A stretch of 64,000 bases of DNA from an uncultured Alphaproteobacteria bacterium (GTDB lineage: Bacteria > Pseudomonadota > Alphaproteobacteria > GCA-2731375): contig CATOSZ010000003.1 in the NCBI GenBank assembly GCA_951812805.1, forward strand, positions 1,380,557 to 1,444,556, given 5' to 3'. The notes beneath the pieces are model-generated. The model had not been told where the DNA came from, made no database searches, and saw only the letters and a list, made by a program, of their open reading frames with translations. Shown in pieces: positions 1 through 64,000 of the stretch. The translations under genes were made by a program, and so were the position numbers. Positions within the stretch are counted from its first letter, which is position 1. Every line of letters starts with the position of its first letter.

Positions 1-2
1 TC

Positions 3-338
3 GACAATGACCCAAATGCGGAAATCCGAATATCGTTTAAGAAGGGAGATGGGTCTTGGTCCTATGTTGGTCGGGACAATGTCGAAGTAGTATCCCAGAA
101 GGACCGCCCGACCATGAATCTCGGCTGGCTCGACGAGGCCAATGTACTTCATCAGTTCGGCCATGTGTTAGGCTTAATGCATGAACACCAGAATCCGTAT
201 GAACCAGTTTCTTGGAATGAAGTGGCCGTCTATAAGCTTTTCTCCGGCGTACCCAATCATTGGACCAAAGAACAAATTGAACGCAACATTCTCCAACCAT
301 TCGATAAATCAACGTACCCGATACCCAAGCCATTCGAC
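3..338 (+). pseudogene. Astacin-like zinc metalloprotease, 3' fragment cut by IS66
   Basis: The reading frame is open from the left edge of the window (codons start at 3), so the true start lies outside. Visible sequence includes a substrate-strand region around TMNLGW and the zinc-site stretch HQFGHVLGLMHEHQNP (about 150-197), which matches the HExxHxxGxxHE signature of astacin/ZnMc enzymes in having three histidines and the MHEH end. The usual catalytic glutamate is glutamine here (CAG codon at 153-155). The frame runs into the left end of an IS66 element at 339 and stops inside it at 390-392, so the C-terminal part is lost. Either the gene was already inactive, or it encoded a binding-only homologue. 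Family assignment is firm; activity is doubtful. Confidence 0.75.
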
Positions 339-793
339 GTAACCGGGGCAAAAGGCCGGGCCTGGGGACGGGGGGATCTGGCCTGGGTATAGGGGTGAGT
401 CTCAACGGCCACATCTTGTGAGGCTTCCGCGTCAAGTGACCAGATATCGATGTTCGCGGCGGGAGGTCTGTGATTCGATCCCGTCATGGCCGAATCGCTT
501 CCGGATCTCGACGATCTTGATGTCGCCGCCCTGAAGGCGCTGGTTCTGACGCTGCTTGAGGAGCAGGCGGCCCTGCGTGCCGAGAACGCGACATTGCGCG
601 AAGAGATCCGCCGTCTCAAAGGCCTTTCCGGGCCACCGGATATCAAGCCGAGCGGCATGGACAAGCAGGCCGTATCCCGGGGCCGGACGGGGCGGAAGGC
701 GGGACGGCGGGCCAAGAAGGGCCGGGTTCCCATCGACGAGAGGCGGATCGTCCGGGCCGCCGTGCCGGCGGGCTCGCGCTTCAAGGGCTATGA
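339..793 (+). mobile_element. IS66-family element, left 455 bp only
   Basis: The segment begins with the IS66 tip GTAACCGGGGCAAAAGGCC and is the same as the left part of the complete copies at 867-2637 (reverse) and 20774-22544. It ends inside the transposase gene where an IS21 tip starts at 794. The eight bases before it, CATTCGAC (331-338), would be its target duplication, but the right end is not next to it. Confidence 0.9.
486..793 (+). pseudogene. IS66 transposase, N-terminal fragment
   Basis: About 102 residues are identical to the N-terminus of the full 532-residue transposase found elsewhere in the window. They include the leucine-rich coiled-coil stretch (residues about 20-47) and the basic GRTGRKAGRRAKKGR segment. 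The frame is lost at the IS21 tip (after RFKGY), which adds a short unrelated tail and a stop at 834-836. No catalytic residues are present. Confidence 0.9.
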
Positions 794-866
794 TGTGAAT
801 CGGCATGCAAAACTGACCCACTTTGGTGGGTTATGAGCGGTAAGAATTGACCCACCTGGAACGCTA
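794..866 (+). mobile_element. Detached right tip of an IS21 element
   Basis: Starts TGTGAATCGGCATGC and carries the two TGACCCAC boxes and a small hairpin (ACCCAC-TTTG-GTGGGT) that form the istA-side end of the complete IS21 copies (56628 onward). It stops at 866, where an IS66 has inserted. The rest of this IS21 (17864-20773) now lies 17 kb away in the opposite orientation because of the IS66-mediated inversion. Confidence 0.92.
859..866. repeat. IS66 target duplication GAACGCTA, copy 1
   Basis: These eight bases directly precede the IS66 right tip at 867. The partner copy is at 20766-20773 in reverse orientation, next to the other IS66 copy. In intact IS21 the same bases occur once, in CCTGGAACGCTAGCATCC. 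Confidence 0.95.
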
Positions 867-2637
867 GTAACAGGGGCAAAACCCCGGGCGGTCAAGCCAT
901 TTCGATGCAGCGTTGTCTGACGAGGATCGGCAGTGGGGGCACGGGTGGGGCGCCGGGGACCTTGAGGCGGTCGCCGAGATAATCCCAGAAGGAGAGGCCA
1001 AGTTTCTGGCAGGTCTTGTAGAGGCCGAGGAATGTGTCTCGGGCCTGCTTGCCGTCCTCGGAGCGTGTGCCGCCGGAGAATTTTCGCCTTGTGACCATGG
1101 CGCGGATGTCGCGTTCCGCGCCGTTGGTGTTGAGCGGGACCTCCGGGCGGTCGAGGACGACGAGCAGTTCGTCGCGGTTGGCATGCAGGCGAGCCAGGAG
1201 CCGGTCGAGGCGGAGGAATCCGGTCTTGGTCGCGAAGAGCGCATCGAAGCGGCATGCCAGGTGGGCCCGCCGTCCTGGCGCCGGCCTTTCGCGATAGGCT
1301 TTGAGATCGGCGTAGAGTTGCCAGAGCCGTGCCTGGATGTGTTCCTTCTCGCGCCGCTGGCTCCGGGAGAAGGTCATCAGCTTGTGGATCAAGCGCTCCG
1401 CATGGACCCAGCAGAGCGCGTGGCGGCCGACGTTGAACTGGCCAGCATCGTCACTCAGGACGACGCAGGCGCCCGCGGCCGTGCCCCTGAGCAGGCCGTG
1501 CGCGGCGATGGCGCCCCACAGCGCCCCCTCGGTGGCGGTCCGCGCGGCCCCGCGCCCGTCCCCGTGCCCGGTGATGGCGAGCCGCCCCAGGTGGGCCAGC
1601 CAGGCATCTTCGTTGGTGAAGCGCCGCGGGCAGCCCTCGGCCAGACGGGCGATCACCGATGCGGCCAGGTCGCGCTCGGCCATGTAGGCGAAGGCGGCGG
1701 CATTGAGCACATAGTCCGCGTGGCCGGCCCGCAGCCGTTCCAGGAAGTTCAAGCGGCTCTTGGAAAACGTCGTGGCGAACCAAGCGAAGGCGTCGTTGCC
1801 GATCCCGCTCGTCACCCCGTTGCGGTTGGCGTGGCGGGCGCCGGTATCGTCGACGCTGATCCAGGGCGCCGTCTCCAGGCCGGCGCGCAGCACCGCCTCG
1901 CCCTCGGCGACGAAGCCGTCATGGCCCTCGTTCAACAACCGCACCACCTGGCGCTTGGAGATCTTGATGCCGAGGTCGTCCAAGAGCCGCGCCAAGCGCT
2001 CCGCGCTGGTCTGGCCGCCATGATAGAGCGCCAGCACGAAACGCCTGAGCGCCGGGCCGAAGTGGCCGCGCGTCCCCGCCGGCAGCGGCGCCACGATCGT
2101 GGCCCCCTCGGGCGTCAGCCAGCGCTCGCGGCGTAACAGGACAGTGTTCGGCCGGCAGAGCAGGTCCTGAACCAGATAGTCTTCATAGCCCTTGAAGCGC
2201 GAGCCCGCCGGCACGGCGGCCCGGACGATCCGCCTCTCGTCGATGGGAACCCGGCCCTTCTTGGCCCGCCGTCCCGCCTTCCGCCCCGTCCGGCCCCGGG
2301 ATACGGCCTGCTTGTCCATGCCGCTCGGCTTGATATCCGGTGGCCCGGAAAGGCCTTTGAGACGGCGGATCTCTTCGCGCAATGTCGCGTTCTCGGCACG
2401 CAGGGCCGCCTGCTCCTCAAGCAGCGTCAGAACCAGCGCCTTCAGGGCGGCGACATCAAGATCGTCGAGATCCGGAAGCGATTCGGCCATGACGGGATCG
2501 AATCACAGACCTCCCGCCGCGAACATCGATATCTGGTCACTTGACGCGGAAGCCTCACAAGATGTGGCCGTTGAGACTCACCCCTATACCCAGGCCAGAT
2601 CCCCCCGTCCCCAGGCCCGGCCTTTTGCCCCGGTTAC
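867..2637 (-). mobile_element. IS66-family insertion sequence, complete (copy A, 1771 bp)
   Basis: The ends GTAACAGGGGCAAAA (867) and TTTTGCCCCGGTTAC (2637) are imperfect inverted repeats. The element holds a single transposase gene and no TnpA/TnpB helper genes, as in the single-gene (ISBst12-like) branch of IS66. Its length is the same as the copy at 20774-22544. The two flanking octamers differ (GAACGCTA and TCTTGATG), so this is not a simple insertion product. Confidence 0.95.
892..2490 (-). CDS. IS66-family transposase (copy A)
   Basis: This 532-residue DDE transposase has an N-terminal coiled coil, a basic linker, a degenerate zinc-finger region near LLCRPN and a central catalytic domain. 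Candidate catalytic residues are in WISVDDTG, VVLSDDAGQF and TNGAERDIR. It translates identically to the copy at 20921-22519. It moves the 1771-bp element and generates the 8-bp duplications seen here. The ATG lies about 150 bp inside the left end. No frameshift is seen, so it is probably active. Confidence 0.93.
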   Translation of the reverse strand: MAESLPDLDDLDVAALKALVLTLLEEQAALRAENATLREEIRRLKGLSGPPDIKPSGMDKQAVSRGRTGRKAGRRAKKGRVPIDERRIVRAAVPAGSRFKGYEDYLVQDLLCRPNTVLLRRERWLTPEGATIVAPLPAGTRGHFGPALRRFVLALYHGGQTSAERLARLLDDLGIKISKRQVVRLLNEGHDGFVAEGEAVLRAGLETAPWISVDDTGARHANRNGVTSGIGNDAFAWFATTFSKSRLNFLERLRAGHADYVLNAAAFAYMAERDLAASVIARLAEGCPRRFTNEDAWLAHLGRLAITGHGDGRGAARTATEGALWGAIAAHGLLRGTAAGACVVLSDDAGQFNVGRHALCWVHAERLIHKLMTFSRSQRREKEHIQARLWQLYADLKAYRERPAPGRRAHLACRFDALFATKTGFLRLDRLLARLHANRDELLVVLDRPEVPLNTNGAERDIRAMVTRRKFSGGTRSEDGKQARDTFLGLYKTCQKLGLSFWDYLGDRLKVPGAPPVPPLPILVRQRCIEMA

Positions 2638-2645
2638 TCTTGATG
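2638..2645. repeat. IS66 target duplication CATCAAGA (reverse), copy 1
   Basis: TCTTGATG next to the IS66 left tip is the reverse complement of CATCAAGA at 22545-22552, which flanks the right end of the other IS66 copy. In the joined IS1634 transposase gene the bases occur once and encode part of KHQD. Confidence 0.95.
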
Positions 2646-3104
2646 CTTGCCCAGCCAATCGAGCGTGGCATACAGCTCCTTCACCTTGACCGGCCCCAGG
2701 TCGAGCGTCGCGCCGAGCGAGTGGCTCGCCGTCGCCGGGTCCAGGGCCCGGGCCGTCGCCAGCTTGGCCGACGGCGCCAGCACCCGGGCGACGATCAGCG
2801 CCAGCGCCAGCTGATGGCGGCGCTCGTTGCCGCGCGGCAGCAGTGCATCAAGTTCGATGGCCCGCGCCGTGCCGAGCGCCGCCAGCACATGGCCGTGCGG
2901 TAGCGCCCTCTCGATCGCCATGCCGTCACCGGCCGGCGCCAGACCGTCGCCGCGTAGCGCCGCGCGCAACAGCTCGACCCGCTCGGCGGGCCAGTCGGAG
3001 AGGTTCTTGAGGGTTCGGTTCTTGACCTTGCCGTTCTCACGGTAGCTCTCCCGCAACAGGACGGCGGGCCGGGAGCTTCGGTTTGGGATGGTGGCGACGT
3101 ACAT
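2638..3104 (-). pseudogene. IS1634-type transposase, N-terminal part
   Basis: Residues 1-156 of an IS4-superfamily transposase start at MYVATIPNR. The fragment ends at LGKHQ where IS66 begins. Joining CAT-CAA-GA to the fragment at 22545 gives a continuous frame reading LGKHQDGIERRL, so the two pieces are one gene. The N-terminal domain is present here; none of the DDE residues are. Confidence 0.88.
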
Positions 3105-3228
3105 GTGTATCTTGAATCACCGGCATTCGCTCGTGTCAAGCAAAAATCACCAATGTTTATGACTACAAAACCACCCCGAAAACCACAACTTCAAACGCTT
3201 ACGTCAAAAAGTGGGGTAAGTTCAGGCT

Positions 3229-3265
3229 AACCCGCCGCCGGGGACGACGCAAGGTAGGTGCGGAT
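3229..3265 (-). pseudogene. IS91 transposase, short continuation fragment
   Basis: Read on the minus strand and joined to the fragment ending at 4703, these bases encode HPHLPCVVPGGG, the continuation of the IS91 HUH-like region (usually HHPHVHCVVPGGG). It lies between the IS1634 end (3228) and the 1437-bp element (3266). The rest of the IS91 transposase and the terminus are missing. Confidence 0.75.
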
Positions 3266-4702
3266 CAGCAGTTCTCATTATGGCTCTTGTTTCTGTCTCC
3301 TGGGTGATACTCGCTTGGGGTTCGGTTTCGGTTCAGAGGCTGGCTCTGGCAGGCGGTGGCTGCCCAGTGATGAGGGTCCGCACGAGGGCCGCCCAGGAGG
3401 GGAAGACGATGTAGCTGGTAATGGTGCGTAAGTGTTCGAAGAAGCGCCGACGTGAGCCAAGGGCGCCGCGGGCCTTTTCCCAGACGGCTTCGAGGATCTC
3501 GCACACGCCGTGGCAGGCGAAGGCGAAGAGGTTCATGGTGGCGAGCAGGGCCGAGAGGTTCTGTTTGCCATGTCCGAAGTTGTGCTCGAGATTGTAGCCG
3601 TTGTTCTTGAGCACGTTGAAGGTCTCGTTCTCGATCTTCCAACGGGCCCGCCCGCAGGCGGCGAGTTCGGCGACGTTGCTCCGGTCGACAGCGATGTCGG
3701 TGACGAAGCTGTTGCGGTACGTGACCTTTCCGGCCTTGTTGACGATCTCGATGTTGAGCCAGTTGACCCGGAGCGCGTCCTTACCGTCGCGGATCGGCAC
3801 GTCGGCGAGCCAACGGTAGCGATGGGTCTGGAAGCCACGGCCTTTCTTGACCCGTTCCTCGTGGATCGGCAGTTCGATGCCGTCGAGCCATTCGTGGAGC
3901 GTCGGATGCGAGCCTGGCTTGGCGACGAACAGGAAGTTGCCGCCAACCGCTTGAACGGCCTCGCAAATCGGCTGGCGGGAATAGAGATCGTCGCCGAGAT
4001 AGATCGGCTTCAGCCGGGCCAGGCCGGGCCCGTGCGCGACCAGCCAGCGCCGCGTCGCCCGGCTTTCGCAGTCCTGCTTCTCCCCGCCATCCTGGGGAAC
4101 GACGAACTCCGGAGCCAGCGGTATCGCCCGGGCGTGGCCCGGGGCGACAAGCGCTGCCGTGACCATGTTGTGGTGATACTCCACGGCCCCGTCGTTGCGC
4201 TTGCGCTGCGAGCAGTTGGGGCAGGAGATCTTCCGCGAGCAGAAATATTCGGTGCCGTCGAGCGCGACCAGGAGATGGCCGTCCAGGCGTCGGAAGGGGC
4301 CGAGCCCACCGCCCGCCTCCAGACGTTCCAGCAGGGACGAGAAGAGCGGATAGAGCCTGTCCGGCACCACCGGGTCCAGCATCGCCCGGATCTGGTTGTC
4401 CGTCGGGATCCGCGACATGGAGAACAAGCTCTCACAATTCGAGCGCCCGTGCGCCCGCGCCAACGTGCGCTGATGGGACAGGAACGAGGGGCTCTGCATG
4501 AAGAACAGCGAGAAGGCCGAAAGCCCGAAGTCGGCCATGTCATAGCGGCTGTTGCTCCCCGTCCGCTTGTCCGGGAAGGACCCGCAGAGCGAGCGCAACT
4601 CCAATATCAGGTCTTTGAGCACCTTCATCGCCACTTTGAATCAGAAACCGGGCTCCTTGCATAGGAAAAAATCAACGCAAATCGCCAAAATGAGAATTGC
4701 TG
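3266..4702 (-). mobile_element. IS4/ISNCY-like element, copy 1 (1437 bp)
   Basis: Terminal inverted repeats are CAGCAGTTCTCATTATGGC and, reversed, CAGCAATTCTCATTTTGGC (17 of 19 match). A perfect 9-bp duplication GGTGCGGAT flanks it at 3257-3265 and 4703-4711, so this copy is an undisturbed insertion into the IS91 transposase gene. A second copy of the same length is at 6211-7647. Confidence 0.93.
3333..4634 (-). CDS. DDE transposase, IS4/ISNCY-like (copy 1)
   Basis: This 433-residue transposase has an RNase H-like catalytic core. Probable acidic residues lie in LVALDGTEYF, YLGDDLYSR and RWKIENETFN, and a small Cys cluster (CPNCS) follows the first. The N-terminus (about 1-110) contains the HQRTLARAHGRSNCES block seen in unclassified (ISNCY-type) families, which I recognise only loosely. 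The identical protein is encoded at 6278-7579. No disruption is visible, so it is likely functional. Confidence 0.85.
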   Translation of the reverse strand: MAMKVLKDLILELRSLCGSFPDKRTGSNSRYDMADFGLSAFSLFFMQSPSFLSHQRTLARAHGRSNCESLFSMSRIPTDNQIRAMLDPVVPDRLYPLFSSLLERLEAGGGLGPFRRLDGHLLVALDGTEYFCSRKISCPNCSQRKRNDGAVEYHHNMVTAALVAPGHARAIPLAPEFVVPQDGGEKQDCESRATRRWLVAHGPGLARLKPIYLGDDLYSRQPICEAVQAVGGNFLFVAKPGSHPTLHEWLDGIELPIHEERVKKGRGFQTHRYRWLADVPIRDGKDALRVNWLNIEIVNKAGKVTYRNSFVTDIAVDRSNVAELAACGRARWKIENETFNVLKNNGYNLEHNFGHGKQNLSALLATMNLFAFACHGVCEILEAVWEKARGALGSRRRFFEHLRTITSYIVFPSWAALVRTLITGQPPPARASL

Positions 4703-5183
4703 GGTGCGGATGGTGCGTAAGCGTCTGTCCCCAGGTATGCAGGATAGCGAGAAAGCCGATCTCGGCGCCCAAGTGTCTGGGGTCGGCGGCGATGGTCTTC
4801 AGCGTCTCGGCCGCGGCCCGGAACAGGATCGCATAGACCTCCGCCTTGTTGTGGAAGGCGATGGCCGCGACTTCGGCCGGCAGGGTGAAGACGACATGGA
4901 AGTAAGGCACCTCCAGGAGATCGGCTTGCCGCTGGCCGAGCCACTCGGCACGCGCCAGGCCCTGACACTTCGGACAATGCCGATTGCGGCAGGAGTTGTA
5001 GGCGATACGGGCCTGGGCACAATCGCCGCAAGCCTCGACAAGCCCGCCGAGCGTGGCCGTGCGGCAGGCCTTGATCGCCGCCATCATCCGCCGCTCGACG
5101 CGCCCCATGCGGTCGCCACGGGCGGTCCGATACGCGGCGCCGTGACGGCGGAACACATCGGCGACTTCCAGAGCCGGCCGCAT
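4703..5183 (-). pseudogene. IS91-family rolling-circle transposase, N-terminal part
   Basis: About 158 residues from MRPALEVADV contain the IS91 zinc-binding domain (CGDCAQ, then CRNRHCPKCQG) followed by YFHVVFTLP and the start of the HUH region, GQTLTHHPH. The 1437-bp element cuts the gene exactly here. With it removed the next residues read LPCVVPGGG (3229-3257), so the second motif residue also differs from the family norm (HVH to HLP). The two catalytic tyrosines of the Y2 domain are absent. Confidence 0.88.
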
Positions 5184-5188
5184 GGGCC

Positions 5189-6061
5189 TCAGCCGGGCGG
5201 CACGACCTCCAGGCTCAGGCGGTCGAGCGGGCTCTCGGTGCCGGCGATCGTCGTCGTCGCCACCCGGGTGTAGCGGGCCGTGGTCGACAGGTTGTTGTGG
5301 CCCAGCAGCACCTGGATGATGCGGATGTCGACGCCGCTCTCCAGCAGGTGGGTGGCGAAGCTGTGCCGCAACGTATGGACGGTGACGCGCTTCCCCAATC
5401 CCGCCGCCGCCCGTGCCGAGCGGCATGCCGCGTGCAGGACCTGCACGTCGATGGGTTTGCTCTCGTGACGACCGGGGAACAGCCACGTCGCGGGCCGTGC
5501 CAGCCGCCAATAGGTGCGCAGAATGGTCAGCAGCTGGGCGGACAGCATCACGGTGTGGTCCTTCCCGCCCTTGCCGTGACGCACCTGGATCACCATGCGT
5601 TCGCTGTCGATATCCGCTACCCGCAGGCCGGCCGCCTCCGAGGCGCGCAGACCCGCCGCGTAAGCGGTCGTCAGCGCCGTGCGCGCCTTCAAGCTCGGCA
5701 CCGCTTCCAGGAACCGCACCACCTCGTCCGCGCTCAGCACGACGGGCAGCTTCTGGGGCTCGCGCGCGTGCGCGATCCGCTCCGGGATCTCGGGCCGGTT
5801 CAAGGTCACGCCGTAAAAGAAACGCAACGCACAAACCGTCTGATTGAGCGAAGGCCACGATATGCCGCGCGAGACGAGATGGACTTGGTAGGCGCGGACA
5901 TCCTCGATATCCAGCTCATCCGGGGAACGGCCGAAATACCGGCTGAACTTGGCCACGGCATGAATGTAGGATCGTTGCGTGGCCGGAGACAGGTTGCGCA
6001 CCGTCATGTCGTCGATCATACGGCGGCGTAGCGGGCTCGGATCCTGGGGTCTCGCGGGCAT
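5189..6061 (-). CDS. Tyrosine recombinase/integrase associated with IS91
   Basis: This 290-residue XerC/D-like recombinase has an N-terminal SAM-like domain (about 20-100) and a catalytic domain with R in GLRASEA, HTLRHSFATHLLE (H-x-x-R), LGHNNLSTT and the nucleophile Tyr in ARYTRV. All key residues are present. Its TGA is 5 nt before the ATG of the IS91 transposase, so the two form an operon. A close recombinase-Y2 pairing is a known IS91 variant; its role in transposition is not settled. It is intact although its partner is broken. Confidence 0.9.
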   Translation of the reverse strand: MPARPQDPSPLRRRMIDDMTVRNLSPATQRSYIHAVAKFSRYFGRSPDELDIEDVRAYQVHLVSRGISWPSLNQTVCALRFFYGVTLNRPEIPERIAHAREPQKLPVVLSADEVVRFLEAVPSLKARTALTTAYAAGLRASEAAGLRVADIDSERMVIQVRHGKGGKDHTVMLSAQLLTILRTYWRLARPATWLFPGRHESKPIDVQVLHAACRSARAAAGLGKRVTVHTLRHSFATHLLESGVDIRIIQVLLGHNNLSTTARYTRVATTTIAGTESPLDRLSLEVVPPG

Positions 6062-6210
6062 GGGACGGTCTCCTGATCAAGGGATGGGCTCCAACACCCA
6101 AAACCCTCGCATCAGGAGGCCAAACCCGCCATCAAACGCTCCAATCTGCCGCGACAGCGGCTTCGCTCAATCACAGTTCAGCAAGTTTGGGAACCCCGAA
6201 TGTCAACAGG

Positions 6211-7647
6211 CAGCAGTTCTCATTATGGCTCTTGTTTCTGTCTCCTGGGTGATACTCGCTTGGGGTTCGGTTTCGGTTCAGAGGCTGGCTCTGGCAGGCG
6301 GTGGCTGCCCAGTGATGAGGGTCCGCACGAGGGCCGCCCAGGAGGGGAAGACGATGTAGCTGGTAATGGTGCGTAAGTGTTCGAAGAAGCGCCGACGTGA
6401 GCCAAGGGCGCCGCGGGCCTTTTCCCAGACGGCTTCGAGGATCTCGCACACGCCGTGGCAGGCGAAGGCGAAGAGGTTCATGGTGGCGAGCAGGGCCGAG
6501 AGGTTCTGTTTGCCATGTCCGAAGTTGTGCTCGAGATTGTAGCCGTTGTTCTTGAGCACGTTGAAGGTCTCGTTCTCGATCTTCCAACGGGCCCGCCCGC
6601 AGGCGGCGAGTTCGGCGACGTTGCTCCGGTCGACAGCGATGTCGGTGACGAAGCTGTTGCGGTACGTGACCTTTCCGGCCTTGTTGACGATCTCGATGTT
6701 GAGCCAGTTGACCCGGAGCGCGTCCTTACCGTCGCGGATCGGCACGTCGGCGAGCCAACGGTAGCGATGGGTCTGGAAGCCACGGCCTTTCTTGACCCGT
6801 TCCTCGTGGATCGGCAGTTCGATGCCGTCGAGCCATTCGTGGAGCGTCGGATGCGAGCCTGGCTTGGCGACGAACAGGAAGTTGCCGCCAACCGCTTGAA
6901 CGGCCTCGCAAATCGGCTGGCGGGAATAGAGATCGTCGCCGAGATAGATCGGCTTCAGCCGGGCCAGGCCGGGCCCGTGCGCGACCAGCCAGCGCCGCGT
7001 CGCCCGGCTTTCGCAGTCCTGCTTCTCCCCGCCATCCTGGGGAACGACGAACTCCGGAGCCAGCGGTATCGCCCGGGCGTGGCCCGGGGCGACAAGCGCT
7101 GCCGTGACCATGTTGTGGTGATACTCCACGGCCCCGTCGTTGCGCTTGCGCTGCGAGCAGTTGGGGCAGGAGATCTTCCGCGAGCAGAAATATTCGGTGC
7201 CGTCGAGCGCGACCAGGAGATGGCCGTCCAGGCGTCGGAAGGGGCCGAGCCCACCGCCCGCCTCCAGACGTTCCAGCAGGGACGAGAAGAGCGGATAGAG
7301 CCTGTCCGGCACCACCGGGTCCAGCATCGCCCGGATCTGGTTGTCCGTCGGGATCCGCGACATGGAGAACAAGCTCTCACAATTCGAGCGCCCGTGCGCC
7401 CGCGCCAACGTGCGCTGATGGGACAGGAACGAGGGGCTCTGCATGAAGAACAGCGAGAAGGCCGAAAGCCCGAAGTCGGCCATGTCATAGCGGCTGTTGC
7501 TCCCCGTCCGCTTGTCCGGGAAGGACCCGCAGAGCGAGCGCAACTCCAATATCAGGTCTTTGAGCACCTTCATCGCCACTTTGAATCAGAAACCGGGCTC
7601 CTTGCATAGGAAAAAATCAACGCAAATCGCCAAAATGAGAATTGCTG
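6211..7647 (-). mobile_element. IS4/ISNCY-like element, copy 2 (1437 bp)
   Basis: Same length and ends as copy 1. Its flanks (GTCAACAGG on the left, CTCGCGCCC on the right) show no 9-bp duplication. The left neighbour is IS91 leader sequence and the right one is the 3' end of an adenylate cyclase gene. This indicates a deletion or recombination at one end after insertion. Confidence 0.93.
6278..7579 (-). CDS. DDE transposase, IS4/ISNCY-like (copy 2)
   Basis: Encodes the same 433 residues as the copy at 3333-4634, with no difference in translation, so the two copies separated recently. The catalytic features are the same. The 10-bp overlap with the adenylate cyclase fusion tail (stop at 7570) comes from the cyclase frame running into the element's right end. 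Confidence 0.85.
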   Translation of the reverse strand: MAMKVLKDLILELRSLCGSFPDKRTGSNSRYDMADFGLSAFSLFFMQSPSFLSHQRTLARAHGRSNCESLFSMSRIPTDNQIRAMLDPVVPDRLYPLFSSLLERLEAGGGLGPFRRLDGHLLVALDGTEYFCSRKISCPNCSQRKRNDGAVEYHHNMVTAALVAPGHARAIPLAPEFVVPQDGGEKQDCESRATRRWLVAHGPGLARLKPIYLGDDLYSRQPICEAVQAVGGNFLFVAKPGSHPTLHEWLDGIELPIHEERVKKGRGFQTHRYRWLADVPIRDGKDALRVNWLNIEIVNKAGKVTYRNSFVTDIAVDRSNVAELAACGRARWKIENETFNVLKNNGYNLEHNFGHGKQNLSALLATMNLFAFACHGVCEILEAVWEKARGALGSRRRFFEHLRTITSYIVFPSWAALVRTLITGQPPPARASL

Positions 7648-9420
7648 CTCGCGCCCCGGCAACGTCCGGACCCCGACCGCCCGCGCGTCCACCCCGGGCC
7701 CCGCCGCCGCCACCGTCGCCGCGCTCGCGTGGATCGCCACTTCGTATGGCTCGCCGTCCTTGCCCAGGCTCTCGATGCGGTTGGCGGTGTTCACCACGTC
7801 GCCGACGATGGTGTAGTTGATCCGGCCGGGGGCGCCGATGTTGCCGACCACGACCGGGCCGCCGTGCAGACCGATGCGGACGCGGATTTCGGCCCGACCC
7901 GCGGTGCGGCGCCGCGCGTTGTCGGCCTCGATCGCCCGCCGGATCGCCAGGGCAGCCCGGCAGGCCCGCGCCGCGTGGTCGGCCATCGCCTCCGGTGCGC
8001 CCCAGAAGGCCATGACCGAATCGCCGATGAACTTGTCGATGGTCCCGCCCTCGGCCTCGATCGCCGTCGCCAGGAGGGCGAAATGCTCGTTCAGGAAGGC
8101 GGCCGTCTCCTCGGCGCTCAGCCGTTCCGAGAGCGCGGTGAAGCCGGCGATGTCGGTGAACATCACCGTCAGCTCGCGCGCTTCGGAGGCGAGGCCGACA
8201 TCGTCGCCCTGGCCGACCAGGCGGTGCACCAGGTGGCGCGGGACGTAGGTCTCGAACCAGCGCAGGCCGCGGACCATAGCGTTGAAGGCCTCGTCGGCGC
8301 TGGAGATCTCCTTGAAGCGGCTACCGGGCAGGACCGGCACCTCGGCGAGCGTGAAGGCGCGTACCTGCTCCGCCGCCCGGGCGAGGCGCCCGAGCGGTCG
8401 GTTCAGGCCGCGGGCGAAGAGCCAGGCGACCACGAGCGCGGCGAGCAGCACCAGGGCGCCGGCCAGTCCCGCCCAGCGCAGGCGTCCCACCTCGTCGGTG
8501 AGGGCGGCGGCCGGCAGGTGCACGCCGACCAGCCAGGGCGTTTCGCCGTACCGGGTCGTCCGCTCGGTCAGCAGGGCGATCTCCCGTCCCGCGTGGGCGA
8601 GGAGGCGGATCCCCGTATCGCGCTCGAACCGGTCGGCAGGCACGCGGCGGGCGGCGGCCAACATCGCCGCCAGCCGGGCGTCGCCGAGGTCGGCGACCGT
8701 CGGCAGGGGTCGCTCGGGGCCGAGGCCGGGCAGGGCGCGCACCAGGCGGGGGTGGGCCAGCACCTTGTCGTCGCCGTAGACCACGAAGGCGCCGCCGCCC
8801 AAGGCCTCGGCCGTTTGGCGCAGCGCCGCCGACAGGGTGTCGACGCGGACCGTGGCTGCCAGCAGACCCAAATAGACGCCCTCGCGCCGGATCGGATAGC
8901 GCAGGTTCAACAGGCTGGTCTCCAGGCTGTCCGGCCGGTACAGCTCCCCCCACTCGAGGCCCAGCCGCTCGCGGCCGGCCTCGCGCGCGCCGACGATCAG
9001 CGGCTGGTCGGCGATGGAAAGCCGTTGGAGGTCGATGCCGTCCTCGCGGCGGAGCGCGAAGAGCATCGAATCGTCCGTGCGGACGAACACCAGGGCGCGG
9101 ACCTGCGGCGTCGCGGCGAGGGCGCCCGAGAGATGGCGCCCGAGGACCGCGTCGTCCGCCGCATCCAGAGCGCCGCCCTCGATCTGCCGCGCGAGGTGGA
9201 TCAGCTGGTGTTCCGCCGGTTCGAGATAGTCGGCGATGCGGGCAACGACGACCGCCAGGGTCGCCTCGCCCTTGTCCTGCAGCAGGGTGATGGTGTTCTG
9301 CCGGGCTGCCCACAGGCCGAGGGCGAGGACCGTGGCCACCGCCAGCAACACCAGGCCGCCGAAACCGATCAGCAGGCCGTGGGACAGGCGGATCTGGAAC
9401 CGCGCCTTGCTGTCCGCCAT
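7570..9420 (-). CDS. Membrane class III adenylate/guanylate cyclase, C-terminus replaced by IS sequence
   Basis: From MADSKARFQ the protein has an N-terminal membrane segment (about 13-35), an extracytoplasmic sensor region, a second membrane segment (LVLLAALVVAWLF), a HAMP-like linker and a class III cyclase domain: MFTDIAGFTALSERL with metal-binding Asp, FIGDSVMAFWG, and VGDVVNTANR. It would make cAMP or cGMP in response to an outside signal. Native sequence ends at LPGRE (7648); the next 24 residues and the stop come from the ISNCY-like element. Only a short tail appears lost, so activity may remain. An in-frame ATG 10 codons upstream is an alternative start. Nothing else is in its transcription unit. 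Confidence 0.85.
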   Translation of the reverse strand: MADSKARFQIRLSHGLLIGFGGLVLLAVATVLALGLWAARQNTITLLQDKGEATLAVVVARIADYLEPAEHQLIHLARQIEGGALDAADDAVLGRHLSGALAATPQVRALVFVRTDDSMLFALRREDGIDLQRLSIADQPLIVGAREAGRERLGLEWGELYRPDSLETSLLNLRYPIRREGVYLGLLAATVRVDTLSAALRQTAEALGGGAFVVYGDDKVLAHPRLVRALPGLGPERPLPTVADLGDARLAAMLAAARRVPADRFERDTGIRLLAHAGREIALLTERTTRYGETPWLVGVHLPAAALTDEVGRLRWAGLAGALVLLAALVVAWLFARGLNRPLGRLARAAEQVRAFTLAEVPVLPGSRFKEISSADEAFNAMVRGLRWFETYVPRHLVHRLVGQGDDVGLASEARELTVMFTDIAGFTALSERLSAEETAAFLNEHFALLATAIEAEGGTIDKFIGDSVMAFWGAPEAMADHAARACRAALAIRRAIEADNARRRTAGRAEIRVRIGLHGGPVVVGNIGAPGRINYTIVGDVVNTANRIESLGKDGEPYEVAIHASAATVAAAGPGVDARAVGVRTLPGREQQFSFWRFALIFSYARSPVSDSKWR

Positions 9421-9481
9421 GCTTTTGCCCCCAACTCTCCCCGGGGACATCCTGGCCGACTCGGGCGCCCGGTGGAAGGCG

Positions 9482-9955
9482 TCAGGCGGCGGCCCGTTCG
9501 ATCCGGCACTGGAAACAGTTGTTGCGGGCGGAGCGGACATGCACGAAGGCGATGTCCGGCATCGCCAGCAGGTCCGCCGCGCGGGCGGGAATATCCGCCG
9601 TGGCGACGATGCCGCCGGTGCCGTAAACGATCCGCTCGTCCGCCGAATAGCCGCGCACGATGTATTCGGGGCTGTCCAGCATCGCCGGGATCTCGGGCGA
9701 CGGCTCGGCCCGCGAACAGGCCTCGGCATGCAGGAAGATCGGACCCGTCTCCGCATAGGGCTGCAACGTCGTGAAGGGGCGCCAGGCCAGCACCAGGAAG
9801 GCCGATCCCTCGGCAATTCCCTCCAGGCAATGACGGCAGGGCGTGCCGTCACCCTCGGAGATGCGCCGTTCCGGCGAGTGGCCGTAGGCGTCAGGCGCGC
9901 CGGCGCGCAGCTGCGCGACCGCGTCGCCGGGCAAGGCTTCGAACTGGATGGTCAT
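9482..9955 (-). CDS. DUF1203 family protein
   Basis: This 157-residue cytoplasmic protein has the spaced motifs typical of DUF1203: CRHCLEGI near residue 40, RPFTTLQPYAETGPIFLH in the middle, and a C-terminal FVHVRSARNNCFQC. Function is unknown; the conserved Cys and His residues suggest metal or redox chemistry, but that is inference. It ends 61 bp upstream of the adenylate cyclase start and is divergent from hisE across 150 bp. Intact. Confidence 0.85.
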   Translation of the reverse strand: MTIQFEALPGDAVAQLRAGAPDAYGHSPERRISEGDGTPCRHCLEGIAEGSAFLVLAWRPFTTLQPYAETGPIFLHAEACSRAEPSPEIPAMLDSPEYIVRGYSADERIVYGTGGIVATADIPARAADLLAMPDIAFVHVRSARNNCFQCRIERAAA

Positions 9956-10105
9956 CGGATCGCTCCCGCTGTTGGAGCGCCGATCCTGGCCGGCGCCGGG
10001 CGGCCCCGCCATCCGTATCTTGTCCCCACGGTCGCACAAAATATTTGACCCGGGCGCGGCCGGCGCCCGATATGGGTTCGAACCGGACGCACGTGGAGAG
10101 AGACC

Positions 10106-10417
10106 GTGACCCAATCGACCGCTGAGAGCGCCCTCGTCCTCGATCGCCTGGCGGCGGTGATCGAGACACGCCGGGGCGCCAACCCCAAGGATTCCCGGAC
10201 CGCGCGGCTGTTCGACCGCGGCCTCGGCAAGATCTGCCAGAAGGTCGGGGAGGAGGCGACGGAATGCGTGGTCGCCGCGCTTTCCGAATCGGACGAGCGC
10301 GTGGTTTCCGAAAGCGCCGACCTGATCTACCACCTGCTGGTCATGCTGAAGGCGCGCGACATCGAGCCCGACGCGGTGTGGACCGAGCTCGCCGCGCGCG
10401 CGGGCGAAGGCAAGTAG
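10106..10417 (+). CDS. hisE: Phosphoribosyl-ATP pyrophosphatase
   Basis: HisE hydrolyses PR-ATP to PR-AMP and pyrophosphate, the second step of histidine synthesis. The 103-residue protein has the all-alpha MazG-like fold with KICQKVGEEATECVVAA and ESADLIYHLLVML, whose acidic residues bind Mg2+. It begins with GTG preceded by GGAGAGAG. It is followed after 15 bp by hinT. The other his genes are not in the window; the usual hisF-hisE linkage is not seen, and a DUF1203 gene diverges upstream instead. It lies within the inverted 2638-20773 block. Confidence 0.95.
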   Translation: MTQSTAESALVLDRLAAVIETRRGANPKDSRTARLFDRGLGKICQKVGEEATECVVAALSESDERVVSESADLIYHLLVMLKARDIEPDAVWTELAARAGEGK

Positions 10418-10432
10418 GAGCGGGATGCGGCG

Positions 10433-10798
10433 ATGGCCTACGACGACACCAACATCTTCGCCCGGATCATCGCCGGCGAGATCCCCTGCAAGAAGGTGTT
10501 CGAGAACACCCACGCGCTCGCCTTCCACGACATCAGCCCGCAGATGCCGGTACATGTCCTGGTCATCCCCAAGGGCCGCTACGTCACCATGGACGAGTTC
10601 GCGGCCGCCGCCAGCACGGATGAGCAGGCCGATCTCAGCCGGGCGATCGGCGAGGTCGCGCGGATTACCGGTGTGGCGGAGACCGGCTACCGGCTGATCG
10701 CCAACAACGGCGAGGACGCCCACCAGGAGGTGCCGCACCTGCATTTCCACGTGCTCGGCGGCAAGCGGATCGGCGGCCGGATGATCAAGGGCGATTGA
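10433..10798 (+). CDS. hinT: HIT family purine nucleoside phosphoramidase (HinT-like)
   Basis: This 121-residue histidine-triad protein has the motif HLHFHVLGG at about residues 102-110, with the catalytic His as the third of the triad. HinT enzymes cleave AMP-lysine and related phosphoramidates; the exact cellular substrate is not settled. It starts 15 bp after hisE, and this order is common in alphaproteobacteria. It probably shares the hisE transcript. Intact and of standard length. Confidence 0.93.
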   Translation: MAYDDTNIFARIIAGEIPCKKVFENTHALAFHDISPQMPVHVLVIPKGRYVTMDEFAAAASTDEQADLSRAIGEVARITGVAETGYRLIANNGEDAHQEVPHLHFHVLGGKRIGGRMIKGD

Positions 10799-10813
10799 GG
10801 AGCGACGCGCACC

Positions 10814-12307
10814 ATGGCGATGGACAGACCGAACGTCCTGCTGATCTGCGCCGACCATTGGGCGGCGGAGTATCTCGGCGTCGCCGGCCACCCGGCGATC
10901 CTGACGCCCGGCCTCGACGAGATCTCGCTCGCCGGTACGCGCTTTACCAATTGCTATTCGGAATCGCCGGTCTGCATTCCGGCCCGGCGGACCCTGATGA
11001 CCGGCCAGACGCCCCGCTCGCACGGCGACCGGGTGTTCGACGACAAGCTGGCGATGCCGCCGGTGACGACGCTGGCCCAGGCCTTTCGCGACGGCGGCTA
11101 TCAGACGGACGCGGTCGGCAAGCTGCACGTCCATCCCCAGCGGGACCGGATTGGCTTCGATTCCGTCGCCCTCGACGACGAGGGCCGCCCGCAATGGGGC
11201 GTCATGGACGACTACGACATCTTCCTCGGCGACCAGGGCTATCCGGGCCGGCAGTTCGACCACGGCATGTCGAACAACCAGTACGCCTGGCGCGCCTGGC
11301 ACCTGCCGGAGGCGGTGCACGCGACGACCTGGGCGGCGCAGAGCATGGCCCGCGTCATCAAGCGCCGCGATCCGACCCGCCCGGCCTTCTGGTATCTCGG
11401 CTTCCGCCACCCCCATCCCCCGCTGGTCCCGCCGCAGGCCTATCTCGACCTCTATCGCGAGGTGGAGATCGACCCGCCCTACGAGGGCGCCTGGGCCCGG
11501 GCCGACGACCTGCCCTTCGCCCCGAGTGCCGTCCGCCAACGCGCCCGGCTGCTGGACGGGGAGAAACTGCAGGGCGCCCGGCGGGCTTTCTATGCACTCT
11601 GCACCCAGATCGATCATCAGATCCGCTACCTGATCGGCACCCTCCGGCTGGAGGGGCTGCTGGACAACACGGCGGTTGTCTTCACGTCCGACCACGGCGA
11701 CATGCTGGGCAACCACGGCATGGTGGCCAAGCGGGTGTTCTACGAGGCGTCCGCCAAGGTGCCGATGATCCTGATGGGCCCGAAGGACGATCCCCGCCTG
11801 GCCGAGGGCATGCTGGACGATCGCCTCGTCGGCCTGCAGGACGTGATGCCGACCCTGCTGGACCTCTGCGGCCTCGAGGTGCCCGACAGCGTCGACGGGA
11901 CATCCATGTTCTCCACCGCCCGACGGGGCCATTTCTATGGCGAATGCGGCGAGGACGACCATGCCAGCCGGATGGTGCGCGACGCCCGCCACAAGCTGAT
12001 TTACTACCCCGTCGGCAACCACTTCCAGCTGTTCGACATGCAGGACGATCCCCGCGAGCTCGTCGACCTCGCCGCCGATCCGGCCCATGCGGCGGTCCGC
12101 GACCGCCTGACGGCGCTGCTTCGCTCCGAGCTCTACGGCTCGGACGCGGATTGGTTGGACGGGCGAAGCCTCGTCGGCAAGCCGGACCGCCCCTATCACT
12201 GGGCGCCGCACCGCAGCCTGAACAGCCAGCGGGGCGACGGCTGGCCGCCCTCGCCCGCCGTCGACATCCCCCAGGTCGAATGGGCCCGCGAGAAGCCGAC
12301 GGACTGA
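10814..12307 (+). CDS. Type I sulfatase or related phosphonate ester hydrolase
   Basis: This 497-residue alkaline-phosphatase-superfamily hydrolase has PNVLLICADHW (metal site) near the start and SPVCIPARRTLMTG, in which Cys54 of the C-x-P-x-R core is normally converted to formylglycine. TSDHGDMLGNHG supplies the second metal-binding Asp-His. No signal peptide is seen, so it is cytoplasmic, and sulfate or phosphonate esters of small molecules are the likely substrates. It starts 15 bp after hinT with GAGGAGCG upstream. Choline sulfatase-like and arylsulfatase-like relatives cannot be separated by eye. No formylglycine-generating enzyme is in the window. Confidence 0.88.
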   Translation: MAMDRPNVLLICADHWAAEYLGVAGHPAILTPGLDEISLAGTRFTNCYSESPVCIPARRTLMTGQTPRSHGDRVFDDKLAMPPVTTLAQAFRDGGYQTDAVGKLHVHPQRDRIGFDSVALDDEGRPQWGVMDDYDIFLGDQGYPGRQFDHGMSNNQYAWRAWHLPEAVHATTWAAQSMARVIKRRDPTRPAFWYLGFRHPHPPLVPPQAYLDLYREVEIDPPYEGAWARADDLPFAPSAVRQRARLLDGEKLQGARRAFYALCTQIDHQIRYLIGTLRLEGLLDNTAVVFTSDHGDMLGNHGMVAKRVFYEASAKVPMILMGPKDDPRLAEGMLDDRLVGLQDVMPTLLDLCGLEVPDSVDGTSMFSTARRGHFYGECGEDDHASRMVRDARHKLIYYPVGNHFQLFDMQDDPRELVDLAADPAHAAVRDRLTALLRSELYGSDADWLDGRSLVGKPDRPYHWAPHRSLNSQRGDGWPPSPAVDIPQVEWAREKPTD

Positions 12308-12408
12308 TCGCGGGGGCGAATTGCCGGGGCGGGGCGGTTGCGAGGTCACGCGCGGCGTGAAATGCTGCACGTCGGCGCCGAGCCGGGACAATTACGGGAG
12401 ACGACGCC

Positions 12409-12582
12409 ATGGCACGCAAGCCCAACTATCGCTTCGAACGCCAGGAACGCGAGCGCCGCAAGGCCGAAAAGAAGGCCGCAAAAGCCAAGGCGAAGGCCGA
12501 AAAGGTGGGCGAAGACGAGGCCGAAACGCCCGAAGTCGACGGCCAGGCGACCGCCGAGGTCGAAGACGCCGATCGGGGTTAA
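12409..12582 (+). CDS. Small highly charged protein, 57 aa
   Basis: Reads MARKPNYRFERQERER, then a lysine/alanine-rich helical stretch (about residues 17-35) and an acidic tail. Small proteins with this MARKPNYxFER start are widespread in alphaproteobacteria and have no known function. A possible SD (GGGAG) lies 10 nt upstream. Its TAA (12580-12582) overlaps the TAA of the convergent thiolase gene in TTAA. Confidence 0.75.
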   Translation: MARKPNYRFERQERERRKAEKKAAKAKAKAEKVGEDEAETPEVDGQATAEVEDADRG

Positions 12583-13754
12583 TTTCTGAAGATCAGGCTG
12601 TCGCCCCAGGTGGTGCCCCATTGCAGGCACCCCGCGTTTGCGATCTGCCGCGGGCCGGCCTCGCCGCGCAGCTGGCGGGTGATCTCCGCCAGATGGTTCC
12701 AACCGCTGACATGGGCTTCCGATAGCAGGCCGCCGTTGCTGTTGACCGGCAACGCGCCACCGGGGCCGATGCGCCCGTCCGCGACGAAGGCGTGTCCCTC
12801 GCCAGGCGGTGCCAGGCCAAACCGTTCGAGCGCGAAGATCACCAGGGGCGTGAAGGCGTCGTAGGTGTAGAAGCCGTCGATATCGTCGCGGGCGATACCG
12901 GCCATTTCGTAGGCCTCTGTGTCGTCGGCGCGGGGCGTGACGCGGCCCGGACGCTGCTGATTGATGCCGAGGCCGGGCGGCGCGAAGATGAACTCGTCCG
13001 GGCCGGAGCGTATGCCCTGCATGCCGGAGACATAGACCGGCGGCTTCGCCAGATCGCGGGCGCGGTCGGCCCGGGTGATCAACAGCACCACCGCCCCGTC
13101 GCTCACCTGGCAGCAATCGAACAGGCCGAGCGGCTCGGCGACCCGACGGGCGGCAGCGTGCTGCTCGAGGGTCAATTCCTCGCGTCGGATGGCGCCGGGG
13201 TTGAGACGGGCGTGTTCGCGCAGGCTGACGGCGACATGGCCGAGTGCCTCGGTGCCGGCCCCGTACACCGCCATGTAGCGCTGGTAGGCGATCGCCGCGC
13301 CGGCGGCCGGCGCGGTCAGGCCGTAGGGCGGATGTTCACCGTGGGTGCCGCCTTCTTCCCGGGTGCCTTCGAAATCGCCGGGACCGCCGAGGATGTCGCG
13401 CTCGCGGGTGAAGCTGCAGGTGGTGAAGCAGGCGACACAGTCGCAGAGCCCCGCGCTCACCGCCATCACGGCGTTCTGCACGCTCATCGTGACGAAGCGG
13501 CCATGGGTCCAGGTCTGATTGACCCAGCGGAGGTCGAGACCAAAGGACTCCGCCACCCGGTCGTAATCGAGGCCGAGCGGCCAGCCGATGTTCATGGCGA
13601 TGCCGTCGATGTCGTCACGCGTCAGGCCCGCGTCGTCGAGGGCATTTCGCAGCGCCGTCGCCCCCATGGCCAACGTGCTTTCCTCCGCCCGCCGGCCGAA
13701 GCGGCTGGTGCCGACGCCGACGATCGCCGCCGTGTCGCGAAACGAGAGGCTCAC
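12579..13754 (-). CDS. Thiolase-like acetyl-CoA acetyltransferase (lipid-transfer type)
   Basis: This 391-residue thiolase-fold protein of the SCP2/lipid-transfer group begins VSLSFRDTAAIVGVGTSRFG. The C-terminal half contains GGALPVNSNGGLLSEAHVSGWNH, which holds a thiolase His, and NAGCLQWGTTWGDS. A typical nucleophilic Cys motif is not clear (CDCVACFTTCSF is the candidate region), so acyl transfer rather than classical thiolysis is possible. The GTG start overlaps the TGA of the M81 gene in GTGA, so translation is probably coupled. Confidence 0.85.
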   Translation of the reverse strand: MSLSFRDTAAIVGVGTSRFGRRAEESTLAMGATALRNALDDAGLTRDDIDGIAMNIGWPLGLDYDRVAESFGLDLRWVNQTWTHGRFVTMSVQNAVMAVSAGLCDCVACFTTCSFTRERDILGGPGDFEGTREEGGTHGEHPPYGLTAPAAGAAIAYQRYMAVYGAGTEALGHVAVSLREHARLNPGAIRREELTLEQHAAARRVAEPLGLFDCCQVSDGAVVLLITRADRARDLAKPPVYVSGMQGIRSGPDEFIFAPPGLGINQQRPGRVTPRADDTEAYEMAGIARDDIDGFYTYDAFTPLVIFALERFGLAPPGEGHAFVADGRIGPGGALPVNSNGGLLSEAHVSGWNHLAEITRQLRGEAGPRQIANAGCLQWGTTWGDSLIFRN

Positions 13755-15250
13755 GACGCGGAACCTTCCGGCGCGTTGATCCGGTCGAGCGGAAAGATCG
13801 GCCGGCGTACGTTCTTGAAGTCGAGCATGTCGTAGTCGGAGGTACAGACGCCGACGCCGGCGCACTCGATCACCTGTTTGGCGATGTCGCGGAAACCGGC
13901 GCGGTAGTGGATCCGGCTCTTCAGCATCAGATAGCGCTTGGCCAACGGATCGATGCCCAGGCTCTTCAGGCAGGCGAGGTCGTTCGGCTCCTGGTGGCGG
14001 GAGATGACGACGATCTCGACCCGCCCGGTGTCCAGCACCACGCTCGGCCCCATGTCCATCAGCACGCCCCGGCTGGCCGGGCCCTGGTTGCGGTAGCGAC
14101 CATCGGAGATCAGCTTGACCCGCCCCGTGACCTCCAGCGGTTCGCCGGCGCGACCGATCGAGGGCATGTCGAGCTTGCCGCCCAAGGGCAGGGTGACCTC
14201 GGCGCCGACGCCGGCGGCGATCATCGTCTGCACGGCTTGCGGATCATGGACCGCGAAGGCGGCGACATCCTCCAGCCCCGCGTCCAGGATGCCGGCCAGA
14301 ACCGCCATGGTGTCCATGGTCCCGCCCGAGGCCGCATTGTCGTAGTGGTCCAGCAGGATCACCGGCCCCTCGCTCGCCTCGCCCGCCCGGGCCAGCGATT
14401 CGGCCAGCGGCTCGATTTCGTAGACGAAGCTCTCCCGCGCCGCCCAGGCCATGTCCAGCAGCTCGTCCCGGTAGCGCGTCGCGAGCTCGGGATCACCGTC
14501 GGTGACGACGACGGCGGAGAGGCCGGCCTCGCGGATATCGGCGTGCGGGAAGCCGACGAAGAGGGTGGCGGCGAGCGCACCGGCCGTCTCCATCTCGCGG
14601 GCACGGGCCTGCAGCGCCTTGTTCGGCAGATCGTCCGTGCCCTGGCGCATGACGTGGGGCAGCATCGGCCGGTTGCCCCAGGCGAGCGTCGGCCGCGCCT
14701 GGCCGGCCAGCATGGCGAAGATCGGCCGGCCGGCGCGCATCGCCGTCTCGTAGGTGTCGATGTGCGGATAGGTCATGTAGCCGGCGACGACGTCGGCATT
14801 GTCGGCGATGGCCGGATACATGTTGGTGTGCATGTCCAGACAGACGCCGATCGGCGTTTCGGGCGCGATCTCCCGCAGCCGGCGCAGCAGCTCACCCTCG
14901 CCGTCCTCCAGGCTTTCCGTCACCATGGCGCCGTGCAGATCCAGCAGGATGGCGTCCGGCGCTTCGGCCGCGACCGCCTCCAGGATCGCGCCGCTCATCG
15001 CCGTGTAGGCGTCGTCGTGCACCACGCCGCTCGGCCAGGCGTTGGCGGCGATCGGCACGATCAGCTCGGCCCCGTGTTCGTCACAGAGATCGATATAGGC
15101 GCCGAGGCCCGATCCGGTGCCCCGGAAATCGGCGATCGCCTCCGCGCCCCGGGCCGGGCCGTCGCGACCGCGGGCAAAACGGGCGAGCGGTGTCGGCACC
15201 GGCGAGAAGGTGTTGGTTTCGTGCTTCATCATGGCCGCGAGAACGCGCAT
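13751..15250 (-). CDS. M81 family metallopeptidase (MlrC/microcystinase C-like)
   Basis: This 499-residue member of the MlrC (DUF1485 plus MlrC C-terminal) family shows MMKHETNTFSP at the N-terminus, DLHGAMV and LDMHTNMY in the first domain (metal-ligand candidates), and ILLDHYDNAASGGT in the second. MlrC in microcystin degraders cleaves a linear peptide; most homologues act on unknown small peptides or amides. It forms a coupled pair with the thiolase (GTGA overlap), and diverges from the dehydrogenase gene at 15363. An upstream start at 15301 is less likely. Confidence 0.88.
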   Translation of the reverse strand: MRVLAAMMKHETNTFSPVPTPLARFARGRDGPARGAEAIADFRGTGSGLGAYIDLCDEHGAELIVPIAANAWPSGVVHDDAYTAMSGAILEAVAAEAPDAILLDLHGAMVTESLEDGEGELLRRLREIAPETPIGVCLDMHTNMYPAIADNADVVAGYMTYPHIDTYETAMRAGRPIFAMLAGQARPTLAWGNRPMLPHVMRQGTDDLPNKALQARAREMETAGALAATLFVGFPHADIREAGLSAVVVTDGDPELATRYRDELLDMAWAARESFVYEIEPLAESLARAGEASEGPVILLDHYDNAASGGTMDTMAVLAGILDAGLEDVAAFAVHDPQAVQTMIAAGVGAEVTLPLGGKLDMPSIGRAGEPLEVTGRVKLISDGRYRNQGPASRGVLMDMGPSVVLDTGRVEIVVISRHQEPNDLACLKSLGIDPLAKRYLMLKSRIHYRAGFRDIAKQVIECAGVGVCTSDYDMLDFKNVRRPIFPLDRINAPEGSAS

Positions 15251-16269
15251 TTCCAGAGTCCCCCTCGTTGGGCTGCGGCACGCTAGCATCTGCCGGGACA
15301 CGTTTCCAAACGCGCGGGAATGGCGCTAATCTCCGCCCGGTCGAGGGAGGGGATGGACGGCGATGACACGACTTCTGGTACTCGACGGCGACGGCATCGG
15401 ACCGGAAATCGTCGGCGCCGCGCTTATGGCGCTGGATGCCCTGAATGCCCGCTTCGGCCTCGGCCTCGAGCTCGAACGCGAGGTGGTCGGCCTCGCCGGC
15501 CTCGCCGCCAACGGCATCACCGTCACCGACGAGGTGCTGGCCAAGGCGCGAGCGGCCGACGGCGTCGTCCTGGGGCCCGCCTCGGTCTCCGACTATCCAC
15601 CGCCGGACGAGGGCGGGCGCAACATCTCCGCCGCCTTCCGCAAGGGGCTGGGCCTCTATGCCAATATCCGACCGAGCTACACCCGCGCCGGCGTGCCCGC
15701 GATGGCCCGGGCGATGGACCTGGTGATCGTGCGCGAGAACCTCGAAGGCTTCTACGCCGACCGCTCCATGCACCAGGGGCAGGGCGAATTCATGCCGTCC
15801 GAGGACATGGCCCTCGTCGTCGGCAAGATCACTACCGAGGGCTCGACCCGCATCGCCCGCGCCGCCTTCGAGCTGGCCCGGCGGCGGCGCAAGCGGGTCA
15901 CCATCGTCCACAAGGACAACGCGCTGCGCATCTTCTACGGCCATTTCCATGCCTGCGTGCGCAAGGTCGCCGAGGACTACCCGGACGTCGCGGTCGACGA
16001 CGTCATCATTGATGCCATGGCAGCCCTGCTGATCCGCCGGCCCGAGGCCTACGACGTCGTCGTCACCACCAACATGTTCGGCGACATCCTCTCGGACGAG
16101 GCGGCGGAACTGGCCGGCGGGCTGGGCCTTGCCGCCTCCCTCAATCACGGCGACGACCACGCGGTCGCCCAGGCCGGGCACGGCTCGGCACCGGACATCG
16201 CGGGCCGGGACATCGCCAATCCGACGGCGATGATGCATTCCGTCGCCATGCTGCTGGATCATCTCGGGG

Positions 16270-17821
16270 CTAGCAGCCTGTCGGACTCGGGCATGCAAGG
16301 ATTGGTAAGATTGGCTTGGCGGGCGTCGATGTCATGGATTTACCCCCATGAAGTTGCGAACGCGGGTTGGCCCGCCCGTTCAGGCGTGGCTGAGGACGAA
16401 CATCCGCTTGATGTTCCAGGAGAGCGTGGCCAAGGTCCATTCCCCCTTCGCCTTGTCGAGGCCGCGCAGGCTGAACTGACGCAAGCCCATCACCGATTTG
16501 ATGATGCCGAACACCGGCTCCGGCGTCTGCTTGCGAAGCGCGTAGAGCGCCCGGCCCTCGGGTGTGGCCAGGCGATGGCACATCGCCTCGAGCGGCGTCG
16601 GATCCTCGGGCGCTGGCGGCGCCTCGGCGAAGCGGTCCCGCCAGGAAAGATGGTGGTGCTCCCGGCCGAGCGCGATCAGCGGCGCGATCTCCGCTTCCCC
16701 GCAGGCCTCGACGTTGGCCTGGCTGAAGTAGCCGCTGTCCGCCAACAGGGTCTCGACCTCGCCAAGCCCGTCCGGCAGGCCGGCGAGTGCTTCGAGCGTC
16801 GGTTCGATCTGCTGCTTGTCGTTCGCCGCCTGCACCACGTCGGCGCTGACCACCAGCAGGCTGCCGGCGGCCACCGCAGCCTGGGCGTTGTAGCACTGCT
16901 CGAAGCCGCCGCCGGCCACCGGCATGATGCGCGAGTCCGGGTCCGTCAGGTTGACCTGGTCCTTCGCCCGTGGCCCCGGCTCCGGCGGCTTCGGTGGCCG
17001 CCCGCCCGGCTTGCGGCCGGTCCGCGTTTCCTTCGCCTCGCGGGCTGCCAGCTTCTCTTCGTACTCCGCCTGCTCCCGCGCATGACGCTCGGCCGCCCGC
17101 GCCTCGATCTCCGCCTTCGCCGCGGCGATCGCCGCCAGCCGGTCCTCGCGCCGTGCCAGCTCCTCCGGCACGCTCATGCCGTCGGGAACCTCGGACCGGT
17201 CCGCCGCTTCCGCCAACGCCATCAACTCCGCCACCTCGGCCCGCAGCCGGGCTTCGATCTCGCCCGCACGCTGCCACGACAGGGCGCTGTGCCGGCTCGC
17301 GTCGGCATGGATCTTCGTCCCGTCCAGCGCCACCGTGCCCAGTTGCAGCATGCCGGCCTGCCGCGCCAGCAGCAGAACCTGCACGAACAGCCCCTCGATC
17401 AGCGGCAGGAAGCGACGGCGGAACGTGGCGATCGTGTCGTGGTCGGGGTGGTCGTTTGCCGCGATGAAGCGGAAGGCCACCGAATCATAGCTCGCCCGCT
17501 CCAGCTTCCGGCTGGAATGCACCCCCGTCGCGTAGCCGTAGATCAGCAGGCCCAGCAGGACGCTCGGGTGATGCGCCGCCGAGCCCGAACCACGATAGGC
17601 CTTCACGAACGCAGAGAGATCCAGCTGCTCCAGCACATCGACCACGAAGCGCGCCAGATGACGATCAGGCAGCCATTCGTCCACCGAAGGCGGCAGAAGA
17701 TAGCTGGTCTCCCGGTCAACCTGTCGAAAGTTGCTCATCACAAAATCACCGCGCAGGAGAGAATCAGACCGTGACAGTGAATCTCATCTCGAAACTCGGC
17801 TCAAGTCCGACAGGCTGCTAG
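16270..17821 (-). mobile_element. IS1182-family element with CTAG duplication
   Basis: The inverted repeats CAGCCTGTCGGACT (16274 onward and, reversed, ending at 17817) are bordered on both sides by the palindromic tetramer CTAG (16270-16273 and 17818-17821), as is usual for IS1182. The insertion is clean, because the host reading frame is restored when it is removed. Confidence 0.93.
16380..17741 (-). CDS. IS1182-family transposase
   Basis: This 453-residue transposase starts MMSNFRQVDRETSYLLPPSVDEWLP and contains an N-terminal DUF772-like domain (about 40-115, LIYGYATGVHSSRKLE), ALDGTKIHADAS, a long charged alpha-helical insertion (about 185-260), LLADSGYFS and a C-terminal KQTPEPVFGIIKSVMGLRQFSLRG. 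Acidic catalytic residues are in these last blocks. Full length and undisturbed. Confidence 0.92.
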   Translation of the reverse strand: MMSNFRQVDRETSYLLPPSVDEWLPDRHLARFVVDVLEQLDLSAFVKAYRGSGSAAHHPSVLLGLLIYGYATGVHSSRKLERASYDSVAFRFIAANDHPDHDTIATFRRRFLPLIEGLFVQVLLLARQAGMLQLGTVALDGTKIHADASRHSALSWQRAGEIEARLRAEVAELMALAEAADRSEVPDGMSVPEELARREDRLAAIAAAKAEIEARAAERHAREQAEYEEKLAAREAKETRTGRKPGGRPPKPPEPGPRAKDQVNLTDPDSRIMPVAGGGFEQCYNAQAAVAAGSLLVVSADVVQAANDKQQIEPTLEALAGLPDGLGEVETLLADSGYFSQANVEACGEAEIAPLIALGREHHHLSWRDRFAEAPPAPEDPTPLEAMCHRLATPEGRALYALRKQTPEPVFGIIKSVMGLRQFSLRGLDKAKGEWTLATLSWNIKRMFVLSHA

Positions 17822-17932
17822 ACGCCAGGAAAACGCGCTGTCGGAGGCGGCGAAGGCCTGGACTGTCAATCAGCATTTAATTCTGACCCCCTATCGGCGT
17901 GCAAAATTGACCCCCCCCCTTGCTTCGACGGA

Positions 17933-18039
17933 GGTTGTCCCGGTAGTCCACGGGAGGGCCCCGCGCGGCTTCGTGTAGCGCTTTGCGTTACGCGGAGCGA
18001 AGCCGCGTGGGAGGGGCCTGTGGGCCCACCGGGACAACC
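17933..18039. repeat. Long imperfect inverted repeat inside IS21 (copy 1)
   Basis: Arms starting GGTTGTCCCGGT and ending ACCGGGACAACC continue inward through CCGCGCGGCTTCG and CGAAGCCGCG to form a hairpin of about 107 nt. The same structure is at 50992-51098 and 59427-59533. It lies between istB and the left tip, where IS21 elements normally have little sequence. A further 15-bp perfect repeat (CGGCATGCCTGGCGC) follows at 18151-18165 and 18186-18200. Confidence 0.8.
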
Positions 18040-18208
18040 GGGCCGGCGGCGGAACGTGGGGATCAGGTGGGGTTCTTGAAGTGGCAATGAGCTTTTGAAG
18101 TAGTGTCCAGACTGTTCTGCAAGTTTGTCATGGCTGCCGATGAGGGCCACCGGCATGCCTGGCGCGGAGATTTCGATTGCTCGGAGCGCCAGGCATGCCG
18201 AGCCGCCG

Positions 18209-18337
18209 TCAGGCGGCTTTCTGGATGCGTTCGCTTTTGCTCTCCTTGAGATGGATCATGTTGAGCTAGCGGTTGGCATCCAGCCAGTCCTCATGGATTT
18301 CGATCGCGAGAGCCCGGACCAGCCGGAGGCAGCTCAT
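18209..18337 (-). pseudogene. Fossil IS256-type transposase C-terminus inside IS21 (copy 1)
   Basis: Translation gives MSCLRLVRALAIEIHEDWLD, then ANR, an in-frame TAG, LNMIHLKESKSE and RIQKAA before TGA. This resembles the conserved C-terminus of IS256-family transposases (RLVRALAxEIHEEW...YLNMxHLKEH), with the expected Tyr codon changed to TAG. It is part of the IS21 unit because it recurs in the other two copies. Confidence 0.65.
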
Positions 18338-18432
18338 CCACCCCATCGGCCCGGACTTGTGCCCCAGCTACGAAACCCCTTTTGCAGAACAATCTGTACA
18401 GGACCCGTTTTGATTTGCCCGCCTTTGCGATG

Positions 18433-18481
18433 AAAGCCCCCAGGCTGATTGGCTCCATATAGCGGATCAGCCTGGGGCTTT
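18433..18481 (-). terminator. Hairpin downstream of istB (copy 1)
   Basis: AAAGCCCCAGGCTGAT and ATCAGCCTGGGGGCTTT form a stem of about 16 bp starting 14 nt past the istB stop. The T run lies within the stem arm rather than after it. Equivalent hairpins are at 51492-51540 and 58985-59033. Confidence 0.65.
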
Positions 18482-18494
18482 GCTTACAGGGCGG

Positions 18495-19226
18495 CTACTT
18501 TTGTCGTCGCTGTTTGCTTTGTGCGAAGCGGTAAGACATGTTGCCTGTTTCGATGATTGCGCAGTGATGCGTTACACGATCCAGCAACGCGGTTGTCATT
18601 TTTGCATCTCCGAAGACGGAGACCCATTCCCCGAACTCCAGATTGGTGGTGATGATGACGCTGGTCTTCTCATAGAGTTTGCTGATCAGGTGGAACAAGA
18701 GCGCACCGCCGGATTTGGGGAATGGGATATAGCCCAGTTCGTCGATGATGACGCAATCCATGGCCGTCAGTTGCCGGATGATCTTGCCGGCGTTGCCTTC
18801 GGCCTGTTCCTTGATCAGCGCATTGATCAGATCGACGGCGTTGAAGAAACGGACCTTCTTTCCCTGATTGATCAACAGCGTCCCCAGAGCAATGGCGATG
18901 TGGGTTTTGCCCGTACCGGTTCCGCCCACCAGAATGAGGTTGTGGGCCTCCTGGGTGAACTGCCCTGAGCAGAAGGGGTCGATTTGCGCTTGGGTGACGG
19001 CGGCTAGGCCGTAATCGAAAGTGGCGAAGTCCTTATGGTGGGGGAACTTCGAGGCCCGCATTTGGTGCTGGATAGAGCGCACCCGGCGCTCTACAGTCTC
19101 GGCGTCGATCAGTTGCTTTATCGCAGTGGTCAGACTTGGCGGCTTGCGCGCGGCCAGCAAAGCTTCGGCGCAAGCCGCCATTCCATACAGCCTCAGGGCG
19201 ATCAGTTGGTCTATCAAAGCTTTCAT
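18495..19226 (-). CDS. istB: IS21 helper ATPase IstB (copy 1)
   Basis: This 243-residue AAA+ protein has Walker [16 protein letters not shown], Walker [12 protein letters not shown] and sensor-like [13 protein letters not shown]. IstB oligomerises on target DNA and activates the IstA transposase. The ATG overlaps the istA TGA in ATGA, so translation is coupled. Same protein at 51554 and 58240. Confidence 0.95.
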
Positions 19227-20722
19227 GCGACGGCCTCCCCGGCAACGCACAGCGTCTCATAGCGCTTGCAGTCCGCTTCGGGCCGCAAGGTCAGTTGCGG
19301 ATAGGCGTGGCTCTCGCCCCATGGCGCGATGACCGGCTCCACCAGTTGGTTGATCAGATTGATGATGGCCGGAAGGCGCAGCGTGTTCTGCTCCACGGCC
19401 AGTTCACAGGCTATCTCGACCACCTCGATCCCGTGATCCTGGGCCAGCAGGAGCAGATCGACAAACTCCCGGTCCCCGCCTTTGCCGGCCATGTAATGCG
19501 CCCTGACCCGGTGCATCGCCTCAGGCAATTGCCAACCCACAAAGGGCGCGCCATCTCTCAGCGCGCCGGGCTTGCGGTCGAGTAGGGGCAGGTAATGCCA
19601 GGGCTCGAAATAGCTGGCGTTGCGGGTAAAGCGGCGCTTGTGCTCGGCAATCACATTCTGCCCTGACACAACCACGATCCGGTCCGCATAGGCGCGCAGA
19701 GAGACAAGCTCCCCGGCGAACCGGGAGGGGACGCTATAGCGATTGGTGGCATATTGGACCAGACAGGTAGAGCGGACACGAGCGGCCTTCTCAACATAGC
19801 CGTCAAAAGCCCGGCCCAGGGGACGCAGTTCGGCGCACTCGTCTGCGAACACGTCCGAGATCTTGCGATCCGATTGTTCGGGGTGGGCGCGATTCGCCAA
19901 TTCCTCGCAGCGCAGACGCAACCAGCCGTTCAGCGCATCCAGATCGTCAAAGGCGGGCTTGGGCGCAAACAGCTGTCCCCGCAGGAACCCAACCTGGTTC
20001 TCAATCTGACCCTTCTCCCACCCCGCCGCGGGTGTGCAAGCAACCGGTTCCATCACATAGTGGTTCATCAACGCCAGAAAGCGCGGATGGAACACACGGT
20101 CCTTAGAGCGCGAAACATAGGTTACCATCGTCTTGGGGTTGTCGATGATCACCCGGCGCGGTACGCCGCCATAGAAAGACATCGCCCGTGCAAAGGCGTC
20201 CAGCACCATCTCCTGAGATTCGCTGGGATAGGCAACAACAAAGGGCTTGCGGCTATGACATAGGCGGAAGTGGGCAACCTTTACCTTCTGCTCGACACCG
20301 CCCAGGACAGCGTATTCCGTGCTCCAGTCAAACTGGAGCGCGTCACCTGCCGTAAAGTGCAACGGAATGAACGCATCCCCCGATCCGGCGCCAGAACGCT
20401 TCAGGTCGCGGACAAACCTCTGAACCGTCGAGTAGGATCCGCTATAGCCTTCCGACACAAGCTGCTCATAAAGCTTCTTGGCCGTCCGGCGCTCACGGCG
20501 CGGGCGCCCCAGGTCCTGCTCAAAGAGCGCCCGAAGCCGGCTGGCGAAGCCATCGCTAAGCTTACGCCGGACGGGTGAAACGCGCCGCTGATAGCTCGGT
20601 GGATCGCCGTCCTTCAGATACTTCTTAATCGTGTTCCGCGACAAACCAGTCTGACGAGATACAGATCGGATACTCCGACCCTCCCGTAATATCCAACGTC
20701 GGATCTTCAATACGCTTTCCAT
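19223..20722 (-). CDS. istA: IS21 transposase IstA (copy 1)
   Basis: From [10 protein letters not shown] the 499-residue protein has an N-terminal helix-turn-helix ([21 protein letters not shown]) and a DDE integrase core with [23 protein letters not shown] and [16 protein letters not shown] nine codons upstream (20749) is an alternative start. A hairpin CCGCAC-N6-GTGCGG (20744-20761) precedes the GGAGG and could limit translation. Because the right tip of this copy is detached, the gene is intact but the element cannot move normally. Confidence 0.95.
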
Positions 20723-20765
20723 CAATACCACCTGCTCTTTCCTCCGCACTGTTCCGTGCGGATGC

Positions 20766-20773
20766 TAGCGTTC
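20766..20773. repeat. IS66 target duplication GAACGCTA (reverse), copy 2
   Basis: TAGCGTTC directly precedes the IS66 left tip at 20774. Its partner GAACGCTA is at 859-866. The same bases lie next to each other in uninterrupted IS21 (for example 56693-56700). Confidence 0.95.
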
Positions 20774-22544
20774 GTAACCGGGGCAAAAGGCCGGGCCTGG
20801 GGACGGGGGGATCTGGCCTGGGTATAGGGGTGAGTCTCAACGGCCACATCTTGTGAGGCTTCCGCGTCAAGTGACCAGATATCGATGTTCGCGGCGGGAG
20901 GTCTGTGATTCGATCCCGTCATGGCCGAATCGCTTCCGGATCTCGACGATCTTGATGTCGCCGCCCTGAAGGCGCTGGTTCTGACGCTGCTTGAGGAGCA
21001 GGCGGCCCTGCGTGCCGAGAACGCGACATTGCGCGAAGAGATCCGCCGTCTCAAAGGCCTTTCCGGGCCACCGGATATCAAGCCGAGCGGCATGGACAAG
21101 CAGGCCGTATCCCGGGGCCGGACGGGGCGGAAGGCGGGACGGCGGGCCAAGAAGGGCCGGGTTCCCATCGACGAGAGGCGGATCGTCCGGGCCGCCGTGC
21201 CGGCGGGCTCGCGCTTCAAGGGCTATGAAGACTATCTGGTTCAGGACCTGCTCTGCCGGCCGAACACTGTCCTGTTACGCCGCGAGCGCTGGCTGACGCC
21301 CGAGGGGGCCACGATCGTGGCGCCGCTGCCGGCGGGGACGCGCGGCCACTTCGGCCCGGCGCTCAGGCGTTTCGTGCTGGCGCTCTATCATGGCGGCCAG
21401 ACCAGCGCGGAGCGCTTGGCGCGGCTCTTGGACGACCTCGGCATCAAGATCTCCAAGCGCCAGGTGGTGCGGTTGTTGAACGAGGGCCATGACGGCTTCG
21501 TCGCCGAGGGCGAGGCGGTGCTGCGCGCCGGCCTGGAGACGGCGCCCTGGATCAGCGTCGACGATACCGGCGCCCGCCACGCCAACCGCAACGGGGTGAC
21601 GAGCGGGATCGGCAACGACGCCTTCGCTTGGTTCGCCACGACGTTTTCCAAGAGCCGCTTGAACTTCCTGGAACGGCTGCGGGCCGGCCACGCGGACTAT
21701 GTGCTCAATGCCGCCGCCTTCGCCTACATGGCCGAGCGCGACCTGGCCGCATCGGTGATCGCCCGTCTGGCCGAGGGCTGCCCGCGGCGCTTCACCAACG
21801 AAGATGCCTGGCTGGCCCACCTGGGGCGGCTCGCCATCACCGGGCACGGGGACGGGCGCGGGGCCGCGCGGACCGCCACCGAGGGGGCGCTGTGGGGCGC
21901 CATCGCCGCGCACGGCCTGCTCAGGGGCACGGCCGCGGGCGCCTGCGTCGTCCTGAGTGACGATGCTGGCCAGTTCAACGTCGGCCGCCACGCGCTCTGC
22001 TGGGTCCATGCGGAGCGCTTGATCCACAAGCTGATGACCTTCTCCCGGAGCCAGCGGCGCGAGAAGGAACACATCCAGGCACGGCTCTGGCAACTCTACG
22101 CCGATCTCAAAGCCTATCGCGAAAGGCCGGCGCCAGGACGGCGGGCCCACCTGGCATGCCGCTTCGATGCGCTCTTCGCGACCAAGACCGGATTCCTCCG
22201 CCTCGACCGGCTCCTGGCTCGCCTGCATGCCAACCGCGACGAACTGCTCGTCGTCCTCGACCGCCCGGAGGTCCCGCTCAACACCAACGGCGCGGAACGC
22301 GACATCCGCGCCATGGTCACAAGGCGAAAATTCTCCGGCGGCACACGCTCCGAGGACGGCAAGCAGGCCCGAGACACATTCCTCGGCCTCTACAAGACCT
22401 GCCAGAAACTTGGCCTCTCCTTCTGGGATTATCTCGGCGACCGCCTCAAGGTCCCCGGCGCCCCACCCGTGCCCCCACTGCCGATCCTCGTCAGACAACG
22501 CTGCATCGAAATGGCTTGACCGCCCGGGGTTTTGCCCCTGTTAC
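20774..22544 (+). mobile_element. IS66-family insertion sequence, complete (copy B, 1771 bp)
   Basis: Opposite orientation to copy A, same length, and an identical transposase translation. Left flank is IS21 with octamer GAACGCTA (reversed); right flank is the IS1634 gene with octamer CATCAAGA. The mismatch of flanks, complementary to that of copy A, marks one breakpoint of the inversion 2638-20773. Confidence 0.96.
20921..22519 (+). CDS. IS66-family transposase (copy B)
   Basis: 532 residues with the same translation as the copy at 892-2490: N-terminal coiled coil, basic linker and DDE core (WISVDDTG, VLSDDAGQF, TNGAERDIR). Intact, and apparently able to mobilise either IS66 copy. Confidence 0.93.
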   Translation: MAESLPDLDDLDVAALKALVLTLLEEQAALRAENATLREEIRRLKGLSGPPDIKPSGMDKQAVSRGRTGRKAGRRAKKGRVPIDERRIVRAAVPAGSRFKGYEDYLVQDLLCRPNTVLLRRERWLTPEGATIVAPLPAGTRGHFGPALRRFVLALYHGGQTSAERLARLLDDLGIKISKRQVVRLLNEGHDGFVAEGEAVLRAGLETAPWISVDDTGARHANRNGVTSGIGNDAFAWFATTFSKSRLNFLERLRAGHADYVLNAAAFAYMAERDLAASVIARLAEGCPRRFTNEDAWLAHLGRLAITGHGDGRGAARTATEGALWGAIAAHGLLRGTAAGACVVLSDDAGQFNVGRHALCWVHAERLIHKLMTFSRSQRREKEHIQARLWQLYADLKAYRERPAPGRRAHLACRFDALFATKTGFLRLDRLLARLHANRDELLVVLDRPEVPLNTNGAERDIRAMVTRRKFSGGTRSEDGKQARDTFLGLYKTCQKLGLSFWDYLGDRLKVPGAPPVPPLPILVRQRCIEMA

Positions 22545-22552
22545 CATCAAGA
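22545..22552. repeat. IS66 target duplication CATCAAGA, copy 2
   Basis: Directly follows the IS66 right tip at 22544. The partner is at 2638-2645 in reverse. Only one copy is needed to join the two halves of the IS1634 transposase. Confidence 0.95.
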
Positions 22553-23834
22553 CGGGATCGAACGGCGTCTGGCGCGCCGTCATCTCGAGTCCGGCACTTT
22601 GGTTCTGTACGACGTGACGTCGAGCTATCTGGAGGGGCGCCGTTGCCCGCTGGCGCGCCGCGGCTACAGCCGCGACGGCAAGAAGGGCAAGCTTCAGATC
22701 GTCTTCGGCCTGATCTGCAATGCCGAGGGCTGCCCGCTGGCGGTGGAGGTGTTCGAGGGCAATTGCGGCGATCCGGCGACCTTGTCGGCCCAGCTCGACA
22801 AGCTGAATCGGCGCTTCGGGCTGCGCCGGGTGGTTCTGGTCGGCGACCGGGGGTTGATCACGAGCGCCCGCATCGACGAGGAACTGCGCCCGGCGAGCTT
22901 CGATTGGCTCACCGCGCTCCGGGCGCCGGCAATCGCCAGGCTGGCCGGCGCGGAGGGACCGCTGCAACTGTCGCTCTTCGACCAGCGCGGCCTGGCCGAG
23001 ATCTCCAGCCCGGACTATCCGGGCGAACGCCTGATCGCGTGCCGCAATCCGGCGCTGGCCGCCGAACGGGCCCGCAAGCGCGAGGAGCTGCTGGCGGCGA
23101 CGGAAGCCGAGCTACGCCGCATCCAGGACCGGGTCCGGCGCGCCCGGCGCCCACTCCACGGCACCGGCGAGATCTGCCTGGCCGTCGGCGCCGTGATCAA
23201 CCGGCGCAAGGTCGCCAAGCACTTCGAGATCACCATCACCGACGCGGACTTCCACTTCCAGCGCAAGCCGGCCGCGATCGAGGCCGAGGCCGCGCTCGAC
23301 GGCATCTACGTTCTGCGCACGAGCCTGCCGACCGAAAAACTCGATGGCGACCAGGCCGTACTGGCCTACAAGAACCTCGCCCGTGTCGAGCGCGCCTTTC
23401 GTAGCCTGAAAACCGTCGACATCGAGGTCCGTCCGATCCACCACTGGATCAGCCCGCGCGTGCGCGCCCATGTCTTCCTCTGCATGCTGGCCTACCATCT
23501 CGAATGGCACATGCGCCGGGCTCTCGCGCCGATCCTGTTCGACGACCATCGGCCCGAAGCGGCCGAGGCCGAACGCGCCTCGCCCGTAGCCAAAGCCAAG
23601 GTCTCGCCCGTAGCCAAAGCCAAGGTCTCCCCCGCCGCCAGACGAAAGGCCGCCGCCAAGAAAACCGACGACGGGCTGCCGGTGCACAGCTTCCGCTCTC
23701 TCCTCGCCGATCTCGCCTGCCTGACCAGAAACACCGTCAGCTACGGCAAGAAACAGTCCATGACAATCCTCGCAAAGCCCACGCCAACACAGAAAAAAGC
23801 TCTCGAACTGCTCGACATCAAACTAGCCGTGTAG
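22545..23834 (+). pseudogene. IS1634-type transposase, C-terminal part
   Basis: About 429 residues in frame from HQDGIERRL. Catalytic blocks LVLYDVTSSYLEG, LVGDRGLITSARI and RVERAFRSLKTVDIEVRPIHH supply the DDE residues. Near the C-terminus SPVAKAKV is repeated by a 24-bp tandem duplication (about 23579-23627). It has no start of its own; it was separated from its N-terminus first by IS66 insertion and then by the inversion. Confidence 0.88.
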
Positions 23835-23899
23835 ACAGAATGACAGCACGGATGTGAGTCAAATCAAACACTTCGTCGCCAAAGTGGGCCAAGTTCAGC

Positions 23900-24889
23900 C
23901 TAGTCGGGCCAGGCCAGATGGCAGGCGGTGAAGTGTTCTTCGCTACCCTCGCGCCAGGCCGGTTCCTCGCTCCTGCAGCGCTCTTCGGCGACGGGGCAGC
24001 GGGTGTGAAAGCGGCAGCCGGGCGGAATATTGGCGGGGCTCGGGATTTCCCCCTCGAGCCGCTGGCGTCCGCCGCGGTCATCGGGATCGAGGGACGGGAT
24101 CGCCGAAAGCAGGGCCTTGGTATAGGGATGCGTCGGGTTGCGGAACAGCTCACGCGTCGGCGCGCTCTCGACGATCGAGCCGAGGTACATCACGGCCACA
24201 TGATCACAGGTGTGGGCGACGACGCTCAAATCGTGGCTGATGAAGAGGAAGGTGATGTCGAGATCGCGCTGCAGGGACTTCAGCAGATTGAGAATGTCCG
24301 CCTGGATCGACACGTCGAGGGCGGCAACGCTCTCGTCCGCGACGAGGAACTTCGGCTCGCAGACCAGCGCCCGGGCGATCGAAATGCGCTGACGCTGCCC
24401 GCCGGAGAAGGCATGCGGGAAGCGGCGCAGATGTTCGAGATTGAGGCGACACTTCGCGGCGATCTCGCGCACCCGTTCATCGGTTTCGCCACGCGACGTC
24501 GTCAGGCCCATGACCTCGAGCGGCTCGGCAATGATATCGCGCACCGTCATGCGCGGGCTGAGCGCGGCATAGGGATCCTGGAAAATCAGCTGTGCCCGGC
24601 GCCGATAGTCCTTCAGGTCCGTCTTCGAAAGGCCGGCGACGTCGTAGTCGACCTCCCCGTCGACATAGGCAATATGGCCATCGGTGATCGGCGCCGCCTT
24701 CAGGATCGCGCGACCCAGCGTGGTCTTGCCCGATCCGCTTTCGCCGACCAGGCCGAAGAAGGAGCCGCGCGGGATATCGAGGCTGACATGGTCGATCGCG
24801 TGAACGGTCAGTGCCTTGGTGAAGAGGCTGCGGCCCAGCGGATAGTGGACCGAGAGGTCCTGGATCGAGACATGGGGCCGCTCACTCAC
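23900..24889 (-). CDS. Peptide/opine ABC transporter ATPase, DppF-like
   Basis: This 329-residue nucleotide-binding subunit has Walker A GESGSGKTT, Q-loop FQDPYAALSPR, signature SGGQRQRISIARAL, Walker B LVADESVAALD and the C-terminal oligopeptide-transporter domain with Cys-containing CRFHTRCP and ERCRSEEP. The GTG start overlaps the TGA of the preceding gene (GTGA). It is the last gene of a five-gene operon (28184-30229, 27071, 25881, 24886, 23900). The stop codon is formed at the border with the IS1634 element, so the last residue or two may have been altered. Confidence 0.92.
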   Translation of the reverse strand: MSERPHVSIQDLSVHYPLGRSLFTKALTVHAIDHVSLDIPRGSFFGLVGESGSGKTTLGRAILKAAPITDGHIAYVDGEVDYDVAGLSKTDLKDYRRRAQLIFQDPYAALSPRMTVRDIIAEPLEVMGLTTSRGETDERVREIAAKCRLNLEHLRRFPHAFSGGQRQRISIARALVCEPKFLVADESVAALDVSIQADILNLLKSLQRDLDITFLFISHDLSVVAHTCDHVAVMYLGSIVESAPTRELFRNPTHPYTKALLSAIPSLDPDDRGGRQRLEGEIPSPANIPPGCRFHTRCPVAEERCRSEEPAWREGSEEHFTACHLAWPD

Positions 24890-25881
24890 AGTCCGGCCTC
24901 CAGGGCGAAGCAGGCGGCCTGCTGGCCGCCATCCAATGACGTCGGTGTCGGCATGCGCGAATCGCAAATCCCGGGGACCACTTTCGGGCAACGGGTGTGG
25001 AAGACGCAGCCGCTGGGCCGATCAAGCGGGCTTGGAATGTCGCCGGGCACGGCTGTCAGCGGCTCGTCCAGCGCCTCAAGCTTCGGCAGCGCATTCAACA
25101 ATCCGCTCGTATAGGGATGGGCGGGCCGACGGATGACCTCGTGCACGGTGCCGGTTTCGACCGTCTTGCCGAGATACATGACGGCGACCCGGTCGGCGGT
25201 CTGAGCGATGACGCCGAGATCGTGGGTGATGAACAGGATCGCCATGCCGAACTCGGCCACCAGGTCGCGCATCAGGTCCAGCACTTGCGCCTGAATGGTG
25301 ACGTCCAGGGCCGTGGTCGGCTCATCCGCGATCAGCAGCTTGGGTTGAGTCGACAGCGCCATGGCGATCATTGCGCGCTGGCGCATGCCGCCCGAGAATT
25401 CAAAGGCGTACTGGCCGAAGCGCCGGGCCGCGTCGGAAATGCCGACCTTGGCCAGCATCTCGATGGCATGCTCCTTCGCCTCGGCCTTGTTCATGTTGGT
25501 GTGCAGGCGGAGCTGTTCGACCATCTGATCGCCGATGGTGATCGCCGGGGCGAAGCTGGCCATCGGCTCCTGGAAGATCATCGAAACCAGCCCGCCGCGC
25601 ACCGGCACGAGGTCCTTCGGCTTCCTGAGTGAGAGGACATCGATGTCGTTCTCATCGTCCTGGAAGCGGATGCGGCTTTCCTCGCCGTAGAGGGTGTTGC
25701 CGCCGTTGAGCTGCATCAGGGACTTTGCCGTGACGGACTTGCCGGAGCCGCTTTCGCCGACGAGGCCCAGCACCTCGCCCGCGCCGATCTCGAAATTGAC
25801 GCCGTCAACCGCGGTGACCAGCCCCTCGTCGGTGCGGAACTGGACGGTGAGGTCCTGCACGGAAATCAGCGGGGTCGCCAT
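24886..25881 (-). CDS. Peptide/opine ABC transporter ATPase, DppD-like
   Basis: 331 residues. Walker A GESGSGKSVTAKSL, Q-loop FQEPMASFAPAITI, signature FSGGMRQRAMIAMAL and Walker B LIADEPTTALD are all intact, followed by the oligopeptide-type C-terminal domain (CVFHTRCPK). It pairs with the DppF-like subunit to drive import through the two permeases. The ATG overlaps the permease TGA in TGATG, which suggests coupled translation. Confidence 0.93.
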   Translation of the reverse strand: MATPLISVQDLTVQFRTDEGLVTAVDGVNFEIGAGEVLGLVGESGSGKSVTAKSLMQLNGGNTLYGEESRIRFQDDENDIDVLSLRKPKDLVPVRGGLVSMIFQEPMASFAPAITIGDQMVEQLRLHTNMNKAEAKEHAIEMLAKVGISDAARRFGQYAFEFSGGMRQRAMIAMALSTQPKLLIADEPTTALDVTIQAQVLDLMRDLVAEFGMAILFITHDLGVIAQTADRVAVMYLGKTVETGTVHEVIRRPAHPYTSGLLNALPKLEALDEPLTAVPGDIPSPLDRPSGCVFHTRCPKVVPGICDSRMPTPTSLDGGQQAACFALEAGL

Positions 25882-27074
25882 CAGCGGTTGTCCGAATAAG
25901 GATCGGCCGCATCGCGCAGGCCGTCCCCGACGAAGACGAAAGCCAGCACCAGGGCGATGAAGAACAGCACGGGGATGAAATACCACTGATAGTTCAGCAG
26001 CACGTCGGCCTTGGTCACGTTCTGCAGCATGACGCCAAGGGAATTGACCGGGTCCTTGAGACCGAGGCCGATGAAGCTCAATGCCGTCTCGGAGAGAACC
26101 ATGTAGGGGAAGCTGATCACCAGATCGACGATGATGTAGCTGGAGAAGCTCGGCAGCAGATGGTGGCGGATGACATGTGCGGGCGAGGCGCCGCAAAGCC
26201 GGGCCGCGAGCACATACTCCTGGTTCCGCTCGCTCAGCAGGTGGGTGCGGACGCGGCGCGCCAATGTCGGCCAGCCAATGAGACCGAGGATGATGGAGAT
26301 GAAGAAGAAGCGCATCTCCGCGCTCCACTCATCCGGTACGAAGGCCGCAAGCGCCATGAACAGGGGAATGGCCGGCACGGTTCGGACCGCGTCGGTGATC
26401 ATCTGCACCACGCCGTCAAAGGTGCCGCCGAAATACCCGCTGAAACCCCCGATGACGAGCGCCAGGACAAAGCTGATCAGTACGCCGATGGTGCCCACCG
26501 CCAAACTTGTCCAGACCGCATGCAGGGTCCGGCTGAAGATATCCTTGCCGCCGGCGTCGGTGCCGAAAATATGGATGCCGCCCTTGTCGATGCCAAACAG
26601 ATGGGTCGTGAACTTGAACCCGGGAATATCGATGTCGAAGGCCTTGCCCGGCATGTCGAGCTCGAACGACAGCAGGCGATACTCCCAGCCCGTGGCGAAG
26701 AGCTGGACATAGCGCCGCTTGTCCGTATTGACCTTGGTTACCCAGCGGAAATTCGTCTTGATCGATCGTGTGCGCTCCAGCGTGTGCAGGAACGGGCGCC
26801 AAGAGCAGCCCTTGTGGTCGCAGAACATGGGGATCTGCGGCGCGCCGTTCTGGTAGTCCTTGTCGCGGCCGGCGATAGTCGGATCGTAGGGCGAGAGGAA
26901 GGGCGCGGTGAGACCGATCACGATCATCAGGATCAGCACGGTGCCGGCGAACATCGCCGTGCGGTTGCGCCGAAAGCGGGCCCAGATCAGCTGGGTCTGA
27001 CTCGCCGTGAAGTAGGCTTCCTTGCGCTGCTGGTCCGTGCTCGTGGCGTCGGAGGCGTCGTTGGTCTGGCTCAT
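25881..27074 (-). CDS. Peptide/opine ABC transporter permease, DppC-like
   Basis: 397 residues: an N-terminal membrane segment (FAGTVLILMIVIGLTAPFLSPYDP), a long extracytoplasmic insertion (about 70-170), then five membrane segments and the EAA-type cytoplasmic loop (EYVLAARLCGASPAHVIRHHLLP). The large insertion sets it apart from short DppC and is typical of the subfamily that works with large family 5 binding proteins. The start overlaps the previous gene's stop in ATGA. Confidence 0.92.
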   Translation of the reverse strand: MSQTNDASDATSTDQQRKEAYFTASQTQLIWARFRRNRTAMFAGTVLILMIVIGLTAPFLSPYDPTIAGRDKDYQNGAPQIPMFCDHKGCSWRPFLHTLERTRSIKTNFRWVTKVNTDKRRYVQLFATGWEYRLLSFELDMPGKAFDIDIPGFKFTTHLFGIDKGGIHIFGTDAGGKDIFSRTLHAVWTSLAVGTIGVLISFVLALVIGGFSGYFGGTFDGVVQMITDAVRTVPAIPLFMALAAFVPDEWSAEMRFFFISIILGLIGWPTLARRVRTHLLSERNQEYVLAARLCGASPAHVIRHHLLPSFSSYIIVDLVISFPYMVLSETALSFIGLGLKDPVNSLGVMLQNVTKADVLLNYQWYFIPVLFFIALVLAFVFVGDGLRDAADPYSDNR

Positions 27075-28090
27075 GCCTGCGCCCTCCCCATCACGCCGCT
27101 GCGCACCCGGGGGTCCAGCAGGGCAAGTAGCACGTCGCTCATGAAGTTGAGGGCGACGATGGATGCGGTCAGCATGAAGATGATGGCCCCGGCAAGCTGC
27201 TGATCGTTCGAGCGGGCCAGCGCTTCGAGCAGGAGTGCGCCCGCCTCCGTCAGGGTCAGGATAATGGCGACGATTGGCAGTTCATTGAACACGCGGTTCA
27301 AATCGAAGCCGACCGAATTGACGATCGGCCCAAGCGCATGGCGGGCCGGATAGCGCCAGAGCAGCCGGCCGCCTCTGATGCCGCGCGCGCGGGCCGCGGT
27401 GACGTAGAGCTTACCGTTCTCGTCACTCATCAGCGCGCGTACGGTTTGCAGGGCGAAAGCCGTCGCCGACCAGCCGAGGATGAAGATGGGCAGGCAGGCG
27501 CGAGAGAGGAAGTCGATAATCCGGTCCACAGACCAGGGGGCGTCGCGGTACTCCTTGGAAAAGAGGCCCGTCAGACTGTCCCCGAAGACCACGGTGGAGA
27601 ACAGCATGATCATCAGCGCCAGCAGGAAGTTCGGCATCGCCAGGCCGAGATAGGAGAGCAGGCGCAGACTGTTGTTCAGCACCGGCGAGCGGGACGAGGC
27701 GGAGATAATGCCGATCGGAATGGCGATGACGTAGGCCAGCAGCAGGGCGGTGAAGCAGATCCCGATGGAGAGCCACATTTTCTGGCCAAGCAACTGGTTG
27801 ATGTTGACGCGCAGGATGCAGCTGTCGCCGAAGTCGCCCCGGAAGAAGACATTGGCGAGCCAGCTTCCCCAACGCACGACAAACGGTCGATCCAGGCCGA
27901 GGCGCGCTTCCTCCGCCTTGATGTCCTGTACGGTGATCTGTTCGCCTTGCGTGTTCTTGAACGCCAGATAGCGTTCGGCGCAGTTCCCCGGCACCATCTC
28001 CATCAACGAAAAGACGATGAAGGACACGATGACGAGCGTGACGACCGCGAGGCCGGCGCGCTTCAGGATGAATTCGGCGAACTGCAGCAC
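27071..28090 (-). CDS. Peptide/opine ABC transporter permease, DppB-like
   Basis: 339 residues with the N-terminal signature LKRAGLAVVTLVIVSFIVFSLMEMVPG, six predicted membrane segments, and the EAA loop around YVTAARARGIRGGRLLWRYPARHALGP. It forms the channel with the DppC-like subunit. It follows the binding-protein gene after 93 nt that contain a strong UUCG hairpin. Confidence 0.92.
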   Translation of the reverse strand: MLQFAEFILKRAGLAVVTLVIVSFIVFSLMEMVPGNCAERYLAFKNTQGEQITVQDIKAEEARLGLDRPFVVRWGSWLANVFFRGDFGDSCILRVNINQLLGQKMWLSIGICFTALLLAYVIAIPIGIISASSRSPVLNNSLRLLSYLGLAMPNFLLALMIMLFSTVVFGDSLTGLFSKEYRDAPWSVDRIIDFLSRACLPIFILGWSATAFALQTVRALMSDENGKLYVTAARARGIRGGRLLWRYPARHALGPIVNSVGFDLNRVFNELPIVAIILTLTEAGALLLEALARSNDQQLAGAIIFMLTASIVALNFMSDVLLALLDPRVRSGVMGRAQA

Positions 28091-28121
28091 GTCACAAAGC
28101 CCGGTGAACGCGAACGACGGC

Positions 28122-28145
28122 GGGCCGGACCCGAAGGCCCGGCCC
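28122..28145 (-). promoter_or_regulatory. Intercistronic UUCG hairpin between binding protein and permease
   Basis: On the minus strand GGGCCGGGCC-TTCG-GGTCCGGCCC forms a 10-bp stem (one G-U pair) capped by a UUCG tetraloop. No T run follows, so it is not a classical terminator. Such hairpins often protect the upstream message or partly stop transcription, which would favour excess binding protein; this role is inferred. Confidence 0.7.
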
Positions 28146-28183
28146 TGTTACATGCGCCGACCGTCGTACGGGCCGGTTGGGTC

Positions 28184-30229
28184 CTACTCGTCCAGATACC
28201 ACTGATGCGTCCGGTATGGGTAGGTCCGGTAGTACTCGTAGGACCAGGTCTTGAACTCGACGAAGTTCTTCAGGGCGTTGCGATGATAGATCGGATTGGG
28301 CGCTTGCACCGTGCCGATGAACAGCAGGTTCTCCACCATGTTCTTGACCAGTCGGGCACCAAGTTTGTTCGACTTGTCCGAGCCGACCGTGGTCGACTGG
28401 AAGGCATCGATATCGTCCTTGATCTCTATGACATAAGCCGGCGGTTTCACGCCCGCCTTGCCATCGGTCTCGAGGTATTCGCCCCACAGCATGCCCGTGC
28501 GGTGGGCGAAGTAGTTTTCAAACGGCGCCACGAATAGCTCGTTCGTGCCGAGCACGATGGCGAGCGGCTGGCCCTTCTTCCAGGCGCCAACGTCGAGCTG
28601 GTTGGCCGACTGGGCCGAGCGATACTCGTCCGGCGTGACCTCCTTGGCCGTAGTCTTGACGCCGACATTGGTCCAGTGCTGGGCGACCAGTTCGACCAGG
28701 GGGCCGTCGATGCCCTGCGTCGCAAACTGGATGTTCAGCACGAACTTGTCGCCGTTCGGCAACTCGCGCGCGCCGTCGCCGTCCTTGTCGCTAACGCCGA
28801 TCTCGTCCAGCAGCTTCTTGGCGAGGGCAGGATCGAATTGGGCGAAATGTTGCGACCATTTGGGATCGACGAATTCCGGCTGGGGTGAGAAAGGCACATA
28901 CTGCTTGGCCTGACCCAGACCGAAATAGGCCGTCTCGTTGATCTCCGCCCGGTTGATCGCGACCGACATGGCCTGGCGGAACTTCAGGTTACCGAAGACC
29001 TTGCGCTTCTCCATGTCCGTGGAGGTCACGTTGAAGGAGAACACCGGCATCGAAATGGTCGGCTTCAGGTCGACCTTGTAGTCGCCCTTCTCCTGACCGT
29101 CGAGAAGGATCGGTGCGCTCGGCAGCTGGACCGACTGCGACTTGTAGTCGACCTCGGCATTGACCAGCTTCAGGATGCGAACTTCGTTCTCGTTGATGTA
29201 GAGCTCGTCCTGCTCATTGATGTAGGGCAGTTGATTGCCGGCCGTATCGACGATGAAGAAGTAGGGATTGGCCACGAGATGGCGGCCTTCCGTCGTGTCC
29301 TTGGTCAGGATGTAACTTTCGAGCGTCGGCATCGTATCCGCCGGCAGCTTCGCGGCCTTGTCAGGATGCGCCAGCAGCGGCGTCGGCGTATCCGTCCAGT
29401 CGGAGTTGCCGTAGTAGGCTTGGATCACCTCATAGCCATTCTTGAAGCCGGCCGCCTGCGCCAGCTTGTCGGCATCCTTGTTTATCCCAGGGTGATAGCG
29501 GCCGAGGAAGTGTTTGGGCTGGAAGCCCTGCGCATAGGAGGTCGCGAAATGGGCCAGCAGCCCCGGCTTTGGCGACGGCAGGTTGAAGCGGACCGTCTGC
29601 GGGTCGACGACGTCGACCGTCATCGGTTTGCCGGCAACGAGGACGTATTCCTTCGCCTTCTTGATGACGTTGGTGTCGAGCGCCAGGTTGTCGTACCAGA
29701 ATTTCACGTCGTCCGCGGTGAACAGCGCGCCATCGGACCACTTGTGCCCCTTGCGCAGGATAAACGTGAGCTGCGTGAAATCGTCGTTCCACTTCCAGCC
29801 CTTGGCGACATGCGGCACGATCGTCTTCAAATCGTCCGCATAGCGCACCAGATTGACGTGGCGGGTCGAAAGGAAGTCCGAGGTGCCGGCTTCCGTCGCG
29901 TTGGAGAGGACGTCGAACGTGCCGCCATACTTGCCGATTGACTCATAAGGCGCATAGACCAGCGGTTCTTCTGGCAGGCGTTCGGCCAGCAGAGGCAAGG
30001 CCTTATTGCCGCGAATTTTACCGTTCAGGGCCTTGATCGACGGGTTCTCGGCGAACGCCATTTTGCAGCTGGCAAGCTGTTCAAACTCCGCCTGCTCGTA
30101 CTGTTGCGGAAACGCACCTGGCTTGACGCCTTTCATGTCCTGCATCGTCACGGCCGGACACGCGGCCAGCGCGACGGCGCTCGTCATGAAACATGCGGCG
30201 CCTGCCGCATAGAAAAATAGTTTGTACAT
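28184..30229 (-). CDS. Family 5 extracellular solute-binding protein of ABC importer
   Basis: This 681-residue protein captures the substrate for the downstream importer. The signal sequence MYKLFFYAAGAACFMTSAVA ends with LAAC (residues 21-24), a possible lipobox, so it may be a lipoprotein. SBP_bac_5 features include KGWKWNDDFTQLTF, RKGHKWSDGALFTADDVKFW and FRQAMSVAINRAEINE. It ends with YRTYPYRTHQWYLDE, typical of a long alphaproteobacterial subgroup. An excellent SD (GGGAGG, 5 nt spacing) precedes the ATG. First gene of the operon; IS630 sits about 90 bp upstream, so the native promoter may be altered. Substrate unknown. Confidence 0.92.
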   Translation of the reverse strand: MYKLFFYAAGAACFMTSAVALAACPAVTMQDMKGVKPGAFPQQYEQAEFEQLASCKMAFAENPSIKALNGKIRGNKALPLLAERLPEEPLVYAPYESIGKYGGTFDVLSNATEAGTSDFLSTRHVNLVRYADDLKTIVPHVAKGWKWNDDFTQLTFILRKGHKWSDGALFTADDVKFWYDNLALDTNVIKKAKEYVLVAGKPMTVDVVDPQTVRFNLPSPKPGLLAHFATSYAQGFQPKHFLGRYHPGINKDADKLAQAAGFKNGYEVIQAYYGNSDWTDTPTPLLAHPDKAAKLPADTMPTLESYILTKDTTEGRHLVANPYFFIVDTAGNQLPYINEQDELYINENEVRILKLVNAEVDYKSQSVQLPSAPILLDGQEKGDYKVDLKPTISMPVFSFNVTSTDMEKRKVFGNLKFRQAMSVAINRAEINETAYFGLGQAKQYVPFSPQPEFVDPKWSQHFAQFDPALAKKLLDEIGVSDKDGDGARELPNGDKFVLNIQFATQGIDGPLVELVAQHWTNVGVKTTAKEVTPDEYRSAQSANQLDVGAWKKGQPLAIVLGTNELFVAPFENYFAHRTGMLWGEYLETDGKAGVKPPAYVIEIKDDIDAFQSTTVGSDKSNKLGARLVKNMVENLLFIGTVQAPNPIYHRNALKNFVEFKTWSYEYYRTYPYRTHQWYLDE

Positions 30230-30321
30230 GGGACCTCCCGGATTGGATTGCCGCGCCGCGTTTCGGAGCCTCCCCTCGAGGCCGGCGCGCGCCACGTTAG
30301 CAGTGGTTCTTTCTAGTCTTA

Positions 30322-31463
30322 TACCCCGCTCACTCCAGAACCCGAAACTCTTTGTGTGAAATGATCCTGAAGTTGTCGATGACGGTGTCGCGCCAAGTTT
30401 TCCATTCTCTTGGCAATCGTCGGCGGAAGAAATCGAAGATCGCCTCGACGAAATGCCCGAAGCTCGCATGGAAGCGGTTGTGGGTCACTTCCCGGTGCAG
30501 GACGCCCCATAATCGCTCGATCGCATTGAGATGCGGCGCGTAGGCGGGCAGGAAGACGAGCGAGATGCGGCAATCCGGTCGCTCCAGCCACTGCCGGACC
30601 AACCGGGCATGATGATAGCGGGCATTGTCGAGGATGACATGGATCCGCCGCTTGTCGGGATTGGCGGCCTCCAGCTTCTCGAGCAGCGCGATGGTGGACG
30701 CGGCGTCGATCCGCTCGGCCTCGATCAGGGGGCAGTGGAAGGTCTCCAGATTGAGCGCCGCGTGCAGATTGAGGCGTTGACGCCCCGAGGTCCGCCGCAC
30801 CGCCACCTTGTCCCCCTTGCGCACGCACCCAACCCTGCACCGGGCGGGACTGGTATTCGGGGTGCACCGCATCGGCGAAGTAGACCGCCTCGTCGGCGGC
30901 CAATCCGTTCAGCAACGCCTCGTAAGTCGCGATGAAGGCCGCTTGTTCGCCCTCGTCGGCCCGCGCCGGCAGGCTTTCCGGGCGCCGGTATTCGAAACCG
31001 AGGCGATGCAACAGCTTCAGGCAGCCTGAATGGCTGTAGAAAACGCCCCACCGCGCCGCGACATGGGCCACCACCTCGCTACTGTTGCGGCAGAGCCGGT
31101 CCTCCAGATGCGTCGAAAGCGCTGCCTCCTGCTCGCGGCTCAAATGCCCGCCCCGGCCGCGCCAGTCGAACGTCGTCATCTCGTCCAGGCCGCCCGCTCG
31201 GTAGCGCTTGAACCAGGTCCGTATCGTGTCGTCGTCCAGGTAAAGAACATTCGCCACTTCGACGCAGCTCAGACCGTCATCCACCAACAGAATGGCGTTC
31301 GCCCGCCGCGCCACGCCGTGGGTCTCGCTCGGGTGACGCATCACCCCCTTCAGCAAAGCCCGTTCCTTGGCGCTCAGGAATCCACCACGAATCATGTGCA
31401 TGAGAAGAATCCATCCAAGCACAGATTGCCAGAACTTTTTCGGGTTCCGGGAGAGTCGGAGTA
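30322..31463 (-). mobile_element. IS630-family element
   Basis: The ends TACCCCGCTCACTCCAGAAC and, reversed from 31463, TACTCCGACTCTCCCGGAAC are imperfect inverted repeats. They are flanked by TA on both sides (30320-30321, 31464-31465), the usual IS630 target. It lies between the importer operon and the group II intron. Confidence 0.85.
30330..31395 (-). pseudogene. IS630-family transposase, frameshifted
   Basis: The N-terminal part (from MIRGGFLSAKERALLKG) has the IS630 helix-turn-helix domain. The C-terminal part, in another frame, has the DDE domain with VILDNARYHH and LPAYAPHLNAIERLWGVLH. The frames switch at about 30819-30828, where GTGC occurs twice in tandem (GTGCGTGC). Deleting one copy joins VQGWVR to KGDKVAV, the normal continuation. 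A 4-bp duplication, rather than programmed frameshifting, best explains it, since no slippery A run is present. Confidence 0.82.
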
Positions 31464-31977
31464 TATTGAAGGGAAAGGCTTATCCCCTTGGTTCCGGTGA
31501 TGGCAGATATAGTGTGTCCGCAGAGAGTCGGCGGTGGGATCAAGTCATTGATGCCACAGTGTTTTTGTGTGCCTGGCATGGCGTTGATCTAGGAGATGGA
31601 AGTTCTCTACGGGCCGTAACGACCGGAACCGTTAGCTGAAGGCAACTGCGTCGCCGCGAGGTGGGGTGGGGAGGAAGCCGGAGGCAAAATCCGGAGCGGA
31701 CGAACAGAAACCGGATATCAGGCCGGTGCGATGGGGTAAGCCAGCAATGGATGGCGATGCCCGATAGTCGTTCGGACATCGCATTGGTAAATCCGGCCGC
31801 GACCGGCGGAAAGATCAAGGTTTTACCCAGGGAGATCTCCAGCGCTCTCGGGGGAACCGAGTAGCGACCCGGCGACGGGGAGCGACGGCGGTGGAGAAGT
31901 CAGCCGAGGCCATAGTAGGGGCCGCGAGGCGCCGAAGGGCCGAATCCGAATAGCAAGGAGCAGTCTGGACCAACTCG

Positions 31978-33417
31978 ATGAGCATGGAGCGGCAGCAAGG
32001 CGGTGGCTATCAATTGGACCTTTTCGACGAGGCCCTGATGAAGGCGCTGCGCCCCGAGGCCCCTGGTGACGGCGGAACCGGAACTGGAGCCTGCGAGGTG
32101 CCACAAGTGCGCACGGCGTTGGACCGGCAACGAGCCTTGACGCAAGACCTGATGGAACGGGTGGTGAGTTCCGCCAACCTGAACCAAGCCTACAAGCGGG
32201 TGAAGGCGAACAAGGGGTCGGCGGGCGTGGATGGGATGACCATCCAAGACCTGCGGCTCTGGCTCGTCGATCACAAGGACGCGCTGGTGGCGGCGTTGTC
32301 GCGAGGCGACTATCGGCCCCAACCGGTGAAGGGGGTCTCGATCCCCAAGCCGGGAGGCGGGATGCGGCAATTGGGCATCCCGACGGTGCTGGATCGTCTG
32401 GTTCAGCAAGCCATCCTGCACGTCCTTCAGCCGATCCTCGATCCGGGTTTCTCGGCTTCGAGTTTCGGCTTCCGTCCGGGCCGGAGCGCTCACGATGCTC
32501 TGGCCCAAGCGGGTAAGTACGTTGCCGAAGGCCGCGGGATTGTGGTCGACCTGGATCTGGAGGCGTTCTTCGACCGGGTCAATCACGACATTCTGATGTC
32601 CCGACTGGCTGGGCGGATTGGCGACAAGCGCCTGCTGCGCACCATCCGTCGCTTTCTGCAAGCGGGGATGATGCAGACCGGCGTCTGCATCCGGCGCCAT
32701 GAGGGCACGCCGCAAGGCGGCCCGCTGTCGCCGCTGCTGGCCAATCTTCTACTGGACGATCTGGACCGGATGCTGGAGGCGCGGGGCCATAGCTTCTGCC
32801 GTTATGCCGACGACGTGAACATCTACGTTCGCACTCGAGCGGCGGGCGAGCGGGTGATGGCCTCGGTCGCCGAATTCCTCCAAGGCAGGTTGCATCTGCG
32901 GGTCAACCAGGAGAAAAGTGCCGTCGCTCCGGCCGGGGACCGCAAGTTCCTCGGCCACCGGCTGTTGTCGGATGGATCGCTCGGCATCGCGCCGCAAAGC
33001 CTGCGGCGGGCGAAGCAACGGGTTCGCGAGATCACCCGGCGCAACCGGGGCATCAGCCTCGCGCGCATGGTCGGCGAACTCAACGGCTTCCTCGCCGGCT
33101 GGGTGACGTACTTCCGCCATGCCCGTTGCGCGAGCCAGCTTCGGCGTCTCGACGGCTGGATCCGTCGAAAACTGCGCTGTGTCCGGCTCAAGCAATGCAA
33201 GCGCACCAAGGCGCAAGCGGACTTCCTGCGAAGCCTCGGGGTGCCCGAGCGGCGGGCCTGGATCTTGGCTCTCTCCGGCAAGGGCTGGTGGCGCAAGTCC
33301 CTCAGCTATCAAGCCACCGAAGCCATGACCCTGGCTTGGTTCGAAGGCCAGGGGCTTGTCCCTATGACCGATAGGTATCTCGCGTTACAACTGACCGGAA
33401 ACCGCCGTGGTACGTAG
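31978..33417 (+). CDS. ltrA: Group II intron reverse transcriptase/maturase
   Basis: 479 residues. Reverse transcriptase blocks: KGSAGVDGMTI, GVSIPKPGGGMRQLGIPTVLDR, FGFRPGRSAHDAL, IVVDLDLEAFFD (first catalytic Asp), GTPQGGPLSPLLANLLL and FCRYADDVNIYV (YADD active site). A maturase/thumb domain follows (about 330-440). No H-N-H endonuclease is seen at the C-terminus. The protein binds its intron RNA, aids splicing and copies it into DNA targets. Its TAG lies inside domain V. Intact. Confidence 0.95.
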   Translation: MSMERQQGGGYQLDLFDEALMKALRPEAPGDGGTGTGACEVPQVRTALDRQRALTQDLMERVVSSANLNQAYKRVKANKGSAGVDGMTIQDLRLWLVDHKDALVAALSRGDYRPQPVKGVSIPKPGGGMRQLGIPTVLDRLVQQAILHVLQPILDPGFSASSFGFRPGRSAHDALAQAGKYVAEGRGIVVDLDLEAFFDRVNHDILMSRLAGRIGDKRLLRTIRRFLQAGMMQTGVCIRRHEGTPQGGPLSPLLANLLLDDLDRMLEARGHSFCRYADDVNIYVRTRAAGERVMASVAEFLQGRLHLRVNQEKSAVAPAGDRKFLGHRLLSDGSLGIAPQSLRRAKQRVREITRRNRGISLARMVGELNGFLAGWVTYFRHARCASQLRRLDGWIRRKLRCVRLKQCKRTKAQADFLRSLGVPERRAWILALSGKGWWRKSLSYQATEAMTLAWFEGQGLVPMTDRYLALQLTGNRRGT

Positions 33418-33434
33418 AACGTATGCCCGGTGGT
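33401..33434 (+). ncRNA. Group II intron domain V
   Basis: A 34-nt hairpin with arms ACCGCCG...GTACGT and ACGTAT...CGGTGGT and an AGA loop, matching the canonical length of domain V. The maturase stop codon (33415-33417) is within it. Domain VI follows (arms AGGAGGGG and CCCCTCCT) with the likely branch A in CCTACCCGAT. Confidence 0.85.
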
Positions 33435-33615
33435 GTGGGAGGAGGGGCGCCGAGAGGACCCCTCCTACCCGATTGTCGCGTGACGTTTGCTTGAAATTGG
33501 CCATTGACAAAAGGTTGCTCCCGCGTTAGCGGTTCCTCTCAATCCGGCGCAAAACAGCAAAATGCGTGAACAAACGAGGAACATGGGAGAAGCGCGCCGG
33601 AGCAGGGTTCCCTCT

Positions 33616-34278
33616 TCACAGGCCGGCCTCGCGGCCCTTCATATGGCGATAGTGCTGCCAAAGCAGCCGCGCGGCAATGGCCCGCCAGGGCCGCCAGGCC
33701 TCCGCCAGGGTCGCCAGCGCCTTGGCGTCGGGCCGGCTGGCCAAGCCCTTGATCTCGCCGGCCGCGGCCATCAGGACGATGTCGGCGGCGGGAAAGACGT
33801 CGGCGCGTTGCAGCACGGTCAGCAGATAGACCTCCGCCGTCCAGCGGCCGATGCCCTTCACCGCCGTCAATCGGGCGATCGCCGCCTCGTCGTCGAGCTC
33901 GTCCAGGGTGTCGAGATCCAGCGTGCCTTCTGACACCGCCTCGGCCAGCGCATGGGTATAGCGCGCCTTGGGCAGGCTGAGGCCGAAGCCGCGCAATGCC
34001 TCGATGTCGCGGGCCAGCGCCGCCTCCGCCGTCACCGCGCCGAGGCCGGCCTCGAGCCGGGCCCAGATCGCCCGCCCGGAGGCCAGGCTCACCTGCTGCT
34101 GCACGATGATGGCGAGCAGGGTGGCGAAGCCGGCCGGCCGGCGGCGGGTCGGCGGCGCCCCGAGGGCGGCGAAGATCGCGCCGAGGTCGGGGTCGATCTC
34201 CGCCAACACCCGGCAGCCCCGCAGCATCCGGCGCCGGGCCCGGGCCTCGGCCCGTTTCTCCGCCTCAGCCGTCGTCAT
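33616..34278 (-). CDS. DNA-3-methyladenine glycosylase II (AlkA-like)
   Basis: 220 residues of the HhH-GPD base-excision family. The helix-hairpin-helix reads LTAVKGIGRWTAEVYLL, and the catalytic Asp is in FPAADIVLM. It removes alkylated bases, mainly 3-methyladenine. The start overlaps the 3' end of the hydroxyacyl-CoA dehydrogenase gene by 14 nt, so the two are co-transcribed. It lacks the N-terminal domain of E. coli AlkA, as do many short homologues. Confidence 0.9.
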   Translation of the reverse strand: MTTAEAEKRAEARARRRMLRGCRVLAEIDPDLGAIFAALGAPPTRRRPAGFATLLAIIVQQQVSLASGRAIWARLEAGLGAVTAEAALARDIEALRGFGLSLPKARYTHALAEAVSEGTLDLDTLDELDDEAAIARLTAVKGIGRWTAEVYLLTVLQRADVFPAADIVLMAAAGEIKGLASRPDAKALATLAEAWRPWRAIAARLLWQHYRHMKGREAGL

Positions 34279-35164
34279 CGGCGGCGAGCGGCGGGCCCGG
34301 CGGCAGCCGGCCGTCGAGGCTTTCGAGGACGGCCGTGAGCAATTCGCCGCAGGCCTTCTGATAGGCCGGAACGTCCATGCCCGCCCAGTCGTAGAACCCG
34401 GTTCCGGTCTTGATGCCGAGCCGGCCCGAGCGGTACTTGGCCTGCACGACCTCGTTCGCCTCGGCGCCGTGATGGAGATGCGGCACGATCGCCGCCTGGG
34501 CCAGCGCGTGGGTGTCGAGGCCGGAAAGATCCTTCTGTTCGATCAGCCCGGTCACCGCCATGCGCGGGCCCAGCAGGTGACGTGCCGCGACGTCGATCTC
34601 GGCCGCGGTGCAGATGCCGCGCTCGATCAGGTAATAGGCTTCGTGCAGCAGGGCGTGCTGCAACCGGTTGATCAGCAGGCCCGGCAGCGCCTCCTGCATG
34701 ACGACGGTGAGCTTGCCGCTGGCCCTGACCAGCGCGTCGGCGCGGGCGAGCACCTCCTCGCCGGTCGCCGGCACGCGGGCGATCTCCACCACCGGGGCAA
34801 CGTCGGCGGGCTGGAAGTAGTGGATGCCGAGGAACCGTTCGGGGTGGGCGAGGCCGGCGGCGAGGTCGGGAAGCGAGAGGCCGGAGGTGTTGGAGGCGAG
34901 GATCGTCCCGCCGCCATAGGCCGCCTCGATACGGGCGTAGAGTTCCAACTTCAGGTCCGTCTTCTCCGGCACGGATTCGATGATCAGCTCCGGCGGCGTC
35001 TCGGGCAGGGCGTCGATCAGGGCGACCCCTTCGCCGATCTCGGCGGCGCCGGCGACGCTGCGGCTCAGCACGGCGGTCCGGTGACCGGTCCGCTGGAAGG
35101 AAAGCGCGATGCCGCGGCCCATGACGCCGCTTCCCGCCACCAGGATTTGATATGCTTGGCCCAT
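34265..35164 (-). CDS. 3-hydroxyacyl-CoA dehydrogenase family protein
   Basis: 299 residues: an N-terminal Rossmann fold with GSGVMGRGIA (residues about 11-20), the catalytic-type segment LGIHYFQPADVAPVVEI, in which the active-site His-Glu pairing is recognisable, and a C-terminal helical domain ending TGTGFYDW. It oxidises a 3-hydroxyacyl-CoA (or related hydroxy acid) with NAD. The lone short form suggests 3-hydroxybutyryl-CoA-like substrates. It overlaps the alkA-like gene and diverges from gluQ with 78 bp between. Confidence 0.88.
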   Translation of the reverse strand: MGQAYQILVAGSGVMGRGIALSFQRTGHRTAVLSRSVAGAAEIGEGVALIDALPETPPELIIESVPEKTDLKLELYARIEAAYGGGTILASNTSGLSLPDLAAGLAHPERFLGIHYFQPADVAPVVEIARVPATGEEVLARADALVRASGKLTVVMQEALPGLLINRLQHALLHEAYYLIERGICTAAEIDVAARHLLGPRMAVTGLIEQKDLSGLDTHALAQAAIVPHLHHGAEANEVVQAKYRSGRLGIKTGTGFYDWAGMDVPAYQKACGELLTAVLESLDGRLPPGPPLAADDDG

Positions 35165-35242
35165 GTCCGGTCCTCATCCTCCATCCACCGCTCCGTCCCC
35201 GGCGGATGCTACACGGCTCCCCCCGCGAACGGAACGCGGGCG

Positions 35243-36088
35243 ATGACGACGACCCGGTTTGCGCCCAGCCCGAACGGTCATCTGCATCTCGGCCACGCGC
35301 ATGCGGCACTCTTCGCCCGGGCGCGGGGAACGCGCTTCCTGCTGCGGATCGAGGATATCGACCGGGGCCGCGCCCGGCCGGCGTTCGAGGCGGCGATCTT
35401 CGAGGACCTGGCCTGGCTCGGCCTCGACTGGGAACGGCCGGTGCGCCGCCAGTCGGACCATTTCGACGATTATGCCGCGGCGCTGGGCCGTCTGGCGGCG
35501 GCTGGCCTGCTCTATCCCTGCTTCTGCACCCGGAAGGAGATCCAGGCGGAGATCGCCCGCAGCCCGGCCGCACCGCACGGCCCGGAAGGCGCCCTTTATC
35601 CGGGGATCTGCCGCCGCCTGGATCCGGCCATTGCGGCCGAGCGCCGGGCCCGGGGCGATGGCTTTGCGCTTCGCCTCGATATGACCGAGGCGACGCGTCG
35701 CGCCGGACCGCTCGAATGGCGCGACCGGGGCCGGGGCCTCGTCACCGCCCGCCCGGAGGCGCACGGCGACGTCGTGCTCGCCCGCAAGGACGTGCCGACC
35801 AGCTACCATCTGAGCGTCACCCTCGACGATCATCTCCAGGGTGTCGACCTGGTCACGCGAGGCGAGGACCTGTTCGAGGCGAGCGATATCCACCGCCTGC
35901 TGCAGGCCCTGCTCGCCCTGGACGTGCCGGAATGGCACCACCACGGACTGATCCGCGATCCGGCGGGCCGCCGCCTCGCCAAGCGGGAAGGCGCGCCGAC
36001 GCTACGCCGGCTGCGCGCCGACGGCGTGACGCCGGACGAGGTGCGACGGATGGCGGATACCGCCGAGCGTCAGCCCGGGTCAGGCTGA
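35243..36088 (+). CDS. gluQ: Glutamyl-Q tRNA(Asp) synthetase
   Basis: 281 residues. GluQRS attaches glutamate to queuosine at position 34 of tRNA-Asp. It shows the class I motif HLHLGHAHAA, a zinc site with CFC and YPGIC, WHHHGLIRDPAGRRLAKREGA (KMSKS equivalent) and no anticodon-binding domain, which separates it from GltX. The ATG follows GGGCG with weak SD. The gene ends 11 bp before the convergent YHCH gene. Intact. Confidence 0.95.
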   Translation: MTTTRFAPSPNGHLHLGHAHAALFARARGTRFLLRIEDIDRGRARPAFEAAIFEDLAWLGLDWERPVRRQSDHFDDYAAALGRLAAAGLLYPCFCTRKEIQAEIARSPAAPHGPEGALYPGICRRLDPAIAAERRARGDGFALRLDMTEATRRAGPLEWRDRGRGLVTARPEAHGDVVLARKDVPTSYHLSVTLDDHLQGVDLVTRGEDLFEASDIHRLLQALLALDVPEWHHHGLIRDPAGRRLAKREGAPTLRRLRADGVTPDEVRRMADTAERQPGSG

Positions 36089-36099
36089 AGCCCACCGAC

Positions 36100-36315
36100 C
36101 TAGTGGCAATGATAGGGCACCGAGGCATTGTGGCAGCCCCAACGGTCGGTTCCGCCGCTATGTTCCGGGGCTTCGATGGTCACGCCGTCGACATGCGTAT
36201 GGCCTGGGTGGAAGTCTACGGCCTGGCGCGGATTTCCAACCAACGCGTATGAGGCGCCGCCAACGAGCATCGACGTTAATGCGGCTATGACCAACCAGCG
36301 ATATCTACGCATCAT
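36100..36315 (-). CDS. Small secreted YHCH-motif protein
   Basis: 71 residues with an N-terminal hydrophobic signal/anchor (YRWLVIAALTSMLVGGASYALV) and a His-rich tail: FHPGHTH, then GCHNASVPYHCH at the very end. The GCH-x5-YHCH ending is a known small motif in secreted bacterial proteins and fits metal binding, though function is unknown. GGAG lies 4 nt before the ATG. It is convergent with gluQ and close to a COG0523 metallochaperone gene. Its upstream region is markedly AT-rich (36316-36420). Confidence 0.78.
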   Translation of the reverse strand: MMRRYRWLVIAALTSMLVGGASYALVGNPRQAVDFHPGHTHVDGVTIEAPEHSGGTDRWGCHNASVPYHCH

Positions 36316-36388
36316 TTTGCTCCAAATCTACACGATATAGATCTAGAGTTTATATAACATAAACACTTAGGAATCTATAATTATATTT

Positions 36389-36404
36389 ACATACTTATGT
36401 ATGT
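36389..36404. promoter_or_regulatory. Palindrome in AT-rich intergenic region
   Basis: ACATAC-TTAT-GTATGT is a perfect 6-bp inverted repeat 75 bp upstream of the YHCH gene start, in a 100-bp AT-rich stretch. It could be an operator (a metal regulator such as Zur would fit the neighbours), but no consensus can be claimed. Confidence 0.4.
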
Positions 36405-36424
36405 TATTCGCTGCTCCGACCCGA

Positions 36425-37451
<1,027 letters not shown>

Positions 37452-37459
<8 letters not shown>

Positions 37460-39122
37460 GGGCGGGAAAGACCTTGCCGCCCAGCACCGTGCCCCAAATG
37501 GCGATGTCCTTCAGCCGGTCGATGTCGACGGTGAAGGGGTCCTCGCCCAAGATGGTGAAGTCGGCGCGTTTTCCCACCTCGATCGAGCCAATCTCCCGGT
37601 CCCGGCCCAGCACATGCGCCGCATCGATGGTGATGGCGCGGAGCGCCCGCTCCCGTCCGATCCGCTCGCCGGGTGCCACCACCGTCTCGCCGTCGAGGGC
37701 GATCCGCCGCACCGCGATCCAGGCGGCCATCAGAGGGTGGATCGGCGTGAGCACCAGGGAGAAATCCGAGTGCAGCGCGAAGACCACGCCCTCGCGCTCC
37801 AGGCTGGCGAGGCGCGCCGTCGCCTCCGCCCGGTCCGGGCCGAAGCCCTGCTCGGCGTGCAGCAGGCTCCGGTAGTGGACGAAATAGTTGTTGACGCTGG
37901 CGAGCCCGCCGAGCGCCTTCAGCCGGCGCGCCTGGTCGGGGGTCGAGATGCAGTAGTGCTCGATGGTGAAGCGATGGTCGAAACGGGGATGGGCAAGTTG
38001 CAGGCGTTCGAGCACGTCGAGGGTCATGTCGACGGTCTCGTCGCCGTTGGCGTGGCTGTGGATCTGCACGCCGGCCCGCCAATAGGGCAGCATATGCTCG
38101 AACATCTCGTCCCAGGGCGTTTGTCCCCGGTGCCCCTCGTGGCCGTCGAGGTAGCCGGGAAAACGCAGCCTCAGCGTCATCGCCGGGTAGGAGCCGTCAT
38201 TGACGAACTTAACCCCGTGGAACGAGAGCTTGTCGCCGCCCTCGGCTTCCAGCGCTTTCATCGCCTCGGCCACGCCGTCGCCGTGGCGAGCGCGGAGCGC
38301 ACCGTCGACCGGCACCAGCAGCATGCGGATCGGAAACTCCGGGTCCAGAACCGCCTGGCGATGCTCCGCCAGTTCGGCGTCGAAATCCAGGTAGCCGAAG
38401 ACCATCTCCGCCGTTGTCGTCACGCCGGCCGCCTGGGCCGTGGCGGCGAGCATGCGGATCCCGCGCACCCCGCGTCCCTTCGAATTCAGAATGCCGACCA
38501 CGGGCCGGGTCGCGAGTTGGGTCGCCTCGCGCTCGATGAACTGGCCGTTCAGGCGGCCGTCGGGATAGCGCTCGACACCGTAGACGTTGGTGCTCTCGTC
38601 GATGCCGATCCGTTCCAGCATCACGGTATTGGCGACGACCACGTGCGGCGCGTAGGTGATGGTCCAGATCGGCCGGGTGGTGGAGATGCCGTCCAGTTCG
38701 TCGCGGTGGAACTGCCCGCCCTGGGCCGCGGGGTCGAGGCCCCAGGCGACGATCGGTTCCGCCGGATCCGTCTTCTCGGCATCCGCTTGGCGCAGTTTCT
38801 CCAGCACCGCCGCCCGTGTCGCCAACCCCGGGTTGACGCCGTGCGGCCCCGGCGAGGGGATCGGCCCGACATAGGTCAGCGACATGAAGACGCCCGACAT
38901 CCGGAAATGGGTGTGCGGGTCGATGAAGCCCGGAAAGATCACCTGGTCGCGGAACCGGTCGTCGAAGCGGTGGGGAAAGCGGTCGAGCCATGGCGCCATG
39001 GCCTCGACCGTACCGACGGAAACGATCCGCCCCTCCATCACCGCGACCGCCCCGGCGAGCGGCCGCCCCGGGTCCATGGTGCGAACCGCTTTCGCGCGGT
39101 AGACGACGAGGTCTTCGAGCAT
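37452..39122 (-). CDS. Amidohydrolase family 3 protein (YtcJ-like)
   Basis: 556 residues from MLEDLVVYRAK. Metal-dependent hydrolase features are PGFIDPHTHFRMSG (H-x-H), HGVKFVNDGSYP, VQIHSHANGDETVDM, FTIEHYCIS and LHSDFSLVLTPIHPLM. The C-terminus closes the composite beta-sandwich (GSIEVGKRADFTIL). It probably hydrolyses a cyclic amide or N-formyl/N-acyl substrate in the cytoplasm; the true substrate is unknown. AAGGA lies 8 nt before the chosen ATG. It is coupled to the COG0523 gene by an 8-nt overlap. Confidence 0.88.
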
Positions 39123-39271
39123 GGGCAAATCCTTCGGTGACAGCACGGGTGCAAACCTAGCGCAGCCGCGTCTGCGGGTCATTCCGTTCGAGGTCGTGTC
39201 CGTGTCTATGCGCACGTAAAATTCTACTTTGTGAATATAAAGTATTCTGTCGGGTTTCGGGAGATTGCCAC

Positions 39272-40192
39272 TTGACCCTCGTGGAGTTCATGGCGGACAA
39301 TATAGCGTCGACTCTAAAGCAACTTTATGGAGAAGATCCTGTGGATAAAACATGCATGCTGAAGTTGAAATCCGCACTTTGCTCCGCCGGGCGCGGAAAT
39401 ACGCGATCGCCCCGGCGTTCGGTCAGTCTCGTCCAGATCCAGCCCGGCAAACGCATGGCCCTCGGCATCATCCTATTTCTGTTCTTTTGCGGCGAGGTCG
39501 CCATTGCGGCGCCGCGATCACTGAAGGAAATACTACAGAGCAAGAATCTAATAGTTGGCGTCGACGTGCCATACGGCGTGATGGAATATCGCGATGAAAA
39601 CGGCGCGCTTGCGGGAATAGATATCGATATTTCAAAAGCAATATCTAAGGCACTTGGCGTCGATGCTGAATTTCGCATCATACCTTTCAAGAATCTGTTC
39701 CCGGCCCTTCAGAACGGGAGTATAGATTTGGCAATATCAGCTGTATCAATTACAAGAGAGAGACAGAAGAGTCTCTTGTTTAGTGTGCCATACTTGTCTT
39801 CCGACACTATGGTCGCTGTGCACAGAAGCAATACGTCTGTGAAGAATATGGCGGATATGAAGAATCGAACCATAGGAGTTTTAAGAGGTACGATAGGTGA
39901 GAAAATAGTCAAAGGAAATGATTTATTCAGCCAAGATAAAATAAGAGTGTTCGATAGCAATGAGACGAGGATGTCTCAACTTTCTTCCGGGGATTTGGAT
40001 GCCATATTGGCGCACTTTTTGATAAAGACCGATCTCCCGATAAGAGCTGTTGGAGATCCAGTATATCAGAATTTCTATGGCGTCGCCGCGCATCCAGGTA
40101 GTGTAGAATTGATGAGCCGTGTAAATGCAACACTCAGAGAAATGAAGCGTAATGGCAGCCTTGTGAAAATAAAGGATGAATACTCGGAATGA
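39272..40192 (+). CDS. Family 3 periplasmic amino-acid-type binding protein
   Basis: The mature domain starts near APRSLKEILQSK, preceded by a hydrophobic signal (MALGIILFLFFCGEVAIAA). SBP_bac_3 hallmarks: GVDVPYGVMEYRDENGALAGIDIDI, IPFKNLFPALQNGSIDLAISAVSIT and ERQKSLLFSVPY. The start is uncertain: TTG 39272 has a good SD (GGGAG, 8 nt) but gives a 60-residue leader, and ATG 39455 would give a bare signal peptide. The gene is clearly AT-richer than its surroundings, with many ATA and AGA codons. No ABC permease is nearby; a histidine kinase follows instead. Confidence 0.85.
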   Translation: MTLVEFMADNIASTLKQLYGEDPVDKTCMLKLKSALCSAGRGNTRSPRRSVSLVQIQPGKRMALGIILFLFFCGEVAIAAPRSLKEILQSKNLIVGVDVPYGVMEYRDENGALAGIDIDISKAISKALGVDAEFRIIPFKNLFPALQNGSIDLAISAVSITRERQKSLLFSVPYLSSDTMVAVHRSNTSVKNMADMKNRTIGVLRGTIGEKIVKGNDLFSQDKIRVFDSNETRMSQLSSGDLDAILAHFLIKTDLPIRAVGDPVYQNFYGVAAHPGSVELMSRVNATLREMKRNGSLVKIKDEYSE

Positions 40193-40197
40193 ATCAT

Positions 40198-40229
40198 TGC
40201 CGCCGTATAGCCAGGCGGCGTTTTCGTTT
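40198..40229 (+). terminator. Rho-independent terminator after the binding-protein gene
   Basis: GCCGCC (40199-40204) and GGCGGC (40214-40219) form a stem, followed by GTTTTCGTTT. It begins 7 nt past the stop codon, so the kinase gene at 40318 probably has its own promoter or relies on readthrough. Confidence 0.8.
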
Positions 40230-40317
40230 CTGTGGCCTCGACGAATTAAGTTTGTACCGGAGAAAGGAGATCAAATACCGAATCCGAACCTGAATACGTG
40301 ATGAAAGGTCTCTACGT

Positions 40318-41895
40318 TTGCTCCCTGGTCTTGGAACATTGTCGAAAACGTTGTCGCTTTCTTGTGCGGTATGTGCTTGTGCAATCCTTATACCGGCTAC
40401 AATTCAGCAGGCTGGCACAATCAGTGAGAACCTGGAGAACTCGTTTATAAGCAAGGCGACCTTCTCTACGGTGATATTGACGACGCAGGTCAGGAATATT
40501 GATGACTTCAGTAACGAGGATCGTCTCTGGGAAGGTATGCATCGTGCTTTGTTGATGACCCCAAATCTCGTGCGACTCGATATTAGCCGCTACGAAAGCG
40601 GCGACCACGAGATTATCCTTTCCAGTCAATCAGAAGTGACTGAAAACATCACTGACACCGAATGGAATGATCTCGTCGATGGATCGGAAGTTCGGCACAA
40701 ATTCATTGAACAATCCGATGGTGTAGAACTTCTGATTTCGGCGGCACCGGTGATTGTCGGCCGAAGGACTGTTGCAAGCTATATAGCATGGTTTACGACC
40801 GAAGAAATGGCCAAAGAAGAGAGATATCAAATTGTAACACTGTCTTTGGTAAACGTTTCGATCGTCTTCGGAATAATGCTCCTGCTATATTGGCTCCTTC
40901 GAAGTCGTATTACCAATCCCATGGTTCAGTTGGCCGTAGATCTGAAGGATATTCGAAATCTCAAGAGGCCGAATGGCTTGCCGGCAAGCGAGGCGGTGGA
41001 AGTTCAAATCGTCCGGTCCGCTGTCGATGACCTCAGACGATCACTCCTGGATCGTGAAATCCAATTGTCGGAGCGAAATTTTCAACTTGATGCAGCAAAC
41101 AACGCCTTGTTGACGTCCCAAAAGTCTCTTGAGGCCAGTCTAGCAGAATCGCAGAAACACAACGAGGAGAAGTCAAAGTTTCTTGGTCATATGAGCCATG
41201 AATTTCGGACGCCATTAAATGCAATTCTTGGTTTCTCGGAGATGTTGAAGCTGCGTCGAGATCTGGATATTGCGAGTGAAGAGTATGATGTATACGCAGA
41301 TTGTATACTTAGTGCTGGAACTCATCTTCTATCCATGGCGAATGATATACTGTATATCGCGACCTTGGACGCTGGGAAGGTTGAATTGACTTGGGAGAAA
41401 CTGAATCTATACGATATAGTCGATGCCTGTATATCCGAAGCGACGATATCGAACTCTGGGCGAACTTGCGGAATTGTGAATCTGATATCCGATGAATGCT
41501 CGTTTATTTTTGGAGACGAGCATGCGATAAAGAGGATCATATTGAATCTTTTGTCAAATTCCCTGAAGTTCACGCCATCGGATGGCAGTATCGAAGTGTC
41601 GGCCGCTAGAACCAATGATAATTTTACCTTGTCGGTCGCGGATACGGGATATGGCATAGCAAAGGAAGATCTCGATAGCATAACCGAGCCGTTCGCCCAG
41701 GCATCGAAATCTCCGGAGACCGCGAATGAAGGAACAGGCCTCGGGCTGTCGATCGTCAAGGAACTGGCGACCGCTCATGGGGGCGAGATCTTCATTTCGA
41801 GTGCCATCGGCCGAGGCACGACTGTCCAGCTGAACTTCCCTCAAAGAACCGACCTCAAGACAACGGAGACGACGCTACATACCGTGCGGTCTTGA
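40318..41895 (+). CDS. Membrane-bound sensor histidine kinase
   Basis: 525 residues. A first membrane segment near the start (about 10-28), an extracytoplasmic region of about 140 residues, a second membrane segment (TLSLVNVSIVFGIMLLLYWLL), a HAMP-like linker and coiled coil, HisKA with HMSHEFRTPLNAILGF (phospho-acceptor His294), and HATPase with NLLSNSLKFTP, VADTGYGIA and GTGLGLSIVKEL. The start is TTG; no ATG in frame is close. No response regulator is adjacent. Low-GC composition is shared with the upstream binding protein, so both may have been acquired together and the binding protein may feed the sensor. Confidence 0.88.
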   Translation: MLPGLGTLSKTLSLSCAVCACAILIPATIQQAGTISENLENSFISKATFSTVILTTQVRNIDDFSNEDRLWEGMHRALLMTPNLVRLDISRYESGDHEIILSSQSEVTENITDTEWNDLVDGSEVRHKFIEQSDGVELLISAAPVIVGRRTVASYIAWFTTEEMAKEERYQIVTLSLVNVSIVFGIMLLLYWLLRSRITNPMVQLAVDLKDIRNLKRPNGLPASEAVEVQIVRSAVDDLRRSLLDREIQLSERNFQLDAANNALLTSQKSLEASLAESQKHNEEKSKFLGHMSHEFRTPLNAILGFSEMLKLRRDLDIASEEYDVYADCILSAGTHLLSMANDILYIATLDAGKVELTWEKLNLYDIVDACISEATISNSGRTCGIVNLISDECSFIFGDEHAIKRIILNLLSNSLKFTPSDGSIEVSAARTNDNFTLSVADTGYGIAKEDLDSITEPFAQASKSPETANEGTGLGLSIVKELATAHGGEIFISSAIGRGTTVQLNFPQRTDLKTTETTLHTVRS

Positions 41896-42037
41896 CTTCT
41901 GTAGCCCCAACTCCTCGATCTCGTGGCGATGGGCTGCCGATCTTCTCCTGTATAGGGTAAATTATCGGCCGGACCGTGAAGAGGACTGTCGGTGCGTGCA
42001 GGAAGCTCTTCCGACGTTGAACAAGGAGCGCCGAGCC

Positions 42038-43114
42038 ATGCCCCCCACCGCCGCCCGAATACACGAGGTTCCCGACGATCCGTTGGCCGCGATCGACTAC
42101 TGCTTCGAGCAGGGCTGGACCGACGGCCTGCCGGTGGTGCCGCCCGACGTCGGGCGGGTCGCCGCAATGATGGCCTTCGAGGGTCGGCCGGCCGAAGCGG
42201 TGCTGGCGGCGCATCCGGCGACGGGCCTCGAGTGCACGGTGCACGCGGCGGCCGTCAATGCGGTGATGGCGGGGTGCAAGGCGGAGTATTTTCCCGTCGT
42301 CGTCGCGGCGCTGGAAGCGATGGCCGAGCCCGGGTTTAACTTTCACGGCTCCACCGCCAGTACCGGCGGCTCGGCCCCTTTGCTGGTCGTCAGCGGCCCG
42401 GTGATCGACGACATCCAGATGAACGCCGACGTCAATCTGTTCGGCCCCGGCAACCGGGCCAACAACACCATCGGACGGGCGATCCGGTTGATCCTGATGA
42501 ACGTCTTCCAGATGGTTCCCGGCCTCTCCGACAAATCGACCCAGGGGCAGCCGGCGAAGTTCAGTTTCTGCATCGCCGAACGCCAGCGCGGCAATCCCTG
42601 GCCGCTGCTGGTCGAAGACCTGGATTATCCGCCGGGTGTCTCGAGCGTCACGGTGTTCGCCGGCGGCGGTTTCTGCAATGTTGAGAACCACGGCGGCAAC
42701 ACGCCGGAACAGGTGCTGGGCAGCGTCGCCGACGCGATGGCGAATTACGGTTGCATCACGCTCGGCCAATCGGTCGTTGTGCTGGCGCCCGAGCACGTCC
42801 GCATCGTCGCCGGTGCCGGCTGGTCGAAGGCCGAGGTGCGCGAATACCTGTTCGCCCGGGCGGCCCGCCCGGTCGACGGCATGCGGGCCGTCGGCAAGTA
42901 CCGCCAGCGCGACTACGACCGCCAGCACGGATCCGACGCCCACCCCCTCGTCGCCGACGCGATGATGCACCGCGGCCTGACGCCGGACGACATCCTGGTC
43001 GTCATGGGCGGCGGCGATGCCGGCGGGCATTCCTGCTTCATCCCTTCCTGGAGCCGCGCCCGCAGCTCGATCATGCAGTCGAAGCCGATCGGCGTCTGTA
43101 TCGACTGCGATTGA
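42038..43114 (+). CDS. Conserved protein linked to UGSC selenoprotein (GWTDGLPVVPP family)
   Basis: 358 residues, cytoplasmic, no signal. Conserved-looking blocks are EQGWTDGLPVVPPD near the start, FNFHGSTASTGGSAPLLVVSGPV, NANxxLFGPGNRANNTIGRA-like sequence in the centre, and a C-terminal GVCIDCD with a C-x-x-C pair. I do not know its biochemical role. SD AAGGAG is 9 nt before the ATG. It ends 13 nt before the selenoprotein gene, so the two are one operon; a shared redox or transfer function is inferred from that linkage alone. Confidence 0.75.
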   Translation: MPPTAARIHEVPDDPLAAIDYCFEQGWTDGLPVVPPDVGRVAAMMAFEGRPAEAVLAAHPATGLECTVHAAAVNAVMAGCKAEYFPVVVAALEAMAEPGFNFHGSTASTGGSAPLLVVSGPVIDDIQMNADVNLFGPGNRANNTIGRAIRLILMNVFQMVPGLSDKSTQGQPAKFSFCIAERQRGNPWPLLVEDLDYPPGVSSVTVFAGGGFCNVENHGGNTPEQVLGSVADAMANYGCITLGQSVVVLAPEHVRIVAGAGWSKAEVREYLFARAARPVDGMRAVGKYRQRDYDRQHGSDAHPLVADAMMHRGLTPDDILVVMGGGDAGGHSCFIPSWSRARSSIMQSKPIGVCIDCD

Positions 43115-43127
43115 ACGGAGAGAGCCG

Positions 43128-43649
43128 ATGCAACTCTATGATCCCACCGTCGCCGGACCGGAGCGGCACTTCGTCCGTGCCGACACGCTGACAGGCCTGG
43201 ACGGCTGCACCATCGGCCTGCTGGAGAACGGCAAGCTGAACGCGGAAGCGATGCTGCGGGAAACGGCGGCTTTGTTCCAGGCGCGCCACGGCTGCCGGAT
43301 CGAACCGCTGTTTTCCAAGTCGAACGCCAGTGCCCCGGCGCCGGCCGAAACCCTGGCCGAGGCGGCGTCCCGGGTCGATTTCCTGATCACCGGGCTCGGC
43401 GATTGAGGCAGTTGCTCGACGTGCAGTTTGCATGACGGCATCAGCTTCGAGCAGCTCGGCAAACGCGCCATCGTGCTCTGTACGGAACCCTTCGAGGTAA
43501 CGGCGCGCAACATCGCCCGCATGCTGGGCCTGCCCGACTACCCCTTCGTCCGCCTGGAACATCCCATCGGCAGCCGGACGGCCCCGGAAATCAGGGACCT
43601 GGCGACGGTCGCCTACGACCAGGCCCTGCCGATCCTGTTGGAAGGCTAG
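43128..43649 (+). CDS. UGSC-motif selenoprotein (in-frame UGA = Sec93)
   Basis: The frame from ATG 43128 (SD GGAG 7 nt upstream) reads 92 codons to TGA at 43404-43406 and continues without change as UGSCSTCSLHDGISFEQL to TAG at 43647-43649, 173 residues in all. The U-G-S-C motif after LITGLGD and the family features TIGLLENGKLNAEAML and VLCTEPFEVTARNIARMLGLPDYPFV match the known UGSC (seleno)protein family. A hairpin fitting a bacterial SECIS follows the UGA (43416-43438). A thioredoxin-like redox use of Sec93/Cys96 is inferred; function is not established. The sel genes needed for Sec insertion are not in the window. If UGA stopped translation, the conserved half would be lost. Confidence 0.9.
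43416..43438 (+). promoter_or_regulatory. Candidate bacterial SECIS hairpin
   Basis: CGTGCA-GTT-TGCATG (43420-43434) forms a 6-bp stem with a 3-nt loop starting with G, 19 nt after the UGA. After an A-A mismatch the stem extends by CG/CG pairs (43417-43418 with 43436-43437). Loop G and spacing fit the general rules for bSECIS elements read by SelB. Confidence 0.72.
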
Positions 43650-43825
43650 AGGACGAGCTTGATCAACTCGTAAGGCCAGATGATGGCGGCGAGGAAGGAT
43701 TGCTCGAAGGTTTCCATGTCGGACCACGAGGTCTTGCGGATCTCGTTGAACTTGACCAGGAACGTGCCGAGCGCGCCGAGCAGGTAGACAAAGCCGGCGA
43801 TCAACCACTTCGTTTTGCTGTCCAT
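43646..43825 (-). CDS. Small membrane protein, 59 aa
   Basis: Reads MDSKTKWLIAGFVYLLGALG and then TFLVKFNEIRKTSWSDMETFEQSFLAAIIWPYELIKLVL in two parts. One membrane helix (about 8-25) and a C-terminal amphipathic or hydrophobic stretch. GGGGAG lies 6 nt before the ATG. Its TAG overlaps the TAG of the convergent selenoprotein gene. Family unknown. Confidence 0.7.
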   Translation of the reverse strand: MDSKTKWLIAGFVYLLGALGTFLVKFNEIRKTSWSDMETFEQSFLAAIIWPYELIKLVL

Positions 43826-43898
43826 TCCCGCTCCCCTTATTCACGACTCAGGACGGCACGCGCACCGGCGCATGCATCACGACGCACGCTTCCCCACC

Positions 43899-44393
43899 CT
43901 ATTGGTTCCGAATCACGTCTTGCAGAATGTCTAGCACAACTCCGGTGGCGGCTTCGACCAGAAGGACGTTGTTGTCGACGATGATGCGTTCCGTGCCGCG
44001 GGGTGGCGGGCCCAGGCGGTCGTCCAGGTCATAGGGCAGGTCCCGCTTGGCGAGGCCCGGCGGCAGAGTTCTGCGCTTCGCCAATCCGGGGGGCAGCGAC
44101 TTCCGTGTGGCGAGGCCGGGTGGCAGACCCTTTTTGCCGCCTTTGCCTTTGCCCTTCCCCTTGTGCTTGTGTTTCCGCTTGTGCCCGCGGTCGCTATCGC
44201 CATCGTGCGCCGGATACCCGAAATAGTCCTCGATGACCCGGCGTTCGACCGTCGAAAATACGATATCCAGCACCTCGTCCTGGCTTAGGCTGGAGGACGT
44301 GCCTTGTGCCTGGGCCGGCATCGCCAGCAACCCGCCACAGATCAAGCCGCCGACGACGAGCAGCGGTGCCAAGTGTCTCGAAAACGACGTCAT
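43899..44393 (-). CDS. Secreted CigR-like protein with LPPGLAKR repeats
   Basis: From MTSFSRHLAP the 164-residue protein has a signal peptide (cleavage near PAQA-QGT), a conserved N-domain (LSQDEVLDIVFSTVERRVIEDYFGY), a Lys/Gly/His-rich spacer, three tandem LPPGLA repeats (KGLPPGLATR, KSLPPGLAKR, RTLPPGLAKR) and a C-terminal RcnB/CigR-like strand region (VDNNVLLVEAATGVVLDIL). The repeats are typical of the CigR family of periplasmic proteins. SD AAGGA, 8 nt before this ATG, favours it over upstream starts. Divergent from the kinase gene at 44563. Confidence 0.82.
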   Translation of the reverse strand: MTSFSRHLAPLLVVGGLICGGLLAMPAQAQGTSSSLSQDEVLDIVFSTVERRVIEDYFGYPAHDGDSDRGHKRKHKHKGKGKGKGGKKGLPPGLATRKSLPPGLAKRRTLPPGLAKRDLPYDLDDRLGPPPRGTERIIVDNNVLLVEAATGVVLDILQDVIRNQ

Positions 44394-44562
44394 ATTCGGA
44401 TCCTTCCTCATCCCCAGCTCGACGCCACCATAGCGAACAATGGGCCGGCGGGCTGTAGCCGTCGTCACTATCGCCGACGACGTTAACCATTGTCACACCC
44501 TTGTCAGGCCAAATGGCCGCCGTACCGCCGCCACCCGGCGGGGAGAAGGTATCGGGACGGCT

Positions 44563-46059
44563 ATGAACGCACCCCAGCATCCCATCGACGTTCGCCAGCC
44601 CGATGACGCGCTGGCGCGGCTCGAGTTCGCCTTCAACATCTCGCCGACGCCGATGCTTCTCGTCGACGAGAACGGTCGGATCGTCTTGACCAATCGGCAG
44701 GTCGAGATTCTGTTCGAGTACGACGCGGGAGAGTTGACCGACAAACTGGTCGAAGTGCTGATACCCGAGGACGTGAAGCCCCATCATCCCGATCTGCGCG
44801 AAGCTTTCATGCAGGTCCCGGCGCAACGCTTCATGGGCACCGGCCGGGACCTCTTCGGCGTGACCAAGACCGGCCGCCCGGTGCCGATCGAAATCGGCCT
44901 GCACCCGTTTTCCGTCGACGACGACATGCATGTCCTGGTGGCGGTTCTCGACATCACCGAGCGCAAGGCCGGCGAGCTGAAGATCCGTCGCGCCCTCGAC
45001 GCGGCGTCGAGCGCCATGGTGATGGTCGACGAGGAGGGGCGCATCACACTGGCCAATGCGCTCGCCGATCAGATGTTCGGCTATCCCGCCGGCGGGTTGC
45101 TGGGCGAAGCGATCGAGCAGTTGCTGCCCGAACGCCATCGCTTCCGCCATCCGGTCTATCGGCGGGGTTTCTTCCTCGGCAAGACCTCCCGCAGCATGGG
45201 GGTGGGGCGCAGCCTCTTTGCGTTGCGCCGCGACGGCACGGAGTTTCCGGTCGAGATCGGCCTGACGCCGATCGAGACCAGCGACGGCCACTTCGTCATG
45301 AGCACGATCAACGACGTCACCGAGGCCCGTGCCCAGGAGCGGGAAGCGCGAGCCCGCAACAAGGAACTCTCCCGCCTGAACACCGAGTTGACGCAGTTCG
45401 CCTACAGCGCCTCGCACGATCTCAAGGCGCCGCTGACCTCGATCAGCGGGCTTCTCCGCTTCGCGGGCGAGGACCTGGAGGCCGGTGATCTCGAGGAGGT
45501 CAAGTCCTCGATCCACAAGGCCGGCGATCTAGCGCACCGCCTGTCGTCGCGCATCGAGGACATGCTGACGATCGCGCGCGCGGACCATGTCAAGGACGAC
45601 ACCGAGGTCGTCGATCTCGCCCAGATCGTCGCCGAGGTCTGGTCCGACCTTCCCGATGACGACGGCTCGGGTGAAGTGACCTTGCGGACGGACTTTGTCC
45701 TGGCCAGCGAATTTCGAACCAATCCGACGATGCTGCGCGGGGTTCTGGAGAACCTCATCGGCAACGCTAAAACCTATCGCGATCAAACGCGCGAGGAATG
45801 TTTCGTCGAAGTGACTTGTCGGGAAGATGAGGACTCGATCGTCGTGACCGTCGGTGACAACGGCATTGGCATTCCCGAACGCCATCACGGCGACGTCTTC
45901 AAGATGTTCAAACGCTTCGCCAGCGACCGAAATACCGGCTCGGGATTGGGGCTGGCGTTGGTGAAAAAATACGTCGACCTGCTGGCGGGAACCATCGACT
46001 TCGAAAGTTCGGACGCGGGCACGACATTCCGCGTAACCCTGCCGAACACGCCCGTCTGA
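44563..46059 (+). CDS. Cytoplasmic PAS-PAS sensor histidine kinase
   Basis: 498 residues without membrane segments. Two PAS domains (about 20-140 and 145-265; NISPTPMLLVDENGRIV and ASSAMVMVDEEGRIT), then a coiled coil, HisKA with YSASHDLKAPL (His285) and HATPase with NLIGNAKTY, VGDNGIGIP and GSGLGLALVKKYV. This Bphy/phytochrome-like kinase arrangement normally works with a small Rcp1-type receiver, which is exactly what follows 30 nt downstream. The PAS ligand is unknown. Confidence 0.92.
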   Translation: MNAPQHPIDVRQPDDALARLEFAFNISPTPMLLVDENGRIVLTNRQVEILFEYDAGELTDKLVEVLIPEDVKPHHPDLREAFMQVPAQRFMGTGRDLFGVTKTGRPVPIEIGLHPFSVDDDMHVLVAVLDITERKAGELKIRRALDAASSAMVMVDEEGRITLANALADQMFGYPAGGLLGEAIEQLLPERHRFRHPVYRRGFFLGKTSRSMGVGRSLFALRRDGTEFPVEIGLTPIETSDGHFVMSTINDVTEARAQEREARARNKELSRLNTELTQFAYSASHDLKAPLTSISGLLRFAGEDLEAGDLEEVKSSIHKAGDLAHRLSSRIEDMLTIARADHVKDDTEVVDLAQIVAEVWSDLPDDDGSGEVTLRTDFVLASEFRTNPTMLRGVLENLIGNAKTYRDQTREECFVEVTCREDEDSIVVTVGDNGIGIPERHHGDVFKMFKRFASDRNTGSGLGLALVKKYVDLLAGTIDFESSDAGTTFRVTLPNTPV

Positions 46060-46089
46060 CGACGCGGCGCATACGAGGAGTAGGCCTTC

Positions 46090-46536
46090 ATGACATTTCC
46101 CATCATCGTGGTCGACGACGACGAGGTCGACCGCTATCTGGTCAAGCGCGCGGTGACGAAGTGGGACCGTTCCTGCAAGGTCATCGAAGTGGCCGACGGT
46201 GAGAACATCATCACCATGGTCGAGGATCCCGCCCTATTCCATCGCGAAACCGACGGACAGGGCCAGCCCGCCGTCGTCCTTCTCGACATCAATATGCCGG
46301 GACTGAACGGATTCGATGTCCTGGACGCCATACAACAGCGTTTCGCCGAGGACGAGGAACGGCGTTCCATGGTCGTCGTCATGATGTTCACGTCGTCCGA
46401 CAACGTCCAGGATCAGGAACGCGCCCTGTCCTACGATTTCGTCAAGGACTATATCGTCAAACCCCTGGATGGGGACGATCTAAACCGGATCATTCGCCGC
46501 CATGCGGAGGCGACCACGCCCGAGGCCGTCGGGTAG
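46090..46536 (+). CDS. Single-domain response regulator (Rcp1-like)
   Basis: 148 residues: a receiver domain with the acidic pair VDDDEVD, phospho-acceptor Asp66 in VVLLDINMPGLNG, MMFTSS (switch Thr/Ser) and YIVKPLDGDDL (conserved Lys). No output domain. It receives phosphate from the PAS kinase encoded just upstream (SD GAGGAG before its ATG), and probably acts by protein-protein contact. Confidence 0.93.
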   Translation: MTFPIIVVDDDEVDRYLVKRAVTKWDRSCKVIEVADGENIITMVEDPALFHRETDGQGQPAVVLLDINMPGLNGFDVLDAIQQRFAEDEERRSMVVVMMFTSSDNVQDQERALSYDFVKDYIVKPLDGDDLNRIIRRHAEATTPEAVG

Positions 46537-46544
46537 GGGATTGT

Positions 46545-49500
46545 CTACTCCGCGGCGCGGGCCAGCGGCGCATCGCCACGCCAAACGGCCGTCAGTCGCT
46601 CCCACTCCGCCCGGGCAGCCTCGACGTTCGCCTGCTTGACGTGGCCGAAACCGCGAATCGTCGCCGGCACTTCGGCGATGGCAATGGCGATGACGTGGTT
46701 TTCCATGGTCAAATCGTCCAACAATCCGGCGACGCGCGCTTCGTAGTCCGTGACGAGGGCGCGCTCTTCCCGCCGCTCCGCACTTCGGCCGAAGAGGTCG
46801 AACGGTCCGCCCCGCAGACCCTTCAGTCCGGCGAGCAGGCGTAGCGCGGGGAAGATCCAGGGGCCGAACGTCCGCTTGGCGATGCGCCCGGTCACCGGGT
46901 CGGGACGGGAGAGGAAGGGCGGCGCCAGCAGCAGCTCCAGCCGCTCGACGCCCTCGAAGTTCGCCTCGATCCGGGCCCGGAAGGCGGGATCGGAGTAGAG
47001 CCGGGCGACCTCGTACTCGTCCTTGTAGGCCATCAGCTTGTAGAGATTGCGGGCGACCGTCGTCGCCAGGGGGCCGGCCGCGCCGAGGCTCTCGGCTTCC
47101 CGTGCGCTCACCCGGCGGACCAGCGCCTCGTAGCGGGCGGCATAGGCCTCGTCCTGATAGGCGACCAAATCGGCGCGGCGCGCGGCCAGGATCCCGTCGA
47201 GGCCTTCCGGTACCGGCGCGGGGCCGTCCAGCAGGGCGTCGACGGCGGCGCGGTCTTGCGCGGTGCGCCGGCCCCAGAGAAACGCCTGCTTGTTCATCTC
47301 GATCGCCAGGCCGTTCAATTCGATGGCCCGCAGGATCGCCGCCGCACCGATCGGGATCGCTCCCTTCTGGTAGGCGAAGCCCAGCATGAAGAGGTTGGTG
47401 GCGATCGAATCACCGAGCAGCGCCGTCGCCAGGCGGGTCGCGTCCAACACGTCGAGCCGGTCGGGATCCGCCTCCTCGGCGATGCGGCGGTTGATATCGT
47501 CGGTCGGGAAGGCCAGGTCCGGGTCGAGGGCGAAGTGACCGGTGATCGACGGCTGAGAGTTCACCACGACCCGGGTCCGCGCCGGATCGATGACGGCGAG
47601 CGCCAGCTCACCCCCCGTCACCAGGCTATCGCAGCCGAGCAGCAGGTCCGCCGAGCCGACGCCGAGACGCAGCGCGCCGATCATCCCCTCGTCCCGGGCG
47701 ATCCGCACATGGCTGGTGACGGCCCCGCCTTTTTGCGCCATGCCGAACTGGTCGATGGTGGAGAAGGCCTTGCCCTCCATGTGCGCCGCCATGGTCAGTA
47801 GGGCGGCGATGGTGACGACGCCGGTGCCGCCGATGCCGGTGACCAGCAGGCTGTAGGGCCGGTCCTCCGGCAGGGCGGCCAGCGTCGGCTCCGGCAGCAG
47901 GGACAGCGCGCGTGGCACCTCGCGGCCGCCGCCGTCCTTGCGCGGCGTGGCGCCAATGACGTTGACGAAGCTCGGACAGAAGCCCTCGGCGCAGGAATAG
48001 TCCTTGTTGCAAGAGGACTGGTCGATCATCCGCTTGCGCCCGAGCGGGGTTTCCAACGGCAGCACGGAAAGGCAGTTCGAGGTCTGGGAGCAATCGCCGC
48101 AGCCCTCGCACACCGCCTCGTTGATGAACAGGCGGCGGGGCGGGTCGATCATCGCGCCCCGCTTGCGCCGGCGCCGTTTCTCCGCCGCACAGGTCTGGTC
48201 GTAGATCAGCACGGTGACGCCGGGGATGTCGCGCAGCTCGCGTTGCACCCGGTCCAGCTCGCGGCGGTGTTCGAAGCCGGTGCCGGGGGCGAAGGCGGCA
48301 CCGAGGGGGTACTTGTCCGGCTCGTCCGAGACGACGACGATCCGCTTCACGCCTTCCGCCGCGACCTGGCGGGAGATCGACATGGGCGTCAACTCGCCGT
48401 CCACCGGCTGGCCGCCGGTCATCGCCACCGCGTCGTTGAACAGGATCTTGTAGGTGATGTTCACATTCGCCGCGACACAGGCGCGGATCGCCAGCAGGCC
48501 CGAATGGAAATAGGTCCCGTCGCCCAGGTTCTGGAAGACGTGCTTGTTCTCCGTGAAGGGCGCGTTGCCGATCCAGTTGGCGCCCTCGCCGCCCATGTGG
48601 GTGTGGGCGCCGGTATCGCGGTTCATGTAGGTCGACATGTAGTGGCAGCCGACGCCGCCCTGGGCCTGGCTGCCCTCCGGCACCCGGGTCGAGCTGTTGT
48701 GCGGACAGCCCGAACAGAAATAGGGCATGCGGGCGATCGACATCGCCTCGCGCTTCGCCAGGCGCGCTGCCTTCGCCTCGAGAAATTCGAGGCGGGCGGC
48801 GATCCGCTCGTCGCCGTGAAAATGGGCGATGCGGGGGGCGAGCGCCCGGGCGATCTCCTCCGCGCCGAACTCGCCGCATTCCGGCAACAGCAGGGCGCCC
48901 GTCTCGTCGCGCCGGCCGATGACGCGGGGCCGGCGGCCGTCCGGCAAGTCGTAGAGCGCGTCGCGCACCCGGCTCTCCAGGAAGCGGCGTTTCTCCTCGA
49001 CGACGAAGATCTCCTCCAGCCCGTCGGCGAAGTTGCGCACGGTCTCCCCGTCGAAGGGGAAGGGCATGCCGATCTTCAGGAAGGAAATGCCGATGCCGGC
49101 GGCCTTCGCGTCGTCGAGGCCGAATTCCTTCAGGGCCTGGCGGGTGTCCATCGCCGCTTTGCCGGAGGAGATGATGCCGTAGCGCCGGTCCGGTCCGTCG
49201 ATGATCCGCCGGTTGATCTCGTTCGCCCGCGCGAAGGCCAGCGCGGCGGGCAGCTTGTGGTTCCGCAGGCGCGGTTCCTGCTGCTGCCAGACGTCGCCGG
49301 CACGGATCGAGACGCCGTCGGCGGGAAAATCGAAATTGGGATGGACGATACGCATCCGCTCGGGATCGCAATCGACGGGGGCGGCGGCGTCCACCGTCTC
49401 CGCCATCATCTTGAAGCCGACCCAGGCGCCGGAGAAGCGCGACAGCTCCCACCCCAGCACGCCGTAATCGAGGATCTCCTGCACGCTGGCGGGATAGAGG

Positions 49501-50015
49501 CAGGGCATCAGCAGGTCCGAGAACATGGTCTCGGAGGCGGCCGGCACGTCGGTCGACTTCATCGCCGGATCGTCGCCGACCGCAGCCAGTACGCCGCCAT
49601 GGCGCGAGGTGCCCCCGAGATTGGCATGCCGAATGGCGTCGATCGAGCGATCGAGCCCCGGACCCTTGCCGTACCACATGGCGAAGACGCCGTCGTGGCG
49701 GGCACGGGGGTACATGTTGGCCTGCTGGCTGCCCCAGCATGCCGTTGCGGCCAGATCCTCGTTCACGCCCGGCTGGAAGTGGATCGCGTCGTCCAGAACG
49801 AAGCGTTTCGCGCGCCAGATCTCCTTGTCGACATTGTGCATGGGCGAGCCGCGATAGCCCGAGATGAAGCAGGCGGTATCGAGCCCCCGTGCCACATCGC
49901 GCCGGCGCTGGTTCATCGCCAGGCGCAGTAGCGCCTGCGACCCGGTGAGATACACGACCCCCTGCTCGGCGGCGTATTTGTCGTCGAGGTCGACCGGTTT
50001 CAGGGCAATGTTCAT
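46545..50015 (-). CDS. Indolepyruvate ferredoxin oxidoreductase, fused IorA-IorB type
   Basis: 1156 residues. Oxidatively decarboxylates arylpyruvates (indolepyruvate, phenylpyruvate) to aryl-acetyl-CoA using thiamine diphosphate and ferredoxin. Order: pyrimidine-binding domain (GSQALLRLAMNQRRRD; YRGSPMHNVDKEIW), TPP-binding domain around MGGEGANWIGNAPF and LFNDAVAMTGGQPVDG, a 4Fe-4S ferredoxin-like segment (CEGCGDCSQTSNC, CNKDYSCAEGFCPSF), then the gamma domain (TGIGGTGVVTIAALLTMAA) and a C-terminal DUF6537-like region. Full length, single gene, with no neighbours of the pathway. Confidence 0.95.
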   Translation of the reverse strand: MNIALKPVDLDDKYAAEQGVVYLTGSQALLRLAMNQRRRDVARGLDTACFISGYRGSPMHNVDKEIWRAKRFVLDDAIHFQPGVNEDLAATACWGSQQANMYPRARHDGVFAMWYGKGPGLDRSIDAIRHANLGGTSRHGGVLAAVGDDPAMKSTDVPAASETMFSDLLMPCLYPASVQEILDYGVLGWELSRFSGAWVGFKMMAETVDAAAPVDCDPERMRIVHPNFDFPADGVSIRAGDVWQQQEPRLRNHKLPAALAFARANEINRRIIDGPDRRYGIISSGKAAMDTRQALKEFGLDDAKAAGIGISFLKIGMPFPFDGETVRNFADGLEEIFVVEEKRRFLESRVRDALYDLPDGRRPRVIGRRDETGALLLPECGEFGAEEIARALAPRIAHFHGDERIAARLEFLEAKAARLAKREAMSIARMPYFCSGCPHNSSTRVPEGSQAQGGVGCHYMSTYMNRDTGAHTHMGGEGANWIGNAPFTENKHVFQNLGDGTYFHSGLLAIRACVAANVNITYKILFNDAVAMTGGQPVDGELTPMSISRQVAAEGVKRIVVVSDEPDKYPLGAAFAPGTGFEHRRELDRVQRELRDIPGVTVLIYDQTCAAEKRRRRKRGAMIDPPRRLFINEAVCEGCGDCSQTSNCLSVLPLETPLGRKRMIDQSSCNKDYSCAEGFCPSFVNVIGATPRKDGGGREVPRALSLLPEPTLAALPEDRPYSLLVTGIGGTGVVTIAALLTMAAHMEGKAFSTIDQFGMAQKGGAVTSHVRIARDEGMIGALRLGVGSADLLLGCDSLVTGGELALAVIDPARTRVVVNSQPSITGHFALDPDLAFPTDDINRRIAEEADPDRLDVLDATRLATALLGDSIATNLFMLGFAYQKGAIPIGAAAILRAIELNGLAIEMNKQAFLWGRRTAQDRAAVDALLDGPAPVPEGLDGILAARRADLVAYQDEAYAARYEALVRRVSAREAESLGAAGPLATTVARNLYKLMAYKDEYEVARLYSDPAFRARIEANFEGVERLELLLAPPFLSRPDPVTGRIAKRTFGPWIFPALRLLAGLKGLRGGPFDLFGRSAERREERALVTDYEARVAGLLDDLTMENHVIAIAIAEVPATIRGFGHVKQANVEAARAEWERLTAVWRGDAPLARAAE

Positions 50016-50349
50016 CGGCGGGCTCCGCACGCTTCCGGGAAGGAGGGCCGAGTATAGCGCAGCCGCCGTGTGGGGAGACAGAAAAGACTAAGAATCCGGA
50101 CTATCTCGGATGAGGTCGGACTATTCCGAACAAAGCCTTGTCGGATCAGTAGGTTGGAGGTGATCGGCGGGCCTATCGAGGCCGGAATCGGTTAATCGAA
50201 AATATTTGTCGAAATGGCCGTTCAGAGGCCATGAATCGGCTGGAAACGGATCGAAAAGGCCCATTTTCAGCCCCCTGAATTCGCGCCAAAATCGGCCATT
50301 TCCGGGAGCGTCGATTCGCGGTTGCCAAACCGAGGAACGGCGGCCGGGA
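50016..50349. other. Intergenic region without a recognised gene
   Basis: 334 bp between the oxidoreductase start and the MuF-like remnant. It is less GC-rich than its neighbours and contains several copies of short words such as GGCCATTTTC or GGCCCATTTTC. No open frame with a convincing start was found; it may be the broken edge of a prophage. Confidence 0.4.
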
Positions 50350-50922
50350 CTACGTCCTTTGATCGAGCAGGCGCTGGGCCTGCGCGGCGGGATCGACGAG
50401 TCCGACGTTGTGGGCGAAGCCCGGATCGATGCCGACCGGGATCCGGTGGATCTGTCCGTTGCGCCTGTCGAGCCAATCCCGGGTCCGGTCCCAGCCGTCG
50501 GGTGGGCGATCGGAGACGGCGTGACCGTAGCGCTCGAGATCGTCTTCGCCGAGCTGCTGGACGATGCAACGGCATTTCCAGCCGTTGGGCGGATAGTGGC
50601 TGTGCCAGAAGGGGTCGTCCCAGCGCAGCACGGTGCCATGCCAGGCCATGTGTTCGGGCCGGGTGCGCCTGTCCTGAACGGCGACGTAGCGGAGATAGGA
50701 TAATCGGCCGGCGAGCCGTTCGATCTTTTCCCAGCGGCCATGGGCGTAGGCCATGCGGAGATTGGTGTCGAAGATGATGCGCAGACGATGGGGCGAGCCG
50801 AGTTGGACGATCTGGCTCTCGCCGGTCAGGGGATCGATCATGCGCTCGCGGCCCCACCAGCCCTTGCGGCGCAGAATGGGTTCGAGTTCGCCCTGGAACC
50901 AGTCGTAGGTCTTGCCCTCGGC
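50350..50922 (-). pseudogene. Phage Mu gpF-like head morphogenesis protein, C-terminal part
   Basis: 190 residues open at the 5' side, beginning at the IS21 left tip (50923). The region IIFDTNLRMAYAHGRWEKI followed by YLRYVAVQDRRTRPEHMAWHG and NGWKCRCIVQQL is the characteristic minor-head (Phage_Mu_F) core. The C-terminal IPVGIDPGFAHNVG is also typical. The portal-side N-terminus is missing. It shows that a prophage or GTA-like head module once lay here. Confidence 0.85.
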
Positions 50923-51267
50923 TGTCAATCAGCATTTAATTCTGACCCCCTATCGGCGTGCAAAATTGACCCCCCCCCTTGCTTCGACGGAGGTTGTCCC
51001 GGTAGTCCACGGGAGGGCCCCGCGCGGCTTCGTGTAGCGCTTTGCGTTACGCGGAGCGAAGCCGCGTGGGAGGGGCCTGTGGGCCCACCGGGACAACCGG
51101 GCCGGCGGCGGAACGTGGGGATCAGGTGGGGTTCTTGAAGTGGCAATGAGCTTTTGAAGTAGTGTCCAGACTGTTCTGCAAGTTTGTCATGGCTGCCGAT
51201 GAGGGCCACCGGCATGCCTGGCGCGGAGATTTCGATTGCTCGGAGCGCCAGGCATGCCGAGCCGCCG

Positions 51268-51396
51268 TCAGGCGGCTTTCTGGATGCGTTCGCTTTTGCT
51301 CTCCTTGAGATGGATCATGTTGAGCTAGCGGTTGGCATCCAGCCAGTCCTCATGGATTTCGATCGCGAGAGCCCGGACCAGCCGGAGGCAGCTCAT
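51268..51396 (-). pseudogene. Fossil IS256-type transposase C-terminus inside IS21 (copy 2)
   Basis: Same sequence as 18209-18337, with the in-frame TAG at the position of the conserved Tyr. Its presence in every IS21 copy shows it was captured before the element spread. Confidence 0.65.
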
Positions 51397-51553
51397 CCAC
51401 CCCATCGGCCCGGACTTGTGCCCCAGCTACGAAACCCCTTTTGCAGAACAATCTGTACAGGACCCGTTTTGATTTGCCCGCCTTTGCGATGAAAGCCCCC
51501 AGGCTGATTGGCTCCATATAGCGGATCAGCCTGGGGCTTTGCTTACAGGGCGG

Positions 51554-52285
51554 CTACTTTTGTCGTCGCTGTTTGCTTTGTGCGAAGCGGTAAGACATGT
51601 TGCCTGTTTCGATGATTGCGCAGTGATGCGTTACACGATCCAGCAACGCGGTTGTCATTTTTGCATCTCCGAAGACGGAGACCCATTCCCCGAACTCCAG
51701 ATTGGTGGTGATGATGACGCTGGTCTTCTCATAGAGTTTGCTGATCAGGTGGAACAAGAGCGCACCGCCGGATTTGGGGAATGGGATATAGCCCAGTTCG
51801 TCGATGATGACGCAATCCATGGCCGTCAGTTGCCGGATGATCTTGCCGGCGTTGCCTTCGGCCTGTTCCTTGATCAGCGCATTGATCAGATCGACGGCGT
51901 TGAAGAAACGGACCTTCTTTCCCTGATTGATCAACAGCGTCCCCAGAGCAATGGCGATGTGGGTTTTGCCCGTACCGGTTCCGCCCACCAGAATGAGGTT
52001 GTGGGCCTCCTGGGTGAACTGCCCTGAGCAGAAGGGGTCGATTTGCGCTTGGGTGACGGCGGCTAGGCCGTAATCGAAAGTGGCGAAGTCCTTATGGTGG
52101 GGGAACTTCGAGGCCCGCATTTGGTGCTGGATAGAGCGCACCCGGCGCTCTACAGTCTCGGCGTCGATCAGTTGCTTTATCGCAGTGGTCAGACTTGGCG
52201 GCTTGCGCGCGGCCAGCAAAGCTTCGGCGCAAGCCGCCATTCCATACAGCCTCAGGGCGATCAGTTGGTCTATCAAAGCTTTCAT
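51554..52285 (-). CDS. istB: IS21 helper ATPase IstB (copy 2)
   Basis: 243-residue AAA+ ATPase with Walker [10 protein letters not shown] and Walker B VIIDELGY, identical in translation to the other two copies. The ATG overlaps the istA stop (ATGA). Confidence 0.95.
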
Positions 52286-53781
52286 GCGACGGCCTCCCCG
52301 GCAACGCACAGCGTCTCATAGCGCTTGCAGTCCGCTTCGGGCCGCAAGGTCAGTTGCGGATAGGCGTGGCTCTCGCCCCATGGCGCGATGACCGGCTCCA
52401 CCAGTTGGTTGATCAGATTGATGATGGCCGGAAGGCGCAGCGTGTTCTGCTCCACGGCCAGTTCACAGGCTATCTCGACCACCTCGATCCCGTGATCCTG
52501 GGCCAGCAGGAGCAGATCGACAAACTCCCGGTCCCCGCCTTTGCCGGCCATGTAATGCGCCCTGACCCGGTGCATCGCCTCAGGCAATTGCCAACCCACA
52601 AAGGGCGCGCCATCTCTCAGCGCGCCGGGCTTGCGGTCGAGTAGGGGCAGGTAATGCCAGGGCTCGAAATAGCTGGCGTTGCGGGTAAAGCGGCGCTTGT
52701 GCTCGGCAATCACATTCTGCCCTGACACAACCACGATCCGGTCCGCATAGGCGCGCAGAGAGACAAGCTCCCCGGCGAACCGGGAGGGGACGCTATAGCG
52801 ATTGGTGGCATATTGGACCAGACAGGTAGAGCGGACACGAGCGGCCTTCTCAACATAGCCGTCAAAAGCCCGGCCCAGGGGACGCAGTTCGGCGCACTCG
52901 TCTGCGAACACGTCCGAGATCTTGCGATCCGATTGTTCGGGGTGGGCGCGATTCGCCAATTCCTCGCAGCGCAGACGCAACCAGCCGTTCAGCGCATCCA
53001 GATCGTCAAAGGCGGGCTTGGGCGCAAACAGCTGTCCCCGCAGGAACCCAACCTGGTTCTCAATCTGACCCTTCTCCCACCCCGCCGCGGGTGTGCAAGC
53101 AACCGGTTCCATCACATAGTGGTTCATCAACGCCAGAAAGCGCGGATGGAACACACGGTCCTTAGAGCGCGAAACATAGGTTACCATCGTCTTGGGGTTG
53201 TCGATGATCACCCGGCGCGGTACGCCGCCATAGAAAGACATCGCCCGTGCAAAGGCGTCCAGCACCATCTCCTGAGATTCGCTGGGATAGGCAACAACAA
53301 AGGGCTTGCGGCTATGACATAGGCGGAAGTGGGCAACCTTTACCTTCTGCTCGACACCGCCCAGGACAGCGTATTCCGTGCTCCAGTCAAACTGGAGCGC
53401 GTCACCTGCCGTAAAGTGCAACGGAATGAACGCATCCCCCGATCCGGCGCCAGAACGCTTCAGGTCGCGGACAAACCTCTGAACCGTCGAGTAGGATCCG
53501 CTATAGCCTTCCGACACAAGCTGCTCATAAAGCTTCTTGGCCGTCCGGCGCTCACGGCGCGGGCGCCCCAGGTCCTGCTCAAAGAGCGCCCGAAGCCGGC
53601 TGGCGAAGCCATCGCTAAGCTTACGCCGGACGGGTGAAACGCGCCGCTGATAGCTCGGTGGATCGCCGTCCTTCAGATACTTCTTAATCGTGTTCCGCGA
53701 CAAACCAGTCTGACGAGATACAGATCGGATACTCCGACCCTCCCGTAATATCCAACGTCGGATCTTCAATACGCTTTCCAT
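52282..53781 (-). CDS. istA: IS21 transposase IstA (copy 2)
   Basis: 499-residue DDE transposase ([25 protein letters not shown]) with N-terminal helix-turn-helix, identical in translation to the other copies. In this copy both element ends are present, so it should be able to transpose. Confidence 0.95.
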
Positions 53782-53943
53782 CAATACCACCTGCTCTTTC
53801 CTCCGCACTGTTCCGTGCGGATGCTAGCGTTCCAGGTGGGTCAATTCTTACCGCTCATAACCCACCAAAGTGGGTCAGTTTTGCATGCCGATTCACACCC
53901 CGGACCAAGCCAGCAAGATCCGATAAGGAGAAGAAATCGACCC

Positions 53944-54639
53944 ATGACCCCACGACCCCGCATTCCCGGCCTGTGCCTCGCCCTGTTCCTGTCCTGCATG
54001 GCGTTCCCCACCAGCGCCGCGCTCGGACAGGTCAGCGGCTCCGCGCGCGTCATCGACGGCGATACCCTCGAGATCGCCGGCGAGCGCCTTCGCCTGCACG
54101 GCATCGACGCGCCCGAGAGCCGGCAGACCTGCGCGCGCGAGGGTGTCATCTGGCTCTGCGGCAGCCAGGCCACGAAGACGCTCCGAGACCTGATCGGATC
54201 CAGCACGGTGACCTGCGATGACCAGGGCCGCGACCGCTGGGGCCGCCTCATATCCGTCTGCCATGTTGGAGCGACGAATCTCAACGCGGCGATGGTTTCC
54301 GCCGGGATGGCACTGGCCTACCAGCGATACAGCAAGAGGTTTCTACCACGGGAGGCCGAAGCGAAAGCAGCGCGCCGAGGGATGTGGGCAGGTCGCTTTG
54401 TCGAGCCCTGGCGCTGGCGCCGAGGCGCCCGGCTGACATCGCGCGCGGCAAACGACGACCGGCCTGCTCGAGCTCGGGACTGCCGCATCAAGGGCAACAT
54501 CTCGCGGAACGGCAAGATCTACCACGTCCCCGGCGGTCGGTATTACAGCCGGACCAAGATCGGCCCGTCCAAGAGTGAGCGTTGGTTCTGCACCGAGGGA
54601 GAGGCCCAGGCGGCGGGATGGCGGCGCTCGAAGCGGTGA
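53944..54639 (+). CDS. Secreted thermonuclease-like nuclease with C-terminal sunset-type domain
   Basis: 231 residues: signal peptide (LCLALFLSCMAFPTSAALG), then an SNase domain with VIDGDTLEIAGERLRLHGIDAPE (Ca2+-binding Asp and catalytic Arg) and DRWGRLISVCHV, and a C-terminal module with CRIKGNISRNGKIYHVPGG and ERWFCTEGEAQAAGWRRSKR that resembles the sunset domain found after SNase domains in other bacteria. It would degrade nucleic acid outside the cytoplasm. It begins 46 bp inside the region flanked by the inverted IS21 copies. A degraded relative of its C-terminal SNase part lies at 55683-55895. Confidence 0.9.
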   Translation: MTPRPRIPGLCLALFLSCMAFPTSAALGQVSGSARVIDGDTLEIAGERLRLHGIDAPESRQTCAREGVIWLCGSQATKTLRDLIGSSTVTCDDQGRDRWGRLISVCHVGATNLNAAMVSAGMALAYQRYSKRFLPREAEAKAARRGMWAGRFVEPWRWRRGARLTSRAANDDRPARARDCRIKGNISRNGKIYHVPGGRYYSRTKIGPSKSERWFCTEGEAQAAGWRRSKR

Positions 54640-54742
54640 AGGGCCGGATCGTCTTTTGCAATGCGGCCGATCCGCCGCTCCCGGCGCCAACCCGCTTGCG
54701 CGGGCGGGAGTAAGAGGACGGCCGGGCGATGGGGGAGCGCGG
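54632..54742. repeat. Duplicated block after the nuclease gene, locus 1
   Basis: Holds two words back to back: AGCGGTGAAGGGCCGGATCG and onward to TTGCAATG (54632-54663), and CCGATCCGCC to GGGGGAGCGCGG (54667-54742, including GTAAGAGGACGG). Both recur at 55654-55685 and 55914-55992. Confidence 0.75.
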
Positions 54743-54795
54743 CGCGCGGGAAGGCGGCAATCCGCCGCTATTGTCACAAGGGGGAGCTTGGCACG

Positions 54796-55188
54796 ATGGG
54801 AAAGGTTATCCGCGTAAAGAACTGGGGTGACGCACACCCCGACCAAGATTTCGCCGCCGCGATACGCCGTCTTCCGCCACCATTGCCCGTGGTCTCGAAC
54901 GGTGCCGCTTGTCCCTGGTGCGGCGCTCTGCACGAGCGGATGACCATCGGCTGGAACGATTGCGAGCACTGCCCACGCGCCTTCATGATCGGCCACCCGC
55001 CGGAAGGCGACCCCGACTTCATCCTCATGACCTTCGTCCCCTTTCCCTGGCAGGCCTTCCACGAGCTGGGAGGCCGTGCCGGCCTGCTCGACGACTGGAC
55101 GCCGAACGCGGACCTGCGAGAGATCTATAACCAGATCGATACAATGCGGGCCGCTTGGCGCCCAGCGGGGGACGATCCGGAGCGATGA
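54796..55188 (+). CDS. Hypothetical protein with a four-Cys zinc-ribbon-like motif
   Basis: 130 residues starting MGKVIRVKNWGDAHPDQDF. CPWCGALHER and CEHCPRAFMIG, 20 residues apart, form a C-x-x-C pair of a probable zinc ribbon. The remainder has no recognised domain. GGGGAG lies 10 nt upstream of the ATG. It lies in the phage-like island between the IS21 copies, so a phage or plasmid origin is likely. Function unknown. Confidence 0.7.
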   Translation: MGKVIRVKNWGDAHPDQDFAAAIRRLPPPLPVVSNGAACPWCGALHERMTIGWNDCEHCPRAFMIGHPPEGDPDFILMTFVPFPWQAFHELGGRAGLLDDWTPNADLREIYNQIDTMRAAWRPAGDDPER

Positions 55189-55527
55189 GCTCCGCGTTGA
55201 CGAAAGGCGTGGTGCGCCCTGCCCGTAATCCTGGCCACGGGGACGGCGGCGGGCGCGCTGGGCGGCGACTCTCGGGCATCTTCCATGCGGAGCGGCCAAA
55301 AGGCGGTCGCATGCTGTCGGAACAGCTGGTCGGATGCGATCGGAATCGCCGGTCGGATGCGTCGGAATGCACGGCCAGCGGGAGAAAGAGGATAGCCAGG
55401 TCGAGGAGGAGGGCGAGCCGTGACGGAGAAGCGACCCGCGCGCCGGCGCCCACCACACGCGCCCGCCACACTCCACGTAACTTTTTGCCACCTCATTTGT
55501 GGCAGAAAGTTACGGGATCAATAGCCG
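55189..55527. other. Non-coding stretch with hairpin
   Basis: No convincing gene. It contains a pair of related words (GGTCGGATGCG near 55328 and 55351) and the inverted repeat at 55477-55513. Confidence 0.45.
55477..55513. repeat. 15-bp inverted repeat hairpin
   Basis: GTAACTTTTTGCCAC and GTGGCAGAAAGTTAC pair over 15 bp with one mismatch around a 7-nt loop. It lies just beyond the stop of the small minus-strand gene at 55528, so it may be its terminator, although it looks equally like a recombination or protein-binding site. Confidence 0.6.
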
Positions 55528-55683
55528 TCAGTGATTTTTCCACCGCTCGGCCGCCGCCTTCCGCGCGATCTCCGACCTCTGTTCGGGCGTCAGCTTCGCG
55601 GCTCGAGCCTTTCCGCCCTTCTGCCCGAGCGCAACGGCGGCCTTGTCCTTGCCAGCGGTGAATGGCCGAATCGTCTTTTGCAA
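55528..55683 (-). CDS. Small basic protein, GGKARAAKLTPEQR type, 51 aa
   Basis: Starts at TTG (SD GAGGA 6 nt upstream) and reads LQKTIRPFTAGKDKAAVALG, then QKGGKARAAKLTPEQRSEI and ARKAAAERWKNH. The GxKGGKARAxxLTPExRxEIAxKAAxxRW pattern is common in small phage and plasmid proteins of unknown role. The start codon region is duplicated at 54632-54663, where only LQKTIRPFTA remains, giving a truncated paralogue. Confidence 0.65.
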   Translation of the reverse strand: MQKTIRPFTAGKDKAAVALGQKGGKARAAKLTPEQRSEIARKAAAERWKNH

Positions 55684-55685
55684 TG
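55654..55685. repeat. Duplicated block, locus 2, first word
   Basis: Matches 54632-54663 with two differences. It contains the start of the small minus-strand gene. Confidence 0.75.
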
Positions 55686-55895
55686 TCGATCCTCGACGCC
55701 ATGCGCCGCGGGATCGCGGGCAAGGCCGGCCTCGGCTGTTGGCTCGTACGCCAGGACTTGGCGCTTGCCGCGCGGCGCTATTCGAGCCGCGGCGTTGCCG
55801 CCGAACAGGCCGCCCGCGCCACTAAGGCCAGACTCTGGCGCGGCGCCTTCGTCGCACCCTGGGACTGGCGGCGGGGAAAGCGGCTCGCGCGCTGA
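55683..55895 (+). pseudogene. Degraded SNase C-terminal fragment
   Basis: The frame ending at 55895 reads LALAARRYSSRGVAAEQAAR and then ATKARLWRGAFVAPWDWRRGKRL. It aligns with MALAYQRYSKRFLPREAEAKAARRG...FVEPWRWRRGARL of the nuclease at 53944. The first 20 residues do not match, and the catalytic part is absent. It is a remnant of a second nuclease gene. Confidence 0.65.
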
Positions 55896-55913
55896 GTGGC
55901 CTCCAGCCGGCAA

Positions 55914-55992
55914 CCGATCCGCCGCACCCGGCACCAGCCCCGCTTGCGCACCGGCGGGAGTAAGAGGACGGCGGGGCGATGGGGGAGCGCGG
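55914..55992. repeat. Duplicated block, locus 2, second word
   Basis: Imperfect match to 54667-54742, including GCGGGAGTAAGAGGACGG and GCGATGGGGGAGCGCGG. Here it is separated from the first word by the SNase fragment, whereas in locus 1 the two are adjacent. Confidence 0.7.
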
Positions 55993-56058
55993 GGAGAGGT
56001 CATTCGCCTATCGCCGCTGAAACGTATCGTTCCCAAGAGCCATTGGAGAGGCTATGTT

Positions 56059-56526
56059 ATGCCCATGAGCGACAGTGCCGAAAGCATCTACGACACCCAC
56101 GCGGCCGTGCGCCAGCTGAAGGAAGCCGGCATGCCGGAGCCGCAGGCCGAGGTCGTGGTCTCCCAGCAACACAACCTGATCCGCCATAATCTCGCGACCA
56201 AGGCCGATATCGAGACGGTACGCGGCGAAATCGAGACCCTGCGCCTGGAAACCAAGGGGGAGATCGAAAAACTCCGGATCGAAACCAAGGCCGACATGCA
56301 GGCCCTGCATCTGGAGACGAACGCCGTCATCGAAGCCCTGCGTCAAGAGACCAAGGGTGAAATCGCGAGCGTTCGCGGCGACGTCGAGAAACTCCGCCTG
56401 GAGACCAAGGCCAGCATTTCCAACCTGAAGCTCGATCTTCTGAAGTGGAACGCCGGCATGCTGTTCACCGCCACGATCGCCATCGGCGGCATCGTGCTTG
56501 CCGCGTTGCGCCTGCTTCCCGTCTGA
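56059..56526 (+). CDS. Coiled-coil protein with C-terminal membrane helix (DUF1640-like)
   Basis: 155 residues. After a short N-domain (IYDTHAAVRQLKEAGMPEPQAEVV) comes a long heptad stretch with repeated ETKGEIEKLRxE units (about 50-130) and one C-terminal membrane helix (LFTATIAIGGIVLAALRLL). This matches CCDC90/DUF1640 proteins, common in alphaproteobacteria and phages. Role unknown; membrane-tethered trimeric coiled coil is the expected form. GGAGAGG lies upstream of the ATG. Confidence 0.82.
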   Translation: MPMSDSAESIYDTHAAVRQLKEAGMPEPQAEVVVSQQHNLIRHNLATKADIETVRGEIETLRLETKGEIEKLRIETKADMQALHLETNAVIEALRQETKGEIASVRGDVEKLRLETKASISNLKLDLLKWNAGMLFTATIAIGGIVLAALRLLPV

Positions 56527-56743
56527 GGCCCCCCAGCCGCGCATTCCGCCCGGCATTCTTCTCGTAATTCACCGCCCACCACTTCCCGGCCCGTACAGGC
56601 CCGCCGGCGGGCATTTCGCCGTCGGCGTGTGAATCGGCATGCAAAACTGACCCACTTTGGTGGGTTATGAGCGGTAAGAATTGACCCACCTGGAACGCTA
56701 GCATCCGCACGGAACAGTGCGGAGGAAAGAGCAGGTGGTATTG

Positions 56744-58243
56744 ATGGAAAGCGTATTGAAGATCCGACGTTGGATATTACGGGAGGGTCGGAGTATCCGA
56801 TCTGTATCTCGTCAGACTGGTTTGTCGCGGAACACGATTAAGAAGTATCTGAAGGACGGCGATCCACCGAGCTATCAGCGGCGCGTTTCACCCGTCCGGC
56901 GTAAGCTTAGCGATGGCTTCGCCAGCCGGCTTCGGGCGCTCTTTGAGCAGGACCTGGGGCGCCCGCGCCGTGAGCGCCGGACGGCCAAGAAGCTTTATGA
57001 GCAGCTTGTGTCGGAAGGCTATAGCGGATCCTACTCGACGGTTCAGAGGTTTGTCCGCGACCTGAAGCGTTCTGGCGCCGGATCGGGGGATGCGTTCATT
57101 CCGTTGCACTTTACGGCAGGTGACGCGCTCCAGTTTGACTGGAGCACGGAATACGCTGTCCTGGGCGGTGTCGAGCAGAAGGTAAAGGTTGCCCACTTCC
57201 GCCTATGTCATAGCCGCAAGCCCTTTGTTGTTGCCTATCCCAGCGAATCTCAGGAGATGGTGCTGGACGCCTTTGCACGGGCGATGTCTTTCTATGGCGG
57301 CGTACCGCGCCGGGTGATCATCGACAACCCCAAGACGATGGTAACCTATGTTTCGCGCTCTAAGGACCGTGTGTTCCATCCGCGCTTTCTGGCGTTGATG
57401 AACCACTATGTGATGGAACCGGTTGCTTGCACACCCGCGGCGGGGTGGGAGAAGGGTCAGATTGAGAACCAGGTTGGGTTCCTGCGGGGACAGCTGTTTG
57501 CGCCCAAGCCCGCCTTTGACGATCTGGATGCGCTGAACGGCTGGTTGCGTCTGCGCTGCGAGGAATTGGCGAATCGCGCCCACCCCGAACAATCGGATCG
57601 CAAGATCTCGGACGTGTTCGCAGACGAGTGCGCCGAACTGCGTCCCCTGGGCCGGGCTTTTGACGGCTATGTTGAGAAGGCCGCTCGTGTCCGCTCTACC
57701 TGTCTGGTCCAATATGCCACCAATCGCTATAGCGTCCCCTCCCGGTTCGCCGGGGAGCTTGTCTCTCTGCGCGCCTATGCGGACCGGATCGTGGTTGTGT
57801 CAGGGCAGAATGTGATTGCCGAGCACAAGCGCCGCTTTACCCGCAACGCCAGCTATTTCGAGCCCTGGCATTACCTGCCCCTACTCGACCGCAAGCCCGG
57901 CGCGCTGAGAGATGGCGCGCCCTTTGTGGGTTGGCAATTGCCTGAGGCGATGCACCGGGTCAGGGCGCATTACATGGCCGGCAAAGGCGGGGACCGGGAG
58001 TTTGTCGATCTGCTCCTGCTGGCCCAGGATCACGGGATCGAGGTGGTCGAGATAGCCTGTGAACTGGCCGTGGAGCAGAACACGCTGCGCCTTCCGGCCA
58101 TCATCAATCTGATCAACCAACTGGTGGAGCCGGTCATCGCGCCATGGGGCGAGAGCCACGCCTATCCGCAACTGACCTTGCGGCCCGAAGCGGACTGCAA
58201 GCGCTATGAGACGCTGTGCGTTGCCGGGGAGGCCGTCGCATGA
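56744..58243 (+). CDS. istA: IS21 transposase IstA (copy 3)
   Basis: Identical in translation to the other IstA copies: helix-turn-helix ([17 protein letters not shown]) and DDE core. The hairpin CCGCAC-N6-GTGCGG before GGAGG is at 56705-56722. GTG at 56717 is the alternative start. Confidence 0.95.
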
Positions 58244-58971
58244 AAGCTTTGATAGACCAACTGATCGCCCTGAGGCTGTATGGAATGGCGGCTTGCGCCG
58301 AAGCTTTGCTGGCCGCGCGCAAGCCGCCAAGTCTGACCACTGCGATAAAGCAACTGATCGACGCCGAGACTGTAGAGCGCCGGGTGCGCTCTATCCAGCA
58401 CCAAATGCGGGCCTCGAAGTTCCCCCACCATAAGGACTTCGCCACTTTCGATTACGGCCTAGCCGCCGTCACCCAAGCGCAAATCGACCCCTTCTGCTCA
58501 GGGCAGTTCACCCAGGAGGCCCACAACCTCATTCTGGTGGGCGGAACCGGTACGGGCAAAACCCACATCGCCATTGCTCTGGGGACGCTGTTGATCAATC
58601 AGGGAAAGAAGGTCCGTTTCTTCAACGCCGTCGATCTGATCAATGCGCTGATCAAGGAACAGGCCGAAGGCAACGCCGGCAAGATCATCCGGCAACTGAC
58701 GGCCATGGATTGCGTCATCATCGACGAACTGGGCTATATCCCATTCCCCAAATCCGGCGGTGCGCTCTTGTTCCACCTGATCAGCAAACTCTATGAGAAG
58801 ACCAGCGTCATCATCACCACCAATCTGGAGTTCGGGGAATGGGTCTCCGTCTTCGGAGATGCAAAAATGACAACCGCGTTGCTGGATCGTGTAACGCATC
58901 ACTGCGCAATCATCGAAACAGGCAACATGTCTTACCGCTTCGCACAAAGCAAACAGCGACGACAAAAGTAG
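58240..58971 (+). CDS. istB: IS21 helper ATPase IstB (copy 3)
   Basis: AAA+ ATPase identical in translation to the other copies; ATGA overlap with istA. A hairpin follows at 58985-59033. Confidence 0.95.
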
Positions 58972-59128
58972 CCGCCCTGTAAGCAAAGCCCCAGGCTGAT
59001 CCGCTATATGGAGCCAATCAGCCTGGGGGCTTTCATCGCAAAGGCGGGCAAATCAAAACGGGTCCTGTACAGATTGTTCTGCAAAAGGGGTTTCGTAGCT
59101 GGGGCACAAGTCCGGGCCGATGGGGTGG

Positions 59129-59257
59129 ATGAGCTGCCTCCGGCTGGTCCGGGCTCTCGCGATCGAAATCCATGAGGACTGGCTGGATGCCAACCGCTAG
59201 CTCAACATGATCCATCTCAAGGAGAGCAAAAGCGAACGCATCCAGAAAGCCGCCTGA
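59129..59257 (+). pseudogene. Fossil IS256-type transposase C-terminus inside IS21 (copy 3)
   Basis: Third occurrence of the fragment at 18209-18337 and 51268-51396, with the same in-frame TAG. Confidence 0.65.
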
Positions 59258-59602
59258 CGGCGGCTCGGCATGCCTGGCGCTCCGAGCAATCGAAATCTCC
59301 GCGCCAGGCATGCCGGTGGCCCTCATCGGCAGCCATGACAAACTTGCAGAACAGTCTGGACACTACTTCAAAAGCTCATTGCCACTTCAAGAACCCCACC
59401 TGATCCCCACGTTCCGCCGCCGGCCCGGTTGTCCCGGTGGGCCCACAGGCCCCTCCCACGCGGCTTCGCTCCGCGTAACGCAAAGCGCTACACGAAGCCG
59501 CGCGGGGCCCTCCCGTGGACTACCGGGACAACCTCCGTCGAAGCAAGGGGGGGGGTCAATTTTGCACGCCGATAGGGGGTCAGAATTAAATGCTGATTGA
59601 CA

Positions 59603-62121
59603 CCCCAGATCAAGGATCGGTTCTCGAACAGGTCCAACAGACCCTCCATTATGCGGGTCTGACTGGCGCCGTCCATGCTGCTGGTCGATTCGAACAACAA
59701 CAGCACGTCGGGACGCTTCAGGGTCGCGCGCGCCAAGGCCAGTCTCTGGCGCTGCGCGCTGGAGAGGCGCGCGCCCGCAATACCGACATTGTACTGCAGC
59801 CCGACCTCGGCAACCGTATGCCTGAGGCCGAGCTCGCTGATCACCTCGCGGATCAGCACGCCGACCCGCTCCTGCGCCTGGGCCTGGCCGTAGGCCACCT
59901 TGCCGAAAAGGATGTTGTCCATCAGGTTGGCGGCGCGGTTGTAGGTTTCGGAATCGAAGAACTCGATCGCGCCGGTGAGATCCTCGGGCAGCTTCTCCTC
60001 GAAGATCTTGCGCGCTTCCAGGATCTTGTCCTGGAATTCGTCGTCCACCAGGCCGAGGCGATGGCGGGCCGGCACCAGCACGAAGGGCAGCGATATCAAG
60101 GTCGAGCGTTCGCCGACCGGCAGGGCGGTCAGGTTGTCCCGATCGGCGCGCTGCAGCAGCGCCTGCAGCTCCGGCAGCTCGTCGGCGGAGACGAAGCTGA
60201 ACTGCTGGAACAGCTCGTGGTCCGGCGGCAGGTCGGCGAACAGTTCCACCATGGTCGCGGCCAACTGATAGCCGACCTGGAGGAACTTCTCCGTGAGGCC
60301 GACGTCCTCCAGGACCTGAAGGACGTAGGCATTGTCGGCCAGATGCTCGGAATCGAAATCGTCGGTCACCGGATTGCCGAACAACAGGTTCTCGCCGACG
60401 CTGGCGTTGGAATTGTAGGCGTCGCGATCGAACAGTTCGACGAGCGGTGCGATCTCGGGATCGCGCAGGCGTTCGCGCAGGCCGGCGCGGGCGGACATGA
60501 TCTGCTCCGCGACGTCGGCACGACGATCAGGGTCGATGATGCCGCGCAGGCCGAATTCGTAGATGTCCTCCGACATGCCGAGCATGTCGAGCACCTCGAG
60601 GCCGCGGGCCGACAGGCTCGCCAGATCGTCGACTCCGGCGGCGGCGTAATCGGTCCAGTCCGCCTCGATATCGAAATCGATATTGCCCGAGCGCGACGCC
60701 TCGCCGATATAGCGTCCGCGCTCGCCCGCCGCCGAGCCCTGATACTCGTGCTCGACGAGAGGGCGATGACGCAGGCCGAAGAAGAGATTGAAGGCGATCG
60801 TGCCGTTGAAGATGAAGGAGTTCTGGCCGACATAGGCGGTGCGCCGGCCGATCACCGCCTCGGGCGCCGTGGTGAAATCGACACCGCCGACGTTGATCGA
60901 GCCGCGGTCCGGGTCCAACAGGCGCGCAACGGTCAGGGTCAATTCCTCCCGCCCGCTGCCGGGCGGCCCGACGATGGCAACCCTTTGGTCCAGCGGCAGG
61001 CGCAAGGAGACGCCGTCCAGGACGGCGATGTCCTGGTCGTCCCGCCAGGTGAGGTTGGCGAGCGAGAGCTCACCGGTGAGCGGGGCGATGCTGTCCGGCT
61101 CGTCGAGCTGCGACGCGGCGTCCCGCATGCCGGCCGGCTCGAACTGGCTGATGACCTGGTCGTATTTGATGGTGGCATCGGCATACTGCTGGTAATAGGC
61201 GAGCAGCTCCTTCCAGGGCGAGGCCAGGTCCTTGTGTGCGGCGATGGCCGCGACCAGCGTGCCGATCTCCAGCTCGCCCTGGATCACCAGATAGCCGCCG
61301 ATCGAATAGAAGAAGAACGGCCCCAGCTGCTGAATGAAGTTGTTCAGGAACTTGATGACGAACTTCTGCCGGTAGATCTGATAGCGCACGTGGAAGATGG
61401 CGTGCAGCTGATTGGCGAAGTTGGCGAGCGCGAGACGGGCGCCGTCGTGCGCGCGGATTTCCTGCACGCCCTGCACGGTTTCGCCGATCCGCTCCGAGAG
61501 GCGGCGCACCCGGCGCACCCGTTCCTTGCCGAGCAGATTGACCCGGCGTTGCAGCTTCGGGATGATCCAGACCTGGAACGGATAGAGCATCACGGCGGCG
61601 AGCGCCATGCGCCAATCCTGATAGAACAGGAAGCCCAGGATGGTCAGCAGCGTGCCGCCCTGGAAGGCCGGCTGGCTGAACGCGTCGCCGATGAAGCCGC
61701 CGAGCGGCTCGACCTCCTGGGTGATCATCGGGATGATCTCGCCCTGGCTCATCTTGCGGAAGGTCGGCAGGGGGAAGCGCAGGATCCGGGAATAAAGGTC
61801 GTAGCGCAGCCGGCGCAGCATCCGCTCGCCGGTCAGGCCCTTGTAGACGTTGATCGCGTATTTGAAGCTCTGGTTGATGATGACCAGAACCAGAAAGCAA
61901 CCGCAGAGCACGAACAGGAAGGACACCTGATCGAGGATGATGCCGTCGTGGATCTCGTAGGGAAACTCGATCGAGCGCCCACCGATCGCCTCGTTGATGA
62001 TCAGCTTCGGCAATTCGTAGAAGAGATAGAGAAACGGGAACGAGGCCGCCGCCATCAAGGTCAGCGTGATCTGCTGCCGTTTACTAAAGCGCAGCACATA
62101 GCGGAGAATCGACTTTTCCAT
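59603..62121 (-). pseudogene. ABC exporter-like fusion with degenerate ATPase motifs, C-terminus cut by IS21
   Basis: About 839 residues from MEKSILRYVLRFSKRQQ. The N-terminal half is a six-helix ABC exporter membrane domain. The nucleotide-binding region is aberrant: Walker A reads GPPGSGREELT (Lys replaced by Arg, Ser/Thr by Glu). After the Q-loop-like YVGQNSFIFNGTIAFN an insertion of some 300 residues, rich in Asp/Glu and helices, precedes the signature LSSAQRQRLALARA and Walker B DVLLLFESTSSMD (Asp replaced by Phe, Glu kept). The frame hits IS21 after SLIWG, losing the H-loop and beyond. Such exporters with expanded domains occur in alphaproteobacteria near envelope-sugar genes. It probably did not hydrolyse ATP normally even when intact. 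Divergent from the glycosyltransferase at 62284. Confidence 0.82.
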
Positions 62122-62283
62122 GGCTACGACCGCGCCGCCCACACCTTGGACGCCCCCTCGAATACATCACGCACTCTAGCGGTTGACGTCGCCTACTGCA
62201 AAGTAACTAAACGATCTCAGAAAGTGTTTCCGAGATAATGTGCGCTATGTCATAGTCCCGCCCAAGAAATGGGGAGCTGCCTT

Positions 62284-63549
62284 ATGGGAGACAAGCGGGC
62301 GGGTTCGCGCGTCCTCATCTATAGCCACGACACCTTCGGGCTCGGCCATTTGCGCCGTTGTCGCACGATCGCGCATGCCCTGGTGGAGCGTTTTCGCAAC
62401 GTCTCCGTGCTCATTCTGTCTGGGTCTCCCATCATCGGCAGTTTCGACTTCCGCTCGCGTGTCGATTTCGTCCGGGTGCCTGGCGTCATCAAACTCAGGA
62501 ACGGCGAGTATACCTCCCTCAACCTGCATATTGATACGGAAGAGACGCTGCGGATGCGGGAGGAGATCATTCGCCACACCGCCGAAGTCTTCGCGCCCGA
62601 CGTCTTCATCGTCGACAAGGAACCGCTGGGTCTGCGCGGCGAGGTCGGGCCCACCCTCGCCATGCTGCGCGAGCGGGGCACCCGGCTGGTCCTCGGGCTG
62701 CGCGACGTGATGGACGAGCCGCGTTCGCTGGCACCCGAATGGCAGCGCAAGAACGTCATGCCGGCGCTGCGCGATCTCTACGACGAGATCTGGGTCTATG
62801 GCCTGCCGCAGATCTGCGATCCCCTGGAGGGCATTCAGCTATCCAAGCGTGTGCGCCGCAAGATGGTCTACACCGGCTATCTGGAGCGTACGGTGCCGCA
62901 TGCCGGCTCGAACTCGCCGCTGCCCGAAATCGTCAATCATCCCTACATCCTGGTGACGACCGGCGGCGGCGGCGACGGCGAGGGGCTGATCGAATGGGTG
63001 CTGCGCGCCTATGAAAGCGGCGAGCCGATGATGTATCCGGCCCTCCTCGTGCTCGGCCCCTTCATGCAGCCGGAGAAACGCTCGGAGTTCATGGCCCGCA
63101 TCGCCCGCCTCGACCAGGTCGACGCGATCACCTTCGACGCCCACATCGAGGCGCTGGAGGCCAACGCCGTCGGCGTCGTGGCGATGGGCGGCTACAATAC
63201 CTTCTGCGAGATCCTCAGCCTCGACAAGCGCGCGGTGATCGTGCCGCGTACCGCGCCGCGCATGGAGCAGATGATCCGCGCCGCGCGGGCCGAGGAACTC
63301 GGCCTCTCGCGCATGCTGGAGGACGACGGCACGTACGAGGCCGCGCCGATGGTGCGCGCGCTGCGCCAGCTGCCCTACCAGAACCGCCCCTCGGACGTCG
63401 TCGTGCCGGGCCTGTTGGAAGGCTTGGAGAACGTCGCCCGGCTGATCGGGCCCTGGCTGCCCGATGCGACGCCCGCCGACCAGACGGTCGAGGATCGCTT
63501 CGCCGCCGCGCATCAGGCGGGCCGCCGCCAGGTCGCCACCGGGGCCTGA
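62284..63549 (+). CDS. Glycosyltransferase, COG4671/MurG-like
   Basis: 421 residues of a GT-B fold. N-terminal domain: VLIYSHDTFGLGHLRRCRTIAHAL (His-containing glycine loop as in MurG), VFIVDKEPLGLRGEV. C-terminal domain: ILVTTGGGGDGEGLIEWVL, FDAHIEALEANAVGVVAMGGYNTFCEILSLDKRAVIVPR, the nucleotide-sugar site. It probably adds a sugar during polysaccharide or glycolipid synthesis at the inner membrane. GGGGAG lies 7 nt before the chosen ATG. It ends 7 nt before a second glycosyltransferase. Confidence 0.88.
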   Translation: MGDKRAGSRVLIYSHDTFGLGHLRRCRTIAHALVERFRNVSVLILSGSPIIGSFDFRSRVDFVRVPGVIKLRNGEYTSLNLHIDTEETLRMREEIIRHTAEVFAPDVFIVDKEPLGLRGEVGPTLAMLRERGTRLVLGLRDVMDEPRSLAPEWQRKNVMPALRDLYDEIWVYGLPQICDPLEGIQLSKRVRRKMVYTGYLERTVPHAGSNSPLPEIVNHPYILVTTGGGGDGEGLIEWVLRAYESGEPMMYPALLVLGPFMQPEKRSEFMARIARLDQVDAITFDAHIEALEANAVGVVAMGGYNTFCEILSLDKRAVIVPRTAPRMEQMIRAARAEELGLSRMLEDDGTYEAAPMVRALRQLPYQNRPSDVVVPGLLEGLENVARLIGPWLPDATPADQTVEDRFAAAHQAGRRQVATGA

Positions 63550-63556
63550 GACCGGC

Positions 63557-64000
63557 ATGCGCCGCGTCGCCTTCATCCTGAAGGGCTATCCGCGTCTCTC
63601 CGAAACCTTCATCGCCCAGGAGATCCGGGCGCTAGAAACGCGGGGTCTCGACATTCGCATCGTCTCCCTGCGCCATCCGACCGATCCCGCGCGCCATCCG
63701 GTGCACGAGGAGATCGAGGCCGAGGTCGACTATCTGCCGGAATATCTCTATCGCGAACCGGCGCGAGTGTTGCGGGCCTGGTGGGCGATGCGGCGAAATC
63801 CCCGCTATCCGGCGGTCCGCCGGCTCTGGCTGGCGGACCTCAGGCGCGATTTGACGCCGAACCGGATCCGCCGTTTCGGCCAGGCCCTGGTCCTCGCCCA
63901 TGAATTGCCGGCGGACATCGAGCATCTGCACGCCCATTTCCTGCACACCCCCGCCTCGGTCACCCGTTATGCCGCCCATCTGACGGCCAAGGGCTGGAGC
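63557..64000 (+). CDS. Glycosyltransferase family 4, colanic-acid-type, 5' part
   Basis: Open to the window edge (148 residues). The start MRRVAFILKGYPRLSETFI is the typical N-terminus of GT4 enzymes in exopolysaccharide loci, followed by EIRALETRGLDIRIVSLRHP and later HLHAHFLHTPASVTRYAA. It forms an operon with the preceding glycosyltransferase (7-nt gap), so this edge starts an envelope polysaccharide cluster. Confidence 0.88.
   Translation, partial: MRRVAFILKGYPRLSETFIAQEIRALETRGLDIRIVSLRHPTDPARHPVHEEIEAEVDYLPEYLYREPARVLRAWWAMRRNPRYPAVRRLWLADLRRDLTPNRIRRFGQALVLAHELPADIEHLHAHFLHTPASVTRYAAHLTAKGWS

Follow-up and report, generated by a model that had tools for sequence, protein, structure and literature searches.

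Insertion of selenocysteine (Sec) directed by SelB and a SECIS hairpin is an established mechanism in bacteria. The UGSC selenoproteins were described in an ocean survey of 2008, which counted 255 forms with Sec and 21 forms with cysteine, all without a known domain, considered a thioredoxin (Trx)-like fold as "likely" and reported a fusion to a domain named "Unknown_1" (PMC2398784). In reviews published up to 2026, the function of the family is still given as not known (PMC13188914, PMC9312934, PMC9402790). One of these reviews also describes a UxxCxxC pattern that is known from GrdB (PMC13188914).

Here, we analyzed a window of 64,000 nucleotides (the whole stretch of DNA under study), located on contig C3 of a 7.4-Mb alphaproteobacterial genome, in which a preliminary description had proposed a UGSC selenoprotein gene. 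Leaving the chemistry aside, we hold it for highly probable that the region corresponds to a two-gene unit made of a partner gene (42038-43114) followed by a UGSC selenoprotein gene (43128-43649).

Results

A UGSC gene interrupted by a single in-frame UGA

The frame at 43128-43649 on the forward strand encodes 173 residues, from an ATG at 43128 that is preceded by a ribosome-binding site read from the sequence (GGAGAGAG, 43117-43124) to a TAG stop at 43647-43649, and its only interruption is a TGA at 43404-43406. The protein reads ...GLGDUGSCSTCSLHD..., with Sec93 in the context ...VDFLITGLGD-U-GSCSTCSLHDGISFEQLGKRAIVLCTEPFEVTARNIARMLGLPDYPFVRLEHPIGS..., followed by Cys96 and also by Cys99. 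Thus, the frame does run on through the TGA as initially proposed, with a conserved downstream half, and translation placed U-G-S-C at the very residues (Sec93/Cys96) that had been announced.

The assignment to the UGSC family was also borne out, since the window protein matched PF24696 ("UGSC family") in Pfam over positions 2-170 of 172 (E 4e-45; 154.5 bits for a cut-off of 25 bits), while its match to the NCBIfam model NF041046 ("UGSC family (seleno)protein"; 120.6 bits, E 5.5e-35) was slightly under the curated cut-off of 125 that three other UGSC paralogues of the genome passed. A plain gene caller split the gene into a 92-residue protein and a fragment of ~73 residues, as had been anticipated for automatic annotation, so that standard gene callers would mis-annotate it as a truncated protein. 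Judged from its sequence, the window gene is an ordinary member of a long-known selenoprotein family of uncharacterised function. Among 84,980 species genomes scanned, at least 80 UGSC loci were found, the proteins being 55-79% identical to the window protein over the whole length, and the genome itself contains eight UGSC genes.

A predicted flavodoxin-like fold and a probable distant kinship with GrdB and PrdB

A structure model of the UGSC protein (pLDDT 91, pTM 0.87) displayed alternating strands and helices in a flavodoxin-like order, and placed Sec93 at the start of the helix that follows the second strand. Its best Foldseek match was a flavodoxin, the similarity being generic. In the methyl-coenzyme M reductase activation complex, chain H was also matched, but this match was rejected, as its Z score of 10.3 was little above that of unrelated flavodoxin-like folds. 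The protein is thereby predicted by modelling to be flavodoxin-like, and not Trx-like as guessed in 2008.

We also compared UGSC with GrdB and PrdB at the profile level, using, in place of clostridial sequences, a GrdB/PrdB profile made of PF07355-type genes of this and related genomes and, separately, the NCBIfam models. The hhalign comparison gave a score of 37.9 (E 1e-4), or 44.8 in the reverse direction (E 8.8e-6), and aligned Sec on Sec and the second cysteine on cysteine. The maximum reached in 200 column shuffles was 25.5, a reversed profile failed, and the score was still 35.3 once the UxxC motif had been masked. When unrelated profiles were compared as controls, the E values were 0.14 and 0.41, and the partner profile displayed no comparable link to GrdB/PrdB. 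Single UGSC members matched TIGR01917 (E 9.6e-4) and TIGR04483 (E 2.1e-3) over the Sec region, with best scores of 18.2 bits for a cut-off of 602 and of 17.6 bits for a cut-off of 300, respectively, and a Pfam scan of 22 UGSC members gave no match to PF07355. Altogether, these comparisons suggest that UGSC and the Sec domain of GrdB/PrdB are probably distant homologs, rather than members of one family, and part of the score could stem from a shared common fold.

That UGSC would be a Trx-fold thiol oxidoreductase, as put forward in the ocean survey, agrees with its UxxC motif, which is typical of Trx-like selenoproteins, and with the fold deemed likely at that time (PMC2398784), but we consider it unlikely in view of the confident flavodoxin-like model with Sec at the start of a helix, the alignment of the UGSC profile with the Sec domain of GrdB/PrdB and the absence of any Trx family among Pfam matches even at E 5.

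The genome also carries four GrdB/PrdB-like genes of the PF07355 type (L120 to L123, on contigs C8, C3, C3 and C2, respectively), the frames of which cross a TGA; these are, from their sequences, probably further selenoproteins. In these genes, the TGA is followed by PNC, PFC or PVC, and some related genomes carry five to eight such genes. Together with the eight UGSC genes, at least 12 genes of the genome would be read through such a UGA, which would make this a selenoprotein-rich bacterium.

A partner domain found in this genome only at UGSC genes

The partner gene (42038-43114, forward strand) encodes 358 residues from its ATG, in an ORF that is open from 41996, and its ordinary stop (TGA, 43112-43114) is found 13 nt before the start of the UGSC gene. 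A partner homolog is located upstream of UGSC in 79 of the 80 related loci listed, the 80th ending at a contig edge. The solute-binding protein and the histidine kinase encoded upstream were considered as members of the same unit and left out, because they are not conserved beside UGSC in these related loci.

When the genome was searched with the partner profile, ten copies of the domain were found, all of them at UGSC genes, and each of the eight UGSC genes adjoins or is fused to this domain of ~350 residues. Its arrangement varies: the partner is directly upstream of UGSC at the window locus and at L112, it is fused behind UGSC at L111, L116 and L117 (with a second copy behind L117), and two copies are found downstream of UGSC at L115. 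At L113 and L114, it is again upstream, with an N-terminal segment carrying a CPTC motif and a VPT loop; this segment was not recognised by Pfam and seems, by motif only, to be thioredoxin-like. Near the UGSC paralogue of L111, on contig C4, there is a gene of the same length (532 aa) as the two IS66-type transposase genes of the window.

No Pfam or NCBIfam family matched the partner, and nothing meaningful came out when PDB sequences were searched with the profiles of UGSC and of the partner. Structure matches of the partner model (pLDDT 87) to fumarase, cyclic amide hydrolases and chorismate mutase were weak or partial (TM ~0.25, Z below 7), and no function was drawn from them; more generally, the partner displayed no recognisable fold or catalytic signature, nor was a pyruvoyl processing site identified. 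The partner may correspond to the "Unknown_1" domain of 2008.

One could argue that the two proteins are merely operon neighbours and that UGSC alone is a general redox protein; yet in three paralogues UGSC and the partner domain are fused, in the others the domain lies next to UGSC, before or behind it, and the genome has no copy of it elsewhere, so that we regard mere proximity as improbable. UGSC and its partner very likely form an obligate functional pair.

A hairpin under constraint behind the UGA

An apical hairpin of the bacterial SECIS type (CGUGCA-GUU-UGCAUG) is found at 43420-43434 on the forward strand. It consists of 6 bp, including one G-U pair, and of a 3-nt loop that begins with G43426; when numbered from the U of the UGA, G43426 and U43427 occupy loop positions 23 and 24. 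The 6-bp hairpin with a G-starting loop is therefore as initially described, while the distance of 19 nt after the UGA that was given for it applies to the loop G, the stem beginning after 13 nt.

Folded as a single sequence, this hairpin is unremarkable (z -0.8 to -1.8). When the peptide was kept fixed and synonymous codons were drawn at random, the five lower pairs arose in ~25% of cases, so that the window sequence alone proves little. The comparison with relatives was much more informative. Among the matches listed, the serine codon was AGT in 80 of 80 relatives, vs 8% of serine codons overall, and the threonine codon was ACG in all 80, vs 39% of threonine codons elsewhere in these genes, with neighbouring codons varying among the same relatives. 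Leaving the TPAV sub-family aside, each of the 115 sequences forms the five lower pairs. Across 64 distinct sequences, 96.6% of cells were paired, and pair 21-27 displayed seven double changes, from C-G to G-C or G-U. The covariation score was 0.145, vs 0.082 for shuffled alignments (0 of 500 reached the observed value), and slid registers did not exceed 0.073. Since double changes occurred in only one of the six pairs, this covariation rests on few events, and the codon bias weighs more as an argument for a constraint on the hairpin.

Paralogous sub-families behaved in a similar way. In those with tryptophan (TSWCIH and SSWSFH; TGG...TCC), the cysteine is replaced by tryptophan and the leucine by phenylalanine or isoleucine, with the stem still kept. 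Two more distant paralogues (TPAV) carry at this position a wholly different stem of 7 bp, the loop of which contains GU. A search of the whole genome with the SECIS pattern returned six UGSC genes and nothing else, with no hit in the backward control, and no Rfam family was matched within 42600-44400. The comparative signal from relatives is far above chance and argues that the hairpin is under constraint at the RNA level.

In the fdhF SECIS of E. coli (K-12 sequence), the loop G23-U24 and the U26GCA29 of the 3' arm are found at the same distances from the UGA as here. The E. coli element however has a bulged U17 and a loop of four, whereas the window hairpin has no U17 and a loop of three, and their lower stems are unlike each other.

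Predicted reading of the UGA as selenocysteine

The codon at 43404-43406 that would encode Sec93 was a TGA in all 80 close relatives among the matches listed and a cysteine codon in none of them. Exactly one TGA was also found in each of the eight UGSC genes of this genome and, out of 41 related genomes, in every full-length UGSC match of the 16 that have such matches. Homologs ending at this position, which according to the preliminary description would speak against Sec, were found neither among the relatives listed, nor among the eight paralogues, nor in the 16 related genomes. The CGSC homologs with which it suggested an alignment were not encountered among more than 150 relatives examined.

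That description had also predicted that the organism must have selA, selB, selC and selD, the absence of all sel genes being a reason to give up the proposal. We found selA (C17:62674-63789, 527 bits) with selB directly after it (C17:63834-65723, 447 bits), a tRNA-Sec with a TCA anticodon (C1:681477) and, close behind, 1.5 kb apart, selD (C1:682991, corresponding to L119:3810-6002; 285 bits). This selD is fused to a domain resembling pyridine-nucleotide-disulphide oxidoreductases (NDH-SelD type fusion). UGSC and SelB were found together in 15 of the 41 related genomes, UGSC alone in one (which is 77% complete), SelB alone in two and neither in 23 (Fisher p 3e-8, counted without correction for kinship). 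On contig C171 of the related genome G004, selB (27543-29429) and a UGSC gene (25579-26085) are ~1.5 kb apart.

A tRNA decoding UGA as tryptophan or cysteine, through a changed code or a suppressor, would likewise open the frame, but 24 of the 35 confident genes of the window end with TGA, more than with any other stop, the partner gene also ends with TGA, and the genome has tRNA-Sec, SelA, SelB and SelD, with a SECIS-type hairpin after the UGA, which makes such a reading very improbable. That the UGA would be a true stop, at the end of a 92-residue protein or of a decayed gene with a second short ORF behind it, reproduces the split made by a simple gene caller, but it is extremely improbable considering that the downstream half is kept as protein in the 80 relatives listed, always across a TGA, that the eight paralogues continue through their TGA in the same way, and that decay would neither strike the same codon each time nor preserve a hairpin behind it. 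We thus consider insertion of Sec at this UGA as practically certain.

Other features of the window

The window contains three identical stretches of 2,625 bp (18125-20749, 51184-53808 and, inverted, 56717-59341), each carrying an IS21-type transposase pair made of an IstA-like gene (rve/Mu-transpos_C_2) and IstB. Two identical IS66-type transposase genes are found at 892-2490 (reverse strand) and 20921-22519 (forward strand), and a DDE transposase-like gene is present in two identical copies located 1.6 kb apart on the reverse strand (3333-4634 and 6278-7579). Downstream of UGSC, repeated GC-rich units (gcgaggccgggtggcag-like) are found at ~44040-44160, within a short reverse-strand ORF (43899-44372). 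The reverse strand also encodes, at 46545-50015, a protein of 1,156 residues with TPP_enzyme_C, POR and DUF6537 domains, a layout like that of indolepyruvate-ferredoxin oxidoreductases.

Discussion

The most probable course of events is that, when a ribosome reaches the UGA at 43404-43406, SelB carrying Sec-tRNA(Sec) would be bound to the hairpin that follows (43420-43434) and Sec would be inserted in place of termination. Once in the protein, Sec93, predicted at the N-terminus of a helix that follows a central beta strand in the flavodoxin-like domain, could act as the nucleophile, with Cys96 as the resolving thiol, so that a Se-S bond would be formed and then re-reduced. Recycling might involve a thioredoxin-type donor, and two paralogues seem to have one fused to their partner.

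On the model of PrdB with PrdA and of GrdB with GrdE, a two-part reductase would be formed, in which UGSC carries out catalysis and the partner domain binds the substrate. Reductive cleavage of the GrdB/PrdB type is a possible chemistry, to which we give somewhat less than an even chance. We would propose, just as tentatively, that UGSC is the catalytic subunit of Sec-dependent reductases made of two parts, which would form an undescribed and widespread family with a distant kinship to glycine and D-proline reductases, and in which the partner of ~350 residues is the substrate-binding half and paralogues of one genome act on different substrates. The UGSC paralogues adjoin different catabolic genes (encoding a CoA-transferase, a methionine-synthase-like protein, an FAD oxidoreductase and an NMT1-type transporter), which, as a speculation, would fit different substrates. 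The strict pairing with the partner and the likely kinship with GrdB/PrdB provide a concrete and testable hypothesis for the function of UGSC.

Compared to the known UGSC family, nothing essential differs at this locus: sequence, length, UGSC motif, UGA codon and a SECIS behind the UGA are the same, and the window gene is a member. What our analyses appear to add to the knowledge of this family is a constant partner gene, the presence of several paralogues per genome, a flavodoxin-like fold prediction and a remote link to GrdB/PrdB. This last likeness is found at the profile level only, below all curated cut-offs, and the UGSC partner is without a known family. GrdB and PrdB are known from amino-acid-fermenting clostridia, whereas the UGSC hosts described here are alphaproteobacteria and gammaproteobacteria. 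Nevertheless, UGSC has in common with GrdB/GrdF/GrdH and PrdB (PF07355, TIGR01917, TIGR01918, TIGR04483) a UxxC motif, Sec aligned on Sec and a separate larger partner; the domain layout ends in a similar manner, in an HPIG / FPLG turn, and the UGSCSTC of the window protein fits the UxxCxxC pattern of GrdB.
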